Assembly: GCF_003480915.1 (NCBI RefSeq) | Contig: NZ_QUKD01000011.1 | Span: 16,559 to 80,558 of the forward strand | Length of the DNA: 64,000 nucleotides | Reading direction: 5' to 3' | Source of the DNA: Parabacteroides sp. TM07-1AC | GTDB taxonomy: Bacteria > Bacteroidota > Bacteroidia > Bacteroidales > Tannerellaceae | In this document: positions 1 through 64,000 of the stretch, piece after piece | Layout of the letters: each line of letters starts with the position of its first letter | Numbering within the stretch: the stretch's first letter is position 1 | Translations under genes and position numbers: made by a program | Notes under the pieces: model-generated | What the model was told of the DNA's origin: nothing | The model's database searches: none | What the model saw: the letters and a program-made list of their open reading frames with translations, nothing else

Positions 1-868
1 CTACCGCCACTTTAGCCAGTTCCTTCAACTGGAAGATACGGTCGTTTTTGCGGATGTAGATGTTCTCTACATCTTCGGGGGTACGCAGCAAAGTCGAGAA
101 TTTGATGTTGTATTCATAATACCCGTCCCGCACGGTCATGCTTCCGGGTTCGATATTGTTCGAGTTCAGTGCCGTCTCCAGGTCGTTCAGCGTGATTCTC
201 GCCATTTCGAGCATCTTGATATCCGGTACGATCTGCAACTGTCGTTTCAGCATACCCGTAATATCCACCATCGCCACTTCCGGCAGCTGTTCGATACGCC
301 GTTTAATCACCGTTTCGGCAAACTGGCAAAGATCGAGGAAAGCAGCTTCGCTTTCAGTTGGCAGTTGACGGTTGACGGTTGACAGGTGAGGATCTGTTTT
401 CGAACTGTCCACTGTCCTCTGTCCACTGTCAACTGTTTTTAAAGTTAGGTTCAGGCAGAAGACAGGAATATCGGTGGCACTTGCCTTGATCACCCGCGGG
501 CGCTCTATTTCGCGTGGCAGATAGTTCATAGCAGCGTCGATCTTCTCGTTCACTTCAATGAATGCCAGGTCTGTATTCGTCCCGAAGTCGAAGCTCAGGC
601 GGATGATACCCGCTCCGTCGCGTGTTTCGCTGTGTATATCGCGCAAGGCAGCTACCTGCATCAGCTGCTGCCGGATCGGTTTGACAACCGTGTTCTCCAG
701 TTCGCGGGCCGATGTATTTTGTCCCGATACCTGTATGGTGATTTCCGGTATCGCAATATCCGGCAACAACGATACCGGGATGGTAAAGTAAGTCACCAAC
801 CCCACGATAAAACAGACCGTGAAAGCCATCAATACCGCGATAGGACGTTGTAATAAGAATTTAACCAT
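1..868 (-). CDS. RND-family efflux transporter, 5' part only
   Basis: Inner-membrane proton-driven pump subunit of the AcrB/CusA superfamily. The reading frame starts at 868 (MVKFLLQRPIAVLMAF) and is open to the window edge, so only about 289 N-terminal residues are seen. Visible family features are the first transmembrane helix, the VGLVTYFTIPVSLLPDI stretch and the porter-domain sequence IEQLPEVAMVDITGM. The membrane fusion protein gene lies just upstream on the same strand, as in tripartite pumps; substrate cannot be told. Oddity: at about residues 145-172 the porter domain carries an in-frame insert rich in TVDS/STVN, encoded by the degenerate repeat at 354-440, where relatives (known from the family) run straight from a LNLTLK-like strand to a FAETVIKRRIE-like one. 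Confidence 0.93.
   Translation of the reverse strand, partial: MVKFLLQRPIAVLMAFTVCFIVGLVTYFTIPVSLLPDIAIPEITIQVSGQNTSARELENTVVKPIRQQLMQVAALRDIHSETRDGAGIIRLSFDFGTNTDLAFIEVNEKIDAAMNYLPREIERPRVIKASATDIPVFCLNLTLKTVDSGQRTVDSSKTDPHLSTVNRQLPTESEAAFLDLCQFAETVIKRRIEQLPEVAMVDITGMLKRQLQIVPDIKMLEMARITLNDLETALNSNNIEPGSMTVRDGYYEYNIKFSTLLRTPEDVENIYIRKNDRIFQLKELAKVAV
354..440. repeat. Degenerate GTTGAC-type inverted repeat inside the RND gene
   Basis: The left arm has repeated CAGTTGACGGTTGACGG units. The right arm has CTGTCCACTGTC and CTGTCAACTG, the opposite orientation of the same heptad-like unit. It keeps the transporter frame open and adds about 29 residues. It resembles the perfect inverted repeat at 877-1017. 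Confidence 0.7.
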
Positions 869-876
869 AACTTTAT

Positions 877-1017
877 AGTTGACAGTTGACAAGTGACAGT
901 TGACAGGTGGAGACACCGGTGGATGTCGCTTGTGTTCTATGTTTTATATTTGTTTATTCATCGGGGCTATTTATTGTGTTGAGCTAACTGTCAACTGTCA
1001 CTTGTCAACTGTCAACT
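877..1017. repeat. Perfect 30-bp inverted repeat of GTTGACA units (MITE/REP-like)
   Basis: Arm 877-906 is the exact reverse complement of arm 988-1017; each arm consists of four TTGACA/GTGACA units. The spacer is 81 bp with no gene. The element fills the gap between the fusion protein and the transporter gene, and the fusion protein's last codons and its TGA stop (998-1000) lie inside the right arm. This looks like a small non-autonomous repeat that inserted at the gene junction. Confidence 0.75.
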
Positions 1018-2086
1018 TCTCGATAATCGTTACCGGTGCCTCATGTGCCAGATTGATATTACCGCTGGTAATAACGATATCATCCTCTTTCAAACCATCT
1101 GCAATCGTATAGCTGTCTGCGTTTTCCAGGCTGGTATGCACATAAGTCCAGTATGCCTTTGTCTTTGTACTGTCCAGCACGAAAACCACCTGCTTTCCTG
1201 AACGCAATACCACTGCTTCTTTCGGAACGACCAGCTGTTTACCCAGCGAACGGTGAATGCTGACACGTACGTTCATGCCTTCAAACAGCTTGCCTCTGTC
1301 TGTCACGGCTGCTTTCACCTGCACCATGCCGTTTTCATCCACCAGCGGATTAATTTCGGTGATACGTCCTTCCGCTTTGGTATCGTTCAGGGCAAAAGGA
1401 GTTACCTCCACCCGGTCGCCGTTCTTTATCAGAGGCAGTTCATTTTCCAAAACGGTGAATGCCGCTTCCAGACTGCCCGGATCGATGATCGTGCAGAAAA
1501 TATCGGAAGTGGAAGCCGTATTATATTGTTTGGCAAACAGGTTGGCTACGATACCGTCGAAAGGAGCCGTCAGCACGGCGTTCCGCTCTTCATATTCGGC
1601 TAGCCGGTATTGGATCAGTGCCTGATCGTAACCGCTCTTTACCCGGACGAGCTGCATGGTAGCAGGGGGAACCTTGGCTGAATCAGCCAGTGCATATCCC
1701 TGTCCGATCAACACATCCTGCAGTTCCAGTTTGGCACGTTCCAAAGCATCTTTAGCCGTAGCTGTTTTGTTCTTCAGTCGGAAAGTAGATAATTCCGCAA
1801 GCTTCTGTCCTTTGGTGACCCGGTCGCCGTTCTTTACATGGATCGCAGCGATCGGTTCAGCCGATTCGAATCGCAGGTCTACATGACGGCGTGCCGACAA
1901 TTTGCCGTTGCTGATCAGCTCGTGGTTGAAGTCACTAGCCTTCAGTGCCATCACCGTAACCTCGTTGGTTTCGTCCGGTAAAACCGTTTCGACGGATTCT
2001 TCTCCTGCGCTTCCGTCTTTTTTTTCACCGGAACAGGCAATCATTCCGAAAAGGAAAAGTATTGCCAACATATTGTAGTATTTCAT
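998..2086 (-). CDS. RND efflux membrane fusion lipoprotein (HlyD/AcrA type)
   Basis: Periplasmic adaptor linking an RND pump to an outer-membrane channel. It has a lipoprotein signal MKYYNMLAILFLFGMIAC with Cys in a lipobox, then a barrel-sandwich hybrid (RVTKGQKLAEL, LTAPFDGIVANLFAKQ), a short alpha-hairpin, a beta-barrel (GDRVEVTPFAL) and a membrane-proximal domain (VVPKEAVVLRSGKQVVFVL), in family order and at usual length. An ATG at 2122 is possible, but a TAnnTTTG -7 box at 2120-2127 covers it, so I take 2086 (2092 is also possible). The C-terminal residues LTVDK and the stop come from the GTTGAC repeat, so the original end may have been replaced. It precedes the pump gene in the same operon. 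Confidence 0.92.
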   Translation of the reverse strand: MKYYNMLAILFLFGMIACSGEKKDGSAGEESVETVLPDETNEVTVMALKASDFNHELISNGKLSARRHVDLRFESAEPIAAIHVKNGDRVTKGQKLAELSTFRLKNKTATAKDALERAKLELQDVLIGQGYALADSAKVPPATMQLVRVKSGYDQALIQYRLAEYEERNAVLTAPFDGIVANLFAKQYNTASTSDIFCTIIDPGSLEAAFTVLENELPLIKNGDRVEVTPFALNDTKAEGRITEINPLVDENGMVQVKAAVTDRGKLFEGMNVRVSIHRSLGKQLVVPKEAVVLRSGKQVVFVLDSTKTKAYWTYVHTSLENADSYTIADGLKEDDIVITSGNINLAHEAPVTIIEKLTVDK

Positions 2087-2119
2087 ATTCATATAAGCTA
2101 TGATTCGATTTTCAATTTC

Positions 2120-2127
2120 CAAATATA
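2120..2127 (-). promoter_or_regulatory. -7 box for the efflux operon
   Basis: Minus-strand TATATTTG fits the Bacteroidetes -7 consensus TAnnTTTG. No clear -33 TTTG is seen 19-21 bp upstream, so the promoter may be weak or activator-dependent. The expected transcript start, near 2113, supports translation from 2092 or 2086. Confidence 0.5.
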
Positions 2128-2139
2128 CAAATTATTTGT

Positions 2140-2191
2140 TACGGAATAATCGTAATGTGTATATAAATAAACTAATTACGATTATTCCGTA
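2140..2191 (-). terminator. 17-bp perfect hairpin at the end of the ligase gene
   Basis: Arms 2140-2156 and 2175-2191 are exact reverse complements with an 18-nt loop. The hairpin overlaps the last codons and stop of the ligase-like gene. No T-run follows, so it may act as a weak terminator or an mRNA 3'-end stabiliser for the long peptide operon. Confidence 0.5.
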
Positions 2192-3992
2192 TGTTTTTGA
2201 GCATGTTTTTAACTTCCGTTCTCATTTCGCGGATGGCAGTGCTTTCCACTTTCGGCTCTTTTTTCAGTACGGCATCAGCCGCTTTGATAAACTTATCTTC
2301 CTGAAAGAAAGCTTTTTCCGCATAAAGTTTTGTCAACAGATAATACGGATAGATCCGTTCCGGCAGAATTTCTATCGCATGTAGCAATAAATTCTCCGCT
2401 TTCTGATAATTTCCCTGCGATTGCTCATTTTTCGCAGCCATATAATGTATCATCGGATCACCGCTCAATAGCATTGCCCGTTCCAGCAACCGGTTCGCAT
2501 CAGCAAACTGTCCCGTCTTACTCAGACATTGTGCCGCCTCGAACAATAATTCCGGCTTATGTCCCAGTAGCGGCATCAACTCCGTATATCCGTCGCCAGC
2601 CGCTTCATACGCCTTACTGGTATATAGCATCTTCAACGTATTCCATTTCTTGTACCCCTGATAATACCCTTTCTGCAGTCCGAAAATCCATCCGCAGCAA
2701 ATGGTTATCCCTCCGATTATAGCAACAGAGAGTATCTTCTTCCCTGCCGGAGAGGGGGTAGGGATAACCCCCATCAAGATCACCAACACCACCCAAAACT
2801 CCGGCAACTGCAACGGATAAGACGCCAGGCTGAACACCATCAGCGCCAATATCCCCCCAGCTGCCCCGACCTGCTTGTTTTTCACCCCCTGGAACAAGGA
2901 ATAACCTAACAACAATATAAAAACCGTTAAACCCACAATCCCTTGTTCCAGTCCAATCTGTAGAAACTCATTAAACCCATATTCCGGGCATCCCGCCACC
3001 ATCTTCTCTGTTTCCGAAGCGTTCCCCGAGCTAAAATACGCAGCTTGTGCTTCTGCATAAGCCGTCGGAAATCCCCCCAGTCCGGTGCCGGTCCAGGGCT
3101 GTTCCATGATAGCCTGTCCCGTCACTTTCCATAAAAGTAACCGGCCATCGGCGGAATCCTTTTTCAGCAGGTAAACGCCCGCCAGTGCACCGGCTATGGA
3201 GATCAGTATCAAGATGGAAGATAGTATAGATAAGGTCCGGTTTTTGTGTATGTATTGTTTTGCTTTTTCCCATCCTATCCGTTCTGTCCAGTAAATCCAG
3301 GCACACGAAACAGTCGCCGCGATCCATGCTGTCCGGCTCATCCCGGCAGGCAGCACAACGACGATTGCCAATAAGGTGATCCATGCCAGATAGTACAGAT
3401 AAATCTTAGCTTGCCTCCATCCTTCTTTTTTACAGTCGGCAAACTGCAGGATCATCCACAGGCATACAGGTAAAACCATAGCCAGATACCCCGAATAGGG
3501 TCCCGGATTATAGAAATCTCCGGTCAGCCTGAACAGGGAATGGTTAGATCCTTCCAGACCGTGTAACTGTCGCATGCCCGAAACCGCTTCTACCAGTCCG
3601 GTCACAACGATCCCTGTCAGGAAAGCCAATCGCAGTTGCGACCATCCGGCAAACAGGAACCGCAGCAGGAACCACAATAGGACCAGTTGTCCGCCGAACA
3701 GCATTTTCTCCGGTTCCGGATCGAGGTCCCGGTTATAAGTAAGTGCAACGATAGCAGCCAAAGCCAAAACCATTCCGTCTGCCACTGAAAAAGCAAACCG
3801 CTTTGCCGGTTTTGTCAGCACGGCTGCCAACAGGCTGCATACCGCCAGGAACAACATGGCAAGATGGAACCAATGGACTTTCCCTGTGACCAATCCGTTT
3901 GCCAGGCTGTTGTCTGTGGCAAACACGGTGCACAGCAGAAAAATGCCGCTGGTGACTAACAATGAGTAACTTATATATTGTCTGTATTTCAT
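2172..3992 (-). CDS. O-antigen-ligase-like (Wzy/WaaL/PglL type) membrane protein with C-terminal TPRs
   Basis: Polytopic inner-membrane protein of 606 residues. About ten hydrophobic segments fill residues 1-440, with a large periplasmic loop carrying ligase-family sequence (GFNEFLQIGLEQGIVGL preceded by GTGLGGFPTAYAEAQ and an earlier SRTAWIAA). A TPR-like region follows at about 465-590. The family moves lipid-linked glycans onto lipid A or proteins, or polymerises glycan; which one applies here is unknown. Its ATG overlaps the stop of the upstream transglutaminase-like gene by 4 bp, so translation is probably coupled. It is the last gene of the peptide operon, as its paralog at 19866-21950 is in the rSAM cluster. 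That parallel suggests a shared step, perhaps attaching a glycan to a secreted product (inference). Confidence 0.85.
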   Translation of the reverse strand: MKYRQYISYSLLVTSGIFLLCTVFATDNSLANGLVTGKVHWFHLAMLFLAVCSLLAAVLTKPAKRFAFSVADGMVLALAAIVALTYNRDLDPEPEKMLFGGQLVLLWFLLRFLFAGWSQLRLAFLTGIVVTGLVEAVSGMRQLHGLEGSNHSLFRLTGDFYNPGPYSGYLAMVLPVCLWMILQFADCKKEGWRQAKIYLYYLAWITLLAIVVVLPAGMSRTAWIAATVSCAWIYWTERIGWEKAKQYIHKNRTLSILSSILILISIAGALAGVYLLKKDSADGRLLLWKVTGQAIMEQPWTGTGLGGFPTAYAEAQAAYFSSGNASETEKMVAGCPEYGFNEFLQIGLEQGIVGLTVFILLLGYSLFQGVKNKQVGAAGGILALMVFSLASYPLQLPEFWVVLVILMGVIPTPSPAGKKILSVAIIGGITICCGWIFGLQKGYYQGYKKWNTLKMLYTSKAYEAAGDGYTELMPLLGHKPELLFEAAQCLSKTGQFADANRLLERAMLLSGDPMIHYMAAKNEQSQGNYQKAENLLLHAIEILPERIYPYYLLTKLYAEKAFFQEDKFIKAADAVLKKEPKVESTAIREMRTEVKNMLKNIRNNRN

Positions 3993-5911
3993 AGATCAAC
4001 GTTAAATAGTTGTTTCCCACCTTTATATATAAATACCTGTTCCTCCCGTCCTTTGGTTCGATTGCGCAGCCATAGCAAACTTTTATCCGGCACCAGATAC
4101 TCCAGCTCGTGTCTGGTTGCCGTCTGAACTCCAAGTGATTTCCAACCGTTTGTACCGTCCTGATAGAAGAGTTCATATTTATCCCCCGGCCAAACATAAT
4201 TGTCATCATTCCGTGGAGAAAACACAATTTTTTGAATAGGAGTAATTTTCCCTAAATCATATGTGATAAAACAGGCACTATCTTTTGAAGAAAAATAACT
4301 TAATATGTCCCCATCTGTAATATTATCCAGTGAAGCGGTCGGTAATGGGTCATTCATTCTATTTAGATGTAACGACTCTTTTCCGGTAGAATCGGCAAAA
4401 ACAGCCAATTCGGCAAGTTCCATAATATTATCCGGCGGACCGACATAACGTATATATCTGTATTGTTTATTTATATCCGGCGGAATAAGTTCGTAATAGT
4501 TTGATCGGAGAGTATCATTGAATCGGAATAATAGATCTGCCTGTGAAAAGTCTTTATACAGACTGGCTTCTATCTGAGAACCGATGATTCCCCGATGTGG
4601 AAAATCCTTGTAACCACCACATACTGACATTTTCCGCTGAAGAACAGCCTTTTTCAATTTATTGACATCCGGTTTCAATATATAGTTTTTCTTTTTGGTA
4701 TAAATAAACGGATATCCTACTGCCTGATGATTTTGTCCGTCTGAAACCAACGGCTGGTAAATTATATTTGGTTCTAAATTCTTAAAAGTTACATTCCCTT
4801 TATTATTAATTGCTATATCGACAGGGATCCATCCGCTTGGACTGAAAACTCCCAGATAAATGAAATCTTCAAAAGCGGACTGTACAGAGAGAGAAACTTC
4901 ATTTTCTCCGTAATAATTGGCTGTTACATCTTTTATAAAACGATCTCTGAATAATGCCGGCACTTTTTCATCAGCTGTTATTCCGGAGATAGACTCTTCC
5001 TGCAGGCCAAAACAGTATCGGTAGACTTTCCCTTTTTTCCTACCGTCAGTTCCCGGGTTCGTGCGGGAAGCTTCGAATTCATTAAAACCGAACTGGATAA
5101 ACTTTCCAGTCGTATCGCGTAGAGTTGTCCAGTAATGCGGGTGTTGATATTCGGGTGAATAAACAAAATATTCACAGGCTACGGGAATACCGCAGGCGCG
5201 CATGGCATAAAGTGTGACATCGCAGGCTTCCCTGCAGAAGCCTACACGATGGTAGAACAAAAAATCAGCACTTTGGTGAGGTATACTAAAATCCGTATCC
5301 CAACGATAATAAACTTTTTTCAAATCTTTATCGACAGCTTTACAGGCTTCTATCACATCATCTCCCTGGTAGGCGGAATCGAGTATGGCTGTATAATAGT
5401 CATGATATAATTTTCGCCATGACGAGAGTGGTTCATCTCCGATACGATAAGGAAGTATCAGTTCGCAGAAATCATCGAATCCCAGACTCCGGTTCCATGG
5501 ATATTTTTTCCATACATCGAAGGCCAGGTCGATATTTTCAATCAGATAGTCTGCAGTGATTACTTTTGCATCATATACTTTCGGAAGCGAATAAAAAGAA
5601 ACCCGTTGCCATTTTTCAATCACATCTTTCGAAACAACTTCTCCTTTATCTTTTTGTATCAATACCGGTTTGATGGAATCCAGTTGCCACCCCTCATATC
5701 CATACCATCGTGGCATATTGCGGATCAGGAAACGGGCCGCTTCCAATTTCTCCGGATTGTTTTCATAATGTGTTAACACTTTCTCCAGTTCGCCCCGGTT
5801 TTCTCCGGCAAACAGGAGAGCTTGTTCCAAACGTTTGCTATCCGATGAATTGCAAGCCATTAGAAAGATAACGGTAAATATGTTTAATCCAATAATAAAT
5901 AGACTTTTCAT
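3989..5911 (-). CDS. Transglutaminase-like lipoprotein with C-terminal discoidin-like domain
   Basis: 640 residues with a lipoprotein signal (FLMACNSS lipobox), so probably periplasmic or outer-membrane anchored. The N-terminal part has the repeat-like pattern AGENRGELEKVLTHYEN and FLIRNMPRWYGYEGW shared by all four paralogs in the window. The transglutaminase core has the nucleophile region GFCREACDVTLYAMRACGIP, then the His region HPHYWTTL; the third acidic residue is less clear (near QFGFNEFE). The C-terminal third (YIRYVGPPDNIMELAELAVF to the end) resembles an F5/8-type domain. Such folds can be proteases, crosslinkers or amidases; the substrate is unknown. It lies between a signal peptidase I and the ligase-like gene. 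Confidence 0.85.
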   Translation of the reverse strand: MKSLFIIGLNIFTVIFLMACNSSDSKRLEQALLFAGENRGELEKVLTHYENNPEKLEAARFLIRNMPRWYGYEGWQLDSIKPVLIQKDKGEVVSKDVIEKWQRVSFYSLPKVYDAKVITADYLIENIDLAFDVWKKYPWNRSLGFDDFCELILPYRIGDEPLSSWRKLYHDYYTAILDSAYQGDDVIEACKAVDKDLKKVYYRWDTDFSIPHQSADFLFYHRVGFCREACDVTLYAMRACGIPVACEYFVYSPEYQHPHYWTTLRDTTGKFIQFGFNEFEASRTNPGTDGRKKGKVYRYCFGLQEESISGITADEKVPALFRDRFIKDVTANYYGENEVSLSVQSAFEDFIYLGVFSPSGWIPVDIAINNKGNVTFKNLEPNIIYQPLVSDGQNHQAVGYPFIYTKKKNYILKPDVNKLKKAVLQRKMSVCGGYKDFPHRGIIGSQIEASLYKDFSQADLLFRFNDTLRSNYYELIPPDINKQYRYIRYVGPPDNIMELAELAVFADSTGKESLHLNRMNDPLPTASLDNITDGDILSYFSSKDSACFITYDLGKITPIQKIVFSPRNDDNYVWPGDKYELFYQDGTNGWKSLGVQTATRHELEYLVPDKSLLWLRNRTKGREEQVFIYKGGKQLFNVDL

Positions 5912-5921
5912 GGCTTTCGGT

Positions 5922-6797
5922 TTAATGAATTACTTTTAAAAAACGACCCCATCTGAACTTATCCGTATACGGATCTACTGATTTCCATATAATCCAGGCT
6001 TTCCCAACAATATATTCTTCAGGCAATAAGCCCCAATAACGTGAATCCTGTGAATTCATGCCGTTGTCGCCTGCCATGAAGTAGTAGTTTTTCAGGAAAC
6101 GATACCCACTGATCGGTTTCCCGTTGAGAAAAGCTATAGAGTCTTTGTATTGGAGACTTTCTTTTTGTTCCCACTCAATCAGTTTTTTATATAATTGGAA
6201 ATTTCGCTGATTCATTGCTATGGAATCTCCTTTAGCTGGTATATAGAGAGGTCCGAAATTTTTAATATTCCAGCCAATCACGCTATCGAACGGAAAGCTG
6301 TTATAGATTCCGTCTCCAAATTTATTTGTTGTGGCTATTTGTTTTTGTGAGTTTGTATTGCCGAGAGGTGCTTGTATTCCTTGAACATGAAAGTACCCAT
6401 TTTGAATGGACAGGGTATCTCCCGGTAATCCTATACAACGTTTGATGTAATATTTCAAAATGTGCATTTCTATTTTATCCCAGCTGTTCGGATGGGGAAA
6501 ATTGAAAACCAGAATATCATTCCGTTTTATTTTCTTAAATCCTGGAATCCGGTAAATCTCTGTTTGCTCATTTCTCATAGAGGCGAACAGATTGAAAATA
6601 CGAGGACCGATTGTCGGCTTCCAAACCAATACATTATCTCCGGTAGTCAATTCTGGCTCCATCGAATCACTGGGTATTTTGAAAGAAGCAAACACGAATA
6701 CCTGCACAACAAACCACAAAGCAACTATCATACATAGCCAGAAAACTATATTGATTGCTTTATTTATTAGATTTTGTATAAGTGTTTGTTGCTCCAT
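5922..6797 (-). CDS. Signal peptidase I, cluster-associated
   Basis: Removes N-terminal signal peptides at the outer face of the inner membrane. A single N-terminal transmembrane helix (about 15-37) is followed by box B IPSDSMEPEL with catalytic Ser45, the Lys box YIKRCIGLPGD, and the C-terminal signature GDNGMNSQDSRYWG. At 291 residues it is a normal Bacteroidetes length. The four-base gap from the upstream transglutaminase-like gene and the ten-base gap downstream show operon membership. A housekeeping signal peptidase is not usually found in such a setting. I infer that this copy matures proteins of the cluster, such as the NVEALA peptides. The coding sequence is AT-rich compared with the efflux genes. 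Confidence 0.92.
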   Translation of the reverse strand: MEQQTLIQNLINKAINIVFWLCMIVALWFVVQVFVFASFKIPSDSMEPELTTGDNVLVWKPTIGPRIFNLFASMRNEQTEIYRIPGFKKIKRNDILVFNFPHPNSWDKIEMHILKYYIKRCIGLPGDTLSIQNGYFHVQGIQAPLGNTNSQKQIATTNKFGDGIYNSFPFDSVIGWNIKNFGPLYIPAKGDSIAMNQRNFQLYKKLIEWEQKESLQYKDSIAFLNGKPISGYRFLKNYYFMAGDNGMNSQDSRYWGLLPEEYIVGKAWIIWKSVDPYTDKFRWGRFLKVIH

Positions 6798-6801
6798 GAT
6801 A

Positions 6802-8301
6802 TCAATATCTTTTCAAACTGTCGTTTTCAATAAATAATATACGTTGATTAATTATTTTTTCCGGAACTGTATACCATAGTAAAGCATTTTTTGGTATTTG
6901 ATCATATGTCTGTGTGGTATCTGTCTCACTAATATATTTTAATGGGATGAACCTTGTTTTGTCTGTGTCCCAATAATGTAGTGTATGTGTTTGATCAGAT
7001 TTGTTTTTGCGTTTATTGAATATAAAGATTTGTTTATGTTCTTTTTGTGGAATGAACTTACGTGTATATCCCTTTTTGTCACTATAAAAAGGAGCAGTGA
7101 TATAACGCAATCCGATTCCATCAGGAGAGTCAGCAATCATAAAAATATTATCTCCGACAACATTGTCGAAATAGCAAACAGTATCTTTTCTCTGTCCGAT
7201 TGCTATTGGATGCCATTCGTAATAGTTATAAATGCACAAGTACACTTGGTTTGATTTACCCCTTTTTATGTTTCTCTTATCGATAGAAACCTGTATTTGT
7301 GTTGTTTTATCTAAATATTCATCGGTAACATCATGTATTAAAGGATTTTTCAGATAAGTAATATATCCATCATCATCCATATCAATTATAGAAAGATCAG
7401 AGTCAAAACAGTTGCGATAAACTTTACTCGGTCGCAGATTACGTTTTTCAGAAAAATCTTGTGCATGTAAAATCGGTAGTTGCCCTTCAGGATCAAAGCT
7501 ATAAAACTTGCCATTATCCAAAACAACACACCATACATGACCCAAATCCATTTTTGTCCAAATAGTTTGATCTATAGTAACTGGGATACCAACAGCTCTC
7601 ATAATAAAAATTCCCAAATTGCATAAACCATCACATAGGCCAATACTGGAACGATATGTCTCATCTATAGTTGGGTATAGAGAAAGTCCTGTATCTTTAT
7701 ATTTAATAAAGTCTTTTAGGTATTTTTGTAGAGTTATGCATGCTTCTAATGGTGTATTAACTTTGGCTGAATCTAATATAGGAAGGAAACGTTCCTTTAT
7801 TTCTTTTCTTAGATTTGATATTTCTTCTGTTTGTGCTCGGTATGGGAGAATGTATCTACAGAAGTCATTAAAAGAAATATTTCGTGCCCAAGGTTTCTGC
7901 CAAACTTCGAATGCTAGTTCTATATTATTGATAAGGAACCTACTGTCGAGTGATGAAATGTCATATACTTTTTGTTTTTTGATTCTATAACCTTGTCTAA
8001 GTAAAGAATCACAATGTGTCTTAACTGCTTTTTTTCCATTGAATAAACTTATGTCAGGTCGATATTTTTCTCCTTGAGAAGATAGGAAATATTCTTCTTG
8101 AGAGAAGTGGTAAGGCATGTTCTTGATTAGGTAATGTGCTGCTTGCAATTTTAATTCGTCATTTTTATAATGATTTATAACTTTCTCTTGTATAAGAGAA
8201 TATTTATTATGTTCTCTTGAACCATATTTTAGTTGCTTGTCCTTTTGAAAAGTACAAGATGTAATTAAAATGATATAAGATATGTAACTAAAATATTTCA
8301 T
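6802..8301 (-). CDS. Transglutaminase-like lipoprotein, short form
   Basis: 499 residues with a lipoprotein signal (IILITSCTF). It shares the N-terminal pattern VINHYKNDELKLQAAHYLIKNM with its paralogs. The core triad is the best preserved in the window: Cys in IGLCDGLCNLGIFIMRAVG, His in DLGHVWCVVLDNG, Asp in YSFDPEGQ. Unlike the paralogs at 3989, 13938 and 27325 it has no discoidin-like domain; its C-terminal part ends soon after a beta-rich segment. Two transglutaminase-like genes flank the signal peptidase gene in one operon, suggesting successive or partner roles. The region is very AT-rich, which fits acquisition by transfer. Confidence 0.85.
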   Translation of the reverse strand: MKYFSYISYIILITSCTFQKDKQLKYGSREHNKYSLIQEKVINHYKNDELKLQAAHYLIKNMPYHFSQEEYFLSSQGEKYRPDISLFNGKKAVKTHCDSLLRQGYRIKKQKVYDISSLDSRFLINNIELAFEVWQKPWARNISFNDFCRYILPYRAQTEEISNLRKEIKERFLPILDSAKVNTPLEACITLQKYLKDFIKYKDTGLSLYPTIDETYRSSIGLCDGLCNLGIFIMRAVGIPVTIDQTIWTKMDLGHVWCVVLDNGKFYSFDPEGQLPILHAQDFSEKRNLRPSKVYRNCFDSDLSIIDMDDDGYITYLKNPLIHDVTDEYLDKTTQIQVSIDKRNIKRGKSNQVYLCIYNYYEWHPIAIGQRKDTVCYFDNVVGDNIFMIADSPDGIGLRYITAPFYSDKKGYTRKFIPQKEHKQIFIFNKRKNKSDQTHTLHYWDTDKTRFIPLKYISETDTTQTYDQIPKNALLWYTVPEKIINQRILFIENDSLKRY

Positions 8302-8333
8302 ATAAATATTATAAAAACACTGGATTTTTTTTA

Positions 8334-9395
8334 TTATAGTTGCATCATTACAATATGATATTCAGGCTCATTAGTTATACCATATAATCTATCAGTTTTA
8401 GGATCAATCGTAAATGAAAAAATGGGAGTATCTAAATTGTAAATGCGGATTGGATTTCCATCCCAATCAAAAACAAATAGAAAATCATTGTTAAAGTCGT
8501 AATTGTCAGGGTCGTATATTTTTCCAGAGTATAAAACATAGATTTCATTTTTATATGCAATTGGAGAAAAATAACCATCTTTAGACTTCCCCTTCTCAAA
8601 GCCTATAGTTTGTTCATTGCCATTGTTGTGAATTATGATTGAAGGAAAGAATCCTTCAGGGCCTTGTTTGCGGGTAATAAGATTTCCTTTCATATCATAA
8701 ATTTCTATTAAATCGGTATAATTATATGCAACGAATATTTTATCCTTCTCTTCATTTGCTACTATACTACATTCATATCCTGCCATTTTTTGAATGGTAT
8801 TTAACTCGTTATTTTTAATAATGGGGTATTCCCCTTTAGTCTCAATGAATTCTCCATTTAGATTAAAGAATGACAATCTTTGGTGTTCTGGGGAATGTAT
8901 AGTTGTAACTATTGTACCGTTTTTTAAGAGTTGTATGTTACTAACGAAATCCTTGAAATTAATTGTTTTTTTTAATACAGGTGATTGATTGTGGCAAAAA
9001 TCAAATTTGTTATATATAGCAAGCTTTTGTTTTCCTCTATCTAAAATACAGACATCAGAATCTTGGACAATTACATGTTTAGGAGCAATCATTTCATCTG
9101 GACCATTTCCAAAAGAAATATATTCTCCGGTTTTTTCAAGAGTATTTAGATTATATCTGTCTATAAATAAATCAGTTCTCATGTTGATTAATACTAAAAA
9201 TGAATCTATCGTATATATATGTACAGGTCTTTTTACAGGCTCCTCAAAGGAAACTGATTTCCCTTCCAATGTCTTTGTTTGTTTAAAACTTTGGAGAGTA
9301 AAAAATTGTGTGTGTTCATATTCTTTATTTGAATTGCATGCAGAAAATACACTTGTTATAATAATGATGTATTGTATAAATATATATTTGTTCAT
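8334..9395 (-). CDS. Six-bladed beta-propeller lipoprotein (BF3164-like)
   Basis: 353 residues. The N-terminus FIQYIIIITSVFSACNSN is a lipoprotein signal. The body alternates strand-turn units such as LVLINMRTDLFIDRYNL, ISFGNGPDEM, IVQDSDVCILDRGKQKLAIY and a closing FVFDWDGNPIRIYNLD. This is the usual pattern of Bacteroidetes 6-bladed propeller lipoproteins (PF15869/PF17170-like) commonly found with NVEALA peptides. The role is unknown; propellers of this type bind ligands or partner proteins. It sits 32 bp upstream of the short transglutaminase-like gene and 6 bp downstream of a gene of unknown function. Confidence 0.82.
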   Translation of the reverse strand: MNKYIFIQYIIIITSVFSACNSNKEYEHTQFFTLQSFKQTKTLEGKSVSFEEPVKRPVHIYTIDSFLVLINMRTDLFIDRYNLNTLEKTGEYISFGNGPDEMIAPKHVIVQDSDVCILDRGKQKLAIYNKFDFCHNQSPVLKKTINFKDFVSNIQLLKNGTIVTTIHSPEHQRLSFFNLNGEFIETKGEYPIIKNNELNTIQKMAGYECSIVANEEKDKIFVAYNYTDLIEIYDMKGNLITRKQGPEGFFPSIIIHNNGNEQTIGFEKGKSKDGYFSPIAYKNEIYVLYSGKIYDPDNYDFNNDFLFVFDWDGNPIRIYNLDTPIFSFTIDPKTDRLYGITNEPEYHIVMMQL

Positions 9396-9401
9396 CTTTT
9401 T

Positions 9402-10043
9402 CTATTTTTTTGATGTTGTAGTATAAATAATAGTGATGTATCTTTTTATTTCAGAAAAAGGTTTTTTTGAATGATCGAATTGAATAAATAACGAATCATT
9501 TTTTGTGTATTTACGTATTATCTTTTCCATATTGTTATTAATATCATCCTCGTATAAAAATATTATTGGAGTGTTTTTGCTATTGTTGAGTATTTTATGA
9601 TTGAATGGTATACTTTTAAATTTGTGATCTTTATTCACATTTCTATACCTGAAACGAACTAAACTTGGTAGCATTGTATAGATTGTTAATATCTCACAAT
9701 TAGCTGTGTCTGCTATTATTTCTGCAGAAAAATAGTCGTTACTTGAATAAGTAGATCTTTCTAGTAAATTGTCGTCATTTTCAATTTTTTCATTGTCTAT
9801 GTATTCTTCCATATATATTGAAACTGTTGTTTCAGAAGTAAATTTGTTACTTTTTATTTTATTTATTTTGAGTTGAGGTGAAGGTAAATAGGAGGCTGTC
9901 TCGCTTTTCGAAACAGTTTTAGATGTAAATACATTATTTCCATTTTTTTTGAAAAAACTTATCGAGTCTACATAATTCTGTGACGAGATTGATTGTGAAA
10001 ATGAAGTAATCAATATGGTTATAATAATTAATGTATCTTTCAT
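9402..10043 (-). CDS. Exported protein of unknown function
   Basis: 213 residues that I do not recognise. The first 21 residues look like a cleavable signal peptide (IIITILITSFSQSISSQ, no lipobox). The mature part is Lys/Asn/Ser-rich with a beta-strand pattern and no Cys apart from one near residue 116; there are no transmembrane segments. It lies between an NVEALA peptide gene and a propeller lipoprotein gene on the same strand, so it probably belongs to the peptide operon, possibly as a periplasmic chaperone, immunity or carrier protein (speculative). The very low GC content matches its neighbours from 6.8 to 10.4 kb. Confidence 0.7.
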   Translation of the reverse strand: MKDTLIIITILITSFSQSISSQNYVDSISFFKKNGNNVFTSKTVSKSETASYLPSPQLKINKIKSNKFTSETTVSIYMEEYIDNEKIENDDNLLERSTYSSNDYFSAEIIADTANCEILTIYTMLPSLVRFRYRNVNKDHKFKSIPFNHKILNNSKNTPIIFLYEDDINNNMEKIIRKYTKNDSLFIQFDHSKKPFSEIKRYITIIYTTTSKK

Positions 10044-10058
10044 TTTTATAAATTATAA

Positions 10059-10115
10059 TGTAGGACAAAAATGTATCAAAAAATAATATTACCAAGATAC
10101 ATATTTTGCCCTACA
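10059..10115 (-). terminator. Imperfect 19-bp hairpin downstream of the second NVEALA gene
   Basis: Arms 10059-10077 and 10096-10115 pair over TGTAGGxCAAAA and TGTATC with one mismatch and one bulge. It lies between the NVEALA stop and the next start. No T-run follows. It could be an attenuator or a processing site that raises peptide mRNA over the downstream genes. Confidence 0.5.
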
Positions 10116-10125
10116 ATGTTAATGT

Positions 10126-10371
10126 TTATATACGAGCTCTAAAATAGAAACATATTTGATTAAGATGTCCATCGGAGTATACAAGGCAGTCAGAAATAGA
10201 ACTAGCGGTACAATGCGGAATACAATCAAATGCACCTTCACCTAGTGCTAAAGCTTCTACATTAGCTAATGCTAGATCTGACAAATCCACTTCATTTTGA
10301 CTTTTGCTAAAATTCCAGCCAGCTGTAGTTACTACGGCTGCGATAGCTATAATACCCAAAAACTTTTTCAT
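10126..10371 (-). CDS. NVEALA-family secreted peptide (second copy)
   Basis: 81 residues. The N-terminal part (MKKFLGIIAIAAVVTTAGW) is a hydrophobic leader. The NVEALA signature sits at residues 37-42, preceded by DLSDLALA and followed by a Gly-rich turn (LGEGAFDC). The C-terminal piece has four Cys (50, 54, 62, 74), suggesting disulfides or metal binding after export. The NVEALA family (PF14055) is Bacteroidetes-specific and of unknown function; the conserved motif followed by small residues resembles a leader cleavage region. The 208-bp gap upstream contains a 10-bp hairpin, so this gene may have its own control, though I see no TAnnTTTG box there. Confidence 0.9.
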   Translation of the reverse strand: MKKFLGIIAIAAVVTTAGWNFSKSQNEVDLSDLALANVEALALGEGAFDCIPHCTASSISDCLVYSDGHLNQICFYFRARI

Positions 10372-10579
10372 ACTTGTATTATTTTAATTGTTTGTATGAT
10401 TATTATTAAATCAGGTAATTTTCTATCTTTGCTTACTATTATTCAGATTTAGATAGTCGAATGGCACCTGTATCATTCTGTTTTGTCGGTTATATTACCA
10501 TCATACACCTCCTTTTCGGGGTCTCCGGGAGTTTGCTTGTACAATTTTGCCGTCGTGCAGCAAACTCCCTTTCGTTCGA
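10372..10579. other. 208-bp gap with a hairpin, upstream of the second NVEALA gene
   Basis: On the minus strand the hairpin arms are 560-569 and 527-536 (offset 10000; GGGAGTTTGC and its complement) with a 23-nt loop. Downstream is a strong Shine-Dalgarno-like AAAAGGAGGTGT followed by ATGATGGTAATATAA, a four-codon frame, perhaps a remnant. No protein gene is supported here. Confidence 0.5.
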
Positions 10580-11461
10580 TCACCGAACATTCCCCTTTAT
10601 CCTCCCCTTGATAGGTTGGTTGTTCATACTATTATACTTAATTGTTACGACTTCATCGAAGAAACCAGTATCCTTCGGTGTCATCTTGATTCCCACCTGG
10701 AGACTTTCTCCGGGTTTCGCAGGTCGTTTGTCATACGTGGCTGCCGTACAGCCGCAGGTGGTACTTACGTCCACTATCACGAGGGGATTGTCCCCTGTGT
10801 TTTTAACCTCTATGGTTGTTTCTTTTATTTCCGATTTGTTGAATGTGCCGAAGTCTATCTCTGTTTGTGTCGCTTCGGCTGTTGTTTTCAACATATTTTT
10901 GGTTGAACTTTCTTTTCCGGTGATTTGTTTCAGATAAAGGTCTTTGATTGCTGTATTGTGTACAGGGTTACCCAAAACTGCAACTTTGTTATTTTTGTCG
11001 AGCAAAAATGTCTGAAAAGTCATATCTGCCGGAAATTTGTTTAACTTATTCAATAGGTCTTCTCTATCAATGCAAACTGGTAGATTAAAACTTTCTCGTT
11101 TCAACAGGTAACGTATCTCTTTGTTGTCTTTCGGATGAAAGAAGAAGAGGAACGGCACTTCTCTCTGTGTCATGGAATCGGTATACTCAATCAACTCTTT
11201 CCATTTAGGTAGTTGTAGTTTGCAGCTGGTGCAACCGATGGAATCGACATAGACTAATATTTTGTAGTCAGATTGCGGTATCTGATAGTCAGTCGTATCT
11301 GTCAGATAACGGGTGAAGATTGCATTTTCTGGAAACAGAATTTGTTTCCCTTGCCATTCGTTTACCAATTGTGAGATGTGCTTTTCTTTCTCTTTGTGCT
11401 CGTTTTTGCAGGAGAAGAAGATAGGTAATAATACTAGTATGATTAGATTTAAAGTTTTCAT
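10580..11461 (-). CDS. Lipoprotein with thioredoxin-like and DUF1573 domains
   Basis: 293 residues with a lipoprotein signal (LLPIFFSCKNE). Residues about 60-180 resemble a thioredoxin-like fold with a single CxxC at IGCTSCKLQLPKWKEL, followed by FLFFFHPKDNKEI. Residues about 195-293 are a DUF1573 (Ig-like) domain with the hallmark VSTTCGCTAATYDKRPAKPGES. Both halves have Cys pairs, pointing to redox or metal chemistry in the periplasm, perhaps disulfide handling of the Cys-bearing NVEALA peptides (inference). It lies 8 bp downstream of the propeller gene, in one operon with NVEALA copy one. Confidence 0.85.
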   Translation of the reverse strand: MKTLNLIILVLLPIFFSCKNEHKEKEKHISQLVNEWQGKQILFPENAIFTRYLTDTTDYQIPQSDYKILVYVDSIGCTSCKLQLPKWKELIEYTDSMTQREVPFLFFFHPKDNKEIRYLLKRESFNLPVCIDREDLLNKLNKFPADMTFQTFLLDKNNKVAVLGNPVHNTAIKDLYLKQITGKESSTKNMLKTTAEATQTEIDFGTFNKSEIKETTIEVKNTGDNPLVIVDVSTTCGCTAATYDKRPAKPGESLQVGIKMTPKDTGFFDEVVTIKYNSMNNQPIKGRIKGNVR

Positions 11462-11469
11462 CTTGTCCT

Positions 11470-12534
11470 TTAAATTTTAAATTCTATAATTGGATCATCA
11501 CTTTCAACCTCGGTAGCGACGATCGTATTTGTTTTTTCGTTTATATCAATGCCATATATGGCTCTGTCAAGAGTGTATTTTTGAACAGGATTACCCTGTA
11601 AGTCGAAAACATAGATGAACCGACTTCCGTCTTCCGGTTCTTTTCCTCGTTGATAGGCAGCTAGCATTTCTTTAAATTTAATCCCTTGAAATACTGCATA
11701 AATATGTTTGTCTGTTACTTTTATGTCACAAAATCCCATAATGCCTATCGGAATACTTGAGCCATTATTGCCTATTTTGAATTCAGGTTCTCCTTCCGGA
11801 CCATACAAAACTTTATGAGTGCTGTCTTTTAAATTGTAAATTTCTAATGTTTCCCCTAGTTGCGTAGCCATAACCAGTATGCCATTATCCGGATTGTAAT
11901 CCATAAAACTACGCCATGCCTGTGCTAATGCCGGACGGGATATTTCTTTATCGGCTGTTTCGCTGGGTATTTTACCTATGCTTTGGACTGGTTGACCATT
12001 GTTGTCTACTTCCCAAAAACGATGCTCTCCCAGATAGTCCGGAATCAAAAAGCCCGATTCCATCGCATAAAAATCTAGTGAACGGACTAATTTCTTATTT
12101 AATTTAATCTCTTCAACCCGTTCCGCAGAACCGGTTGAAGGAGAGATTTTCCAACGTGTAATCTCCATCTTGTTGGCATCGAGTGTCCATAAAGAGTCCA
12201 GAGAGTTAAATTGAATGTTTTCTGCTGATAACATCTCTTCTGGAGCTTCCCCGCGTTTTCCAAATGAAACAACATGTTTCCATCCCGGATAGGTAAAGGC
12301 ATGCAGGTAATGGTCCATATTATGTAAATCCATTACTACCGCTATACTATCCTTGACCGCCACCCTAAACGGGTAGCGGAGCAGGATAGTATCCAGAGGA
12401 ATTATCTGGGCACGTATTGCTTTCTCCTCGGGAAAAGTTGTATAACGGGGGTAGTGCGTACCGGGGGAACCGGTACAACAGATCAAGCTTTTTGTAATAA
12501 CTATACCTACTAATATGTATAGGAGATGTTTCAT
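11470..12534 (-). CDS. Six-bladed beta-propeller lipoprotein (BF3164-like)
   Basis: 354 residues with a lipoprotein signal ending LICCTGSPG. Blade-like repeats include VSFGKRGEAPEEMLSAENIQF, LWTLDANKMEITRW and a closing RFIYVFDLQGNPVQKYTLD. The phrase FxFGxGGxGPxE typical of the family is present as SFGKRGEAPEEM. It starts 5 bp after the stop of the first NVEALA peptide gene, a pairing common in Bacteroidetes, so the two are likely co-expressed and may interact at the cell surface or in the periplasm. Paralog of the genes at 8334, 37399 and 47876. Confidence 0.85.
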   Translation of the reverse strand: MKHLLYILVGIVITKSLICCTGSPGTHYPRYTTFPEEKAIRAQIIPLDTILLRYPFRVAVKDSIAVVMDLHNMDHYLHAFTYPGWKHVVSFGKRGEAPEEMLSAENIQFNSLDSLWTLDANKMEITRWKISPSTGSAERVEEIKLNKKLVRSLDFYAMESGFLIPDYLGEHRFWEVDNNGQPVQSIGKIPSETADKEISRPALAQAWRSFMDYNPDNGILVMATQLGETLEIYNLKDSTHKVLYGPEGEPEFKIGNNGSSIPIGIMGFCDIKVTDKHIYAVFQGIKFKEMLAAYQRGKEPEDGSRFIYVFDLQGNPVQKYTLDRAIYGIDINEKTNTIVATEVESDDPIIEFKI

Positions 12535-12539
12535 GAATG

Positions 12540-12770
12540 CTAGTCTAAGCTGTAATCATCGACAATATATTTTACTTTAGTTCCATTAGGGCAGTCTAAA
12601 GGACCACTTCCTCGACAAAACCACATACTACTTCCTCCTTCACCAGCGGCTAAGGCTTCTATGTTTTCCAAAGCCACATCTGATAAAGGGGTGCTTTTTT
12701 CTTCCATAAGATAAATACCTCCTGCTAGGAGTATTCCCATTACTGTTACTTTAATAAGAGTTCGTTTCAT
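12540..12770 (-). CDS. NVEALA-family secreted peptide (first copy)
   Basis: 76 residues: hydrophobic leader 1-21 (MKRTLIKVTVMGILLAGG), then the signature NIEALA at 36-41 preceded by LSDVALE, a Gly-rich turn AAGEGGSSMWFC, and a short tail with two Cys (52, 60). It is the first gene of the minus-strand operon. Its promoter (12793-12824) is a textbook Bacteroidetes promoter, with an upstream TGAC triple element shared with the gene at 13938-15875. The divergent neighbour is a ToxR-like membrane regulator, the likely controller. Confidence 0.9.
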   Translation of the reverse strand: MKRTLIKVTVMGILLAGGIYLMEEKSTPLSDVALENIEALAAGEGGSSMWFCRGSGPLDCPNGTKVKYIVDDYSLD

Positions 12771-12792
12771 TGTTCTTTAAAATTTTTGTGTG

Positions 12793-12824
12793 CAAATGTA
12801 TAGGTGGGGCCATAAAGGACCAAA
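12793..12824 (-). promoter_or_regulatory. Promoter of the NVEALA-1 operon
   Basis: Minus-strand TTTG (12821-12824) is followed after exactly 20 bp by TACATTTG (12793-12800), matching TTTG-N19-21-TAnnTTTG. The expected start of transcription is near 12786, about 16 nt before the ATG. Confidence 0.8.
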
Positions 12825-12833
12825 TATTTGCAC

Positions 12834-12874
12834 TGACATTTCACTGACAGCTTAAAATAAGGCTATTTTTGACT
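12834..12874 (-). promoter_or_regulatory. Triple TGAC element, copy A (probable activator site)
   Basis: TGAC occurs at 12834, 12845 and 12870, spaced 11 and 25 bp. The blocks read TGACATTTCACTGACA and ATTTTTGACTAGATT. The element sits immediately upstream of the -33 box. The same words with the same 11/25 spacing recur at 15936-15976. Confidence 0.7.
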
Positions 12875-12914
12875 AGATTATACCAATTTGTATTATAGAT
12901 TGTGTAAGATTATC

Positions 12915-12922
12915 TACTTTTG
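12915..12922 (+). promoter_or_regulatory. -7 box of the ToxR-like regulator gene
   Basis: TACTTTTG fits TAnnTTTG and lies 25 bp before the ATG. A TTTG at 12887-12890 is 24 bp upstream, slightly too far, so the promoter may be weak. Element A is within reach, so the regulator may control itself. Confidence 0.5.
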
Positions 12923-12946
12923 TACGAATCAAAATAGAAAATAACA

Positions 12947-13933
12947 ATGGTTTTGTTGATGAAGAAAAAGGTGTTCGTTGGATGCTTATTATTGTGCATG
13001 ATGACACTTTTAGTTTATTCTATGTACATTTTTCACAGAGAGCGACAAGCTACTTTGTCGGATATTTGTAACTTATGTGATGAGATCATACATCAGGATA
13101 AAGAATATAGATTGAAAGAAACTGGTATATTATCTTCTTCTGGATATAAATCATCGGAGAGTGATAGTTCCACAGTCTTATATTCTAGTGGTCAGGTGGA
13201 GAAAGTCGCTAAAAATACCGACTCTTCTGATTTAATAACAGAAGAAAAGCTGTATAGAGTTGATCAATCTTTCCTTTTAATGGAGAATCCTATTGATGTA
13301 GTAGTTTTGGACAGCCTGTTTAACTTGGCTTTACAGCAGGGTGGCATGATAAATGTACATGCAGCATTGGCTTATACTGCAAATGATGATAAAACAGTAT
13401 ATAGTAATCCGGATTTGACTTTTTATAAGTCTGCTTGTGCTTTGCCACCTATTACTACAGGTGTAAAAGATGAAATTGTCTTACAAGCCTATGTAGAGAT
13501 ACCTTTTTATTGTGTGATTAATAGGAGCAAAGGACATTTTATTATTATTGGAATTGTATTTTGTCTTCTTTTGGGACTTTTAATAGCTATCAAGTATAAT
13601 AAGAAATTTGTGACGCCAGTTTGTGAAGAGTCTAGAACGTTAATAAAAATCAAGGAGAATATACTTTTTGATGATGAAAAAGGAATTCTTTATTTTAATA
13701 CTGATATTCAGGTACATTTGGTAAATTATAAATTGAAATTATTTGTTTTATTATTAGATAGCCCTGGACATTTTCAAACTTCAGAAGAGATAAAGATGAT
13801 TGTATGGGAAAAAACTGGGGCTACAAATGATGTATTAAATACAACGATCAGAAGGCTTCGCAAAGATTTGGAGAATATACCTGATCTAAAGATTGTTTTT
13901 GAAAACGGAGGTTATCGGTTGAATATTCTTTAG
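12947..13933 (+). CDS. ToxR-like transmembrane winged-helix regulator
   Basis: 328 residues. One transmembrane helix at 8-28, an extracytoplasmic domain of about 165 residues, and a second helix at about 197-216 lead to a cytoplasmic C-terminal domain at about 225-328. That domain has an OmpR/PhoB-type winged-helix pattern, with FQTSEEIKMIVWEKTGATNDV, then NTTIRRLRKDL as recognition helix and FENGGYRLNIL as wing. Such one-component regulators sense the periplasm and bind DNA directly. It is divergent from NVEALA-1 and convergent (4-bp gap) with the transglutaminase-like gene; both have the TGAC element in their promoters. I infer it is the local activator. Start at 12947; 12959 is an alternative. 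Confidence 0.85.
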   Translation: MVLLMKKKVFVGCLLLCMMTLLVYSMYIFHRERQATLSDICNLCDEIIHQDKEYRLKETGILSSSGYKSSESDSSTVLYSSGQVEKVAKNTDSSDLITEEKLYRVDQSFLLMENPIDVVVLDSLFNLALQQGGMINVHAALAYTANDDKTVYSNPDLTFYKSACALPPITTGVKDEIVLQAYVEIPFYCVINRSKGHFIIIGIVFCLLLGLLIAIKYNKKFVTPVCEESRTLIKIKENILFDDEKGILYFNTDIQVHLVNYKLKLFVLLLDSPGHFQTSEEIKMIVWEKTGATNDVLNTTIRRLRKDLENIPDLKIVFENGGYRLNIL

Positions 13934-13937
13934 TTAT

Positions 13938-15875
13938 TTACCACCAAATCTGTTCTCCGTTTTCATAGGTGAATATTCGTTCTTCATTTCCTCGGGAATG
14001 ATTATGTAGTAGATAAAGAGTTCGAGAGGGAACGTTGTCGTAGGTCACTTGTTCCTTGTCTGCAATCTGTTTGCCTGCTGACTCCCATTTTCCTGATTCA
14101 GACCAAAACATTAGTTCATACGTATCTCCAACGCGTATATTATTATCGTCATTTCTGAATTGATAATAAATCTTTGTTACCCTTTGAGGTTTATCTAAAC
14201 TAAGACCAGCCCAAGCACCGTTAGGTTCATTTGCATCATAAAATGTCAGTGGGTTGTTATCGAATACCGCTTTTTTAGTTCGATTTGGATCGTTTTGGAA
14301 AGAACCTTCTGTTCCAATAACTATTCCCTCTACAGGTTTATTACTATTATCTGTATAAAACCTGACTTCTGCCATATTGCAACAGCCATCTATACCGGAT
14401 AAATACCGAAGATATTTGAATCGTTTGGATTCCTGGATATCAACGGTGTAAGAGTTCATTGTCGCTTCATGCGTAATAGTATGCAATGTGACTGAGTCTT
14501 TAAAATCAATACGGTTAGCTCCTTGGAATTTCCCGTTCAATGTTCTCTTTTTGTACCAAAACCACCATTTGGGTGTAGAATGTTTGCGTGTTAAAATCAT
14601 CTTTTGCCTCTGCTCATAGTCTGGCTTTAAATAGTCTGTTTTGCCATTTTTTTTAACGATGAACGGACAGGATGATGCTTTGAATTGATCCTTTTGGTAA
14701 TAACCAGCAATATAAGCAATCTCTGATTCTAAGTGCCTGAATATTCCGCGTTTGTTTTTGATTTCAGTCCAAGCTACAGGTATCCAGTTTTTATTATCGA
14801 ATACGCTTAAATACAAGATGTTTTCTTTTTTCTCACTGCAAGGTATTGCTATGTTTAGCTCTTCTTTGAAATATAGATCGGACACATCCCGCATGAATGC
14901 ATTGCTGAGAATGGGAGGGATCGGCTTATTCCTATAGACCATCGGTAAACTGTTTTTTTGCACAGAAAAATATTTCCGGTAAATTATTCCCTTCTTTATT
15001 TCTGTTCCCGGATCGTGTTTTGAACCGGGACGTAAATCGTATAATTCAAATTCAGTGTATTTGCCGTTATTGTCTGTGACATAATTCCATGAATGGCCTT
15101 TGTGCATTCTGTCGGGATGTTGTAGGATGAAGTCTATACCACCAGATATGCCTAATGCACGCATGATATAAACGCTGAGGTCGCAACGGTCATCACATGT
15201 GCCGAACCTGTTGTCTAATAAATTTAATGCACCCAGATGTGGAAATTGATATTTGTAGTTGAACACCCATGTCTGTTCTTTTATATGATCGAATATGATT
15301 TGACATGCTTTAATCGGATCATTGTCTATACCCAGCGAATCTAATAGCGGTTGATATCGTTTGAAATAAACTTCTCTCCAATCCTCCAGAGGCTCGTTTC
15401 CAATTCTGTAAGGAAGTATGGTCTCACAAAAGTCACTAAAAGAGATATGTTTACCCCATGGTTTCTCTCTCCAAATTTTGAAAGACTGGTCTATGTTCTT
15501 TATAAGATAGTCTGCTGTTATGACATGAGCATCATACACTTTTCTGAAAGTATTATTAGAAAGTATTCCAAATCGTTTTTGAGCTATTTGAATTGCTTCG
15601 TCATCAGAACATTCATTTTCTATCGCGATTTTATATAGATTATTTTTATACTGATCGAGTTGTTTACTTTCGTATGCATAATAGAAAGGCATATTCTCAA
15701 TCAGGAACATCGCGGCTTTGAGCTTGAGCGAATCGTTTTCATAATGCTTTAATACCTTCTCCAATTCAATTCTGTTTTCTCCGGCAAATTTTAACGCGTC
15801 ATTTAATCTTTTCTTGCCTGATGGTTGGCAAGAAACTATAATAATTGGCAATAGTATGAAAATGAAATTTTTCAT
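13938..15875 (-). CDS. Transglutaminase-like lipoprotein with discoidin-like C-terminus
   Basis: About 645 residues from MKNFIFILLPIIIVSCQPSG, a lipoprotein signal. An upstream ATG at 15896 would overlap the predicted -7 region (15894-15901), so I prefer 15875. Core residues: Cys in RFGTCDDRCDLSVYIMRALG, His in HKGHSWNYVTDNNG, acidic residue near FELYDLRPG. The C-terminal domain RYLSGIDGCCNMAEVRFYTD to the end is discoidin-like. Close paralog of 3989-5911 and 27325-29277 (shared AGENRIELEKVLKHYEND). It is a single-gene unit with its own TGAC-element promoter, so it belongs to the NVEALA regulon although not to its operon. Confidence 0.87.
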   Translation of the reverse strand: MKNFIFILLPIIIVSCQPSGKKRLNDALKFAGENRIELEKVLKHYENDSLKLKAAMFLIENMPFYYAYESKQLDQYKNNLYKIAIENECSDDEAIQIAQKRFGILSNNTFRKVYDAHVITADYLIKNIDQSFKIWREKPWGKHISFSDFCETILPYRIGNEPLEDWREVYFKRYQPLLDSLGIDNDPIKACQIIFDHIKEQTWVFNYKYQFPHLGALNLLDNRFGTCDDRCDLSVYIMRALGISGGIDFILQHPDRMHKGHSWNYVTDNNGKYTEFELYDLRPGSKHDPGTEIKKGIIYRKYFSVQKNSLPMVYRNKPIPPILSNAFMRDVSDLYFKEELNIAIPCSEKKENILYLSVFDNKNWIPVAWTEIKNKRGIFRHLESEIAYIAGYYQKDQFKASSCPFIVKKNGKTDYLKPDYEQRQKMILTRKHSTPKWWFWYKKRTLNGKFQGANRIDFKDSVTLHTITHEATMNSYTVDIQESKRFKYLRYLSGIDGCCNMAEVRFYTDNSNKPVEGIVIGTEGSFQNDPNRTKKAVFDNNPLTFYDANEPNGAWAGLSLDKPQRVTKIYYQFRNDDNNIRVGDTYELMFWSESGKWESAGKQIADKEQVTYDNVPSRTLYLLHNHSRGNEERIFTYENGEQIWW

Positions 15876-15893
15876 GTATATGTTATTTGTGTA

Positions 15894-15976
15894 CAAATGA
15901 ACTTATTTGGTTTCATTTTCATGGCTTCTTAGCAATGACATTTTACTGACTGTATTGATTAGAATAGGTTTTGACT
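15894..15976 (-). promoter_or_regulatory. Triple TGAC element copy B and near-consensus -7 box
   Basis: TGAC at 15936, 15947 and 15972 (spacing 11 and 25, as in copy A) within TGACATTTTACTGACT and GGTTTTGACTGATT. The minus-strand TTCATTTG at 15894-15901 has one mismatch to TAnnTTTG. The element-to-box distance is 35 bp, against 34 bp in copy A. No -33 box is evident, consistent with activator dependence. Confidence 0.65.
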
Positions 15977-16408
15977 GATTTGTTTTATTTTTTGATGCGA
16001 TTGTGTAGTATAAAAACGTCTTTTGATCTGTTTCGTTACGAACGATTTTGCGTTATGCCTTTTATGAACAAAGCAATCTACAATATCCTTTTCTATCAAT
16101 AGTATAAATATTTATATCTTTTATGGGAATAGCTTGTTATTCTTTCTTTTTGTCTATTTCTCCTCATATACCTCTCTAGAAGAATAGGGAATTGTATAAC
16201 TTTTAATACGTAGAGTCTTTCATTTGACGCCATCGAACGAAAAGAACACATATATCAAATGAATAAAGCATATATGTGTTTTATTCGTTTGATATTTGTC
16301 AAACGCAAAGGTGAAAGTAAAAATGCTCCGGTGCGGCTACTTATTTTTGATGATCGTATAGAGATTATTAGTCCAGGGTGGCTTAAACACTTCAGAGTCT
16401 TTGTTCTA
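15977..16408. other. Gene-poor interval
   Basis: About 430 bp with low GC. Apart from the ATPase fragment at 16298-16393 I see no open gene. Confidence 0.5.
16298..16393 (+). pseudogene. Fragment of an AlbA/HATPase_c_4-type ATP-binding protein
   Basis: The plus frame from 16298 reads VKRKGESKNAPVRLLIFDD and then RIEIISPG. This is a well-known motif near the end of the ATPase domain in AlbA_2/HATPase_c_4 proteins (commonly RxFIFDDRIEIISPG). It has no start or N-terminal domain and runs out after a few residues, so it is a remnant of a deleted accessory gene. Confidence 0.65.
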
Positions 16409-17578
16409 TTAATAATTAAGTCCGAATTGCCATAAGGGGATTATATTCATATAGCCTTGTTCTATATCATCTTTTACGACAAAACCATTTTTTATACTTT
16501 GCAGCTGTTTTTGCTTTTTGTTTTTTCCACCTACTTCGAAGGTGTAGTCCGCTATTTGAAAGTCGGAAATAGTGGAGGTAATAACATCTTGTTCCACACG
16601 CATTTGATTGAGGAAAAATGTTTCCCGGATGTTTCCGATGTCTGCTGTTTCCTGCCCCAGGCAGTACATGAGAGTAGAATTGTCCAAATAGACTTTGTCG
16701 ACTTTTCCAAGTCCCCTGATGCCACCGGTGTCATCACGTAATTGTGCGATTAATCCGGCCTCTTCTAAATAAAGAAAGTAATCGGACAGACTGTTTCGAC
16801 TCACTCCCAGCATAGTTGCAATGCTGCTCATATTAGGCTTGAACGGCACACTACGGGCTATGATGGTGAGCAATTGCTTTAATTTTCGTGCTGTCGACAC
16901 ACTCATTTCGGAATATTGTGGAATATCAACTTCCAACGTTTTATTTATAACCTGTTGTAAACGTATATAAAACTGGTCTTCTTGGGAAAATGGATAATAT
17001 CCCTCTTTCAGATAGGATTGGAAATAGGCATAAGGACGAAATTTATCAGGAACTTCGATGCGATGTTGTATAATATCAGTCAATGGATAAACAGGTATTT
17101 CTATGTGATGAAACAAGTTCAGATATTCGCGAAACGAAAGACCTTGCATGGAATAGACTATAGCCCGTCTACTTAGGTCTGCTGATCCTTTGTTAATATC
17201 AAGAATGGAAGAGCCGGTAAAGAATATTTTCAGATCTGCATGATAGTCATACATCAGTTTTAACTCCCGTGCCCAATCTTTGTATTTATGAATTTCGTCG
17301 ATGATCAGATGAGTCCCTCCTCGTTTTACAAATTCATCAGCTAAATCCACCAGATGGTGGGCAGAAAAGTATAAGTCGTCGGCATTGACAAACAACGTCG
17401 TATTCCTATTCAGCTTTTCCTTGGCATATTGCAACATCAGTGTCGTTTTCCCCACACCACGTGGACCGACTAGTCCTAACAGACGGTTGTTCCAATTGAT
17501 GCGGTCGAACATATATCGATGGAATGTAGTAGGTATGGAACGTAACATTGCATCGAAACTTGTTTGTAACTTGTCCAT
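16409..17578 (-). CDS. AAA_14/DUF4143 ATPase
   Basis: 389 residues. Walker A GPRGVGKTTLMLQYA is at about 37-51 and Walker B HLIIDEIHKYKDW at about 90; a sensor-like FFTGSSILDINKG follows. A winged-helix-like middle part (SSIATMLGVSRNSLSDYFLYLEE) and a DUF4143-type C-terminus (DFQIADYTFEVGGKNKKQ) complete the family order and length. These ATPases are common in mobile and accessory regions; their job is unknown. Two identical palindromes in its promoter suggest tight repression, perhaps by its own wHTH (inference). Neighbours are gene remnants. Confidence 0.88.
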   Translation of the reverse strand: MDKLQTSFDAMLRSIPTTFHRYMFDRINWNNRLLGLVGPRGVGKTTLMLQYAKEKLNRNTTLFVNADDLYFSAHHLVDLADEFVKRGGTHLIIDEIHKYKDWARELKLMYDYHADLKIFFTGSSILDINKGSADLSRRAIVYSMQGLSFREYLNLFHHIEIPVYPLTDIIQHRIEVPDKFRPYAYFQSYLKEGYYPFSQEDQFYIRLQQVINKTLEVDIPQYSEMSVSTARKLKQLLTIIARSVPFKPNMSSIATMLGVSRNSLSDYFLYLEEAGLIAQLRDDTGGIRGLGKVDKVYLDNSTLMYCLGQETADIGNIRETFFLNQMRVEQDVITSTISDFQIADYTFEVGGKNKKQKQLQSIKNGFVVKDDIEQGYMNIIPLWQFGLNY

Positions 17579-17597
17579 GATTCTTTATGTATTTCTG

Positions 17598-17663
17598 CAA
17601 ATATAGTCAATTGCACTACAAAAAGTGCAATTTTCTGCAATATTTGCACTCTTTGCAGTGCAA
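17598..17663 (-). promoter_or_regulatory. Promoter with twin TTGCAC-N8-GTGCAA operators
   Basis: The minus-strand -7 TATATTTG is at 17598-17605. Palindrome 1 has TTGCAC 17611-17616 and GTGCAA 17625-17630; palindrome 2 has TTGCAC 17644-17649 and GTGCAA 17658-17663. Both have an 8-bp spacer and are 33 bp apart (about three helix turns). Palindrome 1 lies between the -7 box and the -33 position, as a repressor site would. Confidence 0.75.
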
Positions 17664-17935
17664 AAGAAATACTTCCGGCTAATCTTTTCACTTATTCAAC
17701 TCCTCCATCAAGCTTTCCACGCTGTCAAACGTTTCTTTATTCTTTGCCGTGCGTGCTTCTTTTATAGCCGATACTTTACTGACATAATCTTTAAATTTTG
17801 AATGTGAATAGATAATACTTTGTTTGTTCTCGAAAACATGACAAAGATATATCCCTCTCAAAATAGCAAATTGACTTAGGTCCGTTTAGTAGGGGATAAC
17901 TCGGATTGGATGGAAGAATGGCAGGTTAGAGAGGA
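17664..17935. other. Decayed copy of the HU-like gene's 5' region
   Basis: Between about 17781 and 17905 the sequence tracks the leader and promoter of the HU-like gene (18948-19075), including CGAAAACATGACAAAG and CTTAGGTC words. On the minus strand a frame MSVKYRL ends at once in TAA, matching the HU-like start MSLKYRLV. Nothing else coding is supported. Confidence 0.6.
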
Positions 17936-18358
17936 TTACATGTCATCCATGCTGAAAATTTTTGTTTCAATTTTGTATTTAGAGAGCACTTTGTTTCTGA
18001 TTATTTCTATCTTCTTGTTGAATTCATCCGGATTAAAGTTCTTACGCTGCCGTTTTACTTCGGCAACTAATGCGGATTTGTCATCGATATAAATTCCTAC
18101 TATGTCAATCTCGCATGGCTCTTGCCCTTTTTTCACTTGCCACCATGAACCGATATTCCTGTATTAGTAGCGCTTTACCTTCGTTTAGGAATGGTGAGTC
18201 GGGTTGTACGATGTAATCTCACAACTTTTTAATACAAGTTTGGTTTTTCCGATACGTCTGCGCCCTGTCAATACGGTCATTTGTGAGTGGTTGCTAAAGG
18301 CAACCTTCTGTGTATCAATTAATAATTTTAATTCTGTCTCGCGATTATAAAACTTCAT
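17936..18358 (-). pseudogene. Broken archaeal-type ATPase (DUF234 family)
   Basis: The N-terminal piece 18358-18185 (MKFYNRETELKLL, then Walker A TGRRRIGKTKLVLK) and the C-terminal piece ending at 17936 (PCEIDIVGIYIDDKSALVAE, a DUF234 nuclease-like motif with EIDIV and AEVKRQRK) lie in different frames. Bits such as DSPFLNEGKALL and IGSWWQVKKGQ are readable between them. A whole protein of this family is about 360-460 residues, so most of the middle is deleted. Clearly non-functional. Confidence 0.8.
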
Positions 18359-18388
18359 ATCCAGCAAGTTAAGTTTATTTTTTCTGAA

Positions 18389-18421
18389 ATTATACGGCGG
18401 TAAGTTTTACCGCCGTATAAT
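18389..18421. repeat. 15-bp perfect hairpin
   Basis: Arms 18389-18403 and 18407-18421 (TACGGCGGTAA core) with a 3-nt loop, between the HU-like terminator and the broken ATPase. No T-run on the minus strand; role unknown. Confidence 0.5.
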
Positions 18422-18475
18422 TTGGCTGGCATTAATTGTATCATATATAAAGCAAACAGGTGGTTTTTATAAAAA

Positions 18476-18499
18476 AGTCCCAGGCTAAAACCTGGGACT
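18476..18499 (-). terminator. Rho-independent terminator of the HU-like gene
   Basis: Stem AGTCCCAGG/CCTGGGACT (18476-18484 and 18491-18499), loop CTAAAA, followed on the minus strand by TTTTTT. It lies 8 bp after the stop codon. Confidence 0.85.
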
Positions 18500-18506
18500 G
18501 ATCCGT

Positions 18507-18947
18507 TTATTCGATAACCGGTCTGTCATCTTCGTCGTCGGAATTGCCGCCGGAGGGGATGAGTGTTTGTTTTTCGAATTTGGCTTCTTTGCGTGCCTGG
18601 CGCAAGGCGGAACCGGGACTGAAAATGATTCGGGGTGTTTTGATCATGGAAGGATCGAATTCTTCTTCCGTTTCGGCTCCGCTGGAACCTAACCCGTATC
18701 GGAAGTTACCGAATTCGCCGAACTGTACCCGTCGTCCGGCTGCCAGATGTTTTTTGAACAGATGGTTCATACGGTCGGCCACACCTTTCACCTGGTTGGA
18801 GGGAATACCCGCCTCACTGATCTCTCCCAGCAACTCATCGAAACTGACCAAGTCTGAATAGACCGGTTGTGCATACAATTTTTTCGGGGTTTCGTCTTTG
18901 TCCTTACCCATGTTGTTTCTCTCTACCAAACGATACTTTAATGACAT
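18507..18947 (-). CDS. HU/IHF-like DNA-binding protein (Bacteroidetes histone-like)
   Basis: 146 residues starting MSLKYRLVERNNMGKDKDE. The N-terminal strand and TPKKLYAQPVYSDLVSFDEL match the Bacteroidetes HU-related family (TIGR01201 type). The HU-like core has NHLFKKHLAAGRRVQFGEFG and GLGSSGAETEEEFD, then IKTPRIIFSPGSALRQA. The tail is acidic (SDDEDDRPVIE). These proteins probably bind DNA non-specifically and are frequent in mobile regions and near amidase genes. It ends at a clear terminator. A decayed duplicate of its start lies at about 17.8 kb. Confidence 0.88.
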   Translation of the reverse strand: MSLKYRLVERNNMGKDKDETPKKLYAQPVYSDLVSFDELLGEISEAGIPSNQVKGVADRMNHLFKKHLAAGRRVQFGEFGNFRYGLGSSGAETEEEFDPSMIKTPRIIFSPGSALRQARKEAKFEKQTLIPSGGNSDDEDDRPVIE

Positions 18948-19220
18948 GATTTTTCAATTTTAAAATGTGAATAAATAATACTTAGCTTGTTTTCGAAAAC
19001 ATGACAAAGGTATATCTGTTTCACCACGAAAAATCGACTTAGGTCGGTTTGGGCGGGGATAGGTGGAGATAGGCAGGGGTGAATGGGAAACGGGCGATTT
19101 ACATCTCATCCATTTCCTAAACTTAGGGTTTGACAATTGAAATTAATCTTGTTGTAAACATCGAAAACATGACAAAGAAATCGGTTGTTGTGACCGAGCA
19201 GGGGATAGGAATGCCGGAGA
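18948..19220. promoter_or_regulatory. Leader and promoter of the HU-like gene, with a repeated word
   Basis: The minus-strand TACCTTTG (19005-19012) fits TAnnTTTG. CGAAAACATGACAAAG occurs here and again near 19159-19175, and a third time at about 17831-17846. Around 19096-19112 the sequence resembles the 3' end of the broken ATPase gene, so an ATPase-HU unit seems to have been duplicated in tandem. Confidence 0.55.
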
Positions 19221-19499
19221 TTATTTGTCGTCGTAATGTCCCTCTACGGTCAAGACCAATACGGTAACTTTCTCCTCATATATATCATAAATCAGGCGAT
19301 CGTTTTTTGATATTCTTCTGGAATATGTTATCGAATCGCCTGATTTGAGTGGTTCGGGGTGTCCCGTCCCTGTCCTCGGATGCTCCATCAGCTCATTAAG
19401 CAGCTTAACGAGTTTTTTGTATTGCACAGGATTGGATTTCTTGTATTTCGATACAGTTTTTATCGCTATTTGGGTAAATTCAATCTTATACAAGCTCAT
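19221..19499 (-). CDS. YoeB/Txe-family toxin
   Basis: 92 residues, usual for the family. YoeB-type ribosome-dependent mRNA interferases cut mRNA in the A site. Signature: LMEHPRTGTGHPEPLK, then SRRISKNDRLIYDI and the C-terminal VEGHYDDK with His and Tyr. Its start overlaps the antitoxin stop by 4 bp (ATGA), the standard antitoxin-first order, so synthesis is coupled. Confidence 0.92.
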   Translation of the reverse strand: MSLYKIEFTQIAIKTVSKYKKSNPVQYKKLVKLLNELMEHPRTGTGHPEPLKSGDSITYSRRISKNDRLIYDIYEEKVTVLVLTVEGHYDDK

Positions 19500-19756
19500 A
19501 GTGCTTCCAAGAATTTATTAAGTTCTTCCTTTGTAGTGCAGGTCGTGACATTGCCCTCCCTGTATTGCCTGCGACCTTCTTCGAGCCTCTCTTCAAGTTT
19601 CGTAGAAAGGACAAAATCCTCTTCGTAAACGGGGGTCAGCATATAGGAGACTTTTCCCTTGCGCCTGATTACCACCTGATCCCCATTATCGGCGAGTGCA
19701 AACATGGATGCCTGCTTCTCCCTAAATTCTCTTGACGTAATCTGAATGACTGCCAT
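19496..19756 (-). CDS. Phd/YefM-family antitoxin
   Basis: 86 residues. The N-terminal DNA-binding fold has ITSREFREKQASMFALADNGDQ and VVIRRKGKVSYMLTPV. The C-terminal Glu/Arg-rich helix (EERLEEGRRQYREG) is the part that usually binds and blocks the toxin. It is first in the pair and probably represses its own promoter through the palindrome at 19777-19794. Confidence 0.92.
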   Translation of the reverse strand: MAVIQITSREFREKQASMFALADNGDQVVIRRKGKVSYMLTPVYEEDFVLSTKLEERLEEGRRQYREGNVTTCTTKEELNKFLEAL

Positions 19757-19776
19757 AATTTTTACAGTTTATATTG

Positions 19777-19802
19777 TGTACCAAAATCGGTACATAAAGA
19801 TA
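19777..19802 (-). promoter_or_regulatory. Toxin-antitoxin operator and -7-like box
   Basis: Palindrome TGTACC (19777-19782), 6-bp spacer, GGTACA (19789-19794). YefM-type antitoxins bind TGTACA-like half-sites (family knowledge). The adjacent minus-strand TATCTTTA (19795-19802) is one mismatch from TAnnTTTG, so the operator would overlap the transcript start. Confidence 0.7.
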
Positions 19803-19865
19803 ATACCTTTCTCCGAAACCACCAAACTTTTGCAGAAAAACAGCCTTGCAAGTGCGGATATCCTT

Positions 19866-21950
19866 TCAAGGATCGAAAATATATAAATCACCTCCATACC
19901 AATTGCTGAATTTAGCCTGATAGTTCATTTTGAATAAGAACTCGTCGCTCATCTCTTTTTCTTCCGGCAATTCGGCGGATGACAGGTCTTTTTGAAAGGC
20001 TCCGTATAGTAGCAGACGGTATTTATTGTCGTCACCCAGCAGATGCCAGGGAGTGGCAAGGTTGGGGAGGGCATCTACTGCTATCCGAAGATATTTGTCG
20101 GATACGGACTTATTACCGCACCACCGGGCGATATAACCGTATCGGGCATAGTCGGCAGGGCTATCTTCCGGAGTTGGGGTTAATGCGGATAGGCGTTCTA
20201 ATAAAGTGTTATAAAATGCCGGATCATTTTGTCTCAAAAGACGAATTCGTTTGCCGGTTAATAGGCGGGGGGTATAACGGATGGCATTTACCAATGGCTG
20301 TAAAGCGGCCTCTTTCTCTCCTTGTTGGTACAAGATATCCGACAAGGCAGAGAGATAGAGTGAGTTTTTAGGATAATTAGTAGCCAGTTCTTCTATTATC
20401 TGCCGGGCTTTCCCAAATACTTTATTATCTATGTAGAGACGTGCTTGCAGATAACGGATTTGTATATCTTCCGGTTGTTGCAGCCGGGCTTTCTGCAAGA
20501 CTTCTTCTGCCACTTGTTGATATTGGGGATTTGCTGTTTTTTGATAATATTGCATATACAGTAGTCCACGGTTGATCAGGTTGGGCGTTTGTTCCCCTGT
20601 CTGTTCCATCAGGCGGATGGCTTCTGCATATTGACCTTTTTTCCAGGCTATTATGCTTTGTTGCTGGTATGATTTATCCTGATCCTGGAGGAAGACAAAG
20701 GAGAGCCAACCCAGATAACAGCATGCGACTATTCCCGGGATTGTATATGCAGAAACAGTTTGCCTGTCTTCCTCTTCAACGGAAACCTTTTCTTTTTGTA
20801 AAAAGGCTAACATCACATATACCATAAACAAGGCAAAAGGAGTGTAGAGTAATGTAGCCTGTGCCATTTCTTTAACACCTAATGCCAGGAAAAGGCAGCC
20901 GATCATATAGCTTTCCGATTGCTTTCTACGTTTCAGGATCGTCCGGCAAACGGCTAAAAACAATAGTAGATAAAGCAGGGTGCCGATGATGCCTTTTTCT
21001 ATCAATAGCTGCACGATGATGTTAGGAGCGTATGAAGTATATGGAAGCGTACTATCCTGGTTCAACGTTCGGTCGACGGCAAAGGTATAATTACCGTTGC
21101 CATATCCCAATAGGGGATGTTCCCGGAAAGTGTTCCAAGCGGCTTGTGTGGCGTTGATGCGCCCTTCAGTGCTTTGCTGCTGCGACGCAGTACGGTTCAT
21201 TTGCAAAGTTGTTCCTGTTTCAGAAGGTAAAAACACGCTGGTCAGGACGAAGGCAATGACACAGATGGCCGGCAAACGTAACTGCTCCCGTTTCGGCGCC
21301 ATAAACAACAACCATGTAACGACATACACACCCAGTGCGATATAGGCGCCCCGGGAGAAAGAAAAGAGTATCGCTAGTATAGTCAAGAAGATGAACAGCG
21401 TGGAATAACGACGCACCAGGCATACCCATCCCAGCAGAATAAGTAGTACTTCTGCCCATACATTGGTGATATAACCCAGCGGCTGGAATAGGAACCGGAA
21501 ATGGTATGTATCCTCAAAATAGACACTCAGCACAGATTGGCGGAAGATAAAGAAAGAACAGATTGCCAATAATAAAGCCGCACCAACAGGCAACAAACTA
21601 CCTTGTCCGATAATGTCTGTAATACGTTCCGTGCGGAAGAGTTTTCGTAACACGAAATAGGCTATCAGGCAGCAGAGGGAAAAAAGCGCTTTTGGAATTG
21701 CCGAGACGGGACAACTGGCATACAGGCAAGATACTATGTCGTAAAACGTAATCAAGCTGAGACCGATATCGATTACTGTCCATTGCCGGAGGGGGAGAGG
21801 ACGTATGAGCGTCAGGCCGGTGATGAGCAGCAACAGGCAGATTTGCCATTTGTCTTCTGTTTGAAACAAAAGCATAGCCATTACTGCTATAAGTAGAATG
21901 GCTATGCTGGTATATTTCCAATGGGTATCGGTAGGATTATTGTTTGACAT
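19866..21950 (-). CDS. O-antigen-ligase-like membrane protein with TPRs (rSAM cluster copy)
   Basis: 694 residues. About twelve hydrophobic segments fill 15-440, with ligase-type motifs SFSRGAYIALGVY and HPLLGYGNGNYTFA and a periplasmic loop NIIVQLLIEKGIIGTLLYLL. The C-terminal 250 residues are TPR-like (AIRLMEQTGEQTPNLINRG, AEEVLQKARLQQPEDIQIRY). The start overlaps the M50 protease stop by 14 bp, so it is the last gene of the rSAM operon. It has the same domain plan as 2172-3992 but differs greatly in sequence. Likely a glycan or peptide ligase of the envelope; substrate unknown. Confidence 0.82.
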   Translation of the reverse strand: MSNNNPTDTHWKYTSIAILLIAVMAMLLFQTEDKWQICLLLLITGLTLIRPLPLRQWTVIDIGLSLITFYDIVSCLYASCPVSAIPKALFSLCCLIAYFVLRKLFRTERITDIIGQGSLLPVGAALLLAICSFFIFRQSVLSVYFEDTYHFRFLFQPLGYITNVWAEVLLILLGWVCLVRRYSTLFIFLTILAILFSFSRGAYIALGVYVVTWLLFMAPKREQLRLPAICVIAFVLTSVFLPSETGTTLQMNRTASQQQSTEGRINATQAAWNTFREHPLLGYGNGNYTFAVDRTLNQDSTLPYTSYAPNIIVQLLIEKGIIGTLLYLLLFLAVCRTILKRRKQSESYMIGCLFLALGVKEMAQATLLYTPFALFMVYVMLAFLQKEKVSVEEEDRQTVSAYTIPGIVACCYLGWLSFVFLQDQDKSYQQQSIIAWKKGQYAEAIRLMEQTGEQTPNLINRGLLYMQYYQKTANPQYQQVAEEVLQKARLQQPEDIQIRYLQARLYIDNKVFGKARQIIEELATNYPKNSLYLSALSDILYQQGEKEAALQPLVNAIRYTPRLLTGKRIRLLRQNDPAFYNTLLERLSALTPTPEDSPADYARYGYIARWCGNKSVSDKYLRIAVDALPNLATPWHLLGDDNKYRLLLYGAFQKDLSSAELPEEKEMSDEFLFKMNYQAKFSNWYGGDLYIFDP

Positions 21951-23133
21951 ATCTTTTTACTAAAGGTTGAACTAATTTCCAGAACAGGTACCCGACCAAT
22001 GCCAAGAAGAGCAATTGTGATCCGATATTGCGCAGCAGGGCAAACGGTGGTGCCATGCCATTGGACAAATAGAGGATCAGTTCGTTCACTGCGTCAGGGA
22101 ATGTGCAGATAAACCGGTATAGGAAATTGGGGATAAGATAGAAAAAGTAGAAACCCATAAACAAGTTAACTACAATGGAATAGGCTAATAATCCGTATTT
22201 TGCTGCCGGGCGTATTTGCAACAGGTAAGGAACCGTTGTTATCGGCAGTTTGCGCATGCGTTTGTACCAATAGCCTAACAGTTCTTTTGAACGGGTACGC
22301 AGGTTAGGTATGCCTAACAGGTCGGAGGCGATCCAATAACCGTCAAATTTGAAGAACGGGTTTAGGGTCATCAGGAATCCAAAATTCATAATCAGGATGA
22401 GGTAACGCAAGATATCGTTTCCGGTAAAAAAGAATCCAATCAATAACCCGATCAACCAATAAGATTGAAAATAAACGCCTGCAATATTGACAATACAGCG
22501 TTGTGCCCTTTTTAGTTTCCAAACTTCGGTCACGTCGGTATAAAGGACAGGGAAATTTAAGTATAAACCAAATCCTATCCCACCATGTCGTACACCAAAA
22601 TATTTACAGGCGGAGGCATGACCTAATTCATGCAAAAAGGAAGAAATAAGCGTGAATGTAAATAGCCCGAAGACGATATAAATATTGGCTTTAGTATTAA
22701 AAGCTAATAGATCATCTGTTGTTATGAAAAAACATATATCAAGTAATATGCTAACTGTCAATATAACAGTCATGCATAGAGATTTAAACAAAAAACTAAA
22801 TTTATCCGAAAACTTATCAACAGTACTTACATTAAATAATTCCTTTTCATAAATGAAAGAGCTGTTTTTATTTGCATTAAGGGTAAAAATAGGTGTAATG
22901 AACTTATCTATAATTATTTGTACTTGTTCGAATGTGTATTTCTTTTTTGTTCGACAAATGTAAGCACTAATAGCTTCTTTTTCATTGGAATATTTTTGTA
23001 ATTCTTCTACTAAGTCTACAATAGGCTTACTAGCTTCATAATATTTGGGACCATATGACAATAAATATCTTTCTTTCTGTGCAGAAGAAGACAAGGAATG
23101 AATTGAAATTTCATTATACTTATTTATTTCCAT
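21937..23133 (-). CDS. M50 (site-2-type) membrane metalloprotease with PqqD-like N-terminus
   Basis: 398 residues. Residues about 22-85 (YLLSYGPKYYEASKPIVDL to QVQIIIDKF) resemble a PqqD/RRE-like wHTH that binds RiPP leader peptides. The membrane core has the zinc motif HELGH at 168-172 and the third ligand motif NPFFKFDGYW at 258-267, with about six helices. This is the architecture of M50 proteins found in peptide-maturation clusters, where they cleave leaders or assist export. It lies 7 bp downstream of the beta-barrel gene. No HlyD arm is present. Confidence 0.9.
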   Translation of the reverse strand: MEINKYNEISIHSLSSSAQKERYLLSYGPKYYEASKPIVDLVEELQKYSNEKEAISAYICRTKKKYTFEQVQIIIDKFITPIFTLNANKNSSFIYEKELFNVSTVDKFSDKFSFLFKSLCMTVILTVSILLDICFFITTDDLLAFNTKANIYIVFGLFTFTLISSFLHELGHASACKYFGVRHGGIGFGLYLNFPVLYTDVTEVWKLKRAQRCIVNIAGVYFQSYWLIGLLIGFFFTGNDILRYLILIMNFGFLMTLNPFFKFDGYWIASDLLGIPNLRTRSKELLGYWYKRMRKLPITTVPYLLQIRPAAKYGLLAYSIVVNLFMGFYFFYLIPNFLYRFICTFPDAVNELILYLSNGMAPPFALLRNIGSQLLFLALVGYLFWKLVQPLVKRYVKQ

Positions 23134-23140
23134 ATCATTT

Positions 23141-25459
23141 TTACATGCTAATTTTTCCTGACTGCAAAATACTAGATCCGGAATCTTGATTATTAATCCG
23201 TTGATGATTATTTTGTTTTACCTTTCCAAAGTCTAAATTGATAGAAGCTGCTATATAGACTAATGCTCGAAAATCTTTTGTATGAACATTTGAATAGCTG
23301 GATGCTACATTTGATAAATTTCGAATAGCTTGTGAATAGTTTTTAGAGAATGGAAGGTATAAACCTGCTGATATATTCCATTTTTCAGCATTGTATCCGG
23401 CGCCAACCATGTGAAAATTCTGGCCATAAGCAATAGTTTCTCCCATTAGCGTATTATATCTTGTCTCCATTTGTGCATTGAGGAACCAACGCTCATAACT
23501 GGCAACTAAAGTTGCGTATAGCGATAAATTGTTATAAGTGTGAGTATAATTATTTCCGTTCATAATATAACGTGAGAATCTGGGGCGGATTTGTAATGAT
23601 ATATATTGACCAAATGGACGGATGTTGAATGTCGATTGTATTTGAATATGTTGCCAGTTCTTATGGTTTTCGATTGTGTTGATAATTCGATTGTTCTCTG
23701 TGAATATTGTTTCGGAAATAGGATTGTCTAAATATGTATAAGTACCCCTAAATTCGATACCTATATATTTGTTATTATAAGAATACATCAAACTCTGGCT
23801 GTAATTAGTACTATTTTTCAGAGAAGGATTACCCTGTCTTATCTGCCATGTATCTATTTCTTGTTCTACGTCATTCAAATCAGACAAAGAAGGAGAAGAT
23901 GAAGCTATATTCAGACGATAACGAAGTACCATATTTTTGTTGAGTGAATATTGTAATAGTAAACGAGGTTGAGGGTTTAATTTTTTATAATCCTCATCTC
24001 CTTGCTTATAATAGGTATATTTACCACTTAAGCCTGTATTCAGACTGAACTGATTCTTTGAGTAGTTGTATTCTGCAAATAAATAAGATTCTGAATAATT
24101 CAAATTGATCTTGGATAGAATATCTCCACTATATTCATTTTCTGTACGACTTTGGTTATGTCGTATTCCTACGCTCAATTTTCCTTTTTGTTGAAAATCT
24201 TTTTCATATATACCTTCAGCAATGATAGAATACTTTTCTCCGTCTATGATTGAGTTTATATCCGATATGGAAATATTATCAATACTTTCAAAATAATTAT
24301 GTTTGCTTTTAGAATCTATATATGTGCCTACTACATTGAATATCAATAATTGTTTGTTCTTTAAATTGTGCTGATAATACAAATCTAAAGATGGCGCATT
24401 CTCTTTCCATGTAGAAAAGTCTTGGAAAAAGGTTTTTTTATTAGTATTAGAACTAATTGCATGTCCTTGTCTATCAGAAAATTGATTGGGTACATCATTG
24501 AAGTTGTTACGTAGTGTTGCACTGAAAAAATATTTATCTGCATCAGATAGTGAATATTTAATAGAAGCCTTCAGTGTTTTGTCATTATATAATGTCGGTA
24601 CTCCGGATTCGATACGAGTTATTTCTTCGTTCGGAAATATGTAATTGTATTCGTTTTCACGTGTCCATTTTACATGAGATTGATTATAATCGAAAATAAT
24701 CCCTAATTGAGATTTATTCCAATTGTAATTTCCTGCTAATGTATATTGGTTTATACCGTTTTTTGATAGAGTTTGATTTCCATTAGCCATAAAATAACCA
24801 CCCTGTTCTCTTTGTTTAACTATGTAATTGATAACGGCTCCAGCTTGATAGCGAACACCTGGCTGGTCTAAATATTCAATTCGGATGATATTTTTACTAT
24901 CTAAAGTCATAATTTCTTCTTTTTCTACTTGTATGCCATTGATCTGTAAGATGACATTTTCACCATTGTCTGTAGTTATTTCATTGTTTATAGGGTTAAT
25001 TTGGATACGGGAAAGTTGCATATTTCTCATTAAATTCCATCCATTATTAGATATATCCATTATAGATTTTGTAGGAATTATAATCTGACGATTAACTTCA
25101 TAACGCCTATTTGAAGCTGTTACAACAACTTCTTTTAATTCCGTATCTGATTGCAAGAGTATATTTTCTAAATCGATATTTTGTTTTAAATTATAGAGTT
25201 TTATGTTTTCCGGTATGAAGCCGACAAATGAAATGACAACTTTATAGGTATCTGGCGTGATGTTTTTTAACCGAAATACACCTTTGACATCAGAAATACC
25301 TCCCGTAACTAAAATAGTATCTTGTTTGTATAGAGCAATGGAAGCCCCTTCCAAAATTTGTTTTTCCGTATCTAGGATTTTTCCTTTAATTTCAATCTTT
25401 TGGGAAAATGCAAAAACGGAAATTAAAGTTCCTAATACTGTAAATATATATCGTTTCAT
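23141..25459 (-). CDS. Outer-membrane beta-barrel protein (TonB-receptor-like, OMP_b-brl_3)
   Basis: 772 residues. Signal peptide 1-19 (IFTVLGTLISVFAFSQ). A carboxypeptidase-regulatory-like domain follows at about 20-108 (KIEIKGKILDTEKQILEGAS). A plug-like region (LKEVVVTASNRRYEVNRQ, INGIQVEKEEI) leads to a long barrel with many alternating strands ending in INLDFGKVKQNN. No classical TonB box is recognised beyond the EVVVTAS region. In this cluster it may be the exit or uptake route for the modified peptide. A strong terminator separates it from the precursor gene, so it probably depends on readthrough or its own promoter. Confidence 0.87.
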   Translation of the reverse strand: MKRYIFTVLGTLISVFAFSQKIEIKGKILDTEKQILEGASIALYKQDTILVTGGISDVKGVFRLKNITPDTYKVVISFVGFIPENIKLYNLKQNIDLENILLQSDTELKEVVVTASNRRYEVNRQIIIPTKSIMDISNNGWNLMRNMQLSRIQINPINNEITTDNGENVILQINGIQVEKEEIMTLDSKNIIRIEYLDQPGVRYQAGAVINYIVKQREQGGYFMANGNQTLSKNGINQYTLAGNYNWNKSQLGIIFDYNQSHVKWTRENEYNYIFPNEEITRIESGVPTLYNDKTLKASIKYSLSDADKYFFSATLRNNFNDVPNQFSDRQGHAISSNTNKKTFFQDFSTWKENAPSLDLYYQHNLKNKQLLIFNVVGTYIDSKSKHNYFESIDNISISDINSIIDGEKYSIIAEGIYEKDFQQKGKLSVGIRHNQSRTENEYSGDILSKINLNYSESYLFAEYNYSKNQFSLNTGLSGKYTYYKQGDEDYKKLNPQPRLLLQYSLNKNMVLRYRLNIASSSPSLSDLNDVEQEIDTWQIRQGNPSLKNSTNYSQSLMYSYNNKYIGIEFRGTYTYLDNPISETIFTENNRIINTIENHKNWQHIQIQSTFNIRPFGQYISLQIRPRFSRYIMNGNNYTHTYNNLSLYATLVASYERWFLNAQMETRYNTLMGETIAYGQNFHMVGAGYNAEKWNISAGLYLPFSKNYSQAIRNLSNVASSYSNVHTKDFRALVYIAASINLDFGKVKQNNHQRINNQDSGSSILQSGKISM

Positions 25460-25632
25460 GATAGGGTCTTATTTTATAATGATTTGTATCTTGATTTTAT
25501 ATCAATGGTTGTATTTCATTTTTGAACGGTTCTCAACTCTTTTTATTATGATTTCATTTGAAGAATATATGTCAACTATTGATGTATAATGTTTATATTG
25601 TTATTCTTTATGTATGGAGACTTATAGGTGCG

Positions 25633-25671
25633 AAAAAATTAGTTATCGGTATTTCAAATACCGATAACTAA
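25633..25671 (-). terminator. Strong intrinsic terminator after the precursor gene
   Basis: Arms 25639-25654 and 25656-25671 are perfect 16-bp complements (GTTATCGGTATTT core); the minus-strand transcript then runs into TTTTTT (25633-25638). It lies 27 bp after the precursor stop, and should make the precursor mRNA abundant relative to the barrel, M50 and ligase genes. Confidence 0.88.
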
Positions 25672-25698
25672 TCATTTTAGATTCAAAACTCGTTACCT

Positions 25699-25899
25699 TT
25701 ACTCATTACCTTTACAGCTAATAATCAAACAACAACTAGCAACTGCAGGTTCTTGGTCGGAATCGGTAGATAGTTGCAATAACTGTCCGACAGCTAAAGG
25801 ATCTGTTTCCAATCTACTCTCCAATTCTTCAATGGACATTTCCTCCAAAAAAGATTTGTTTAGCGAAGAAACTTCTTCTTTCGTTTTTTTTGACTTCAT
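25699..25899 (-). CDS. Probable rSAM-modified peptide precursor (RiPP)
   Basis: 66 residues. No signal peptide: a charged start (MKSKKTKEEVSSLNKSF), an acidic helical leader (LEEMSIEELESRLETDP, LAVGQLLQL) and a short C-terminal core with CCLIISC (Cys56, 57, 62) and a KGNE tail. Leader plus Cys-rich core, directly 31 bp downstream of an rSAM-SPASM gene and followed by a terminator, is the classic precursor layout. The three Cys could take thioether links to neighbouring residues (inference). I do not recognise the family; there is no GG cleavage motif, so the leader site may lie near EPAVAS. Confidence 0.8.
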   Translation of the reverse strand: MKSKKTKEEVSSLNKSFLEEMSIEELESRLETDPLAVGQLLQLSTDSDQEPAVASCCLIISCKGNE

Positions 25900-25930
25900 T
25901 TTTTTATAGATTAATTAGTAAATAATAAAT

Positions 25931-27334
25931 TTATAAGGCATTTTGTACCTTATAAAAATCTTTATATGCTTTTCGTATATTGAGCTCTAAAATTGTAGGA
26001 AAATTATTGCAGTAAGGAGTTCTTATATCTTTATCAATGATTTTAGCTGCACAACCGCCTCCGCATAGCAAAGCATAAGGACATTGGCTACATTGGGCTA
26101 TTTTATCTACAGAACGTTCTTTCCACGATTTGTGTTGTGTTGTCCATTCAATTTTCTCAGCATTGTAATGCCCAATGATATTTTTAGGAATCCCTACGGT
26201 TTCAAGACAACTGTAGATGTCACCTTTGGGGTCAAAAATATATATACCTGCATTAGCACCACAATAAGATGCATGTAGCATGATAGGGGCTTTGTTTTTG
26301 AACGCATTGTAAAACAATACAGATAGACTGCCTTTTGTTTCTTCCATTTTTGAAAGCTGATTTTCAAAAATGTCGGAAGATAAATACTCAATATGTTTTT
26401 TATCTGGTATCTCTAGTAGATTATTTGCATTATTTTCTAATAATCCTGGATAAAATGAAAATAGTTTATTATCAAAAAGATGTAAATCATGAAAGTGTTC
26501 TACCATTCTAAGAATACTTTCCGAGTTATTGCTGTCCATGTTAGAACGAACTCTGACGTGTGTCCCTTTTTCAAGAGCCAATAGGATGTTGCTTACTATT
26601 TTATCATAAGAAGCTCCCTTTCGGTAATGGAAACGACGGCTATCGTGATATTTTTTATCCCCATCCAAGGTGATTTGAATCTTTTTTATCATCGATTCAC
26701 CCAATAAATTCTCAAATAAGTCTAAATCATATCCGTTTGATATGGCTGCAAATTTGTAGCCTAGACTAATTCCTTTATTTACAATGTAATTGACAATGTT
26801 AATATTTTGTTCCATTAAAGGTTCACCGCCGTATAATATGATTTCGTTTAAATGTTTTTCTCTATCCTGTTCAATAAACAACATATTTTTAAAAGCGTTG
26901 TCGACAATTTCCTTTGTCATAATTTGACAACTCCATTCCTTACCTTTATTGGAAATGTAATTTTCGAAGCAATAAGGGCATCGGAAATTACAATTATAAT
27001 TTACGAGTAAATAAAACTTTTTTTTCTCTTGCAGATAATATGCTTGAAGAGAGTGTGATATTTTATTCATCAACAAATGTTCTTCCTCTTTCGTTTTATG
27101 TGTAATATATCCTCGTTTTTTTAAAAAGAGTAGAATGTTTTCTGATAAGTTTGTTGGTAAAGGTTCATCCATGTTTTTTTCGTTGAAAAGTAAAGCAATT
27201 GATTCAGATACTAAATCCAATGCCCCTGTATATCCATGGATCAATATATATCTTTTTTGTGTGTTATCAACACAAACAGGAATTGCATAAGATGATTTCC
27301 TATATTCTTGCAGATTTTCCATTGTTAATGCCAA
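25931..27334 (-). CDS. Radical SAM/SPASM peptide maturase
   Basis: 467 residues. The N-terminal ~85 residues resemble a PqqD/RRE leader-binding fold (YILIHGYTGALDLVSESIA, ILLFLKKRGYIT). The radical SAM site is CNFRCPYC (Cys115, 119, 122), followed by ILYGGEPLM and ITLDGDKKYHDSRR. The C-terminal SPASM domain has the Cys series near SYCGANAG, DIYSCLE, CSQCPYALLCGGGCAAK and YCNNF, for auxiliary Fe-S clusters. It would install a crosslink or other radical change on the neighbouring precursor. Its start overlaps the transglutaminase-like gene's stop by 10 bp; 27322 is an alternative start. Sulfatase-activating anSME enzymes are related, but the cluster context argues against that role. Confidence 0.92.
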   Translation of the reverse strand: MALTMENLQEYRKSSYAIPVCVDNTQKRYILIHGYTGALDLVSESIALLFNEKNMDEPLPTNLSENILLFLKKRGYITHKTKEEEHLLMNKISHSLQAYYLQEKKKFYLLVNYNCNFRCPYCFENYISNKGKEWSCQIMTKEIVDNAFKNMLFIEQDREKHLNEIILYGGEPLMEQNINIVNYIVNKGISLGYKFAAISNGYDLDLFENLLGESMIKKIQITLDGDKKYHDSRRFHYRKGASYDKIVSNILLALEKGTHVRVRSNMDSNNSESILRMVEHFHDLHLFDNKLFSFYPGLLENNANNLLEIPDKKHIEYLSSDIFENQLSKMEETKGSLSVLFYNAFKNKAPIMLHASYCGANAGIYIFDPKGDIYSCLETVGIPKNIIGHYNAEKIEWTTQHKSWKERSVDKIAQCSQCPYALLCGGGCAAKIIDKDIRTPYCNNFPTILELNIRKAYKDFYKVQNAL

Positions 27335-29277
27335 ATTATTGTATTTTTTTTTATTTCAAATATTCTTTCTTCTTTCCCTTTTGTATAGTCTCGAAGCCAA
27401 TATAAAGCACCTTTTGGTAGTTGTTTATATAGTAGCTTGTCATCTTCTATTGCTATTTGTTTTTCTAATGACTCCCAACTTCCCTGATTCATATAAAAGA
27501 GTTCATATTCATGCCCTTTACGTATACCATTATCATCGTTACGAATGATGTAACGTATTTTTGATATCGCTGTCAGCTTATCTAGTTCCAATCCTCCCCA
27601 GCTAAACGTATCATTTGTATGGAAGAACGTCAACGGATCGCCATCGAACATCATTGCTGCTCCGTTGCGTGGATAATAGATGCTTGGTTCATAATCACCA
27701 ATCACTTTCCCTTGTAAAGGATTGTCGAAATTCGTAGAATAAAATTCTACTTCTGCCATATTCCCACAGGTTTTGTCGGATGCCAGGTATCGGATATATT
27801 TTACCGGTGTATTGTTTTCTGTTACAACCGTGGTGTATTTAAAATCTGGCTCTTCCGTAATTGTATAAAATGTAATCGCATTTTTAAATTCCCGATTATC
27901 TGCTCCTTGAAATTGGCTACCGACCATCAATGGTGGCAGATAATCTAAATATGTCGCATCTTTATATTTTCGTTCTAGTACGTAATCCATCGTTTCTGCC
28001 TGTGGTGTGTAGTAAGAAATTTGTCCTAACGTATCCAATAAAAACGGATCGCCTACTAATTCTAACTTTTTATTTGTATATAGTGCTACGTGATAAACGA
28101 TATTAGGACCGACAGCCTGGAATTTTACTTTGTTTTCGGTTATATTGCCCCATCCAATCGGAGTCCATCCGTGCGGGTCGAAAACGCAGAGGTAGGCAAA
28201 TTTTCTATTTGTTTTATCCGGTAACGGAATGGTAATGTCTTTTGCTCCGATGAAAGAATAATTTCCTGTTACGTCAGTCATATAGGCGTTTTTGAAGAAT
28301 GGAGGTATATCTTCATTTCCATGGAGTATGGCTAATGAATTACCTTGTTTGCCAAATGTTTTCCGGTATACTTTGGGGATTTCGTTTTTAAAGCGGATCA
28401 AATGTTCATCCGGATTCTGTTCCGCACCCGAAAAATCGTGCGATGTACGATCGTTGTCATAGACTACGTTAAATACATGTGAATTATTTCCACGTCCCCA
28501 ATGTGGAACGATTTCTATTGCAACCGGTATCCCTGATGCCCTCATAGCAAATAATGCCAGATTCGCATAATCCCCACATAAGCCGAATTTGATATTGACT
28601 AATGTGCTTGGGCGCAATCCTATTGGCATAACCGAAGATTTAGCAATATGAATCGGTAATTTTATCAATTCATTATTGATTGCTGTACATGCCTGTTTTG
28701 CTGTCTGGATGGTATCCGACTGCAATAATGGTTCAAAGCGTTCCCGATAAAGTTGTCGCCAGCTTTCGGGTATCTCTGATCCTACGCGGTAAGGTAGGAT
28801 AAACTCGCAGAACTCTTCAAAATTCAAATGCTGATTCCACGGGCGATTCCATACGGCGAAAGCATCTTCGATATTTTCGATCAGGTAGTCAGCTGACAAG
28901 GTTTGTACATCCTGATTGATTGTCGGCTTTTCCTTTAGATATTTTGCTTTGTTCTTAAATTCATCATAGATCGCGGGAATATCATATTCTTCCTGCCGGA
29001 TTTGGTAAACGGAGTCGATAAATGTATAATATTCATCAATAGCTTCTCCGGTAAGATAGTACTTATCTGTCATATTCTCAGTCAGGAAAAGAGCTGCTTT
29101 CAGTTTTAATGAGTCTGTCCCTTTTTGGTAATGTTTGATTACTTGAAACAACTCTTCCCGATTGCTACCGGCTTTCGACAGCGCTTCCTCTATACCCGGA
29201 GTTGGTGTCGGCATCCGGCAACTACCCAGCAATAAAAGACTGATTCCTAAATAACCAATAATAGGGTGAGTGTTCAT
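27325..29277 (-). CDS. Transglutaminase-like lipoprotein with discoidin-like C-terminus (rSAM cluster)
   Basis: 650 residues with a lipoprotein signal (LGISLLLLGSCRMPTP). Family N-terminus AGSNREELFQVIKHYQ and FLTENM. Core: Cys in FGLCGDYANLALFAMRASG, His in NNSHVFNVVYDND, Asp in SHDFSGAEQ, so the triad looks complete. The C-terminal discoidin-like domain starts near KYIRYLASDKTCGNMAEV. It is clearly homologous to the three copies in the NVEALA locus. It precedes and overlaps the rSAM gene, tying this family to peptide maturation or anchoring. Confidence 0.88.
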   Translation of the reverse strand: MNTHPIIGYLGISLLLLGSCRMPTPTPGIEEALSKAGSNREELFQVIKHYQKGTDSLKLKAALFLTENMTDKYYLTGEAIDEYYTFIDSVYQIRQEEYDIPAIYDEFKNKAKYLKEKPTINQDVQTLSADYLIENIEDAFAVWNRPWNQHLNFEEFCEFILPYRVGSEIPESWRQLYRERFEPLLQSDTIQTAKQACTAINNELIKLPIHIAKSSVMPIGLRPSTLVNIKFGLCGDYANLALFAMRASGIPVAIEIVPHWGRGNNSHVFNVVYDNDRTSHDFSGAEQNPDEHLIRFKNEIPKVYRKTFGKQGNSLAILHGNEDIPPFFKNAYMTDVTGNYSFIGAKDITIPLPDKTNRKFAYLCVFDPHGWTPIGWGNITENKVKFQAVGPNIVYHVALYTNKKLELVGDPFLLDTLGQISYYTPQAETMDYVLERKYKDATYLDYLPPLMVGSQFQGADNREFKNAITFYTITEEPDFKYTTVVTENNTPVKYIRYLASDKTCGNMAEVEFYSTNFDNPLQGKVIGDYEPSIYYPRNGAAMMFDGDPLTFFHTNDTFSWGGLELDKLTAISKIRYIIRNDDNGIRKGHEYELFYMNQGSWESLEKQIAIEDDKLLYKQLPKGALYWLRDYTKGKEERIFEIKKNTIIWH

Positions 29278-29318
29278 TTCTTAAAATAGAGTTGTAAAAG
29301 TTGAATTTTATCTGAATA

Positions 29319-29663
29319 TTATTTTGTCAAATACCAAGTGATCGGTTGATTGTCCTTCGTTAATGTTACTTGATAATTCCCTTCCGGCAGATAGGATAAA
29401 GAAATAGTCAATTCTTCTTCTGCAGGAATTGTAATAATGTTTACATAAATTGTTCTACCATTCGGATCAATCATTTGAACACCGATATTATCCCATTGTT
29501 TGTCGGAATAAATATGGAGGTTGTTTTCTTCTATGGATAGAAAAAAGGAAATGGATCGATCATTCTCAGGATACCAATTCTCTTTATCTGCATTCGCTTT
29601 TACAAAAGGAGCGAGCAGAAAAGAAATTGTAATAAATAAAATAGCTATAGACCTTTTCATCAT
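29319..29663 (-). CDS. DUF3244-family small exported protein
   Basis: 114 residues. Signal peptide about 1-24 (SIAILFITISFLLAPFVKANA). The mature part is an Ig-like beta-sandwich pattern ending LSYLPEGNYQVTLTKDNQPI, typical of DUF3244. In Bacteroidetes such genes often sit next to TPR/HTH regulators and peptide clusters. It is first in the rSAM operon, 41 bp before the transglutaminase-like gene, so it may be a secreted marker, chaperone or ligand-sensing partner (unknown). MMKRS offers two starts (29663, 29660). Confidence 0.83.
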   Translation of the reverse strand: MMKRSIAILFITISFLLAPFVKANADKENWYPENDRSISFFLSIEENNLHIYSDKQWDNIGVQMIDPNGRTIYVNIITIPAEEELTISLSYLPEGNYQVTLTKDNQPITWYLTK

Positions 29664-29688
29664 TTGTGTTTGTTTTTGTTTACGATTG

Positions 29689-29757
29689 CAAAAGTATACT
29701 CTAAGGTTGAGAAAGCTGGTAAAACAGAATTTACAATTGATGTAAACTGAGTTTACA
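29689..29757 (-). promoter_or_regulatory. Promoter and palindromic operator of the rSAM peptide operon
   Basis: The minus-strand -7 TACTTTTG is at 29689-29696. Upstream are alternating half-sites TTTACA (29730-29735), TGTAAA (29741-29746) and GTTTACA (29751-29757). TTTACA-N5-TGTAAA and GTAAAC-N3-GTTTAC are both inverted repeats, and a GTAAAA half-site precedes them at about 29720. This looks like a multi-site operator for a dimeric regulator; the TPR/HTH protein encoded next door is the natural candidate. Confidence 0.65.
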
Positions 29758-29780
29758 ATTTTGGAGGGGATGGCAAGTCA

Positions 29781-31583
29781 CTAAAAATCAATGATTAGCT
29801 TGTCTAGTAATTCCCCTTTCCCATCTTCGTTGTATATCTTTTTATACAGGCGGGAGCGTCCGTTACTGATAGCAGATGTGGAAATGTTCAGGATTTGAGC
29901 CATACCGGAAGGGGAAATATTGGTTTTGATCAGATAACATAAACGTAGCTCATGTTCGGTTATTGGAGGGAACAAAGCCTTGAGCCGATTTGTAAAGTCG
30001 TTATATGCTTTATCTATTTCTTGTCTTAATAGTATCCAGTCTTCATCTTTAATTTTTGTCTTACTGTTTTCGCTGGCCGCTTTATGAAACAGTTCGTATA
30101 TAGGTGAATTTTCAAAGGTGTCTTTCAATATCAGTGTTTCATATTTTTTTGCATCGATTAATTGGTTTGATAATTCCAGTATTTTTTGCTGAGCTTCCAG
30201 TTGCTTCTTTTCAGACCGGCTTAGCTGCTTTTTTAAATCTTGGATCTGAGAATTACTTATCTTTTCATTTTCCTCATTCGTTTGCTGTAACTGCTTTTTT
30301 ATTTCTTGTATTTTTTTCTCATTCTCTTGTTGACGAGCCACGCTATATTTTTCTTGCTCTTCTTTTTGCCAAGAGAGTCGATTTATCTGTTCCAGGGCCA
30401 AACGTTTTTGTTTTTTGGTATAGTAAAAATAAAAAGCGACGAAGCCACCCATTATCAACAAAATGATGATAAGTAAATAGATGTAGATCTGTCTCTGTTT
30501 GTTTTTCAGTAATAACAGTTGGTTCTCTTGTTCCGTATGCCGGTAGTTATAAAGCGCATGTATTTTTCCGATGGCTTCTGTCCGAGTAATCTTTTTTATT
30601 GAATCTTCAAGTTCTAGACTTTTTTGAGCATAATCGAAGGCTGAATGATAATTGCCTTTGTGGGCCTCTAGTTTTGCTAATGCTTCATAACTCTTGCTTT
30701 TCAGATAAATATTCTGATTTTCTTTACCTTCTTCTAAAGTTTGCAGATAATAGAACTCTGCTGAATCCGCTTGTGCTGTTAATTGATAGCTCTGAGCTAT
30801 CCCTTGTAGGTAGATGGCATCATCTTTAAACTCTGGAATTTTGGAAAAGATACTTTTAGCTGAGTCTAATTTTCCTAAATTAAGATAAACGTTCCCAAAT
30901 TCTGATGATATTGCATTGATAACTCGCAGATCGTTTATCTCAAAAGCTTTCTTATAAGCTGCCTGATAGTAATATTCTGCGCTATCAGGCTGGTTTAATG
31001 ATTTATACATCCGTCCCTGATTACGTAAGGCATAGACAAGCCCTACCCCTTTTCTCCATTTTAAATTATAAATATAAGATATTTTATATGCATCCAACGC
31101 ATCTTCATACAACGATTGATACGCCAATAAAGTACCTATATCCTGATAAATGCGTCCTAATATTTCATATCGTTGGCTGTGCTTACCTATTTCGGCTGCC
31201 TGTTGGCAGAAATGTAATGCTTGGGGAGCATCTTTTAAATCTTGATACACCGCACTTAAATAATAGTAGGCTTCCATCAATTTATCTGCGTTTCCATACG
31301 ATTGATAGAAGTGAACTACTTCTTGCATCAATGAATCGGAGGTAAGTGGGATATATTCTTTATACTGAGCTTTGGTCGTCAGCAATCCGTAATACATCCG
31401 TGTCTCTTTCGGTTCGTACTGAATAACGGAGTCGAGTGAAGAAAGGTAAATCAAAGCACTGTCAGGCCGATCTTCCATGCAACTCATTGCTTTTCGCATG
31501 GCTTCCGGATAGGATATGCTCGACGTACAGGAAAATAAAAAGTAAAGTCCTGTTAATACTAGTATGGCTTTAAGTGCTTTCAT
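29781..31583 (-). CDS. TPR sensor-regulator with transmembrane helix, coiled coil and C-terminal HTH
   Basis: 600 residues. Lipoprotein-like signal (LTGLYFLFSC), then about seven TPR motifs over 30-340 (DKLMEAYYYLSAVYQDLKDA, YEILGRIYQDIGTLLAYQSL). A transmembrane helix lies near 368-388 (IYIYLLIIILLIMGGFVAFY), then a long charged coiled coil (about 395-475). A LuxR/sigma-like HTH closes it (ITEHELRLCYLIKTNISPSGMAQILNIS, then ISNGRSRLYKKI). Known Bacteroidetes type: an envelope-spanning regulator that senses outside the cytoplasm. It sits just upstream of the DUF3244-rSAM operon and is the probable regulator. The -7 box ends only 8 nt before the ATG, so the mRNA is nearly leaderless. Confidence 0.85.
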   Translation of the reverse strand: MKALKAILVLTGLYFLFSCTSSISYPEAMRKAMSCMEDRPDSALIYLSSLDSVIQYEPKETRMYYGLLTTKAQYKEYIPLTSDSLMQEVVHFYQSYGNADKLMEAYYYLSAVYQDLKDAPQALHFCQQAAEIGKHSQRYEILGRIYQDIGTLLAYQSLYEDALDAYKISYIYNLKWRKGVGLVYALRNQGRMYKSLNQPDSAEYYYQAAYKKAFEINDLRVINAISSEFGNVYLNLGKLDSAKSIFSKIPEFKDDAIYLQGIAQSYQLTAQADSAEFYYLQTLEEGKENQNIYLKSKSYEALAKLEAHKGNYHSAFDYAQKSLELEDSIKKITRTEAIGKIHALYNYRHTEQENQLLLLKNKQRQIYIYLLIIILLIMGGFVAFYFYYTKKQKRLALEQINRLSWQKEEQEKYSVARQQENEKKIQEIKKQLQQTNEENEKISNSQIQDLKKQLSRSEKKQLEAQQKILELSNQLIDAKKYETLILKDTFENSPIYELFHKAASENSKTKIKDEDWILLRQEIDKAYNDFTNRLKALFPPITEHELRLCYLIKTNISPSGMAQILNISTSAISNGRSRLYKKIYNEDGKGELLDKLIIDF

Positions 31584-31590
31584 CAGGGTA

Positions 31591-31620
31591 CAAAGATAAG
31601 GATTCCCTTTTTATATTCAA
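31591..31620 (-). promoter_or_regulatory. Promoter of the TPR/HTH regulator gene
   Basis: Minus-strand TTG (31618-31620), 19 bp, then TATCTTTG (31591-31598). The expected transcript start falls at or within a few bases of the ATG at 31583. Confidence 0.65.
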
Positions 31621-31667
31621 GATTTTAAGTCATTCTCCCCTGAGCTTTACACTTCGTAGTATTCAAC

Positions 31668-31699
31668 TTTGCTGCTTCCGATATTTTGAATTATCTTTG
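31668..31699 (+). promoter_or_regulatory. Promoter of the ATPase-nuclease pair
   Basis: TTTG (31668-31671), 20 bp, TATCTTTG (31692-31699): full match to the Bacteroidetes consensus, about 32 bp before the chosen ATG. Confidence 0.8.
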
Positions 31700-31730
31700 T
31701 AGCTACATAGTCACGAATGAGAGGAATGCG

Positions 31731-32768
31731 ATGATTAATAGTATTTTATTAACTGATTTTACAGGTTTTGTAAATAATCGATTCGATTTTACAAAAGGAA
31801 TAAATGTCCTTATTGGTAAAAATGGAACAGGCAAAACACACGTTCTCAAGTGTTTGGCTGCGACCTTGCAAGCACGCCATGATTTTCAGGGTAAAAACTC
31901 TGCTTCCAAAGAACAGTTTGAGCTTATTTTGGCGGAAGACATGATATACTATTTCAAACCGGATACTATAGGAAATCTGGTCAACAAGGAAATCTCTTCA
32001 GGAAGGGCTAATATTGCGGTTACAATAGATGATAAGTTGCTGAAGTTCAGTTTTTCAACAACATCCAAAACTACTGTGAAATTGGAAGCAGACGAAAAAT
32101 GGAACGAGCGTCATTTTATCTACATTCCTCCGCGCGAAATGTTCTCTTTATTTGAAGGTTTTATCGGCTTGAGTAGCAAACGGGAAATCTCGTTCGATCA
32201 GACTTATATTAATCTGGCACATTCACTGGCACTCCCTGTATTACGTGAGTCGGAAGACAATCCTCTGAAACTTGCTATTGAACTACTTGAACGGGAATTA
32301 CAGTTCAAGGTGTTGCAGATGAACGGACGTTTCTATATACAAACGGAAAATGGGAACATGGAGGCCCACCTGGTTGCTGAGGGACTTCGTAAGTTGGCAT
32401 CTATCTTATATCTCATTCTAAATGGAGAAATTAATTCGGATACGATCTTGTTTTGGGATGAACCCGAAGCTAACTTGAACCCGGCACTCATCAAGGTCGT
32501 AGCAAAGTTTATTCGCGTACTCCAGGAATGTGGTTTGCAAATTTTTATTGCTACTCATGACTATCTGCTTACGCATACATTGTCCCTGTATTCCGAGTAC
32601 AAGGAGCACACCGGTACGTATGTCAAGTTCTTTGGATTGAAAAAAGAAGGCAAGGGAATCATGGTGGAGGAAAGTGAAATTTTAGCAGGCATACAAGAGA
32701 ACCCTATTTTGGAAGAATATGCAGCCTTTTATGATTTGGAACAGCAATTCATTAGTAAATATGATTGA
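31731..32768 (+). CDS. ABC-type AAA ATPase, defence-like
   Basis: 345 residues from MINSILLTDFTGFVNNRFDF; an upstream ATG at 31686 lies just behind the -7 box and is unlikely. Walker A GKNGTGKTHVLK comes early, as in SMC/RecF/OLD-like ATPases. A signature-like region (AEGLRKLASILYLIL) is followed by Walker B ILFWDEPEANLNP and the D/H-loop FIATHDYLLTHTL. No TOPRIM domain and little coiled coil. It overlaps the downstream nuclease-like gene by 8 bp. The pair resembles the ATPase plus effector layout of Septu or PARIS-type systems but with a different effector; no toxin or methylase is near. Confidence 0.87.
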   Translation: MINSILLTDFTGFVNNRFDFTKGINVLIGKNGTGKTHVLKCLAATLQARHDFQGKNSASKEQFELILAEDMIYYFKPDTIGNLVNKEISSGRANIAVTIDDKLLKFSFSTTSKTTVKLEADEKWNERHFIYIPPREMFSLFEGFIGLSSKREISFDQTYINLAHSLALPVLRESEDNPLKLAIELLERELQFKVLQMNGRFYIQTENGNMEAHLVAEGLRKLASILYLILNGEINSDTILFWDEPEANLNPALIKVVAKFIRVLQECGLQIFIATHDYLLTHTLSLYSEYKEHTGTYVKFFGLKKEGKGIMVEESEILAGIQENPILEEYAAFYDLEQQFISKYD

Positions 32769-33312
32769 TTTTCAGGAAAGTGGTATAAATTTTGAGTTCC
32801 AGACTCCTTTATGGAATGTAGTCAAATACGATGAGCATCTGGCACATAGAAAAGTAAGTAAGGTGTTACATCCTACTAAAGCGGTAGATTTTTTGGGAGT
32901 TTATGACAGCAATAAGTTATTTCTTATAGAAATCAAAAATTATAAGGGGCATACAGACGATGAAAGTACTCGGGAAGTGCTTCAAGGTGGTGGTGAAGAA
33001 CTGATGCGTAGGATTGCTGTCAAAGTAAGAGACACAATCGCTACAGTTACCAATTCGGCTAGGTTTTCTACCAATGATGAAGCTTTTTTCACTCAAATCA
33101 ATCATTTGTTGCTTGATGACCGGAAGAAGATAGTCATCATAGTGTGTATCGAGCTGGACGTAGCGAATGACAAGGAATATAAAACCCGAATGAGTATTTG
33201 GATGCAAAAGTTAAAACAAAAGTTAGCATGGCTGCATGCGACTAAGATTTCTATCAATCCGGTAGAAAATATTTCTGTTGTTTTACCGGACACAAGAATT
33301 TCATTTGTATAA
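32761..33312 (+). CDS. PD-(D/E)XK-like nuclease partner
   Basis: 183 residues from MIDFQESGINFEFQTPLW, inside the 3' end of the ATPase gene (8-bp overlap, coupled translation). The motif is VDFLGVYDSNKLFLIEIKNY: Asp, then E-x-K on the next strand, as in PD-(D/E)XK nucleases; a His/Lys-rich stretch precedes it (HLAHRKVSKVLHPTKA). The rest is alpha/beta with VIIVCIELDVANDKEY. I know no family name for it. Likely the nucleic-acid-cutting effector of the ATPase (inference). Confidence 0.75.
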   Translation: MIDFQESGINFEFQTPLWNVVKYDEHLAHRKVSKVLHPTKAVDFLGVYDSNKLFLIEIKNYKGHTDDESTREVLQGGGEELMRRIAVKVRDTIATVTNSARFSTNDEAFFTQINHLLLDDRKKIVIIVCIELDVANDKEYKTRMSIWMQKLKQKLAWLHATKISINPVENISVVLPDTRISFV

Positions 33313-33574
33313 AAGATATGAAGTCCCAGCTTTTGAATCCGGCACAGCGTTACAACAAAAAAACGGACAATCTTTAAAGTAAAAGTCGGACATTTCTTAA
33401 AGTAAAATCCGGACAATCTTTAAAGTAAAACTTGGAACTATCAAAATGTAACTACTATACCACCCAAATCGAGTTTCTATACCGGGAAAATGAAATTACC
33501 TGACCGGGTAATATTTTTTAACATATCATAGTGTTTACAACTGCCCGTTAAAGTTGTCATTTCGTCAAAAAGGC
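33313..33574. other. Non-coding interval with three 23-bp tandem repeats
   Basis: Three copies of CGGACAATCTTTAAAGTAAA-like units start at 33364, 33387 and 33410 (period exactly 23 bp), with a degenerate fourth (CTTGGAACTATC...) after. They lie just after the nuclease-like gene. Iteron-like, or a remnant of a mobile element end with repeated transposase sites; not a CRISPR, since there are no spacers. Nothing else is seen here. Confidence 0.6.
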
Positions 33575-33713
33575 TATCTTTGTGGGAAAGAGTCTGAAGG
33601 TTGAATTTTAAACGAAAGTTTGGAGTTCAACCTTTGCTGTCTTATAACGCAAGTGGTAATCCTGTGAAGTTTTTTCTCCTCTCTTTCGCACCGGTCTTGT
33701 TAACCGTCGGTGC
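33575..33713 (+). promoter_or_regulatory. Promoter and structured leader of the Lin1244/DUF4248 operon
   Basis: -7 TATCTTTG at 33575-33582 with TTG at 33554-33556 (18 bp). The leader holds two hairpins: AAGGTTGAA/TTCAACCTT (33597-33605, 33626-33634) and GCACCG/CGGTGC (33688-33693, 33708-33713). The long leader suggests post-transcriptional control. Confidence 0.55.
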
Positions 33714-33743
33714 TTCGAGTTATTAACACTAAAAAAAATGATT

Positions 33744-34367
33744 ATGGCCAGACCATTAAAAAAGGGACTGGAGTATTTTCCGCTGGATACGGCTATGCTG
33801 TCCGACCGGAAAATACAACGTTTGTCCCATCGGTACGGGTGTAAGGGCATCTGTACGTATCTGACTATTCTCTGTGAGATTTATGGAGAGAGAGGATATT
33901 ATATTCCTTACAGCAATGATTTTTGTTTCGACATCGCTTTTACGCTCGGGCTGGAAGAGGCGGAGGTGAAAGAGATTGTACTCTACTGTGTGGCGGTCCG
34001 CTTGTTCGACAGCGAATTGCTGGAATGTCGCCAGGTGCTCTCGTCGGCTGGTATCCAACGCCGTTTTCGGGAGATCTGTAAAAGAAGCGTGGCAGTGATC
34101 GATCCGGATCTGGAAATTCCGGACGATTCGGTGTATGGTGGTATTCATGCTGCAAAAACGGCGGATAATGGAACAGAAACTCCGGTTATTGTTACAGAAA
34201 CCCCGGTTTCTGCTGCAATAACCCCCACAAATGGAAATGGAAATAAAAAGAAAACAACAACACAACATGGAAAATCAAATGAAGCTCAATTTTCAAACGA
34301 TAACGGAGAAGCTGCCCGACGGGAAGAACTTCTCCGTATGGCAAAAGAAGCAACAAGAGGTTGCTGA
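33744..34367 (+). CDS. Lin1244/Lin1753-domain protein (DUF4373-like)
   Basis: 207 residues from MARPLKKGLEYFPLDTAM, the usual start of this family; 33738 is an alternative. The N-terminal domain has DRKIQRLSHRYGCKGICTYLT, typical of phage and mobile-element replication-linked proteins. The middle and tail are Thr/Asn-rich, low complexity (PVSAAITPTNGNGNKK). It overlaps the next gene by about 100 bp in another frame. In Bacteroides this gene is often found with DUF4248 and amidase genes as a conserved accessory module. Confidence 0.8.
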   Translation: MARPLKKGLEYFPLDTAMLSDRKIQRLSHRYGCKGICTYLTILCEIYGERGYYIPYSNDFCFDIAFTLGLEEAEVKEIVLYCVAVRLFDSELLECRQVLSSAGIQRRFREICKRSVAVIDPDLEIPDDSVYGGIHAAKTADNGTETPVIVTETPVSAAITPTNGNGNKKKTTTQHGKSNEAQFSNDNGEAARREELLRMAKEATRGC

Positions 34368-34893
34368 TATGCAGGCGCGATACGGGAATGCGGAGAAATT
34401 CCTGAATACGTTTAACCCGGATATGCAGGTGATGGCCGCCCGCTATACCGAACGTGCCTATTTCGGGACGGCTCCTTCGCTCGAAACGGTTCGCGACGGT
34501 TATGGCGAGCAGATATTTATTGTATGGAATTGTATCCAGCTGGAGAATATTAATTTGTTTGCCGGCGTAAAAGAGAAGATGTCTGTCGACCGCCAGAAAG
34601 AGTTGTCGAGATTGATGCTGGCCGAATACCCCTATCTGAAGGTATCGGAGCTGCTGTTATTCTTCCATCGTCTGAAATGCGGCCGTTACGGTCGTTTTTA
34701 CGGGATGGTGGATGCGTTGTTTATTGCCAGTGCCCTGGTGCAGTTTATAGAAGAACGCTGCAGGGAAACCAGGCGTTTCTTGGCAGCGCGAAAGAAAGAG
34801 GAAAAGCCGGAAGAAAAGACATCCGGTGGTATCACGTATCAGGAATATTTATTACTCAAGGAAAAAAAACAAAAACAAGACAACCATGGATAA
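34267..34893 (+). CDS. Helical accessory-module protein of unknown function
   Basis: 208 residues from MENQMKLNFQTITEKLPDG. Mostly alpha-helical (EKFLNTFNPDMQVMAARYTE, KELSRLMLAEYPYLKVSELL); the C-terminus is Lys/Glu-rich. No catalytic motif. It resembles DUF6633-like proteins of Bacteroidales that lie between the Lin1244-type and DUF4248 genes. The start lies about 100 bp inside the upstream gene; a later ATG would remove conserved-looking sequence, so the overlap is probably real. An 8-bp overlap with DUF4248 follows. Confidence 0.65.
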   Translation: MENQMKLNFQTITEKLPDGKNFSVWQKKQQEVADMQARYGNAEKFLNTFNPDMQVMAARYTERAYFGTAPSLETVRDGYGEQIFIVWNCIQLENINLFAGVKEKMSVDRQKELSRLMLAEYPYLKVSELLLFFHRLKCGRYGRFYGMVDALFIASALVQFIEERCRETRRFLAARKKEEKPEEKTSGGITYQEYLLLKEKKQKQDNHG

Positions 34894-35116
34894 GAACAGA
34901 GTGTATGGCCATACAGAACTGGCTATGTTATATTTTCCGGGTATCTTACCCAAGTCGGCATCTTCGCAGTTGTCGCAATGGATCCGACGGGATGAAGATT
35001 TGCTGGCCGACTTGACGAAGGCCGGTTACAAGAAGGGACAGCGCATATATACACCTCGTCAGGTGGCTATCCTGATCGATCATCTGGGTGAACCGGAAAC
35101 CTGGAAAATCCGATAA
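34886..35116 (+). CDS. DUF4248-family protein
   Basis: 76 residues. MDKNRVYGHTELAMLYFPGI, then SQLSQWIRRDEDLLADL and IYTPRQVAILIDHLGEP is the DUF4248 pattern, probably a small HTH-like DNA-binding protein. It is translationally coupled to the preceding gene (8-bp overlap). Confidence 0.8.
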   Translation: MDKNRVYGHTELAMLYFPGILPKSASSQLSQWIRRDEDLLADLTKAGYKKGQRIYTPRQVAILIDHLGEPETWKIR

Positions 35117-35240
35117 ATAAGTAACGAAGTCCCTGCGGCAAAACTGTCCGGGTACAGCCTTCGGCTCTTTTCTTTCGAGTTTTTTCATTCCGGATTGTTG
35201 GTTAATGAATGTTATAAAAGCAATATATAATCGATATGTC

Positions 35241-35271
35241 TTATATATGTTATATAACTTATATATCTTTG
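35241..35271 (+). promoter_or_regulatory. Promoter and palindrome of the second toxin-antitoxin pair
   Basis: Palindrome TTATATA-TGT-TATATAA (35241-35257) followed by -7 TATCTTTG (35264-35271). It lies about 55 bp before the antitoxin start; a likely self-repression site. Confidence 0.55.
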
Positions 35272-35324
35272 TGGTGTGTTAGTTCGCGTAAAAATAGGAA
35301 TTATTAATTTGAAACATAACTAGT

Positions 35325-35591
35325 ATGTCAACGACAATTTCAACTAATAAAATCGAAAAGAGAAAGAAGTTATTGGATCTTCCGGAAGATGTTATTACTG
35401 TTTTATCAGTACAAGCTGCACGCGAAGGGAAATCTGCAAAGGCTTATATGGAAAATCTATTAATATCTGCTGCTCAAAATTTGGAAGATGTTGCAACTTA
35501 CGCATTTCTTTCTAAAAGTCAGCCGGAAGGTCATGAAATGGTCGGTGAAGCTGAAAAAAAAGCCTTTGAACAAAAATATGGTTTACTATGA
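35325..35591 (+). CDS. Antitoxin of a ParE/RelE-type pair
   Basis: 88 residues. The N-terminal region (NKIEKRKKLLDLPEDVITVLSVQAAREGKS) resembles ribbon-helix-helix antitoxins; the C-terminal part is acidic. It overlaps the toxin gene by 4 bp (ATGA). Confidence 0.8.
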   Translation: MSTTISTNKIEKRKKLLDLPEDVITVLSVQAAREGKSAKAYMENLLISAAQNLEDVATYAFLSKSQPEGHEMVGEAEKKAFEQKYGLL

Positions 35592-35887
35592 ATGTGGAAT
35601 ACTCAAAACCTTTTCTAAAAGCTGTAGATAAACTGTCAGGGAAAGTTTTATCTTCTGTTCTTGATATGATTCGGGAGGTAAAGAATGCTAAAAGCATAGA
35701 TGAAATTACAGATTGTAAAAAACTTGTTGGCTATAAATCTATATATCGGATTCGCATCGGTGATTATAGAGCTTTTTTTATTTTTCATATAAGGATTACC
35801 GATAATGTCGTTAAATTTGAGTATTTGGTATCGAGAGGGGAAGCATACGACAAAAAGATGAAATCTGAATTATCTAAAAAAAAATAA
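35588..35887 (+). CDS. ParE/RelE-superfamily toxin
   Basis: 99 residues. MNVEYSKPFLKAVDKL, then LVGYKSIYRIRIGDYRAFFIF and a C-terminal VKFEYLVSRGEAYDK match the RelE/ParE fold, with the Arg-rich strand of the toxic site. It follows its antitoxin directly. Two hairpins downstream form the end of the transcript. Confidence 0.86.
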   Translation: MNVEYSKPFLKAVDKLSGKVLSSVLDMIREVKNAKSIDEITDCKKLVGYKSIYRIRIGDYRAFFIFHIRITDNVVKFEYLVSRGEAYDKKMKSELSKKK

Positions 35888-35911
35888 ATGATTGGCTGAA
35901 CATTGGTTGAG

Positions 35912-35969
35912 AAGTGTTCCACATACGGAACACTTTTGTTGTTAAATCGTTCCTTGGAAGGAACGATTT
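35912..35969 (+). terminator. Double hairpin after the toxin gene
   Basis: AAGTGTTCC/GGAACACTT (35912-35920, 35927-35935) followed by TT and G, then a second perfect 12-bp hairpin (35944-35955, 35958-35969; AAATCGTTCCTT core). The first fits an intrinsic terminator. Confidence 0.7.
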
Positions 35970-35982
35970 TGTCAATCATAAT
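35967..35982. repeat. 16-bp direct repeat, left copy
   Basis: TTTTGTCAATCATAAT, repeated exactly at 37305-37320. The two copies bracket the amidase-holin-spanin-like cassette, as att sites or a target duplication would. Confidence 0.55.
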
Positions 35983-36111
35983 TGACAAAATATAGGCTTT
36001 AGCTCTTTGTAGTCCCCCTTATTCCTAGCTATCCCGATTGATCTCCTATTTGTTTTTATTACTCTTGATACTTTTGGCTTTACATAAAATATAAACTAAA
36101 AAACAGGTATC

Positions 36112-36561
36112 ATGAGAAAAATTAATCTGATTGTTTTGCATTGTTCGGCTACCCGCGAAAATATGGCGTATACTCCCGAACAATTGGAGCGTGACCATCA
36201 GGCACGCGGATTCCTTTCTGCCGGTTATAATTATTATATCCGTCGTTCGGGAGAGATCGTTTCGATGCGTCCGCCGGAGCAGATCCCGGCACATGTGAAG
36301 GGCTTCAATCGTTTCAGCCTGGGGATTTGCTATGAAGGGGGATTGGATGCCGGAGGACGGCCGAAAGATACGCGTACGAAAGAGCAGAAAGAGTCGATAC
36401 GGGTTCTATTGCTGTTGTTGCTTGTCAGACATCCGGGTTGTAGGATTTGCGGACATCGTGACCTGTCGCCTGACAGGAACGGTGACGGAAAGATCACGCC
36501 GGACGAGTGGCTGAAGGAGTGTCCCTGTTTTAATGCGGAGGAAGAGTATGGGAGGCTGTAG
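36112..36561 (+). CDS. N-acetylmuramoyl-L-alanine amidase (T7-lysozyme type)
   Basis: 149 residues, Amidase_2 fold. Zinc ligand candidates: His in LIVLHCSATRENM, His in CGHRDLSPDRNGDG and Cys in ECPCFNAEEE, as in phage T7 lysozyme. It cleaves the bond between MurNAc and L-Ala in peptidoglycan. No signal peptide, so export would need a holin, and a holin-like gene follows directly. In Bacteroidales such amidases are common in accessory loci near capsule and HU genes. Confidence 0.9.
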   Translation: MRKINLIVLHCSATRENMAYTPEQLERDHQARGFLSAGYNYYIRRSGEIVSMRPPEQIPAHVKGFNRFSLGICYEGGLDAGGRPKDTRTKEQKESIRVLLLLLLVRHPGCRICGHRDLSPDRNGDGKITPDEWLKECPCFNAEEEYGRL

Positions 36562-36574
36562 GAGGTTCGGGGCG

Positions 36575-36781
36575 ATGGTCAACTGTCAGTTGTTGGTCGC
36601 CGTATTGTTGTCGTTGGCGGGAGTTGTTTTATTGTTTATGGGGTTCTGGTGCAGTCCGACCGGGGAGATCCATAATTCGGTGCTGGTGGGTTTCGGGGAG
36701 GTTTCTACTTTTTCCGGGGCGTTGTTCGGGGTGGATTATAGTTATAAATATAAATACGGGAAAGATGGGAAGCAGGAATAA
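36575..36781 (+). CDS. Small holin-like membrane protein
   Basis: 68 residues from MVNCQLLVAVLLSLAG, with a Shine-Dalgarno-like GGAGG about 10 bp upstream; ATG 36548 is an alternative that would overlap the amidase gene. Two hydrophobic stretches (LLVAVLLSLAGVVLLFMGFW and a weaker one after GEIHNSV) and a polar C-terminus fit a class II-like holin or other small membrane protein. It lies between an amidase gene and a spanin-like gene. Confidence 0.6.
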   Translation: MVNCQLLVAVLLSLAGVVLLFMGFWCSPTGEIHNSVLVGFGEVSTFSGALFGVDYSYKYKYGKDGKQE

Positions 36782-37298
36782 TATCGCGTTACCGGTTGGT
36801 TTATTGAGCATTTGTCTGTTTTTTTACGGTTGTGGGGTACGGAAAAAAACAGAGTCTGAGCGAAGGTTGACGGGGAGAGATTCTTTGTCGGTCGAACGGA
36901 TCGACAGTTTACAGATGGGGCGGCAGTGGAAGTGGGATGGCGAAACGCAGATATCCTGGAAGGAAATAACCTTGTCCGTTCCTGACAGTAACGGTCGGCA
37001 GCATATTTCCAGTGTCCGGACGGCTGTTGTCGGAAACCGCTATGCCCTGACACAAAAAGATACCTGTAGTATGCAGAGTAAGGAGATCGGTACCCGTTCC
37101 CGTCGGTTTCATACCACGGAGCGGGAGACAACGCTTCCTGTTCCTGTTAACAAGAAGCGTTGGTGGTGGGTGATCGGGGGATTTGTTGCTATTTTTTATA
37201 TATTCATTTGTAAAAAATCACGTATATGTAGCTGTTTGATCCCTTTTTCATTGGTTCCAATATTGAAATTGTCCATGCTGACTACATATTTCGGATAA
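36765..37298 (+). CDS. Spanin-like lipoprotein
   Basis: 177 residues starting in the 3' end of the holin-like gene (17-bp overlap). Lipoprotein signal IALPVGLLSICLFFYGCG. The mature part is polar with no fold that I recognise, then a C-terminal helix RWWWVIGGFVAIFYIFICK. Both an outer-membrane anchor and a C-terminal transmembrane helix could bridge the envelope like a unimolecular spanin. Its place after amidase and holin-like genes supports this; sequence alone does not prove it. Confidence 0.55.
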   Translation: MGSRNNIALPVGLLSICLFFYGCGVRKKTESERRLTGRDSLSVERIDSLQMGRQWKWDGETQISWKEITLSVPDSNGRQHISSVRTAVVGNRYALTQKDTCSMQSKEIGTRSRRFHTTERETTLPVPVNKKRWWWVIGGFVAIFYIFICKKSRICSCLIPFSLVPILKLSMLTTYFG

Positions 37299-37304
37299 AG
37301 CTAT

Positions 37305-37320
37305 TTTTGTCAATCATAAT
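37305..37320. repeat. 16-bp direct repeat, right copy
   Basis: Exact copy of 35967-35982. It overlaps the left arm of the hairpin at 37310-37363. Confidence 0.55.
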
Positions 37321-37363
37321 GGATACTTTTTGCAATTGTAGTATTTTTATCCATTATGATTGA
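37310..37363. terminator. 16-bp perfect hairpin between convergent genes
   Basis: Arms 37310-37325 and 37348-37363 are exact complements with a 22-nt loop. It lies between the spanin-like gene and the convergent propeller gene; possible bidirectional terminator. Confidence 0.6.
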
Positions 37364-37398
37364 TGAATTTGAGTTTTACTATCTTTAGAATGGAAAAT

Positions 37399-38424
37399 CT
37401 ATACAATACCATCAAGATCTAAATAACCGAATTGGATTTCATCGTTAAAGACGAAAATAAGGCGGTTATTGTCTTTGTCGTAACAGAAAGAGAGGATGGC
37501 ATATCCGATTTCTAATGTTGTTAAATAATTTCCTTCCAGGTCGAAGACGATTAGTCGGGTCGGATCTTCGGTTATTTGATTGCTTTTTACGAATCTGGGA
37601 CCTCCTAAATAGTCGGCAATCAGTTTATCCTTGCAAAAGGCTACTTCCGTAGAATAGCCATTGTCGCTTGATTTTCGGTTATCCCATTTCGTTCCGTATA
37701 GTGTATATTTCAGTTTCCCGTCTAAAGTGCACAAGGTTATTAAATCATGGTACCAATATACTTCCGCATACAAATTATGCTCTGTGGAAGCTGCGAAACT
37801 GACACGTTTCCTTTCGATTTCCGGATGGCCTGTATATTCCATGAAATCCGTTTTTCCTGTTTGCATGTTCCATTTGCCGACCATGGGGGTATAGTCGCCC
37901 GGGTTTAAGACGTGCATATAAAGGGCGTATGCGAGTGTATCGTTGACATACTGCATTTTGAATGGAAATTCTGAAGGGTCTATATCTGCTTTTTTCTTGG
38001 GAAGATAATTCGGATTGGAAAGCACGCTGTCCATGGGGCAGTCGTATAACAGTTGATGGCCATGGTCGAAAACATAGAAAGCATTATTTTTCTCATCCGG
38101 GATAATGCTGCCCATATTGGCAATTTCGGACGGCCCTTGTCCGCGATCGCCTACATTGGCCAGGTAGGTAAAAGTATTTTTATCGAAAACATAGATGAGT
38201 TTGTCGAAAGACTTATAGTCGCTGATAATCAAATAATCATTTAAAATAAAAGGTTTCCCAAAGTCAGATATGGCAATATCTCCAGTGGATATTTCGTGGA
38301 TATGTTCTTTCACATTTTTGATGTTAGACAAAGCATCGTAATGCTTGACTGATTCGGAATGTTGTTTGCAGCTCAAAAGTGAGAATAGGCATACAACGCA
38401 AAGTAGAATATTTCCGTGTTTCAT
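37399..38424 (-). CDS. Six-bladed beta-propeller lipoprotein (BF3164-like), solitary
   Basis: 341 residues with a lipoprotein signal (CVVCLFSLLSCKQ). Propeller pattern with VGDRGQGPSEIANMGSI, FYVFDHGHQLLYD, LIVFDLEGNYLTTLE and a closing IQFGYLDLDG. It is close to the gene at 47876-48877 (same ending and NPNYLP/NPNYMP segment), and more distant from the two in the NVEALA locus. No peptide gene lies next to it. It has its own promoter with a 10-bp inverted repeat at the transcript start. Confidence 0.83.
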   Translation of the reverse strand: MKHGNILLCVVCLFSLLSCKQHSESVKHYDALSNIKNVKEHIHEISTGDIAISDFGKPFILNDYLIISDYKSFDKLIYVFDKNTFTYLANVGDRGQGPSEIANMGSIIPDEKNNAFYVFDHGHQLLYDCPMDSVLSNPNYLPKKKADIDPSEFPFKMQYVNDTLAYALYMHVLNPGDYTPMVGKWNMQTGKTDFMEYTGHPEIERKRVSFAASTEHNLYAEVYWYHDLITLCTLDGKLKYTLYGTKWDNRKSSDNGYSTEVAFCKDKLIADYLGGPRFVKSNQITEDPTRLIVFDLEGNYLTTLEIGYAILSFCYDKDNNRLIFVFNDEIQFGYLDLDGIV

Positions 38425-38463
38425 CTTGTAGTTTGTTTTATGTTGAAAAATATAAGGTTATTC

Positions 38464-38518
38464 TTGTCTACGATTTTGTCGTAGACAAATGTATCGTAAA
38501 TGATTTTATATTTCCAAA
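38464..38518 (-). promoter_or_regulatory. Promoter and inverted repeat of the solitary propeller gene
   Basis: TTTG (38515-38518), 21 bp, TACATTTG (38486-38493) on the minus strand. Overlapping the start of transcription is TTGTCTACGA/TCGTAGACAA (38464-38473, 38479-38488), which can be an operator or a 5' hairpin. The paralog's upstream region shares the ACGATACATTxGT word. Confidence 0.72.
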
Positions 38519-38673
38519 TGATTTGGAGTAAATGTTCAATTTTATGTGTTTTATAATAACCAATCTGAAAACAGTCTTTTTGGTAGCTGAAGGTTCCTTC
38601 ATCACAAAAAACGGGATTTATTTGTAAAGTCATTTAAATTTACTTTTCTTTGTTGCGAGGAGAGTTTGGTATA

Positions 38674-39285
38674 ATGGGGATATTTACAGACGAAAAATTA
38701 TTGTTGCAGGCTATTAAGAACGGGGACAATCAAGCTTTCGAGTTCCTGTTCAAAAGCTATTATCCCCGGTTGAGAGGATATGCCTCACGATTTTTGCATG
38801 ATGAGGAAGCCGTACGTGATATTATACAGGAGAGTTTTCTGAAATTCTGGGAGAGACGGCATTTGATCGAAGCTATTTCTTTATCGTCCCTCTTGTTTGC
38901 TATGGTGCGCAATGCGTGCATGAATTACCTGAAACATATACAACTGGTCGAACAGCAGCCTTTGGATTATTTGCAGGAGATGCCGGGCAGAGAAGAACTT
39001 TATTGCTGGGACTTTGGACTGGACCCGGAACATGCCCTGCTCTATAAAGAACTCCAGCAGGAAGTCGACACTGTTATTAACAACTTACCGGAACGCTGTC
39101 GTGAAGTGTTTGTCATGAGTCGTTTCAAAAGGATGAAAAACCGTGAAATAGCCGAAGCTTTACAAATATCCACAACTGCAGTGGAAAAACATATTTCGAA
39201 GGCTTTGAAACAATTTGCCGATTATTTCAAAGATAGATATTCGCTCGACATATATATTGCGATCCTCGCCTGGATTTTAAAATAA
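38674..39285 (+). CDS. ECF sigma-70 factor (FecI-like) of the first SusCD system
   Basis: 203 residues from MGIFTDEKLLLQAIKNGDNQ; ATG 38650 is also open. Region 2 has YASRFLHDEEAVRDIIQESFLKFW, region 4 has LPERCREVFVMSRFKRMKNREIAEALQISTTAVEKHISKA. It directs RNA polymerase to the SusC promoter when its FecR partner (39422-40426) signals. Cognate outer-membrane receptor: SusC at 40471, which has an STN domain. Confidence 0.92.
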   Translation: MGIFTDEKLLLQAIKNGDNQAFEFLFKSYYPRLRGYASRFLHDEEAVRDIIQESFLKFWERRHLIEAISLSSLLFAMVRNACMNYLKHIQLVEQQPLDYLQEMPGREELYCWDFGLDPEHALLYKELQQEVDTVINNLPERCREVFVMSRFKRMKNREIAEALQISTTAVEKHISKALKQFADYFKDRYSLDIYIAILAWILK

Positions 39286-39421
39286 AAATGATATTCGGTA
39301 TAAATCTTGCTCCCAAAGTATTATACAGTACTTACGGGGACAAGATTTTTTTTGTAGAAAGTTTACTCCTCGGGGTTGGGTAAAAATAAAATGAGTTGTT
39401 ATATCCTTTAGAAACTATTTT

Positions 39422-40426
39422 ATGGACAAGTCAGACATTTATTATCGGGAATTGGCAATCCGTTATTTCAACGGTTGTATTTCATTGGCAGAGGAAGAAC
39501 TCCTTTTTCAGTTTGTCAAAGCTGCATCTGAAAATGAGAAACTGTTCCGTTGGTGGGAGCAGGAGTGGACTGTTTCAACCAGGTTGATACCCGAAGTCGA
39601 TAATGAATGGAGAAAGCTGCAGGGCAGAATGTCTGTCCGCTATACTTCGGATGACCGGCAGGTCTCTGTTTCCGGACGCAGACATTTATCCTGGTATGTT
39701 GCAGCAGCTGTTATTGCCGTATTATTGTTGGGCAGCGGAATATATGGCGTACAACAATATGTCTATACAAGAATGTCTGAAAATCTTTTTGCATTGAAGA
39801 CCGGAATGGGAGAGAAAAGCCGCCTGGTGCTTGCCGACGGGACAACCGTTTATCTGAATGCCGGTTCGTCTTTGCAATATTCCGGAAATTTTAATACAAA
39901 AAACAGGGAGGTAACCTTATTTGGAGAAGCCTATTTTGAAGTGACGCAGCAGCCGGGTAATATCCCTTTCACTGTAAAGACCGATCAGTATAATATTGTC
40001 GTAAAAGGGACCAAATTCAATGTTTCCTCTTATAATGAGGATGAATTATCTACAACCGCTCTTTTAGAAGGTTCCATCGATATATTGTACAAGGGCAAAC
40101 ACTTCCCGGTTGTCCCGGGGGAATTAGTGAGGCTGAATAAGCAGAACGGGGAACTATCCAGGGAAAAAGGGCAGACGGCTCAATACACTTCATGGATTGA
40201 AGGACGTGTAGAATATGATAAAATCACATTGAGTGAACTGGCTGTCCGCTTGTCGAGGAAATATGATGTTTCCATTACGCTGGATGACAGTCTGAATAAG
40301 GATGTCGCTTTCCGTGTCTCCCTGAGGAATGAAGAGACGATAGGCGATATCCTGCAAGCCCTCTCCAGGATCATACCGATACGGTATGAACGCTCAGGAA
40401 GGGATATTTACATTCGAAAACAATAG
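39422..40426 (+). CDS. FecR-family anti-sigma regulator
   Basis: 334 residues: cytoplasmic N-terminal part (YYRELAIRYFNGCISLAEEE), one transmembrane helix near 89-107 (YVAAAVIAVLLLGSGIYG), periplasmic FecR domain (KTGMGEKSRLVLADGTTVYL, LNAGSSLQYSGNF, FTVKTDQYNIVVKGTKFNVS) and a C-terminal DUF4974-like segment (VAFRVSLRNEETIGDILQAL). It relays receptor occupancy to the sigma factor. Its stop is 44 bp before SusC. Confidence 0.92.
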   Translation: MDKSDIYYRELAIRYFNGCISLAEEELLFQFVKAASENEKLFRWWEQEWTVSTRLIPEVDNEWRKLQGRMSVRYTSDDRQVSVSGRRHLSWYVAAAVIAVLLLGSGIYGVQQYVYTRMSENLFALKTGMGEKSRLVLADGTTVYLNAGSSLQYSGNFNTKNREVTLFGEAYFEVTQQPGNIPFTVKTDQYNIVVKGTKFNVSSYNEDELSTTALLEGSIDILYKGKHFPVVPGELVRLNKQNGELSREKGQTAQYTSWIEGRVEYDKITLSELAVRLSRKYDVSITLDDSLNKDVAFRVSLRNEETIGDILQALSRIIPIRYERSGRDIYIRKQ

Positions 40427-40470
40427 CGCAATTGTTAATATTATTAAATCTAATCGTAAATTGAATTTGT

Positions 40471-43400
40471 ATGACTTACAAGAAACATGTTGGAAGGTCA
40501 TTGATCATGGCGTTATTACTGTCCGGTTCATTGACCATGGATGCACAAAAAGTAACTTATCAATTTAAGGAGACTTCTTTAAAGGCAGCTTTAAAGGAAG
40601 TGGAAAAACAACTGCAGTATTCTATTATTTATAAGAAAGATGTGGTTAATGAAGATAAGTTGATCACGAAGAATTTTGAGGATGCTCCTGTCGAGGAAGT
40701 GTTGGCTTCTATTCTAGGGGAAGATCTGACCTGGTCTATTCAGGGGAAAATGATCGTTATCTCTAAAAAAGAAACCGGTCAGAATACGAAGGTACAACAG
40801 CAGAAACAGAAAAGGATATCAGGCGTTATCAAAGATGCGGCAGGTGAACCGATCATCGGTGCCAATGTGGTCGAAAAGGGGACGACAAACGGAACTGTAA
40901 CCGATATGGATGGAAAATTCACTCTGGACGTACAGGATAAAGGCGTTTTGCAGGTGTCTTATATCGGTTATCTGACACAAGAACTTTCCGTGAGCGGCAA
41001 GAGCTCTTTTAATGTGATCATGGTCGATGATTCACAAAACCTGAGTGAGGTCGTAGTCGTAGGTTACGGAACACAAAAAAAAGTCAACCTGACGGGGGCT
41101 GTCAGCACTGTAAAGTCGGAAATGCTGGAAAACCGCACGACTTCCAACCCTGTTAATATGCTGACGGGACAAATTGCCGGTGTTACGATCGTACAAAATA
41201 CAGGGCAACCGGGTGCCGATGCCGGAAATCTGCGTGTCAGAGGTATCGGAACGCTGGGAAATGCCGAAGCGATGGTAGTCATAGACGGTGTCGAGTCTTC
41301 TATGGCGAATGTCGATCCGAATGACATCGAGAGTATCTCTGTGCTGAAGGATGCTGCTGCATCTTCTATTTATGGGGTACGTGCAGCCAACGGTGTTATT
41401 TTGATTACAACCAAAAGAGGGGCTGTCGGTAAACCTGTTGTCTCCTATAATGGCTATATCGGCTGGCAGGCTGCATGCCGTCTTCCGAACTACCTGGATT
41501 CTTACAATTATGCCACATTGCTCAACGAAGCATACCGAAACGATGGTTCGAATGCTCCGTTCCAGGATACGGACCTGGAAAAGATACGCCTGGGAAACGA
41601 TCCGGATCATTTCGCCAACAGCAACCAGGTGAATGCCTTATTGAGTGAGAGCGGTTTGTTCCATAACCATCATCTGAGTGTGATCGGAGGGAATGAAGGC
41701 ATCCGCTATTCTTTGACTGCCGGTTTCCATAAGAAGGACGGTTTGATCCCGAATGTCTCTTATAACCGTTTTAATATCCGTTCCAATGTAGATGCCAAGA
41801 TCAACAACCGGCTGGATGTGGCTCTGAATATATCGGCTTCACGCGATGACCGCATGGCACCGGCTACATCGACTGTGAGTGATCCGGATACAGACATGTA
41901 TTATATCATGTATCATGCATTTCGTGAAACTCCTGTTACTCCTATTCAGTTCAGTAATGGAAATTACGGTTTGTTCCTGAATGAACATAATTCGGTGGCG
42001 GAAGCTCGTAACAGTGGAGTTTCTCATGTTTACAACAATAACTTCCAGGGAAATGCCTCTTTTGTCTATAAGATTATGGACGGTTTGAATTTGCGAGGTA
42101 ATGCCGCTGCCACTTATTACTTGAAGGATACGCATGTTTTTCAGAAAAAGATGAATTTCTATACGGCTGATTCTGAAGATCCGATTAAGTCGAGCCGTAG
42201 CCAGGTGAAGAATATAGACAAGAAGTCGTTGGAACTGAATTTGCAGGCTTATTTGGATTATGATAAGACTTTTGGCAAACATGGGGTAAAGGCTTTGCTG
42301 GGATATTCACAGATACATAACGAATACAGATTATTGAGTGCTCTGCGTAAAGACCTGCCGACAAATAATATGATCGGTGAGATCAATGCCGGTGATGTGA
42401 CGACGCAGGAGACTGAAGGTACCAGTGTCGCTTATGCTTTGCGCTCGGTTTTCGGCCGTGTGAATTATGATTTTGACAGCCGCTATTTGTTTGAAGCGAA
42501 CGTACGTTACGACGGTTCTTCCCGCTTTCCTAAAAATAATCGTTTTGGTGTATTCCCATCCTTCTCTGTAGGCTGGCGTCTGTCGGAAGAGAGTTTCTTC
42601 AATGCCGACTGGGTAGATAATCTGAAAGTCAGAGCTTCGTGGGGGCAGTTGGGTAACCAGGAGATAGATGATTATTCATTCTATAACACATATGCTTTCG
42701 GCTATGACTGTAGTTTCGGAAACGCTCTTTACTCCGGTATTTCTATCAATGATGTAATGGCTAACACGGCTATCACCTGGGAAAAGACCAATCAGACGGA
42801 TATTGGTATCGATGCCGATTTCTGGGGTGGAAAACTTTCTTTTACCGGTGACTTCTTTATTAAGAATACGAATGCTATTTTGCTGAAATTACCGATTCCT
42901 GATATAGTCGGTGTGGATGCTCCGATGCAAAATGCCGGTAAGGTTCGTAATACGGGTGTCGAACTGGCATTTACCCATCGCAACCAGGTGAACGATTTTA
43001 AATATTCTACCTCTTTTAATTTCAGCTATATCCATAACGAGATTACGGACCTTAGCGGGGGAGATACACCGGGACGTTCTGTTGGAGACCCTGTAGATAA
43101 TATTTATGGTTATGTTTGTGATGGTATTTTTAAGTCACAGGAAGAGATCGACAACTCGCCGAAGCAGATTTGGGGAGCACAACCGGGAGATTTGAAATAT
43201 CGGGATCTGGACGGCAACAAGACGGTTGACCAGAATGACCGTCAGTCTTTGGGCTCAACATTCCCGAAGATCAATTTCGGTCTGCGTTTGAATTTCGAGT
43301 ATAAGAACTTTGACCTGACAGCTTTATTGCAGGGTGCTGGTATGGTAAAAGGCATTGTAAAAGATGAAATCGGCAAGGCTTTCTATAACGGAGGAAAAGT

Positions 43401-43731
43401 GACAGACAGTTGGCTGGATCGCTGGACTCCGGAAAATCCGGATGCCACTTATCCTCGTCTGACGATCAGCAGTTCCAGCAGAAACTATATGACATCTTCT
43501 TTTTGGGCACAGAATGCTTCTTATCTGAAGCTGAGGAATCTGCAAATCGGTTATACCTTGCCGCAGAATATTCTGACCAATACGGGACTATCTAAACTAA
43601 GACTGTATTGCAGTATTGATAACTTATTTACAATCACAGGTTTCGACGGTCTGGATCCGGAAATGATCACGACTAAGACCTATTATCCTCTGACCAGAAA
43701 CTACTCCTTTGGCGTTAATGTATCATTTTAA
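40471..43731 (+). CDS. SusC-like TonB-dependent transporter with STN domain
   Basis: 1086 residues. Short N-terminal signal, then an STN domain (TYQFKETSLKAALKEVEKQL to SWSIQGK-like MIVISKKE) that contacts FecR. A CarboxypepD-like domain (ISGVIKDAAGEPIIGANVVE) follows, then the SusC box LSEVVVVGYGTQKKVNLTGA, plug (SISVLKDAAASSIYGVRAAN) and barrel ending LTRNYSFGVNVSF. It imports oligosaccharides with the SusD partner encoded 18 bp downstream. The neighbouring GH29 fucosidase suggests fucosylated host glycans. Confidence 0.96.
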   Translation: MTYKKHVGRSLIMALLLSGSLTMDAQKVTYQFKETSLKAALKEVEKQLQYSIIYKKDVVNEDKLITKNFEDAPVEEVLASILGEDLTWSIQGKMIVISKKETGQNTKVQQQKQKRISGVIKDAAGEPIIGANVVEKGTTNGTVTDMDGKFTLDVQDKGVLQVSYIGYLTQELSVSGKSSFNVIMVDDSQNLSEVVVVGYGTQKKVNLTGAVSTVKSEMLENRTTSNPVNMLTGQIAGVTIVQNTGQPGADAGNLRVRGIGTLGNAEAMVVIDGVESSMANVDPNDIESISVLKDAAASSIYGVRAANGVILITTKRGAVGKPVVSYNGYIGWQAACRLPNYLDSYNYATLLNEAYRNDGSNAPFQDTDLEKIRLGNDPDHFANSNQVNALLSESGLFHNHHLSVIGGNEGIRYSLTAGFHKKDGLIPNVSYNRFNIRSNVDAKINNRLDVALNISASRDDRMAPATSTVSDPDTDMYYIMYHAFRETPVTPIQFSNGNYGLFLNEHNSVAEARNSGVSHVYNNNFQGNASFVYKIMDGLNLRGNAAATYYLKDTHVFQKKMNFYTADSEDPIKSSRSQVKNIDKKSLELNLQAYLDYDKTFGKHGVKALLGYSQIHNEYRLLSALRKDLPTNNMIGEINAGDVTTQETEGTSVAYALRSVFGRVNYDFDSRYLFEANVRYDGSSRFPKNNRFGVFPSFSVGWRLSEESFFNADWVDNLKVRASWGQLGNQEIDDYSFYNTYAFGYDCSFGNALYSGISINDVMANTAITWEKTNQTDIGIDADFWGGKLSFTGDFFIKNTNAILLKLPIPDIVGVDAPMQNAGKVRNTGVELAFTHRNQVNDFKYSTSFNFSYIHNEITDLSGGDTPGRSVGDPVDNIYGYVCDGIFKSQEEIDNSPKQIWGAQPGDLKYRDLDGNKTVDQNDRQSLGSTFPKINFGLRLNFEYKNFDLTALLQGAGMVKGIVKDEIGKAFYNGGKVTDSWLDRWTPENPDATYPRLTISSSSRNYMTSSFWAQNASYLKLRNLQIGYTLPQNILTNTGLSKLRLYCSIDNLFTITGFDGLDPEMITTKTYYPLTRNYSFGVNVSF

Positions 43732-43748
43732 TAGAAAGTAAGCTTATT

Positions 43749-45278
43749 ATGAAAATCAAACATATATTATTGGCCTCTGTTTTGTTGACAGGCATGCTGA
43801 CCGGATGTAATAATAATTTCCTGGAAGAAATTCCCCGGGATGAATTATCTGACGCTTCATTCTGGAAGAGTCAGGATGATGTGGAAAAATTCACGACTTC
43901 TTTATACAGATATACCCTGGAACCGGGGAATTTCGTGATCATGCTGGACGGCTATACGGATAATGCCGTTCCGGTTCATGTGTATAATGCCCAGGGAGAG
44001 ATTTCCGCCGGTACGGCAACTTCTTCCAACTCTCATTTTCAACAGGTCTGGCAAACGACTTATCAGGGTATCCGCCGCTGTAATGTGTGCCTGCAGAATA
44101 TAGACCAGGTTGAAATGGATGAAGCAGACAAGAATGTCTATAAGGGGGAAGTTTATTTCATGCGCGGATATTTCTATGCGACATTGCTCCGTTTGTATGG
44201 CGGGGTTCCATTGCTCGAAAAACCGTTGGAACTGAATGAGGCAATTCCAGCCCGTAACACCGAGGAAGAGGTCTATAATTTTGTGATTGCAGATCTGGAT
44301 AAAGCGGCCTCTTTGCTTCCGGAAAAACAGGCTGAGGTAGGTCGTGCGACGAAAGGGGCGGCTCTGGCTGAAAAGGCGGTCATCAGTAATTTCATGAATA
44401 AATATGAGGATGCCGCCAGGTATGCTAAAGCGGTGATGGATATGAATGTCTATTCTCTGTATCCCAACTATGGCGATCTGTTTTCTCCGGATCATGAAAA
44501 TAACCAGGAGGTGATCTTTGACCACCAGTATATGGAAAATGCCAAAGATTTTGACCTGGGCAGCTGGATCGACCAGTATTTCGCACCCCAGATGATGGGT
44601 GGATGGGAAGCGATGTCTCCCGCCAAAGATCTGATCGACTTGTATGAATGTAAGGATGGTAAATCGATCGGGGAGTCGGCGCTTTACGATGAGAATAATC
44701 CGTTTGCTAACCGCGATCCCCGCTTGGATTATACGATCCTGTACGACGGCAGCGAGATTGCCGGTAAAACATATAGTTCCGGTGCTGCTTTAGGTAACTC
44801 GACCCGTACGGGGTATTCTATCCGGAAATATGTGAATCCGAAAAATGATGGAATGAACTATCCGGGATGGACGAATTTTATCTATATTCGTTATGCTGAA
44901 ATCCTGTTGATCTATGCCGAAGCTCAGAATGAAGTTTCGGGACCGGATGCCAGTGTATACGAGGCGGTGAACGATGTGCGTGCCCGCGTGGATCTTCCTC
45001 CTTTATCGGACAATCTGACTAAGGAACAAATGCGTGAAGCAATCCGTAAAGAGAAACGTGTGGAATTTGCCTTCGAAGGGGTTTATCTCTATGATACACG
45101 TCACTGGAAGACGACGGAAGCGGCTGTGACGAAGCCTGTCTACGGTAAGAGAGTAGATGGTGAATATGTATGGGTGGAAACACGTAAATTTGATCCTGAA
45201 CGGGATTATCTGTGGGCTATTCCGTTGAATGAAATCGACCTGTCCAAAGGTTCTCTGGTTCAGAATCCGGGATGGTAA
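43749..45278 (+). CDS. SusD-like surface glycan-binding lipoprotein (RagB/SusD)
   Basis: 509 residues. Lipoprotein signal (LASVLLTGMLTGCNNN); SusD-family N-terminus FLEEIPRDELSDASFWKSQD; TPR-like core with YFMRGYFYATLLRLYGGVPL and NDVRARVDLPPLSDN; C-terminal KRVEFAFEGVYLYDTRHWK and LWAIPLNEIDLSKGSLVQNP. It captures the glycan above the SusC barrel. Same operon as SusC and the fucosidase. Confidence 0.95.
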   Translation: MKIKHILLASVLLTGMLTGCNNNFLEEIPRDELSDASFWKSQDDVEKFTTSLYRYTLEPGNFVIMLDGYTDNAVPVHVYNAQGEISAGTATSSNSHFQQVWQTTYQGIRRCNVCLQNIDQVEMDEADKNVYKGEVYFMRGYFYATLLRLYGGVPLLEKPLELNEAIPARNTEEEVYNFVIADLDKAASLLPEKQAEVGRATKGAALAEKAVISNFMNKYEDAARYAKAVMDMNVYSLYPNYGDLFSPDHENNQEVIFDHQYMENAKDFDLGSWIDQYFAPQMMGGWEAMSPAKDLIDLYECKDGKSIGESALYDENNPFANRDPRLDYTILYDGSEIAGKTYSSGAALGNSTRTGYSIRKYVNPKNDGMNYPGWTNFIYIRYAEILLIYAEAQNEVSGPDASVYEAVNDVRARVDLPPLSDNLTKEQMREAIRKEKRVEFAFEGVYLYDTRHWKTTEAAVTKPVYGKRVDGEYVWVETRKFDPERDYLWAIPLNEIDLSKGSLVQNPGW

Positions 45279-45297
45279 AATAAAGAATTGAAAGCAT

Positions 45298-46788
45298 ATG
45301 AATTATCGGTTTATCATTATACTGTTGTTTATTGTGTCTCCGGCCCGAATGCTTCGGGCTCAGGAGATTGTTCCGGCCGATTGTCCCAATCAGACGCAAT
45401 TGGAGATGCAGAAGCGGGGGTATGGGATGTTCATTCATTTTGGAGTCAATACGTTTGATGAAAAAGAATGGTCGGATGGGACGATCCCTGTGGATAAGTA
45501 CCGACCGGATTCATTGGACTGTGACCAATGGGTACGTGTGGCACGGGATGCAGGCTTTCGGTATGTCCTTTTGGTTACCAAGCATCATGATGGTTTCTGT
45601 CTGTGGGATAGCCGTTATACAACGTATGATGTTGCTTCTTCACCGGTAAAAACAGATGTGGTGAAGGCTGTCTCTGATGCCTGTAAGAAATATGGCTTGC
45701 AATTTGCCATTTATTATTCTCTTTGGGATCGTCATGAGCCGGTTTATCAGAATGCTGATTTTGGAGAGTATATCGATTATATGTCGAATCAGTTGACGGA
45801 ACTGCTGACTAATTACGGTCCGGTTTGTGAAGTCTGGTTTGACGGCGGATGGGATAAGAAGCCGGAAGAGTGGCGATTGCCTGAAATCTATTCACTGGTC
45901 AAAAGGCTTCAACCCCATTGTGCTGTCGGGGTGAATCACACGATTGTCCTGAAGGAAGGGGAACGGGAGTTTGCGTTACCCGACTCTATGATCGTCGATA
46001 ACAAATACACCTTTCAATATTTCCCCGGCGATTTCCGGCTTTGGGATCCGAAGATTGCTCATAAACAGGATAAAAAGCAGTATTTACATGATGGTCGGTC
46101 TTATTATCTGCCTTTTGAGCATACGCTTTGTATCAGTAAGGCATGGAACTGGTTCCAGAAAAAAGCACTTTCTCCCGTTCGTGACCTGGATGAACTGGAA
46201 GAGTTGTTTTACTGGTGTACGGATAATGATAATACATTGGTGGTAAATGTTCCGCCGGACCAGACCGGTCGTATCAGGGAGCATGAGGCTAACGCGGTGA
46301 TTGCTTTGGGTAAACGGTTGGGTATTAAAAAAGGGGAACCACTTCCCCGGAACGGCTCTTTTCTGTCTTTACAATCGCCGGCTTTTGCCAGTTCCGTCTA
46401 TGAGAATAACGAGTTGTTGTATGGGGCGGCATTGGCTACTGACGGAGGTATGCAGACTCGTTGGGCTGCTGCAGATACGACTGCTCTATTGACTATTCCA
46501 CTGGACAAGGACAAGCCTTTCAATAAGATTGTCATTTTTGAATATTGTGATACTCAGAATGGTGAAGACGGATTTTCCAATTATCGGACTAACCGGATAC
46601 AATCATACCGGATCGAGATTGAAAAGAATGGGCAGTGGGAGGCCGTATATGTCTCCGACGAACCGATGGGCGATTGTAAAGTCATCCGTTTCCCTTATCC
46701 TTACCAGACTTCACAGATACGTCTGAATGTTACCAAGGCTTCGGCTCCTCCTTCCGTATATGAATTTAATGTGATATACAAAGAATAA
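45298..46788 (+). CDS. GH29 alpha-L-fucosidase with C-terminal discoidin-like domain
   Basis: 496 residues. Signal peptide 1-22 (IIILLFIVSPARMLRAQ). GH29 barrel: RGYGMFIHFGVNTFDEKEW, YVLLVTKHHDGFCLWDSRY, and the nucleophile Asp in VCEVWFDGGWD; EELFYWCTDNDNTLVVNVPP is typical too. The C-terminal ~130 residues (NKIVIFEYCDTQNGEDGF, QSYRIEIEKNGQWEAVY) form an F5/8-type carbohydrate-binding module. It releases terminal alpha-fucose from host-type glycans in the periplasm. Third gene of the first PUL. Confidence 0.94.
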   Translation: MNYRFIIILLFIVSPARMLRAQEIVPADCPNQTQLEMQKRGYGMFIHFGVNTFDEKEWSDGTIPVDKYRPDSLDCDQWVRVARDAGFRYVLLVTKHHDGFCLWDSRYTTYDVASSPVKTDVVKAVSDACKKYGLQFAIYYSLWDRHEPVYQNADFGEYIDYMSNQLTELLTNYGPVCEVWFDGGWDKKPEEWRLPEIYSLVKRLQPHCAVGVNHTIVLKEGEREFALPDSMIVDNKYTFQYFPGDFRLWDPKIAHKQDKKQYLHDGRSYYLPFEHTLCISKAWNWFQKKALSPVRDLDELEELFYWCTDNDNTLVVNVPPDQTGRIREHEANAVIALGKRLGIKKGEPLPRNGSFLSLQSPAFASSVYENNELLYGAALATDGGMQTRWAAADTTALLTIPLDKDKPFNKIVIFEYCDTQNGEDGFSNYRTNRIQSYRIEIEKNGQWEAVYVSDEPMGDCKVIRFPYPYQTSQIRLNVTKASAPPSVYEFNVIYKE

Positions 46789-46815
46789 AACAGGAAGTTC
46801 CCTGGGTATAGATAA

Positions 46816-46858
46816 AAAAGTGCCTCTCTAAAGTTAAAACCAAAGGGGGGCACTTCTG
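46816..46858. terminator. Bidirectional terminator between GH29 and Fic genes
   Basis: Stem AAGTGCC.../...GGCACTT (about 46818-46827 and 46847-46856). T-runs lie on both flanks: AAAAAA before on plus (TTTTTT on minus) and CTTCTGTTT after. Confidence 0.7.
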
Positions 46859-46881
46859 TTTATCCGTTTATTCGTTATAAC

Positions 46882-47775
46882 CTATTTTGAAGTATTGAAG
46901 CATTGAAGTATTGTTTTAAATTTATCCTGTGCAGTCAGGCAGGTATCGACAAGATATTCATGTGCTCTGTCCCATTCCTGCAAACCACGGTAATAGAACC
47001 ATTTTAAATCTTCGTCTATGATGAAAGGTACAATGTTATTACTCAGGCATTCTTTAAACATGATCAGGCGTCCTACGCGGCCGTTTCCATCCTGAAAGGG
47101 GTGGATACATTCAAATTCTCTATGGAAGCCGATGACGTCTTCAATGGTTTTATTGCTTATGGCATTATAATTCGCCAGAAGCGTTTTAATCTGGGAGGAC
47201 ACTTCTTCGGGGGGACAGGTTTTATTCCCTCCGACTTCGTTGGGGAGCTTTTTATAGTCACCCACCAGGAACCAGTCTTTCCTGCTATCGGAAGTTCCGG
47301 ACTTTAATGTATAATGGAGTTCTTTTATGAAAGTTTCTGTCAACTTTTTGGTTTTAGCTTTTTCGATAATCATGTCGATACATCTGAAATGGTTGGTTGT
47401 CTCGATTATATCATCGACATTTATCGTTTCGTTTGTTGCTCCGATTGTATTGGTTTCAAAGATGAATCGTGTCTGATCGTGGGTTAGCCGGCTTCCTTCG
47501 ATATGATTTGAATTATAAGTGAGATCTACTTGAACACGATGGTATATTCCCCCGTTCAGTTTCATATCTTTTTGTTCTTTGAGTATATTAAGCAGTGGGT
47601 TTTCACTGAATCTTTTTGGCTTTTGGGAATCAGGAATCACCGCATCTTCCGGAATATTCCAGGTTTTTCCGGTTAGGAAAGCACCGGCTATTTTTCCTGT
47701 GGCACAATAATTGCGTACAGTCCTTTCAGGAAGATTCTGTTTTTTCGCAAATTCGCTGACTGAGTAATATTTCAT
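46882..47775 (-). CDS. Fic-domain protein with N-terminal HTH (AMPylation-type)
   Basis: 297 residues. The N-terminus is an HTH (MKYYSVSEFAKKQNLPERTV, RNYCATGKIAGAF) of excisionase/MerR type. The inhibitory motif S-x-x-x-E-G is at 89-94 (SNHIEGS), and the Fic loop HPFQDGNGRVGR at 225-236 is fully canonical. Class II-like Fic proteins transfer AMP or similar groups to target proteins and are held inactive by the Glu of the first motif. The HTH plus twin palindromes in the promoter suggests self-regulation. Target unknown. Confidence 0.92.
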   Translation of the reverse strand: MKYYSVSEFAKKQNLPERTVRNYCATGKIAGAFLTGKTWNIPEDAVIPDSQKPKRFSENPLLNILKEQKDMKLNGGIYHRVQVDLTYNSNHIEGSRLTHDQTRFIFETNTIGATNETINVDDIIETTNHFRCIDMIIEKAKTKKLTETFIKELHYTLKSGTSDSRKDWFLVGDYKKLPNEVGGNKTCPPEEVSSQIKTLLANYNAISNKTIEDVIGFHREFECIHPFQDGNGRVGRLIMFKECLSNNIVPFIIDEDLKWFYYRGLQEWDRAHEYLVDTCLTAQDKFKTILQCFNTSK

Positions 47776-47784
47776 AAGCGTAAA

Positions 47785-47854
47785 TTGCCGTTATCGGCAA
47801 GAAATGTGTGTATTTTAGATGCAAATATATCGATTTCTTGCCGATAACGGCAAA
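47785..47854 (-). promoter_or_regulatory. Fic promoter with two TTGCCG-N4-CGGCAA operators
   Basis: Promoter TTTG (47851-47854), 21 bp, TATATTTG (47822-47829) on the minus strand. Operator 1 TTGCCG-TTAT-CGGCAA at 47785-47800 lies in the 5' leader; operator 2 TTGCCG-ATAA-CGGCAA at 47838-47853 covers the -33 box. They are also inverted copies of each other over 21 bp (47785-47805 versus 47833-47853). Confidence 0.85.
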
Positions 47855-47875
47855 ATTACCTCGAAAAATCGTGTG

Positions 47876-48877
47876 TCAGATAACTTCGTTCAAGTCCAGA
47901 TAACCGAATTGTATATCGTCATCCATGCACATAATGATTCGGTTGTTGTCTTCGTCATAACAGAAGCGGACTATTCTGTAACCTGTTTCCAATGTTTTTA
48001 GATAATCTCCGTTTAGGTTGAATACAAGAAATTTGGTCGGGTAGTAGGCTTCTGTGCGATGGTCTCCTCCGGAATAGGAAGCAATGATTTTGTCACCGCA
48101 AACGTTTACATTCCAGTAATGGCTGATATCTGAACTGTCGGCTGTCCAATCGGGACCGTAAATGTTGCATATCAGATCTCCGTCGAGATTACAGATTGTC
48201 ATCAGGTCATGCCGGCTATAACATTGCAAATACATATTATGCTCTGTAGATACGGTAGAGGTAAATCGAACTTTCTTTATATCGGGATGTTCATATGTCA
48301 TTAGTTCTATTTCTCCTGTGGCCATGTTCCATTTGGCTATATAAGGTTTAAAATTGTTTGTACCTATAGGTTTTATTACCCGGCCTATGCATAGAGTATC
48401 ACTGATATATTGATATGTATCGGGAAACAAACTTGCTTTCATTTCCATTTTAACATCCGGCATATAATTCGGATTGGCTAGAATACTATCCGGATTATAA
48501 CTGAATATCTTTCGTTTACCATGGTCCGTTACGTAAATTCTGCTGTGAGCCTTGTCATATTCCACATGGCCTACAATTGTTATTTCCCCGGGTCCCTGGC
48601 CTTTATAAGCGGTACTGGCAAGGTAGTGGAAATCATTTTTGTCAAATAGGTGTATTTGCTGGTCTGGTGATTCATAGTCGGTTATGATCAGGTATTTGTC
48701 TGCGATATAGGGCAGGGAGGTTCGACCTATCAGAACATCTTCGATCTCAATCTCCCTGACCTTATCCCGGACATTAACGATGTTATTTCGGCTTTTCTGG
48801 TATTTTTCCGTATCAGTTTTTTGGGTGCAACCACAGAATAGTGTGATTAGCAACAGGTAACTTAGTATATTTTTCAT
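47876..48877 (-). CDS. Six-bladed beta-propeller lipoprotein (BF3164-like), solitary
   Basis: 333 residues. Lipoprotein signal (LLLITLFCGCTQK). Propeller repeats include YLIITDYESPDQQIHLFDKN, AYKGQGPGEITIVGH, IYVTDHGKRKIFSYN, and the end DDDIQFGYLDLNEVI matches the gene at 37399. Middle: NPNYMPDVKMEMKASLFPDT. It has its own promoter region (-7-like TACATTCG). Function unknown; no NVEALA gene adjacent. Confidence 0.83.
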   Translation of the reverse strand: MKNILSYLLLITLFCGCTQKTDTEKYQKSRNNIVNVRDKVREIEIEDVLIGRTSLPYIADKYLIITDYESPDQQIHLFDKNDFHYLASTAYKGQGPGEITIVGHVEYDKAHSRIYVTDHGKRKIFSYNPDSILANPNYMPDVKMEMKASLFPDTYQYISDTLCIGRVIKPIGTNNFKPYIAKWNMATGEIELMTYEHPDIKKVRFTSTVSTEHNMYLQCYSRHDLMTICNLDGDLICNIYGPDWTADSSDISHYWNVNVCGDKIIASYSGGDHRTEAYYPTKFLVFNLNGDYLKTLETGYRIVRFCYDEDNNRIIMCMDDDIQFGYLDLNEVI

Positions 48878-48977
48878 ACAAATATTGATTTATAGTCTTT
48901 GATGTCGTAAATATAGAGATAATTACGAATGTATCGTAGATTTGAGGCTATAAATCTTCCTTTTTAAGAAGAAATAC

Positions 48978-49007
48978 TTGTTTCCAAAGGTATTATTTCT
49001 ATTTTTG
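48978..49007 (+). promoter_or_regulatory. Promoter of the ion channel gene
   Basis: TTG (48978-48980), 19 bp, TATTTTTG (49000-49007), fitting the Bacteroidetes consensus; 22 bp before the ATG at 49030. Confidence 0.7.
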
Positions 49008-49029
49008 TAATTAAACACCGTAATAATTT

Positions 49030-49902
49030 ATGGAACAGCAAAAAACGGGTCTGCTACAGACGGTAAAAAATAAGATAAATGCATTCCTTCATGATAAAGA
49101 GCTGAAAGAGAAACTGTATGTGATCATTTTTGAATCGGATACGCCAAAGGGGAAACTGTTCGATGTCTTTCTGATCGGTTTTATCATTATGAGTGTCCTG
49201 GTCGTGATACTGGAGAGTGTGGTGACTTTTTCGGATCATTTCAGGCTGGCGCTTCAGATACTGGAATATGTGTTTACCGGCTTTTTTACTTTTGAGTATC
49301 TGGTGCGTATCTATTGCTCGCCGAAACCCAGGAAGTATATTTTCAGTTTTTTCGGTATTGTCGATTTACTGGCCACCTTGCCGTTATACCTCGGGTTTAT
49401 ATTTACCAGTGCGCGTTATTTGCTGATCATTCGTACTTTTCGCCTGATTCGTGTTTTCCGTGTGTTCAAGCTGTTTAATTTTCTGGAAGAAGGAAATTTG
49501 TTGCTGGTCTCCCTGCGGCTGAGCAGCCGTAAGATATTTGTTTTCTTCTTTTTCGTCTTGATCCTGGTGACCTCGATCGGAACGATTATGTTTATGGTGG
49601 AGGGGACGCAACCGAATACCCAGTTCAATAATATCCCCAATTGTATCTATTGGGCAATCGTTACCATGACAACTGTCGGTTATGGAGATATAACGCCTGT
49701 TACACCTGTCGGCCGGTTTATCTCTGCCTGCGTGATGCTGATCGGTTATACGATCATTGCTGTTCCGACCGGAATTGTCTCAGCCACAATGATCAAGGAA
49801 CACCGGCGGAGAAGTGAACTGAGATGTCCGCATTGTTTCCGGACCGGGCATGAGGAGGAAGCAAAATATTGTAAATATTGCGGAGGGAAACTGGAGGAAT
49901 AA
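49030..49902 (+). CDS. Voltage-gated-type potassium channel with zinc ribbon
   Basis: 290 residues. Six transmembrane helices: S1 near IGFIIMSVLVVILES, S4 with Arg at every third position (YLLIIRTFRLIRVFRVFKL), pore with selectivity filter MTTVGYGDI, then S6 (ACVMLIGYTIIAVPTGIVS). The C-terminal tail carries CPHC...CKYC, a rubredoxin-like zinc ribbon. Controls K+ flux across the inner membrane. Independent of the PUL neighbours. Confidence 0.9.
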   Translation: MEQQKTGLLQTVKNKINAFLHDKELKEKLYVIIFESDTPKGKLFDVFLIGFIIMSVLVVILESVVTFSDHFRLALQILEYVFTGFFTFEYLVRIYCSPKPRKYIFSFFGIVDLLATLPLYLGFIFTSARYLLIIRTFRLIRVFRVFKLFNFLEEGNLLLVSLRLSSRKIFVFFFFVLILVTSIGTIMFMVEGTQPNTQFNNIPNCIYWAIVTMTTVGYGDITPVTPVGRFISACVMLIGYTIIAVPTGIVSATMIKEHRRRSELRCPHCFRTGHEEEAKYCKYCGGKLEE

Positions 49903-49913
49903 AATAAAAGGTC

Positions 49914-49940
49914 TATATTTGCAGTGTTTAACCGATTAAA
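49914..49940 (+). promoter_or_regulatory. GH38 promoter with palindromic operator 1
   Basis: -7 TATATTTG (49914-49921); the palindrome-like TTTAACCGATTAAA (49927-49940) covers the expected transcript start. LacI/GntR-type repressors use A/T-flanked CCG/CGG sites (family knowledge). Confidence 0.65.
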
Positions 49941-50012
49941 TAGCCTATGGGCAAACCTATTACTCGGAAAAAAAATTCTGTTGGTTTATTAATAGGCGGT
50001 CGGTGTTATTAA

Positions 50013-50040
50013 TAGCTTTGGCATCAAAGCTAAATTTTTT
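50013..50040 (+). terminator. Intrinsic terminator or attenuator in the GH38 leader
   Basis: Stem TAGCTTTG (50013-50020), loop GCAT, CAAAGCTA (50025-50032), followed by AATTTTTT. It lies after the promoter and 54 bp before the GH38 start, so it can end the channel transcript or attenuate GH38. Confidence 0.7.
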
Positions 50041-50049
50041 GCCGGATAT

Positions 50050-50063
50050 TTTAATCGGTTAAA
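50050..50063 (+). promoter_or_regulatory. Palindromic operator 2 of the GH38 gene
   Basis: TTTAATCGGTTAAA is the exact reverse complement of operator 1; centres are 123 bp apart, allowing DNA looping. Confidence 0.65.
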
Positions 50064-50093
50064 TATAAAATTCAAATAACAAATGAACAGATC

Positions 50094-52772
50094 ATGAGAA
50101 AGAAATTGCTAACCGTATTGAGTCTGCTGCTTGCTTATTCGGCAGTAGCCCAAATAGAAGGAGATGTGTACACTTGTGATGACGAATCTTATCGTTTATT
50201 GAAAGATTTATCGGATTCACAATTAAACAGAGGGGATATTTTTGTTTTTACAACAACCCATCAGGATTTGGCGTGGCTGAATAACCTGGATGCCTGTATA
50301 GCGGACCGCGATACCTTGTGGCTGACTCCTTTCCTGAAACGTCTGGCGGAAGAACCGGATTTCCGTATGGATATCGAACAAACCTCCATTCTGCGTGAGT
50401 ATATACACCGCCATCCGGAAACAAAGCCGCTTTTCAGTAAGTATATGAATGAAGGTAGGATCTGTGTCGGGGGGACTTATATACAACCTTATGAAGAGAT
50501 GTACTCGGGCGAATCGCTGGCGCGTCAGTTCTATTTGGGGACCCGGTGGCTGAAAAAGAATTTTGACGGATATAACTCATTGTCTTATTTCAATGTGGAT
50601 GTGCCTGGACGTACTTTGCAGATGCCGCAGATCATGAAAAAGGCCGGTATAGATAATCTGGTGATCAGCCGGCATGAGTGCGGATTGTTCTATTGGGAGG
50701 CTCCTGACGGTTCGAAAGTACGTTCTTATACGCCGGGGCATTATATCTATTTTTACAATGTGCTGGCAAAAGAGGATACGGCTGCCATGAAAGAAATGGC
50801 TAAGGAATCGGTTTTGTGGTATACTAAATACAACGATGTGAAAAAGGCCCGTACCGTAATGCCTGCCATGTTGAACTATGAATTGTCGTGGGATCGGAAA
50901 CCGGTGGAGAATTGTCCTGTCTTTATGGAAAAATGGAATAATATCCGGTATATCCGGAATGAACAGACCGGAAAAAAGACTAAAGTGAAACTTCCCCAAT
51001 TCAAATATGCAACGGCGGATGAATTCTTTCATACCCTGGACCATTCTACATCGGCTTTACCGGTTGTCAAGGGAGAGCGTCCGAATGTGTGGCTCTATAT
51101 TCACGGACCTTCCCATGAGCAGGCATTGACTGCCAGCCGGAAAGGTGACCGTTTACTTCCGTCGGCGGAAAAAATGTCCTCTTTTCTAGCCTTGACAAGC
51201 GGCTCGTTTGACAGGTATCCGTCCGATTTGCTGAATGAAGCGTGGGAAGCTAAGATTTATCCTGACCATGGCTGGGGTGGTAACGGAGGAATCATGACGG
51301 ATAATACATTTCAGCGTAAATATGAATTTGCTCTGGGGGTAGCCGAAAAGGTGATCGATGCGCAGGCCTCAACTTTGGCCTCGGGAGTGAAAACTGAGTC
51401 TGCCAAAGGGCGTGCGGTCGTTTTGTTCAATAACCTGTCTTTCGTCCGTACAGCTCCGGTGAGTATAGATGTTCGTTTTGAAGAAGGATATGCACGGCAA
51501 TTGGCTGTTAAGGATTATCAGGGAACAGCTGTCCCTTCCCAACTGACCGGTGCTGTCTATTATCCGGATGGCTCGATAGAGAAAGCCCGGGTTCATTTTG
51601 TAGCGGAAAAGGTGCCTTCCATGGGACTGAAAACCTATTATCTGAATGCATCGGATGCTCTTGCCGACATTTCCCGACCGGCGGCCAGCGTGATAGAAAA
51701 TAAATATTACCGGGTGGAACTGGTGAATGGAGGTATCAAACAGATCACGGATAAAGAGAGTGGCAGGCAATTGCTGAATACCGGCAAGTTTTTGGGTGGC
51801 GAGGTGATCTCCATGCATTCGTATGGTAACGGTGCCGGAGAATTTGATGCGGTGCAGCAGCCGGATATGGAAGGTTTTGACAAAACGTCCGCTCATCCGT
51901 CGGCCTGGACGATCGTGGAGGAAGGTCCGGTCTTTTCTGCTTATAAGCTGCGTACTCCTATCCGTAATGCCGTGATCGAACAGGTGATCCGTGTCTATCA
52001 CCAGACTAAAAAGATCGATATGGATGTGGCTTTGCTGAATTGGGATGGCGTTATGTTCCGCGAATACCGTCAGATGTGGCCGCTGGCATTCAAACAGTCG
52101 GTCGTTTCTTACGAGGTTCCTTACGGTGCTTTGACTGTCGGGCAGGATGAGATGCCGGGAGCGGCAGGCGAACGTTATTATGTGGAGAACAAGAAACAGC
52201 GTCCGCGCGGTATAGGAAACTGGTTAAGTGCCACGGACGGGGAATGGGCTGTGACGTTAAGCTCGTCGGTTGCCGTTGCCGATTATGTCGATCCGACCGA
52301 TAATCCGGTCGATTATACGGTGCTTCAGCCGATTTTACTGGCTTCCCGGAAGAGTTGCCATCCACTGGGGAATGATTTCTTTCAACCCGGAGATCATTTC
52401 TATCATTTCTCACTGACTTCACATCCGGCAGGAGGGCGGACAAGGGAAGAATTCGGTTTGTCAGCCAATGAACCGCTGGTTGCTGTTTACAATCCGATAG
52501 CTTATAGTGATGCAGCTATTCCGGAACAGTATTCGTTTGTGTCGGTCGATAATCCGAATGTGATCATTACGGCAGTAAAGAAATGCGAGGATGATAACAG
52601 CCTGATTATCCGTCTGTATAACTGTACGGATAAAGAAGAGAAAGTGACATTGGATCTGGCTGCCTCCCCGAAACAGATAATCCGTACAAACCTGATCGAG
52701 GAAGAGGATGTTCCGGTAGACGGGATTGTATTGGGTAAATATGCGATTGAAACTTATAAAATAATACTTTGA
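50094..52772 (+). CDS. GH38 alpha-mannosidase
   Basis: 892 residues. Signal peptide about 1-19 (LTVLSLLLAYSAVAQ). GH38 N-terminal (beta/alpha) domain: FVFTTTHQDLAWLNNLDACI, then FRMDIEQTSILREYIHRHPE. Metal/nucleophile region YFNVDVPGRTLQMPQIMKKA and the pair WDRKPVEN later; the C-terminal beta-domains begin near VVLFNNLSFVRTAPVSI. Retaining Zn-dependent enzyme that trims alpha-mannose, here probably from host N-glycans. It lies 13 bp before the GH92 gene, so they form an operon with its own operator pair and attenuator. Confidence 0.9.
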   Translation: MRKKLLTVLSLLLAYSAVAQIEGDVYTCDDESYRLLKDLSDSQLNRGDIFVFTTTHQDLAWLNNLDACIADRDTLWLTPFLKRLAEEPDFRMDIEQTSILREYIHRHPETKPLFSKYMNEGRICVGGTYIQPYEEMYSGESLARQFYLGTRWLKKNFDGYNSLSYFNVDVPGRTLQMPQIMKKAGIDNLVISRHECGLFYWEAPDGSKVRSYTPGHYIYFYNVLAKEDTAAMKEMAKESVLWYTKYNDVKKARTVMPAMLNYELSWDRKPVENCPVFMEKWNNIRYIRNEQTGKKTKVKLPQFKYATADEFFHTLDHSTSALPVVKGERPNVWLYIHGPSHEQALTASRKGDRLLPSAEKMSSFLALTSGSFDRYPSDLLNEAWEAKIYPDHGWGGNGGIMTDNTFQRKYEFALGVAEKVIDAQASTLASGVKTESAKGRAVVLFNNLSFVRTAPVSIDVRFEEGYARQLAVKDYQGTAVPSQLTGAVYYPDGSIEKARVHFVAEKVPSMGLKTYYLNASDALADISRPAASVIENKYYRVELVNGGIKQITDKESGRQLLNTGKFLGGEVISMHSYGNGAGEFDAVQQPDMEGFDKTSAHPSAWTIVEEGPVFSAYKLRTPIRNAVIEQVIRVYHQTKKIDMDVALLNWDGVMFREYRQMWPLAFKQSVVSYEVPYGALTVGQDEMPGAAGERYYVENKKQRPRGIGNWLSATDGEWAVTLSSSVAVADYVDPTDNPVDYTVLQPILLASRKSCHPLGNDFFQPGDHFYHFSLTSHPAGGRTREEFGLSANEPLVAVYNPIAYSDAAIPEQYSFVSVDNPNVIITAVKKCEDDNSLIIRLYNCTDKEEKVTLDLAASPKQIIRTNLIEEEDVPVDGIVLGKYAIETYKIIL

Positions 52773-52785
52773 ATAAAACGAACCT

Positions 52786-55158
52786 ATGAGAATGAAGCAA
52801 ATGAAATCGGGGGTAATGCTCCTTTTGGCGGGAATAGGACTATTGGGGGGATGTACCTCTTCAAAACAGGAGGTGTCCGGAGAACTTGAATCTCTAGTAC
52901 AATATGTAGAACCACGTATAGGAACGGCACATTGCCGCTGGTTCCATTTTGCTCCGGGGGCATTGCCTTTCGGATTGGCTAAACCGGCTCCGGCGACCAA
53001 TGCACATGTGGGGAATAAATCAGGCTGGGAGGCTACCGGATATGATTACAGGGATACGTCGATAGAAGGATTCCCTTGTCTGCATGAATTTCAGGTGGGT
53101 GGTATCGTACTGATGCCGACGGAAGGCCCGTTGAAGACTGTACCCGGGGCGGTCGGTTCTTCCGGGGAAGGCTATCGTTCGGCTTTCGACCATACGGACG
53201 AGATCGCTACAGCCGGTTATTATTCCGTTCTGTTGAAAGATTATAATATAACCGCGGAGCTGACGGCAACGAAACGGGTTGCTTACCAGCGTTTTTCATT
53301 TCCGGAAAGTAAAAATAGCCGTATATTGTTCGATATAGGTAACCGGCAGGGGGATAGCGGACCTGCACAGGATGCTGAGATTATCATTACTGACGATGGC
53401 TTGGTAGAAGGTTGGGTGACAACATTACCCGAATACAGTAAAAAGTATCAGGCAGGAGCCACGGTCACCATGTATTTTTCTGCCCGGTTGGATAAAAAGC
53501 CTGATTCGTTCGGCACTTTCATCGGTGAAAAGGTGCAGGAAGGGGCACGTGCCGTCAAAGGTGTCGGATCCGGAGCTTATCTGACTTATAAAACGACTGA
53601 GGGAGAATCCATTACTGCCCAGGTCGGTTTGTCGTATACTTCTGTGGCAAATGCCCGTTTGAATCGGGAGACAGAGACGGATCACGGAAAACTTTCATTC
53701 GATGAGGCCCGCGAAGCTTCCCATAAAACCTGGGAGGAGTATTTGGGTCGTATCCGGGTGGAAACGCCGGTTCGTGAAGATAAGGTGAAATTTTATACCG
53801 GGTTGTATCATGCCGTATTGGGACGCGGATTGGCCAGCGATGTCAACGGGGCTTATCCCCGCAATGACGGAACTTGCGGACAAATACCTTTGAAAGAGGG
53901 TAAACCTGCGTTTTCTTTTTATAATACCGATGGTATCTGGGGTGGGCAATGGAATCTGATACAGGTTTGGGCACTGGCTTATCCGGAGTACCTGTCTGAT
54001 TATGTGAGTACTCATCTGCAGGTGTATAAAGATGCCGGTTGGTTGGGAGACGGGATTGCTTGCAGCCGTTTTGTATCCGGGGTAGGAACGAATCAGCTGG
54101 GGAATGTGATCGCTGCCGCTTATCAGTGCGGTATACGTGACTTTGATGTGGAGACAGGGTATGCTGCTGCCCGTAAGAATGAATTGGATGGTGAAAACCG
54201 TCCGATGGGGGCGGGTAAGCTGGATACGGATAAGTTCGTGAAGTATGGATACGTGCCTCATCTGGACAAAGGGACCGGGGCTGATGAAGCCTGGATGTTC
54301 TCTGCTTCACATACGCTGGAGTATTCTTTTGGTGCTTATGCTGTTGCCCAGATGGCTAAACAGTTAGGTAAGACGGACGATTATGAGAAGTTGATGGATC
54401 TGTCGAAAGGCTGGGAACGTATCTATGACTCTGAACTGAACTTGATCCGCCCTAAAACGGAGGACGGGCGTTTTATCGAAAATTTCGACCCGATGCAGGT
54501 CTGGCGCGGATTCCAGGAAGGGAATGCCTGGCAGTATACTTTCTATGTGCCTCATGATGCTAAAACATTGATCGGGAAGATGGGAGAGGATGTCTTTAAC
54601 CAGAGGTTGGATAGCATCTTCCTCGTTTCGCAGAAAAAGATATTCAGCGGAGGAATGGAAATCGATGCATTTTCGGGTCTGCAGTCTTTGTATAATCAGG
54701 GGAACCAGCCTTGTCTGCATATTTCCTGGTTGTTTAACGAATCCGGTCGTCCGGATTTGACTCAGAAATGGGTGAGAGCTATTTTAGATGAATTTTACGG
54801 GACAGACGGGATACATGGTTATGGCTACGGACAGGATGAGGATCAGGGGCAGCTGGGTGCCTGGTTCACTATCTCTTCTATTGGGCTTTTCGATATTACC
54901 GGGTTATCTGCTGCGGATCCCTCTTTTTCCGTGGGTAGCCCGTTGTTCGATAAGATAACCATACAGCTGAATGATACATATTATAAAGGCGATTCATTTG
55001 TCATCGAAGCAAAGAATAACAGCAAGGAAAATACCTATGTACGGAAACGGCTGCTGAACGGGGAAGCGTTGGACGGGTTACGTATTCCTTTCAGTACGGT
55101 TACTTCCGGCGGTCGTTTGGAGCTGGAAATGTCTGCTTTGCCTGTAGATACGAATTAA
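52786..55158 (+). CDS. GH92 alpha-mannosidase lipoprotein
   Basis: 790 residues with a lipoprotein signal (LLAGIGLLGGCTSS). GH92 hallmarks: VEPRIGTAHCRWFHFAPGA, PFGLAKPAPATN, EGFPCLHEFQVGGIVLMPTE, then IWGGQWNLIQVW and the C-terminal EDQGQLGAWFTISSIGLFD with VGSPLFDKITIQL. GH92 are calcium-dependent exo-alpha-mannosidases (1,2/1,3/1,4 or 1,6). Partner of GH38 for mannose-rich N-glycans. Last gene before the small membrane proteins. Confidence 0.94.
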   Translation: MRMKQMKSGVMLLLAGIGLLGGCTSSKQEVSGELESLVQYVEPRIGTAHCRWFHFAPGALPFGLAKPAPATNAHVGNKSGWEATGYDYRDTSIEGFPCLHEFQVGGIVLMPTEGPLKTVPGAVGSSGEGYRSAFDHTDEIATAGYYSVLLKDYNITAELTATKRVAYQRFSFPESKNSRILFDIGNRQGDSGPAQDAEIIITDDGLVEGWVTTLPEYSKKYQAGATVTMYFSARLDKKPDSFGTFIGEKVQEGARAVKGVGSGAYLTYKTTEGESITAQVGLSYTSVANARLNRETETDHGKLSFDEAREASHKTWEEYLGRIRVETPVREDKVKFYTGLYHAVLGRGLASDVNGAYPRNDGTCGQIPLKEGKPAFSFYNTDGIWGGQWNLIQVWALAYPEYLSDYVSTHLQVYKDAGWLGDGIACSRFVSGVGTNQLGNVIAAAYQCGIRDFDVETGYAAARKNELDGENRPMGAGKLDTDKFVKYGYVPHLDKGTGADEAWMFSASHTLEYSFGAYAVAQMAKQLGKTDDYEKLMDLSKGWERIYDSELNLIRPKTEDGRFIENFDPMQVWRGFQEGNAWQYTFYVPHDAKTLIGKMGEDVFNQRLDSIFLVSQKKIFSGGMEIDAFSGLQSLYNQGNQPCLHISWLFNESGRPDLTQKWVRAILDEFYGTDGIHGYGYGQDEDQGQLGAWFTISSIGLFDITGLSAADPSFSVGSPLFDKITIQLNDTYYKGDSFVIEAKNNSKENTYVRKRLLNGEALDGLRIPFSTVTSGGRLELEMSALPVDTN

Positions 55159-55211
55159 AAAGAAAAATGGGTGCCTCTGGGGTTTTAACTATAATTTTTC
55201 ATGAATTTATA

Positions 55212-55219
55212 TATCTTTG
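55212..55219 (+). promoter_or_regulatory. -7 box of a small membrane protein gene
   Basis: TATCTTTG, 37 bp before the ATG at 55257; no clear -33 TTTG. Confidence 0.5.
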
Positions 55220-55256
55220 CGTGTAAGAATCTGGAAAGTATATAAAGAAAGAATTT

Positions 55257-55463
55257 ATGAAAACACTACTTGTTACTACCTTGGGGGCATTTGTTATTAC
55301 ACTTGTATTTGTTGCCGGAGGGTATACTTTGTATCGTATAGAAGTCAATTTCACAGTGTCGGTCGTGATGCTGGGTATTGCCTGGATGGTTTCGCTTTGG
55401 TTGTTATATTCAACAGTTTTCAGCAAAAAGAAGAAAGGGATCATTTCCTGGCGGAAGCATTAA
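55257..55463 (+). CDS. Small two-helix membrane protein, unknown
   Basis: 68 residues: TM1 about 6-25 (VTTLGAFVITLVFVAGGYTL), TM2 about 34-55 (VSVVMLGIAWMVSLWLLYS), then a basic tail KKKKGIISWRKH that would lie in the cytoplasm. It has its own promoter and is convergent with a smaller membrane protein at 55470-55598. Not recognised. Confidence 0.65.
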   Translation: MKTLLVTTLGAFVITLVFVAGGYTLYRIEVNFTVSVVMLGIAWMVSLWLLYSTVFSKKKKGIISWRKH

Positions 55464-55469
55464 TGCCGG

Positions 55470-55598
55470 TCAGTCTTTCGAACTGTTATTTATATCTTTC
55501 CACGTATCTTTTATAACATACCATAGGACGCAAACGATCATTACAAGCATGACTGCACTGCCTCCTACGCTGATGATTGTTTTTATGTATTGATCCAT
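55470..55598 (-). CDS. 42-residue single-helix membrane protein, unknown
   Basis: The frame begins ATG at 55598 (MDQYIKTIISVGGSAVMLVM), continues through IVCVLWYVIKDTWKD and ends INNSSKD then TGA. One transmembrane helix (about 7-28) with a charged C-terminus. It ends 6 bp from the convergent 68-residue gene. A near-match -7 (TACCTTTA) exists upstream on the minus strand. It could be chance, but the helix and polar tail look coding. Confidence 0.45.
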   Translation of the reverse strand: MDQYIKTIISVGGSAVMLVMIVCVLWYVIKDTWKDINNSSKD

Positions 55599-55754
55599 CT
55601 TTTCTGTGATTAAAGTTTGTAGATTTTAAGATTACCCGCTAAAGGTAAGCATAAGATTTTCAAAAAAAAGATTTCCTGGTGAAAAGTGCCGATGTTTGTC
55701 TGATTTCTATTTCTCGAAAAAGGCTAAAAATAATAGCCGTTGTTAAAAAATCCA

Positions 55755-55762
55755 TATATTTG
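55755..55762 (+). promoter_or_regulatory. -7 box of the second ECF sigma gene
   Basis: TATATTTG, so close to the ATG at 55770 that the mRNA would start at or next to it, unless translation uses ATG 55798. Confidence 0.5.
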
Positions 55763-55769
55763 CATTCCT

Positions 55770-56327
55770 ATGGAGGTCAATCGGGAAGCTGAATATATGG
55801 AAAAACTGGGACAGGGGGATCATAAATCGTTTGATGCCCTGTTCGTATTATATCATCCGAGAGTGAAGAACTTCTTATTGGGGTTTGTCAAGGATGAGGA
55901 AGAAGCTTGCGATATGGCACAGGATATTTTCTTTAAGCTTTGGACGAATCGCGAAAGTATCTCCCGGGTCAGTTCCCTGAAAGCTTATCTCTACCGGATG
56001 GCACGGAATATGGTATATGATTATTTTGAGCACAGCCTGGTGAAAGAAAACTATGAACAGAAAATCCAATTGTCTTCTAACGGGTATTCGGATCTGATCG
56101 AGGAAAATATTTACGCCAAGGAGTTGTCTCTCCTGATCGATATCGCTATTGAACAGATGCCGGAACAGCGGCGGCGTATTTTTAAGATGAGCCGGAAAGA
56201 CGGGTTGTCGAATGAAGAAATCTCCCTGAAATTGGAAATAAACAAACGGACTGTTGAAAACCATATAACACAAGCTCTTGCCGACTTGCGTGAGATTCTG
56301 AAAAATACTTCTTTATTACTTTTTTGA
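55770..56327 (+). CDS. ECF sigma-70 factor of the second SusCD system
   Basis: 185 residues from MEVNREAEYMEKLGQGDHKS (ATG 55740 and 55798 possible). Region 2: FLLGFVKDEEEACDMAQDIFFKLW; region 4: MPEQRRRIFKMSRKDGLSNEEISLKLEINKRTVENHITQAL. FecI-like, paired with the FecR at 56394 and the STN-bearing SusC at 57543. -7 TATATTTG at 55755-55762 suggests a leaderless mRNA. Confidence 0.92.
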   Translation: MEVNREAEYMEKLGQGDHKSFDALFVLYHPRVKNFLLGFVKDEEEACDMAQDIFFKLWTNRESISRVSSLKAYLYRMARNMVYDYFEHSLVKENYEQKIQLSSNGYSDLIEENIYAKELSLLIDIAIEQMPEQRRRIFKMSRKDGLSNEEISLKLEINKRTVENHITQALADLREILKNTSLLLF

Positions 56328-56393
56328 AAAAAAACGTCTTTTGACTGTGTGTGCTCTCCCGCTCTCCCGTCTTTTATATAAACGGGGAATGAA

Positions 56394-57386
56394 ATGGCAA
56401 ATAGAACAATACATACATTAATCTCGAAATTCTTCGGAAATGATCTTCCGAAAGCTGTTCAGCATGCTTTCGGTAAATGGTTCATAGGAGGAGCGCATCA
56501 GCAGGAAAAAGAAGAGGCCATGCAGGTGCTTTGGGAAGAGGTGCCGGCACAGGCGGATGAGCGGACGCTGGAGGAATTGAATAAAATCCATGATCGTATA
56601 CAAAAAAATTCACATCCGGCGGCAAAACGTACTTTGCATCGGCTGCTTATACGGGTCGCAGCTATTTTATTGTTGCCGTTGATCGGTGCTGCCAGTGCTT
56701 ATTTTGTTATGCAGCATCAACTGGAGGTGCTCGAACCCGAATGGGCGGAATGTTTTGTCCCGAATGGTGAAAAGAAACAGATCACACTGTCTGACGGTTC
56801 TGAGGTTTGGTTGAATTCCGGTTCGTTACTGGTTTATTCTGCCAAGTTTGAAGGTAGCCGGCGTTCGATTTACTTGAACGGGGAGGCGAGTTTCAAAGTG
56901 GCCAAGGATCCGGAGAAACCGTTTATTGTAAAAACCGGTCATATGGAAATAGAAGCTTTGGGTACGGTCTTTAATGTGGAAGCTTATTCGGATTCCGAAC
57001 TGACCATTGCGACATTGGAAGAGGGGAAGGTACGGGTCGATACGGATCTGGCAAAAGGTGAGCCTATTATTTTGCATCCGGATGAGCAGGTGGTGTACAA
57101 CAGCCAGCTGAAAACGGTTTCAAAAACGGTGGTGGATGCCGGCAGGGTTCTACAGTGGAAACATGGTTATCTGACGTTTCAGGGGGCTTCTTTCGATTAT
57201 ATTGTAAAAACGATCGAACGGAAGTATGATGTAACGATCAATTATGAAACGGGAAAGTTTGCGGGACGTAGTTTTACCATGAAATTCAGGCCGGATGAGG
57301 GATTGATCCAGGTGTTGGATATCTTGAAAGAGATGGTGAACGGATTGAATTACAGGATGAAAGGTAATATAATATACATCAACTAA
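56394..57386 (+). CDS. FecR-family anti-sigma regulator
   Basis: 330 residues. Cytoplasmic N-terminus (FGNDLPKAVQHAFGKWFIG), transmembrane helix near 84-102 (VAAILLLPLIGAASAYFVM), periplasmic FecR domain (VPNGEKKQITLSDGSEVWL, VKTGHMEIEALGTVFNVEAY) and DUF4974-like end (FTMKFRPDEGLIQVLDILKE). Senses the second SusC and controls the sigma factor encoded 66 bp upstream. Confidence 0.92.
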   Translation: MANRTIHTLISKFFGNDLPKAVQHAFGKWFIGGAHQQEKEEAMQVLWEEVPAQADERTLEELNKIHDRIQKNSHPAAKRTLHRLLIRVAAILLLPLIGAASAYFVMQHQLEVLEPEWAECFVPNGEKKQITLSDGSEVWLNSGSLLVYSAKFEGSRRSIYLNGEASFKVAKDPEKPFIVKTGHMEIEALGTVFNVEAYSDSELTIATLEEGKVRVDTDLAKGEPIILHPDEQVVYNSQLKTVSKTVVDAGRVLQWKHGYLTFQGASFDYIVKTIERKYDVTINYETGKFAGRSFTMKFRPDEGLIQVLDILKEMVNGLNYRMKGNIIYIN

Positions 57387-57404
57387 AAAAGGAGGATACT
57401 TTTA

Positions 57405-57455
57405 TGAAAAAAAGAACCCGGGAAGACGACGCCAATCAGAACTCCCCGGATTTGA
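57405..57455 (+). CDS. 16-codon basic micro-ORF with strong Shine-Dalgarno
   Basis: AAAAAAGGAGGATACTTTT precedes ATG 57405; the frame reads MKKRTRKTTPIRTPRI then TGA. It lies between FecR and SusC (the 156-bp gap to 57542). A leader peptide for SusC control or chance; the ribosome site is unusually good for this phylum. Confidence 0.3.
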
Positions 57456-57542
57456 AATCGTAGTGAACACCCATTAATAAATCACTTGAAACAGGTGATA
57501 AATAATATAGTATTCAACTTTAAAATCTAATTTTACAAAGAT

Positions 57543-60500
57543 ATGGAAATATACCTGAAAACACAACGGAATAAACGGAATAGTTTGTTCCGGGTATCAA
57601 TAATGTCTTTTCTTTTCTTTTTCTTGCAGTATTCCATAATTTGGGGACAGCATGTTACTTTCTCCGGAACTAGTCTGACCGTTAAAAAAGCATTTACAGA
57701 AATCGAGAAACAAACGGATATGTCGGTCGATTATGACGAGTCAGTTCTGAATATTCACAAGAAAATAAATGTATCTACCGACAGCAGAGGGCTGGATGAG
57801 GCATTGAATCTGATTTTGCAGGGAACAGGTTGTTCTTATGTGATCAAAAATAATCATATAGTTATTTCTGCAGAAGCGAAAGAACAGGATAAGAACAATG
57901 ATAATACATTGGTGATAACCGGTACCATAACAGACGAACATGGAGATCCTATCATAGGTGCGAATGTGATGGAGAGAGGTACAACCAATGGCTGTATTTC
58001 TGATATAAACGGTGGTTACTCTTTGAATGTTAAGAGTAATTCTGTTCTTCAGATATCCTATATAGGTTATATCACGAAAGAAATTGCGGTGAATAACCAG
58101 AAAGTAGTCAATGTCCGTTTGATAGAAGACACACAGAATCTGGATGAAGTAGTCGTTGTCGGTTACGGTGTACAGAAGAAAGTGAATCTGACCGGTGCTG
58201 TTTCAGTAGTGAAAGGGGAGGAAATGACCAAGCGTCCTGTAACCAATGCTACTTCCATGCTGCAGGGGCAGATTCCTGGTTTACGTGTCGTGAACGGTTC
58301 GGGACAGTCCGGAAATAATAAGGTGAGTTTGCGTGTACGTGGTCAAGGTACATATTCTGATGCGGGCTCTGATCCGTTAGTATTGATAAATGGCGTTCCG
58401 GGAGATCTTTCCGCATTAGATCCTAATGCTATAGAAAGTATATCTGTGCTGAAGGATGCTGCTTCTGCAGCTGTATATGGGGCACGTGCAGCGAACGGTG
58501 TTGTGCTGGTGACAACCAAGACTGGTATAAATAAAAAGACATCGATCAGTTACTCGGGAAATTTTGCCGTTTATTCTCCGACTCGAATGTTGAAGGTTGT
58601 AACTAATTCGGTTGATTATATGAATTTGTGGAATGAGGCGAAGGCAAATTCCGGAATATCTTCCGGCTTATATCCGCAGGATGTCATTGATCAATATAAA
58701 AATGCGCGACCGGGCGATCCGGAATATCCTAATTATGATTGGTTGGGAGAACATATTCACAGTGCATTCTCTCATAATCATAACGTGGCCGTTTCAGGAG
58801 GTTCTGAAAAGATGTCCTATAATGTCTCTATGTATTATGCCGATGAGAACGGAACAATGGATGGACATGGATATAAGAAGTATAATTTTACGGCTGATTT
58901 ACAGAGCCAGATAACCAAATGGATGAAATTCGGTTCGTATGTAGGCTTCATGCGTGGAGATAGAAAACGTCCTTATGAGGGAGGTGTGGACGGTAGTTTT
59001 ACTTCTATTTTTGCACAGGCTCCGACTTATGGTCCGCAGCGTACTGACGGTTCATGGGTTTATAAAGCTTATCCATGGGAAAGTAACAATAAGAATGTGA
59101 TTGCTTTGGTTGGAAATGATGCCTTACGTAAAAATACGAGTTATGATGTGAATGCGCAGGTATGGCTGACAATTGATATTGCCAAAGGATTATCATGGCA
59201 TACCAAAGGTGCAGTTCGTATGATTGCTGAAAGAGAAAAGGAATGGCGTCCGCTGGTAAATCTTTACAATTATCATACAGGCGAGTACATGAATGAGTTG
59301 GATGTCGGTGCAAAGGGATTGAACTCGAATGATTATCATACATTCTATACTTATTTGTATTCTTATTTGAAATATGATGTATCTACAAAAGATCGGAATC
59401 ATAACTTTGGTCTTCAGTTGGGATATTCACAGGAAACGAATGATTATGACTGGCTGAAGGGATATAGAAAAGATTTTCCGTTCCCGTTGACAGAGATCGA
59501 TGCCGGATCAAAGGAACTGCAGGAAGCTGAAGGAAATCTGGAACAATGGTCATTGATGGGAGTTTTCGGACGTTTTAATTACAATTACAAAGAGCGTTAC
59601 CTGTTTGAAGCTAATTTCCGTTATGATGGTTCATCCCGTATCAATCCCGATGATAGATGGGGTATATTCCCTTCTTTCTCTGCCGGTTGGAGACTAACAG
59701 AAGAACAATTCATGCAAAATCTTCATTGGTCGTGGTTGAACAGTCTGAAAGTGAGAGCTTCGTGGGGACAGTTAGGTAATCAAAATATAGGTGTATATCC
59801 TTATCAGGCCGTTATGGAAAATGAAGGAAATTATACATTCGATAATTCGTCTTTATCCACAGGGTATGCACAAACAAAATATGCGAACCGAAACATTACC
59901 TGGGAGACAACGACTGTGACAGATATAGGTCTGGAAGCTACGGTTTTCAATGGACTGAATGTTACATTTGACTGGTATAAAAAAAGCACGAAAGATATTC
60001 TTCGTAATGCCCAGGTGACAGGTTCTTTAGGATTGGAGGCTCCTGTTATTAATAATGGTGAGATGGAAAATAAAGGGTTTGAAGTAAATGTGCAGTATGT
60101 GAATAATATCAAAGGTGGTCTTTTCAAAGGATTGACATATAATGCCGGTTTCTATTTCGATCGCAACAGGAATAAGGTAACTAAGTTTGGTTCTGAAGAA
60201 ATTTCTGGACATTATCTGCGTAAAGAGGGGTTACCTTATAACTCTTATTATATGCTGGATTGTATAGGGATCTTCAAAGATGAAGAAGATGTGAAGAATT
60301 CTCCGAAACAGTTCAATGATAATACATTGCCGGGTGATTTGAAGTACCGTGATGTGAATAATGACGGTGTGATCGATAATGATGACCGTATGGTGATAGA
60401 CGGACGCTTCCCGAAATTTGAATATGCAGTAAACTTATCGGCTAACTGGAAAGGATTTGATGTCTCTATTTTGATGCAGGGTGTTGAAGGTAAGAAACAT

Positions 60501-60896
60501 TACGTGACAGATTGGGGATTACAGCCGTTCCGTCAGGGAAGTGCACCGACAATCGATTATGTGAAATACCGCTGGACGGAAGACAATCCTGATAATGCGA
60601 AATATCCCAGAATGTATTTTGATAACTTTGGTGGCAGTAAGAATACGAGAAAAAATTCATACTTCCTGAAAGATGCTTCTTACTTGCGTTTGAAGAATGT
60701 TACGATCGGTTATACGATCCCTGCTGAGCTGACGAGAAAATTATTGGTAGAACGGATACGTGTATTTTTCTCCGGTGATAACCTGGCGACGATCACTAAT
60801 TATCCGGAATTAGACCCTGAAAGAGAAGATGACGGTCGTTTCGTCGCTTATCCTCAGAATAAGATTTGTTCATTTGGTATTAACGTCCAATTTTAA
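57543..60896 (+). CDS. SusC-like TonB-dependent transporter with STN domain
   Basis: 1117 residues. Long N-terminus then hydrophobic signal (SIMSFLFFFLQYSIIWGQ); STN domain (VTFSGTSLTVKKAFTEIEKQ to YVIKNNHIVISAE); CarboxypepD-like ITGTITDEHGDPIIGANVME; SusC box LDEVVVVGYGVQKKVNLTGA; plug SISVLKDAASAAVYGARAAN; barrel ending NKICSFGINVQF. Imports oligosaccharides with the SusD encoded 6 bp downstream; signals through FecR. Confidence 0.96.
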   Translation: MEIYLKTQRNKRNSLFRVSIMSFLFFFLQYSIIWGQHVTFSGTSLTVKKAFTEIEKQTDMSVDYDESVLNIHKKINVSTDSRGLDEALNLILQGTGCSYVIKNNHIVISAEAKEQDKNNDNTLVITGTITDEHGDPIIGANVMERGTTNGCISDINGGYSLNVKSNSVLQISYIGYITKEIAVNNQKVVNVRLIEDTQNLDEVVVVGYGVQKKVNLTGAVSVVKGEEMTKRPVTNATSMLQGQIPGLRVVNGSGQSGNNKVSLRVRGQGTYSDAGSDPLVLINGVPGDLSALDPNAIESISVLKDAASAAVYGARAANGVVLVTTKTGINKKTSISYSGNFAVYSPTRMLKVVTNSVDYMNLWNEAKANSGISSGLYPQDVIDQYKNARPGDPEYPNYDWLGEHIHSAFSHNHNVAVSGGSEKMSYNVSMYYADENGTMDGHGYKKYNFTADLQSQITKWMKFGSYVGFMRGDRKRPYEGGVDGSFTSIFAQAPTYGPQRTDGSWVYKAYPWESNNKNVIALVGNDALRKNTSYDVNAQVWLTIDIAKGLSWHTKGAVRMIAEREKEWRPLVNLYNYHTGEYMNELDVGAKGLNSNDYHTFYTYLYSYLKYDVSTKDRNHNFGLQLGYSQETNDYDWLKGYRKDFPFPLTEIDAGSKELQEAEGNLEQWSLMGVFGRFNYNYKERYLFEANFRYDGSSRINPDDRWGIFPSFSAGWRLTEEQFMQNLHWSWLNSLKVRASWGQLGNQNIGVYPYQAVMENEGNYTFDNSSLSTGYAQTKYANRNITWETTTVTDIGLEATVFNGLNVTFDWYKKSTKDILRNAQVTGSLGLEAPVINNGEMENKGFEVNVQYVNNIKGGLFKGLTYNAGFYFDRNRNKVTKFGSEEISGHYLRKEGLPYNSYYMLDCIGIFKDEEDVKNSPKQFNDNTLPGDLKYRDVNNDGVIDNDDRMVIDGRFPKFEYAVNLSANWKGFDVSILMQGVEGKKHYVTDWGLQPFRQGSAPTIDYVKYRWTEDNPDNAKYPRMYFDNFGGSKNTRKNSYFLKDASYLRLKNVTIGYTIPAELTRKLLVERIRVFFSGDNLATITNYPELDPEREDDGRFVAYPQNKICSFGINVQF

Positions 60897-60902
60897 TTCG
60901 AT

Positions 60903-62450
60903 ATGGTTATGAAAAAAGCTAAATATTATTTGCTTCTGATATTGGCAGTTGTAATGAGCGGATGTGATGATTTTTTGGAAAAGAATCCGCCATCCAAACC
61001 CTCAGAAAATACTTTCTGGAAACAGAAAAGTGATTTGGATATGGCTTTGACAGCCTGTTATGGCACAATGACAAAGTTTGATCACGGTTATTTTTCATTT
61101 GGTATGCCTCAATGGGATAGCTTTGTCGATAACTGTCGTAGTGTGGAGGAAGGAATCACTTTTGATGTTTTCCAGGGAAATATAGACCCGTCGACAGCCG
61201 GTATTATTCAGGATGTTTACAAAGGAGCTTATGTCGGAATAACCCGTATGAATTTGTTCCTTTATCAATTGGATAAGTATGAAAATACGGATTTGTCGGA
61301 ATCGGAAAGGAACTTCAGTAAGGGACAGGTTCTTTTTTTGAGAGCATTCTATTATTCCTTTTTATACAGATGTTATGGTGATGTTCCGTTGATCGTGGAA
61401 CCTTTGGATTTGGAAACACAGTATCAGCCGAAGGTTGAAGCGGCAAAGATTCTGGAGCAGATTTATACGGATTTGAATGATGCAATCAACTTGTTACCAG
61501 ATAATACCTATCTGGAATTGCCTGGCAGAGTAACCAAAGGGGCTGCTCTTGCACTGAAAACCAGAATGATGCTTTATGATGCCTATAATACGGATGGCAA
61601 AGCCGATGTGGAAAAAATGAGGAATGCCTTATCCGTTGCAGAACAGATAAAAGGATATAGATTGTGTGATGATTTCGAAAGTATTTTTCAGGGATCCGCC
61701 CAGGAAACAAATCCGGAAATTATTTTCTCAACTAAGTATCTGGCACCTAATAACTGGCATAAAAGTGATTTGTGGTTTGGCGCGTGGCTACGTTGTGCAC
61801 CTCTGACCAATTTTGTAGAGGAGTTCGAATTTAAGGATGGTACACCTTTCTCTGAAGAAAGTGATCTGTATAATCCAGAGAATCCGGTAGAGAACCGTGA
61901 TCCCCGACTGGATATGTCCGCTTTTTACCTGCAATTGAAAATAGGTGATGTTGAACAACCTGTTACGGGGGATTTACCAACTAAATATGGTTTGAAGAAG
62001 TTTGTGACCCGTGACAAAACTCAATATCCGATCGGATATAATACACGTAGTGATCAGGACTGGGTACATTTCAGATATGCTGAGGTACTGCTGGCTATTG
62101 CCGAAGCGGAAAATGAAGTGAACGGTCCTACGCAGAAAGTGTATAATGCGATCAACAGTATACGTGCCCGTAAAGGGGTTGATATGCCTCCGTTGCCTAC
62201 AGGTTTGAGCCAGGCACAGATGCGTGAAAAGATTCGTCATGAACGGCGTATTGAGTTAGCTTTTGAAGGTCATCGTTATTTTGATTTGAAACGTTGGCGT
62301 ATTATTGGAGAAATAATGAATAACTTTGACGAACCGACATTGCCGTTGTATAAATCCGTGTTTGAGGATCGTTTCTACTTATGGCCGATACCTCAAAGCG
62401 AAATCGACAAGAATAACGGCGTATTGGTTCAGAACCCGAATTACAAATAA
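60903..62450 (+). CDS. SusD-like surface glycan-binding lipoprotein
   Basis: 515 residues. Lipoprotein signal (YLLLILAVVMSGCDDF), SusD-type FLEKNPPSKPSENTFWKQKS, core GQVLFLRAFYYSFLYRCYGD, NSIRARKGVDMPPLP, HERRIELAFEGHRYFDLKRW and end LWPIPQSEIDKNNGVLVQNP. Partner of SusC 57543-60896; 9 bp before the sulfatase gene. An alternative start is at 60909. Confidence 0.95.
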   Translation: MVMKKAKYYLLLILAVVMSGCDDFLEKNPPSKPSENTFWKQKSDLDMALTACYGTMTKFDHGYFSFGMPQWDSFVDNCRSVEEGITFDVFQGNIDPSTAGIIQDVYKGAYVGITRMNLFLYQLDKYENTDLSESERNFSKGQVLFLRAFYYSFLYRCYGDVPLIVEPLDLETQYQPKVEAAKILEQIYTDLNDAINLLPDNTYLELPGRVTKGAALALKTRMMLYDAYNTDGKADVEKMRNALSVAEQIKGYRLCDDFESIFQGSAQETNPEIIFSTKYLAPNNWHKSDLWFGAWLRCAPLTNFVEEFEFKDGTPFSEESDLYNPENPVENRDPRLDMSAFYLQLKIGDVEQPVTGDLPTKYGLKKFVTRDKTQYPIGYNTRSDQDWVHFRYAEVLLAIAEAENEVNGPTQKVYNAINSIRARKGVDMPPLPTGLSQAQMREKIRHERRIELAFEGHRYFDLKRWRIIGEIMNNFDEPTLPLYKSVFEDRFYLWPIPQSEIDKNNGVLVQNPNYK

Positions 62451-62459
62451 AAGAAAGAT

Positions 62460-63998
62460 ATGGATAAGTTAATCAGAAATCGTGGATTACTTCTGTCATT
62501 GGGAAGTATGACTGTTTTGAGCGGGTGTGCCCAACAACCGCAGGAACAGAAAAAACCGAATATTGTATTCATCTTTGCGGATGATATGGGATATGGCGAT
62601 GTTTCGGCATTCAATGAAAATTCGAAGATACAAACAACGAATATTGACCGCATAGCGAATGAAGGTGTTGCTTTTACGGATGCCCATTCCAGTTCGTCTG
62701 TCAGTACGCCTTCCCGGTATAGTTTGTTGACGGGCCGGTATAACTGGCGTTCAGATCTGAAATCCGGCGTTTTGATGGGATATAATAAGGCACTGATCGC
62801 TCCTGATCGCCGGACAATCGCTTCTGTCCTGAGAGACCAGGGATATCAGACTGCTTGTATCGGAAAATGGCATTTGGGCTGGGATTGGAATAACATAGAA
62901 GCAGGAAAGGATAGTGTGGATTTCAGTAAACCTATTACAAACGGACCGACAACACGTGGCTTTGATTATTTCTATGGAATTATTGCTTCTCTGGATATGG
63001 CTCCGTACGTTTATGTAGAAAATGATATGCCGACAGCTTTGCCGGACAGGGAAACTGTAAATGATGGTATGAAGTATTGGCGTAAAGGCCCGACAGCATC
63101 GGATTTTGATCATGAACAAACTTTACCCAATTTTATTAATCGGGCCGTAGATTACATTCATGATAAGTCAAAGGATGATAAACCTTTCTATCTGTATCTT
63201 CCGTTACCGGCTCCTCATACACCTATCCTGCCTATTAAAGAGTATCAGGGTAAATCCGGTCTGAATCCGTATGGAGATTTTGTCTTGATGGTGGATGATA
63301 TGGTTGGTAAAGTCATGAATGCATTAAAAGAGGCTGGTGTGGACGATAATACGATCTTGGTATTCAGTACGGATAACGGATGTAGTCCTCAGGCTAAATT
63401 CGACGAACTTCAGGAAAAAGGACATTATCCCAGCTACATTTATCGTGGACATAAAGCTGATCTTTTTGACGGTGGTCATCGTATCCCGTGTGCAGTTCGT
63501 TGGCCGGCAAAGATTAAACCGCATACCGTTAATCAAACGGTTTGTCTGACTGACTTCTTCGCCACATTCGCCACGATAGCCGATTATCAGCTGAAGGACT
63601 CCGAAGGAGAAGACAGTTACAACATTCTCCCTTTGTTGTTGAATGAAAAAGAAGGTGATGTCATTCGTGAAGCCACCGTTCATCATTCGATAAACGGTGA
63701 TTTTACGATTCGCAAAGGCGAATGGAAACTGTTATTATCACCGAGTTCCGGTGGTTGGAGTTTCCCGAAACCTGGTACGGATGACGAGGTAATCAAAACA
63801 TTACCATTGATCCAGCTTTACAACATGAAGACCGATCCGGCAGAAAAAAATAATGTATATGCCGAACATCCTGAAGTAGTAAAAGAATTGAAAGACCTGA
63901 TGATCAAATATGTGAAGGAGGGTCGCAGTACTCCGGGTACTCCGCAGAAGAACGACGGACCGGAAGTCTGGAAGCAGTTGAGTTGGATGGAGGAATAA
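62460..63998 (+). CDS. Ser-type sulfatase (arylsulfatase family)
   Basis: 512 residues. Lipoprotein signal (LLSLGSMTVLSGCAQQ). Metal and active-site region NIVFIFADDMGYGDVSAF; the formylglycine motif is SVSTPSRYSLLTGR, that is Ser-type S-x-P-S-R, which needs an anaerobic sulfatase-maturating rSAM enzyme rather than FGE. Further: GKWHLGWDWN and LVFSTDNGCSPQ. It removes sulfate from glycans captured by the second SusCD, consistent with mucin or glycosaminoglycan-like substrates. Complete, ending 2 bp before the window end. Confidence 0.94.
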   Translation: MDKLIRNRGLLLSLGSMTVLSGCAQQPQEQKKPNIVFIFADDMGYGDVSAFNENSKIQTTNIDRIANEGVAFTDAHSSSSVSTPSRYSLLTGRYNWRSDLKSGVLMGYNKALIAPDRRTIASVLRDQGYQTACIGKWHLGWDWNNIEAGKDSVDFSKPITNGPTTRGFDYFYGIIASLDMAPYVYVENDMPTALPDRETVNDGMKYWRKGPTASDFDHEQTLPNFINRAVDYIHDKSKDDKPFYLYLPLPAPHTPILPIKEYQGKSGLNPYGDFVLMVDDMVGKVMNALKEAGVDDNTILVFSTDNGCSPQAKFDELQEKGHYPSYIYRGHKADLFDGGHRIPCAVRWPAKIKPHTVNQTVCLTDFFATFATIADYQLKDSEGEDSYNILPLLLNEKEGDVIREATVHHSINGDFTIRKGEWKLLLSPSSGGWSFPKPGTDDEVIKTLPLIQLYNMKTDPAEKNNVYAEHPEVVKELKDLMIKYVKEGRSTPGTPQKNDGPEVWKQLSWMEE

Positions 63999-64000
63999 AA

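Follow-up and report, generated by a model that had tools for sequence, protein, structure and literature searches.

A putative secreted-peptide system of gut Bacteroidales with its own signal peptidase and a linked membrane regulator

Judging from sequence, we consider it slightly better than an even chance (probability about 0.55) that the NVEALA locus at positions 2172..15875 of our window (the whole 64,000-nt stretch of Parabacteroides sp. TM07-1AC DNA that was analysed) encodes a Bacteroidales secreted-peptide system with self-linked regulation and its own signal peptidase; the peptides may serve as a signal or as an antagonist. The locus is a conserved gene set of gut Bacteroidales, apparently undescribed so far. 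We computed the gene set, its linkage, a clade of signal peptidases (SPases), motif and cysteine statistics, repeats and a peptide class. The genes proved to be as the initial annotation had described them, and are given here together with the predicted elements:

2172..3992, minus strand: Wzy_C membrane protein with C-terminal TPR (PF04932, 57.4 bits; conserved residues)
3989..5911, minus: transglutaminase-like lipoprotein, its C-terminus discoidin-like though short of the Pfam cut-off
5922..6797, minus: signal peptidase I of a locus-specific clade (PF10502, TIGR02227, tree)
6802..8301, minus: transglutaminase-like lipoprotein without C-terminal sugar-binding module, Cys-His-Asp kept (PF01841, 25.9 bits; alignments)
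8334..9395, minus: second six-blade propeller lipoprotein (PF15869, 99.2 bits)
9402..10043, minus: 213-aa exported protein, no family assigned
10126..10371, minus: NVEALA peptide 2, 81 aa, four Cys in the tail (PF14055, 46.0 bits)
10508..10577, plus: leader element of NVEALA 2
10580..11461, minus: lipoprotein with a CTSC motif in a thioredoxin-like region and C-terminal DUF1573
11470..12534, minus: putative six-blade propeller lipoprotein, 5 nt after NVEALA 1 (PF15869, 290.9 bits)
12540..12770, minus: NVEALA peptide 1, 76 aa, regulator-linked class, tail CxGxGxxDCP with two Cys (PF14055, 41.4 bits)
12831..12849, minus: candidate operator, perfect direct repeat
12947..13933, plus: membrane regulator with a ToxR/PhoB-type winged helix (PF00486, AF2 model)
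13938..15875, minus: third lipoprotein of the transglutaminase-like type; the ORF spans 13938-15896, with the ATG at 15875 its likely start
15933..15951, minus: second candidate operator, degenerate, upstream of the third transglutaminase

Both NVEALA peptides (46.0 and 41.4 bits) lie above the curated PF14055 cut-off of 27. For the 213-aa exported protein, Pfam, NCBIfam and PHROG gave no family with a meaningful score and its only match among the 80 loci was to itself, and an Rfam search at gathering thresholds found no match in window positions 1-32000. The names StxB and PRK09419 were weak, far below cut-off, and were disregarded. A phage origin was rejected (three proteins compared with PHROG had no match, and none of the viral contigs matched the six patterns taken from the third transglutaminase), as was a defence system (10 proteins without a PADLOC match, PADLOC covering anti-phage defence and not bacteriocins).

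The initial annotation had proposed a comparison with chance-level co-occurrence, which we carried out on the Parabacteroides goldsteinii family (38 genomes) and which did not refute its model. NVEALA genes occurred in 21 of the 38. Of the 30 SPase I copies that stand alone, 24 had an NVEALA gene at a distance of 10 kb or less (expected in the 38 genomes: 0.4); the housekeeping LepB was found within this distance in 0/38 genomes. For 16/30 SPases a transglutaminase lay no more than 3 kb away, and a Wzy_C protein of the locus type within 3 kb of 20/30 SPases. Stand-alone SPases were missing from three of the 21 NVEALA genomes (G023, G025, G039), and two genomes, G028 (broken) and G031, carried a stand-alone SPase without NVEALA. 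SPase, transglutaminase, Wzy_C/TPR and NVEALA genes are linked both by genome and by place, and their association is far above chance.

The SPases of these loci form a group of their own: a locus-specific clade took 45/46 SPases and included 26/27 SPases from transglutaminase loci, that of the window among them; an unlinked SPase, L160, fell outside it. The SPase of the window scores as signal peptidase I (S26), and the Ser and Lys are intact in 46/46 SPases of the locus type. Alignment of the EALA motif (n = 62) revealed A54/S6/T1/D1 at -1, Ala at -3 in 58 and a variable +1, indicating that the conserved EALA is a predicted SPase site of the AXA type, with a variable residue next to it. The -2 position was near-invariant Leu (59/62), which exceeds what SPase I requires and counts against our best explanation. 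The median distance from the hydrophobic stretch to the end of EALA was 24 residues; because this is far for an ordinary SPase I, the true cut site could be elsewhere. We propose that NVEALA prepeptides would be inserted via their N-terminal hydrophobic segment, and that the SPase clade encoded with them would cleave them behind EALA. The export and signal cleavage suggested by the initial annotation thus gained indirect support from the clade, the intact Ser/Lys and the AXA-type motif.

The regulator consists of a long N-terminal helix (TM), an alpha/beta domain, a second helix (TM) and a winged helix (AF2 model: pLDDT 83, pTM 0.54). The winged helix (PF00486) is of the OmpR/PhoB type, carried on a membrane protein in ToxR/CadC-like manner; it matches the DNA-binding domains of ToxR, TcpP, CadC and PhoB, with ToxR the closest by profile, and is placed at the C-terminus (about residues 233-328 of 328) instead of the N-terminus. 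The peptide adjoining the regulator belongs to a distinct class with the tail CxGxGxxxC in 28/30 distinct pairs (29/31 as listed; L027 and L092 are one locus). This pattern separated regulator-linked from other tails in 12/13 versus 5/49 cases in the data on which it was chosen, and in 11/13 versus 9/54 out of sample. Mantel correlations with the tail, uncorrected for shared descent and including one duplicated locus, were 0.58 for the sensor and 0.43 for the winged helix. The initial annotation had not set the regulator-linked peptide apart from other peptides. The two-Cys peptide adjoining the regulator would be the most likely regulator ligand, and the system would therefore be self-sensing, given the tie between the class-specific tail and the regulator.

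Upstream of this peptide, the candidate operator at 12831..12849 reads TGTCAGTG-AAA-TGTCAGTG, with a period of 11, and precedes a -7-like element, TACATTTG, at 12793-12800; P. goldsteinii L001 carries the same repeat. Direct repeats of period 11 were present before the regulator-linked peptide in 7/15 upstream regions tested and no strong one in the other 8/15, and periods of 8 to 24 otherwise gave at most two regions each. Shuffled sequences reached the period-11 score in 17/300 trials for L036 and 13/300 for L076, and in L042 the repeat word appears at three places, once exactly and twice with a single mismatch. The period-11 test did not pick up the degenerate box at 15933..15951, AGTCAGTA-AAA-TGTCATTG (TGTCATTAAAATGTCATT in L001), as a repeat. 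The predicted targets of the winged-helix domain are TGTCAGTGAAATGTCAGTG and this box. Together with the PhoB/ToxR-type domain, the repeats suggest that the divergent regulator may bind period-11 direct repeats and drive the locus.

The leader element of NVEALA 2 comprises CCTCCTT (10508-10514), an 11-bp inverted repeat (10527-10569) and then TTTCGTTC; this copy has no TAnnTTTG close upstream. The element accompanies many other peptide cassettes (55/109 versus 0/37) and looks like a reverse-strand small-RNA gene with an anti-Shine-Dalgarno word; the predicted plus-strand RNA would start near CACCTCCTTT and end after the hairpin. A sense-strand terminator was rejected, since the T-runs are on the reverse strand. 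Genome-wide, the pattern was not enriched (79 matches versus 89 for a reversed control in 20 genomes), its enrichment being confined to positions beside NVEALA. Looser hairpin scripts returned stems in 43/53 shuffles and a stricter test was used instead. Ribosomes in the phylum of the Bacteroidales normally ignore Shine-Dalgarno sequences.

Quantification of cysteines revealed an even number in 49/55 parsable NVEALA tails (7/62 dropped), suggesting that released tails may form disulfides. The CxxC motif is found in 45/53 relatives of the DUF1573/CTSC lipoprotein, which has a weak StoA match (E 0.037) and probably assists disulfide formation; the redox help that the initial annotation ascribed to it is indirectly supported by both counts. 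A propeller lipoprotein is the next gene after 42/62 NVEALA genes, and propellers were also seen without a peptide; comparison of the propeller with solved structures yielded no meaningful match. The pairing is consistent with peptides acting with the adjoining propeller lipoproteins, which may be a receptor, a carrier or an immunity protein, and the variable tails and arrays of peptide-propeller cassettes point to the other peptides as putative cargo. No maturase was found by Pfam or NCBIfam in 2172-15875, and the transglutaminases could modify the peptides.

Passive clustering in genomic islands that hold unrelated surface genes appears most improbable to us. It would agree with the joint gain and loss of copies, including the decayed set in G028, but the recurrent gene order, the SPase clade, the regulator-tied peptide class and the reuse of operator words would hardly arise passively, and it is disfavoured because of the linkage of SPase to NVEALA, SPase to transglutaminase and Wzy_C to SPase. 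The initial annotation had proposed envelope attachment; in this model, cleaved NVEALA tails would be joined to the envelope or to glycans by the transglutaminase and the Wzy_C ligase. The model was not borne out and we find it distinctly doubtful. It draws on the Wzy_C and transglutaminase spacings around SPases (20/30 and 16/30), on the C-terminal module of the third transglutaminase, which matches the 2yb7 carbohydrate-binding module except that the two halves have changed places, and on the Wzy_C protein, which scores 57.4 bits against a cut-off of 31.7 and keeps R220 and R284 in 60/60. The transglutaminase core fold is present and the aligned Cys and His are kept in 110/110, but the third triad residue is Asp in 11 (Glu in 37), and the His of the Wzy_C HN motif is absent in 60/60 (F53 Y3 P3 L1). 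This His has a catalytic role in Wzy_C O-antigen ligases; the motif is not universal, since the His is found in 3/7 other Wzy_C proteins from three genomes. Also against attachment, the minimal loci L221 and L223 have no transglutaminase beside their SPase, Wzy_C, regulator, peptide, propeller and CxxC protein (their hosts, G027 and G011, carry transglutaminases elsewhere), G036 and G047, both with NVEALA and SPase, have no transglutaminase at E 1e-30 and no locus-type Wzy_C at E 1e-10, and NVEALA is present in only 27/80 transglutaminase loci, many of them short. In the secreted-peptide system that we prefer, the Wzy_C/TPR protein and transglutaminase would act in the envelope.

Antagonism, with multi-Cys peptides as secreted toxins against relatives, propeller lipoproteins as immunity and the regulator-linked peptide reporting cell density, is a possible though unlikely alternative. 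Peptide-propeller pairs and variable tails fit it, and the mutL region of one B. fragilis genome gave four weak matches to our propeller profiles; that region is, however, without a match to NVEALA, regulator, SPase or transglutaminase, propellers also occur peptide-free, and PADLOC, within its anti-phage scope, was blank. In favour of antagonism, the B. fragilis BfUbb toxin, a secreted ubiquitin-like protein, adjoins divergent propeller genes (PMC5705921). We are rather sceptical of a composite in which a two-Cys NVEALA ligand and an inverted ToxR-type regulator would support self-sensing communication or antagonism, with a dedicated SPase releasing the cargo peptides and a reverse-strand anti-Shine-Dalgarno small RNA setting cargo translation.

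Searches of the open literature for NVEALA, PF15869 and related terms found nothing, matches to PF14055 were unrelated by title (mostly Plasmodium) and gave no NVEALA function, and the machinery, regulator-linked subclass and leader element were not found there. The secreted-peptide reading turns NVEALA genes into a testable system, with a predicted cut site, ligand-regulator pair, operators and small RNA. Should the peptide be sensed by the regulator, common gut commensals would be using a one-component membrane regulator for peptide signalling. The SPase clade would then exemplify a signal peptidase that has specialised on a remote site.

Among known systems, ToxR, TcpP and CadC are likewise membrane-bound winged-helix regulators; the locus regulator resembles them in its winged helix and as a membrane protein with a domain between two TM helices. 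The DNA-binding domain of ToxR is N-terminal, whereas here it is C-terminal after the second TM helix, the reverse of ToxR. SipW of Bacillus is a signal peptidase I whose gene accompanies those of TasA/TapA, the exported proteins presumed to be its substrates, as the locus SPase is encoded beside its own presumed substrates; the Parabacteroides locus differs in host group, substrates and partners, and the substrate specificity of its SPase is putative. Double-glycine bacteriocin systems with C39 transporters share small exported Cys peptides with a conserved leader, but the NVEALA motif does not end in a double glycine and C39 peptidases are unlinked (1/70 matches within 10 kb of NVEALA), so this export route was rejected. 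Finally, the same window holds a radical-SAM peptide cluster (19866-31583) in which a Wzy_C/TPR protein and a transglutaminase-like lipoprotein are again present, whereas NVEALA, SPase and propellers give way to a 66-aa candidate precursor, a radical-SAM/SPASM protein and a protease of the M50 type.

The initial annotation had listed two NVEALA peptides, two propeller lipoproteins, a CxxC/DUF1573 lipoprotein, three transglutaminase-like proteins, a signal peptidase I (SPase), a Wzy_C/TPR protein and a membrane regulator at 2172..15875, and every named gene was found there. The minus-strand order is NVEALA 1, propeller, CxxC/DUF1573 lipoprotein, a 208-nt leader, NVEALA 2, a 213-aa unknown protein, second propeller, transglutaminase, SPase, transglutaminase and Wzy_C/TPR, with intergenic gaps of -4 to 82 nt, the leader excepted. 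The regulator gene is divergent from NVEALA 1, and the third transglutaminase lies beyond it.

5922..6797, minus strand, SPase
10126..10371, minus strand, NVEALA 2
10508-10577, plus strand, leader copy: CCTCCTT, stem and T-rich end, without TAnnTTTG
12540..12770, minus strand, NVEALA 1
12947..13933, plus strand, regulator
13938..15875, minus strand, third transglutaminase

The closest named relatives of the locus are Parabacteroides; NVEALA 1 is 92% identical to a protein named for P. gordonii, and the third transglutaminase has its best genome match, among the best 80 of 577 stretches, in P. goldsteinii (78%). Residues 440-572 of this transglutaminase form a C-terminal module resembling carbohydrate-binding module 2yb7, with the halves swapped in order.

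We scanned genome contigs with 20 aligned transglutaminases, and the best 80 of 577 stretches represented 79 loci. Together with the window these made 80 loci, many ending early at contig ends, in which profiles seeded with window proteins detected Wzy_C (48), propellers (34), CxxC/DUF1573 (34), SPase (28), NVEALA (27) and the regulator (14). A count independent of transglutaminase was made in 38 genomes from the family of P. goldsteinii, 21 of which carry NVEALA. Counted with the SPase matches listed (30 stand-alone proteins of 280-345 aa), 18 genomes had both SPase and NVEALA, 2 had SPase alone, 3 NVEALA alone and 15 neither (Fisher p = 8.6e-6, shared descent ignored). NVEALA lay within 10 kb of 24 of these 30 SPases vs 0.40 expected, and within 10 kb of the housekeeping LepB in 0 of 38 genomes. 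Transglutaminase and NVEALA were both present in 17 genomes, transglutaminase only in 3, NVEALA only in 4 and neither in 14 (p = 2e-4, or 3e-6 with two fragment-only genomes scored as without transglutaminase, both ignoring shared descent), and 33 of 49 transglutaminases had NVEALA within 10 kb vs 0.73 expected. Similarly, Wzy_C/TPR and SPase (matches listed) shared 18 genomes, with 2 and 2 carrying one only and 16 neither (p = 1.5e-6, shared descent ignored); Wzy_C/TPR lay within 3 kb of 20 of the 30 SPases listed, and 9 of 39 Wzy places were without any partner inside 10 kb. Outside the P. goldsteinii family, searches for NVEALA found none in the genomes that supplied the Pedobacter and Flavitalea transglutaminase loci, nor in G009, a genome in which transglutaminases are present. 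The initial annotation had set chance-level co-occurrence against its own proposal; when counted, the association exceeded expectation by genome and by place. The association of the locus genes is real and ordered.

Many of 16 fetched regions shared the order regulator, two-Cys peptide, propeller, CxxC protein and further peptide-propeller units, often followed by transglutaminase, then SPase and Wzy_C, with variations. Of the model in the initial annotation, envelope attachment is the weakest element: L221 and L223 are minimal loci without second peptide or transglutaminase (transglutaminases occur elsewhere in their genomes), and genomes G036 and G047 carry NVEALA and SPase without transglutaminase or a Wzy_C of locus type. 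In G028, a genome without NVEALA, a broken SPase adjoins a Wzy_C remnant (C24:20615-22085), which is joint decay. One short C39 peptidase (G029:C2:507434-507802) has a stand-alone SPase and a weak match to NVEALA as neighbours.

A maximum-likelihood tree of 69 SPases placed the locus-type enzymes in one clade (support 99/98), which included 26 of 27 SPases from transglutaminase loci, the window among them; the exception was from Dawidia (L019). A further 19 clade members were labelled by profile score and are therefore not independent evidence for the clade. Ser and Lys were intact in 46/46 locus-type SPases. Across 62 aligned NVEALA proteins the conserved segment ends with A/S/T at -1 (61), L at -2 (59) and A at -3 (58), followed by a variable +1 and by E at +3 (52). 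Judged from sequence, this motif would fit an SPase I site, unusually distant from the hydrophobic stretch (median of 24 residues). The proposed processing of NVEALA by the locus SPase is one of the two best-supported mechanisms.

Among 55 parsable NVEALA tails, 17 had two Cys, 22 four, 10 six, 5 an odd number and 1 none; in another set of 80, which partly overlaps the first, the number was even in 68 of 76 Cys-bearing tails. For 42 of 62 NVEALA genes, the annotated gene that follows, on the same strand and no more than 1.5 kb away, encodes a propeller. Peptides outside the regulator-linked two-Cys class are cargo in the proposed model and may act as signal or as antagonist; we keep both readings. 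The locus propeller profile also matched two proteins away from the peptide locus (window 37399-38424 and 47876-48877). Beside mutL in a B. fragilis genome (L273) there is an array of genes weakly matching NVEALA propellers; some strains carry the BfUbb toxin gene in the mutL region (PMC5705921).

Of 109 NVEALA genes outside the two-Cys-tail class, 55 had AAGGAGG in the 260 nt upstream, usually between -90 and -160 (relatives included, not all independent); of the 37 two-Cys-tail genes none did, and control words reached at most 7/109. On the reverse strand, TAnnTTTG, which we take to be the Bacteroides -7 consensus, stood 4-12 nt before CCTCCTT in 34 of 53. A GC-rich stem followed CCTCCTT in 43/49 vs 46% of shuffles, with at least 3 T after the stem in 32/43 (40% in shuffles) and at least 3 A before it in 7/43. 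Across 20 genomes, 28 of 79 matches to the combined pattern lay within 500 nt of an NVEALA vs 0.09 expected; genome-wide the pattern was not enriched (79 matches vs 89 for the reversed control). The leader holds a conserved reverse-strand element of CCTCCTT, hairpin and T-rich end, and similar elements precede other NVEALA genes. The element may also act on the sense strand; according to PMC9976891, Bacteroidia ribosomes fail to recognise Shine-Dalgarno sequences and ribosomes without bS21 favour strong ones.

Near the NVEALA locus, window 19866-31583 is a radical-SAM peptide cluster with a fourth transglutaminase, a SPASM protein, a TonB-type barrel, an M50-type protease, Wzy_C/TPR and a candidate Cys-bearing precursor (25699-25899, 66 aa). 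Similar sets occur in L043, L070 and L074.

The tail CxGxGxxxC, in almost all cases carrying two Cys, was found in 12/13 regulator-adjacent NVEALA vs 5/49 others, counted on the data from which the pattern was chosen; out of sample, it was found in 11/13 vs 9/54 (p = 7e-6). It was present in 29 of 31 regulator-peptide pairs collected, and therefore in 28/30 distinct pairs, since L027 and L092 represent a single locus; of the two misses, one (L275) has a different NVEALA gene nearer to the regulator. Period-11 direct repeats were present in 7 of 15 upstream regions, about six independent cases since the window and the P. goldsteinii locus L001 are near-identical; no other period between 8 and 24 occurred in more than 2 regions. 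For two of the seven regions, shuffles reached the repeat score in 13 and 17 of 300. The repeated word varies from locus to locus and is reused inside a locus, at three places in L042 and, in the window and L001, also as a box before the third transglutaminase. We infer that the regulator senses the two-Cys peptide, the other of the two best-supported mechanisms. The best solved-structure match of its winged helix was ToxR by profile and PhoB-type domains by fold, but this winged helix is C-terminal.
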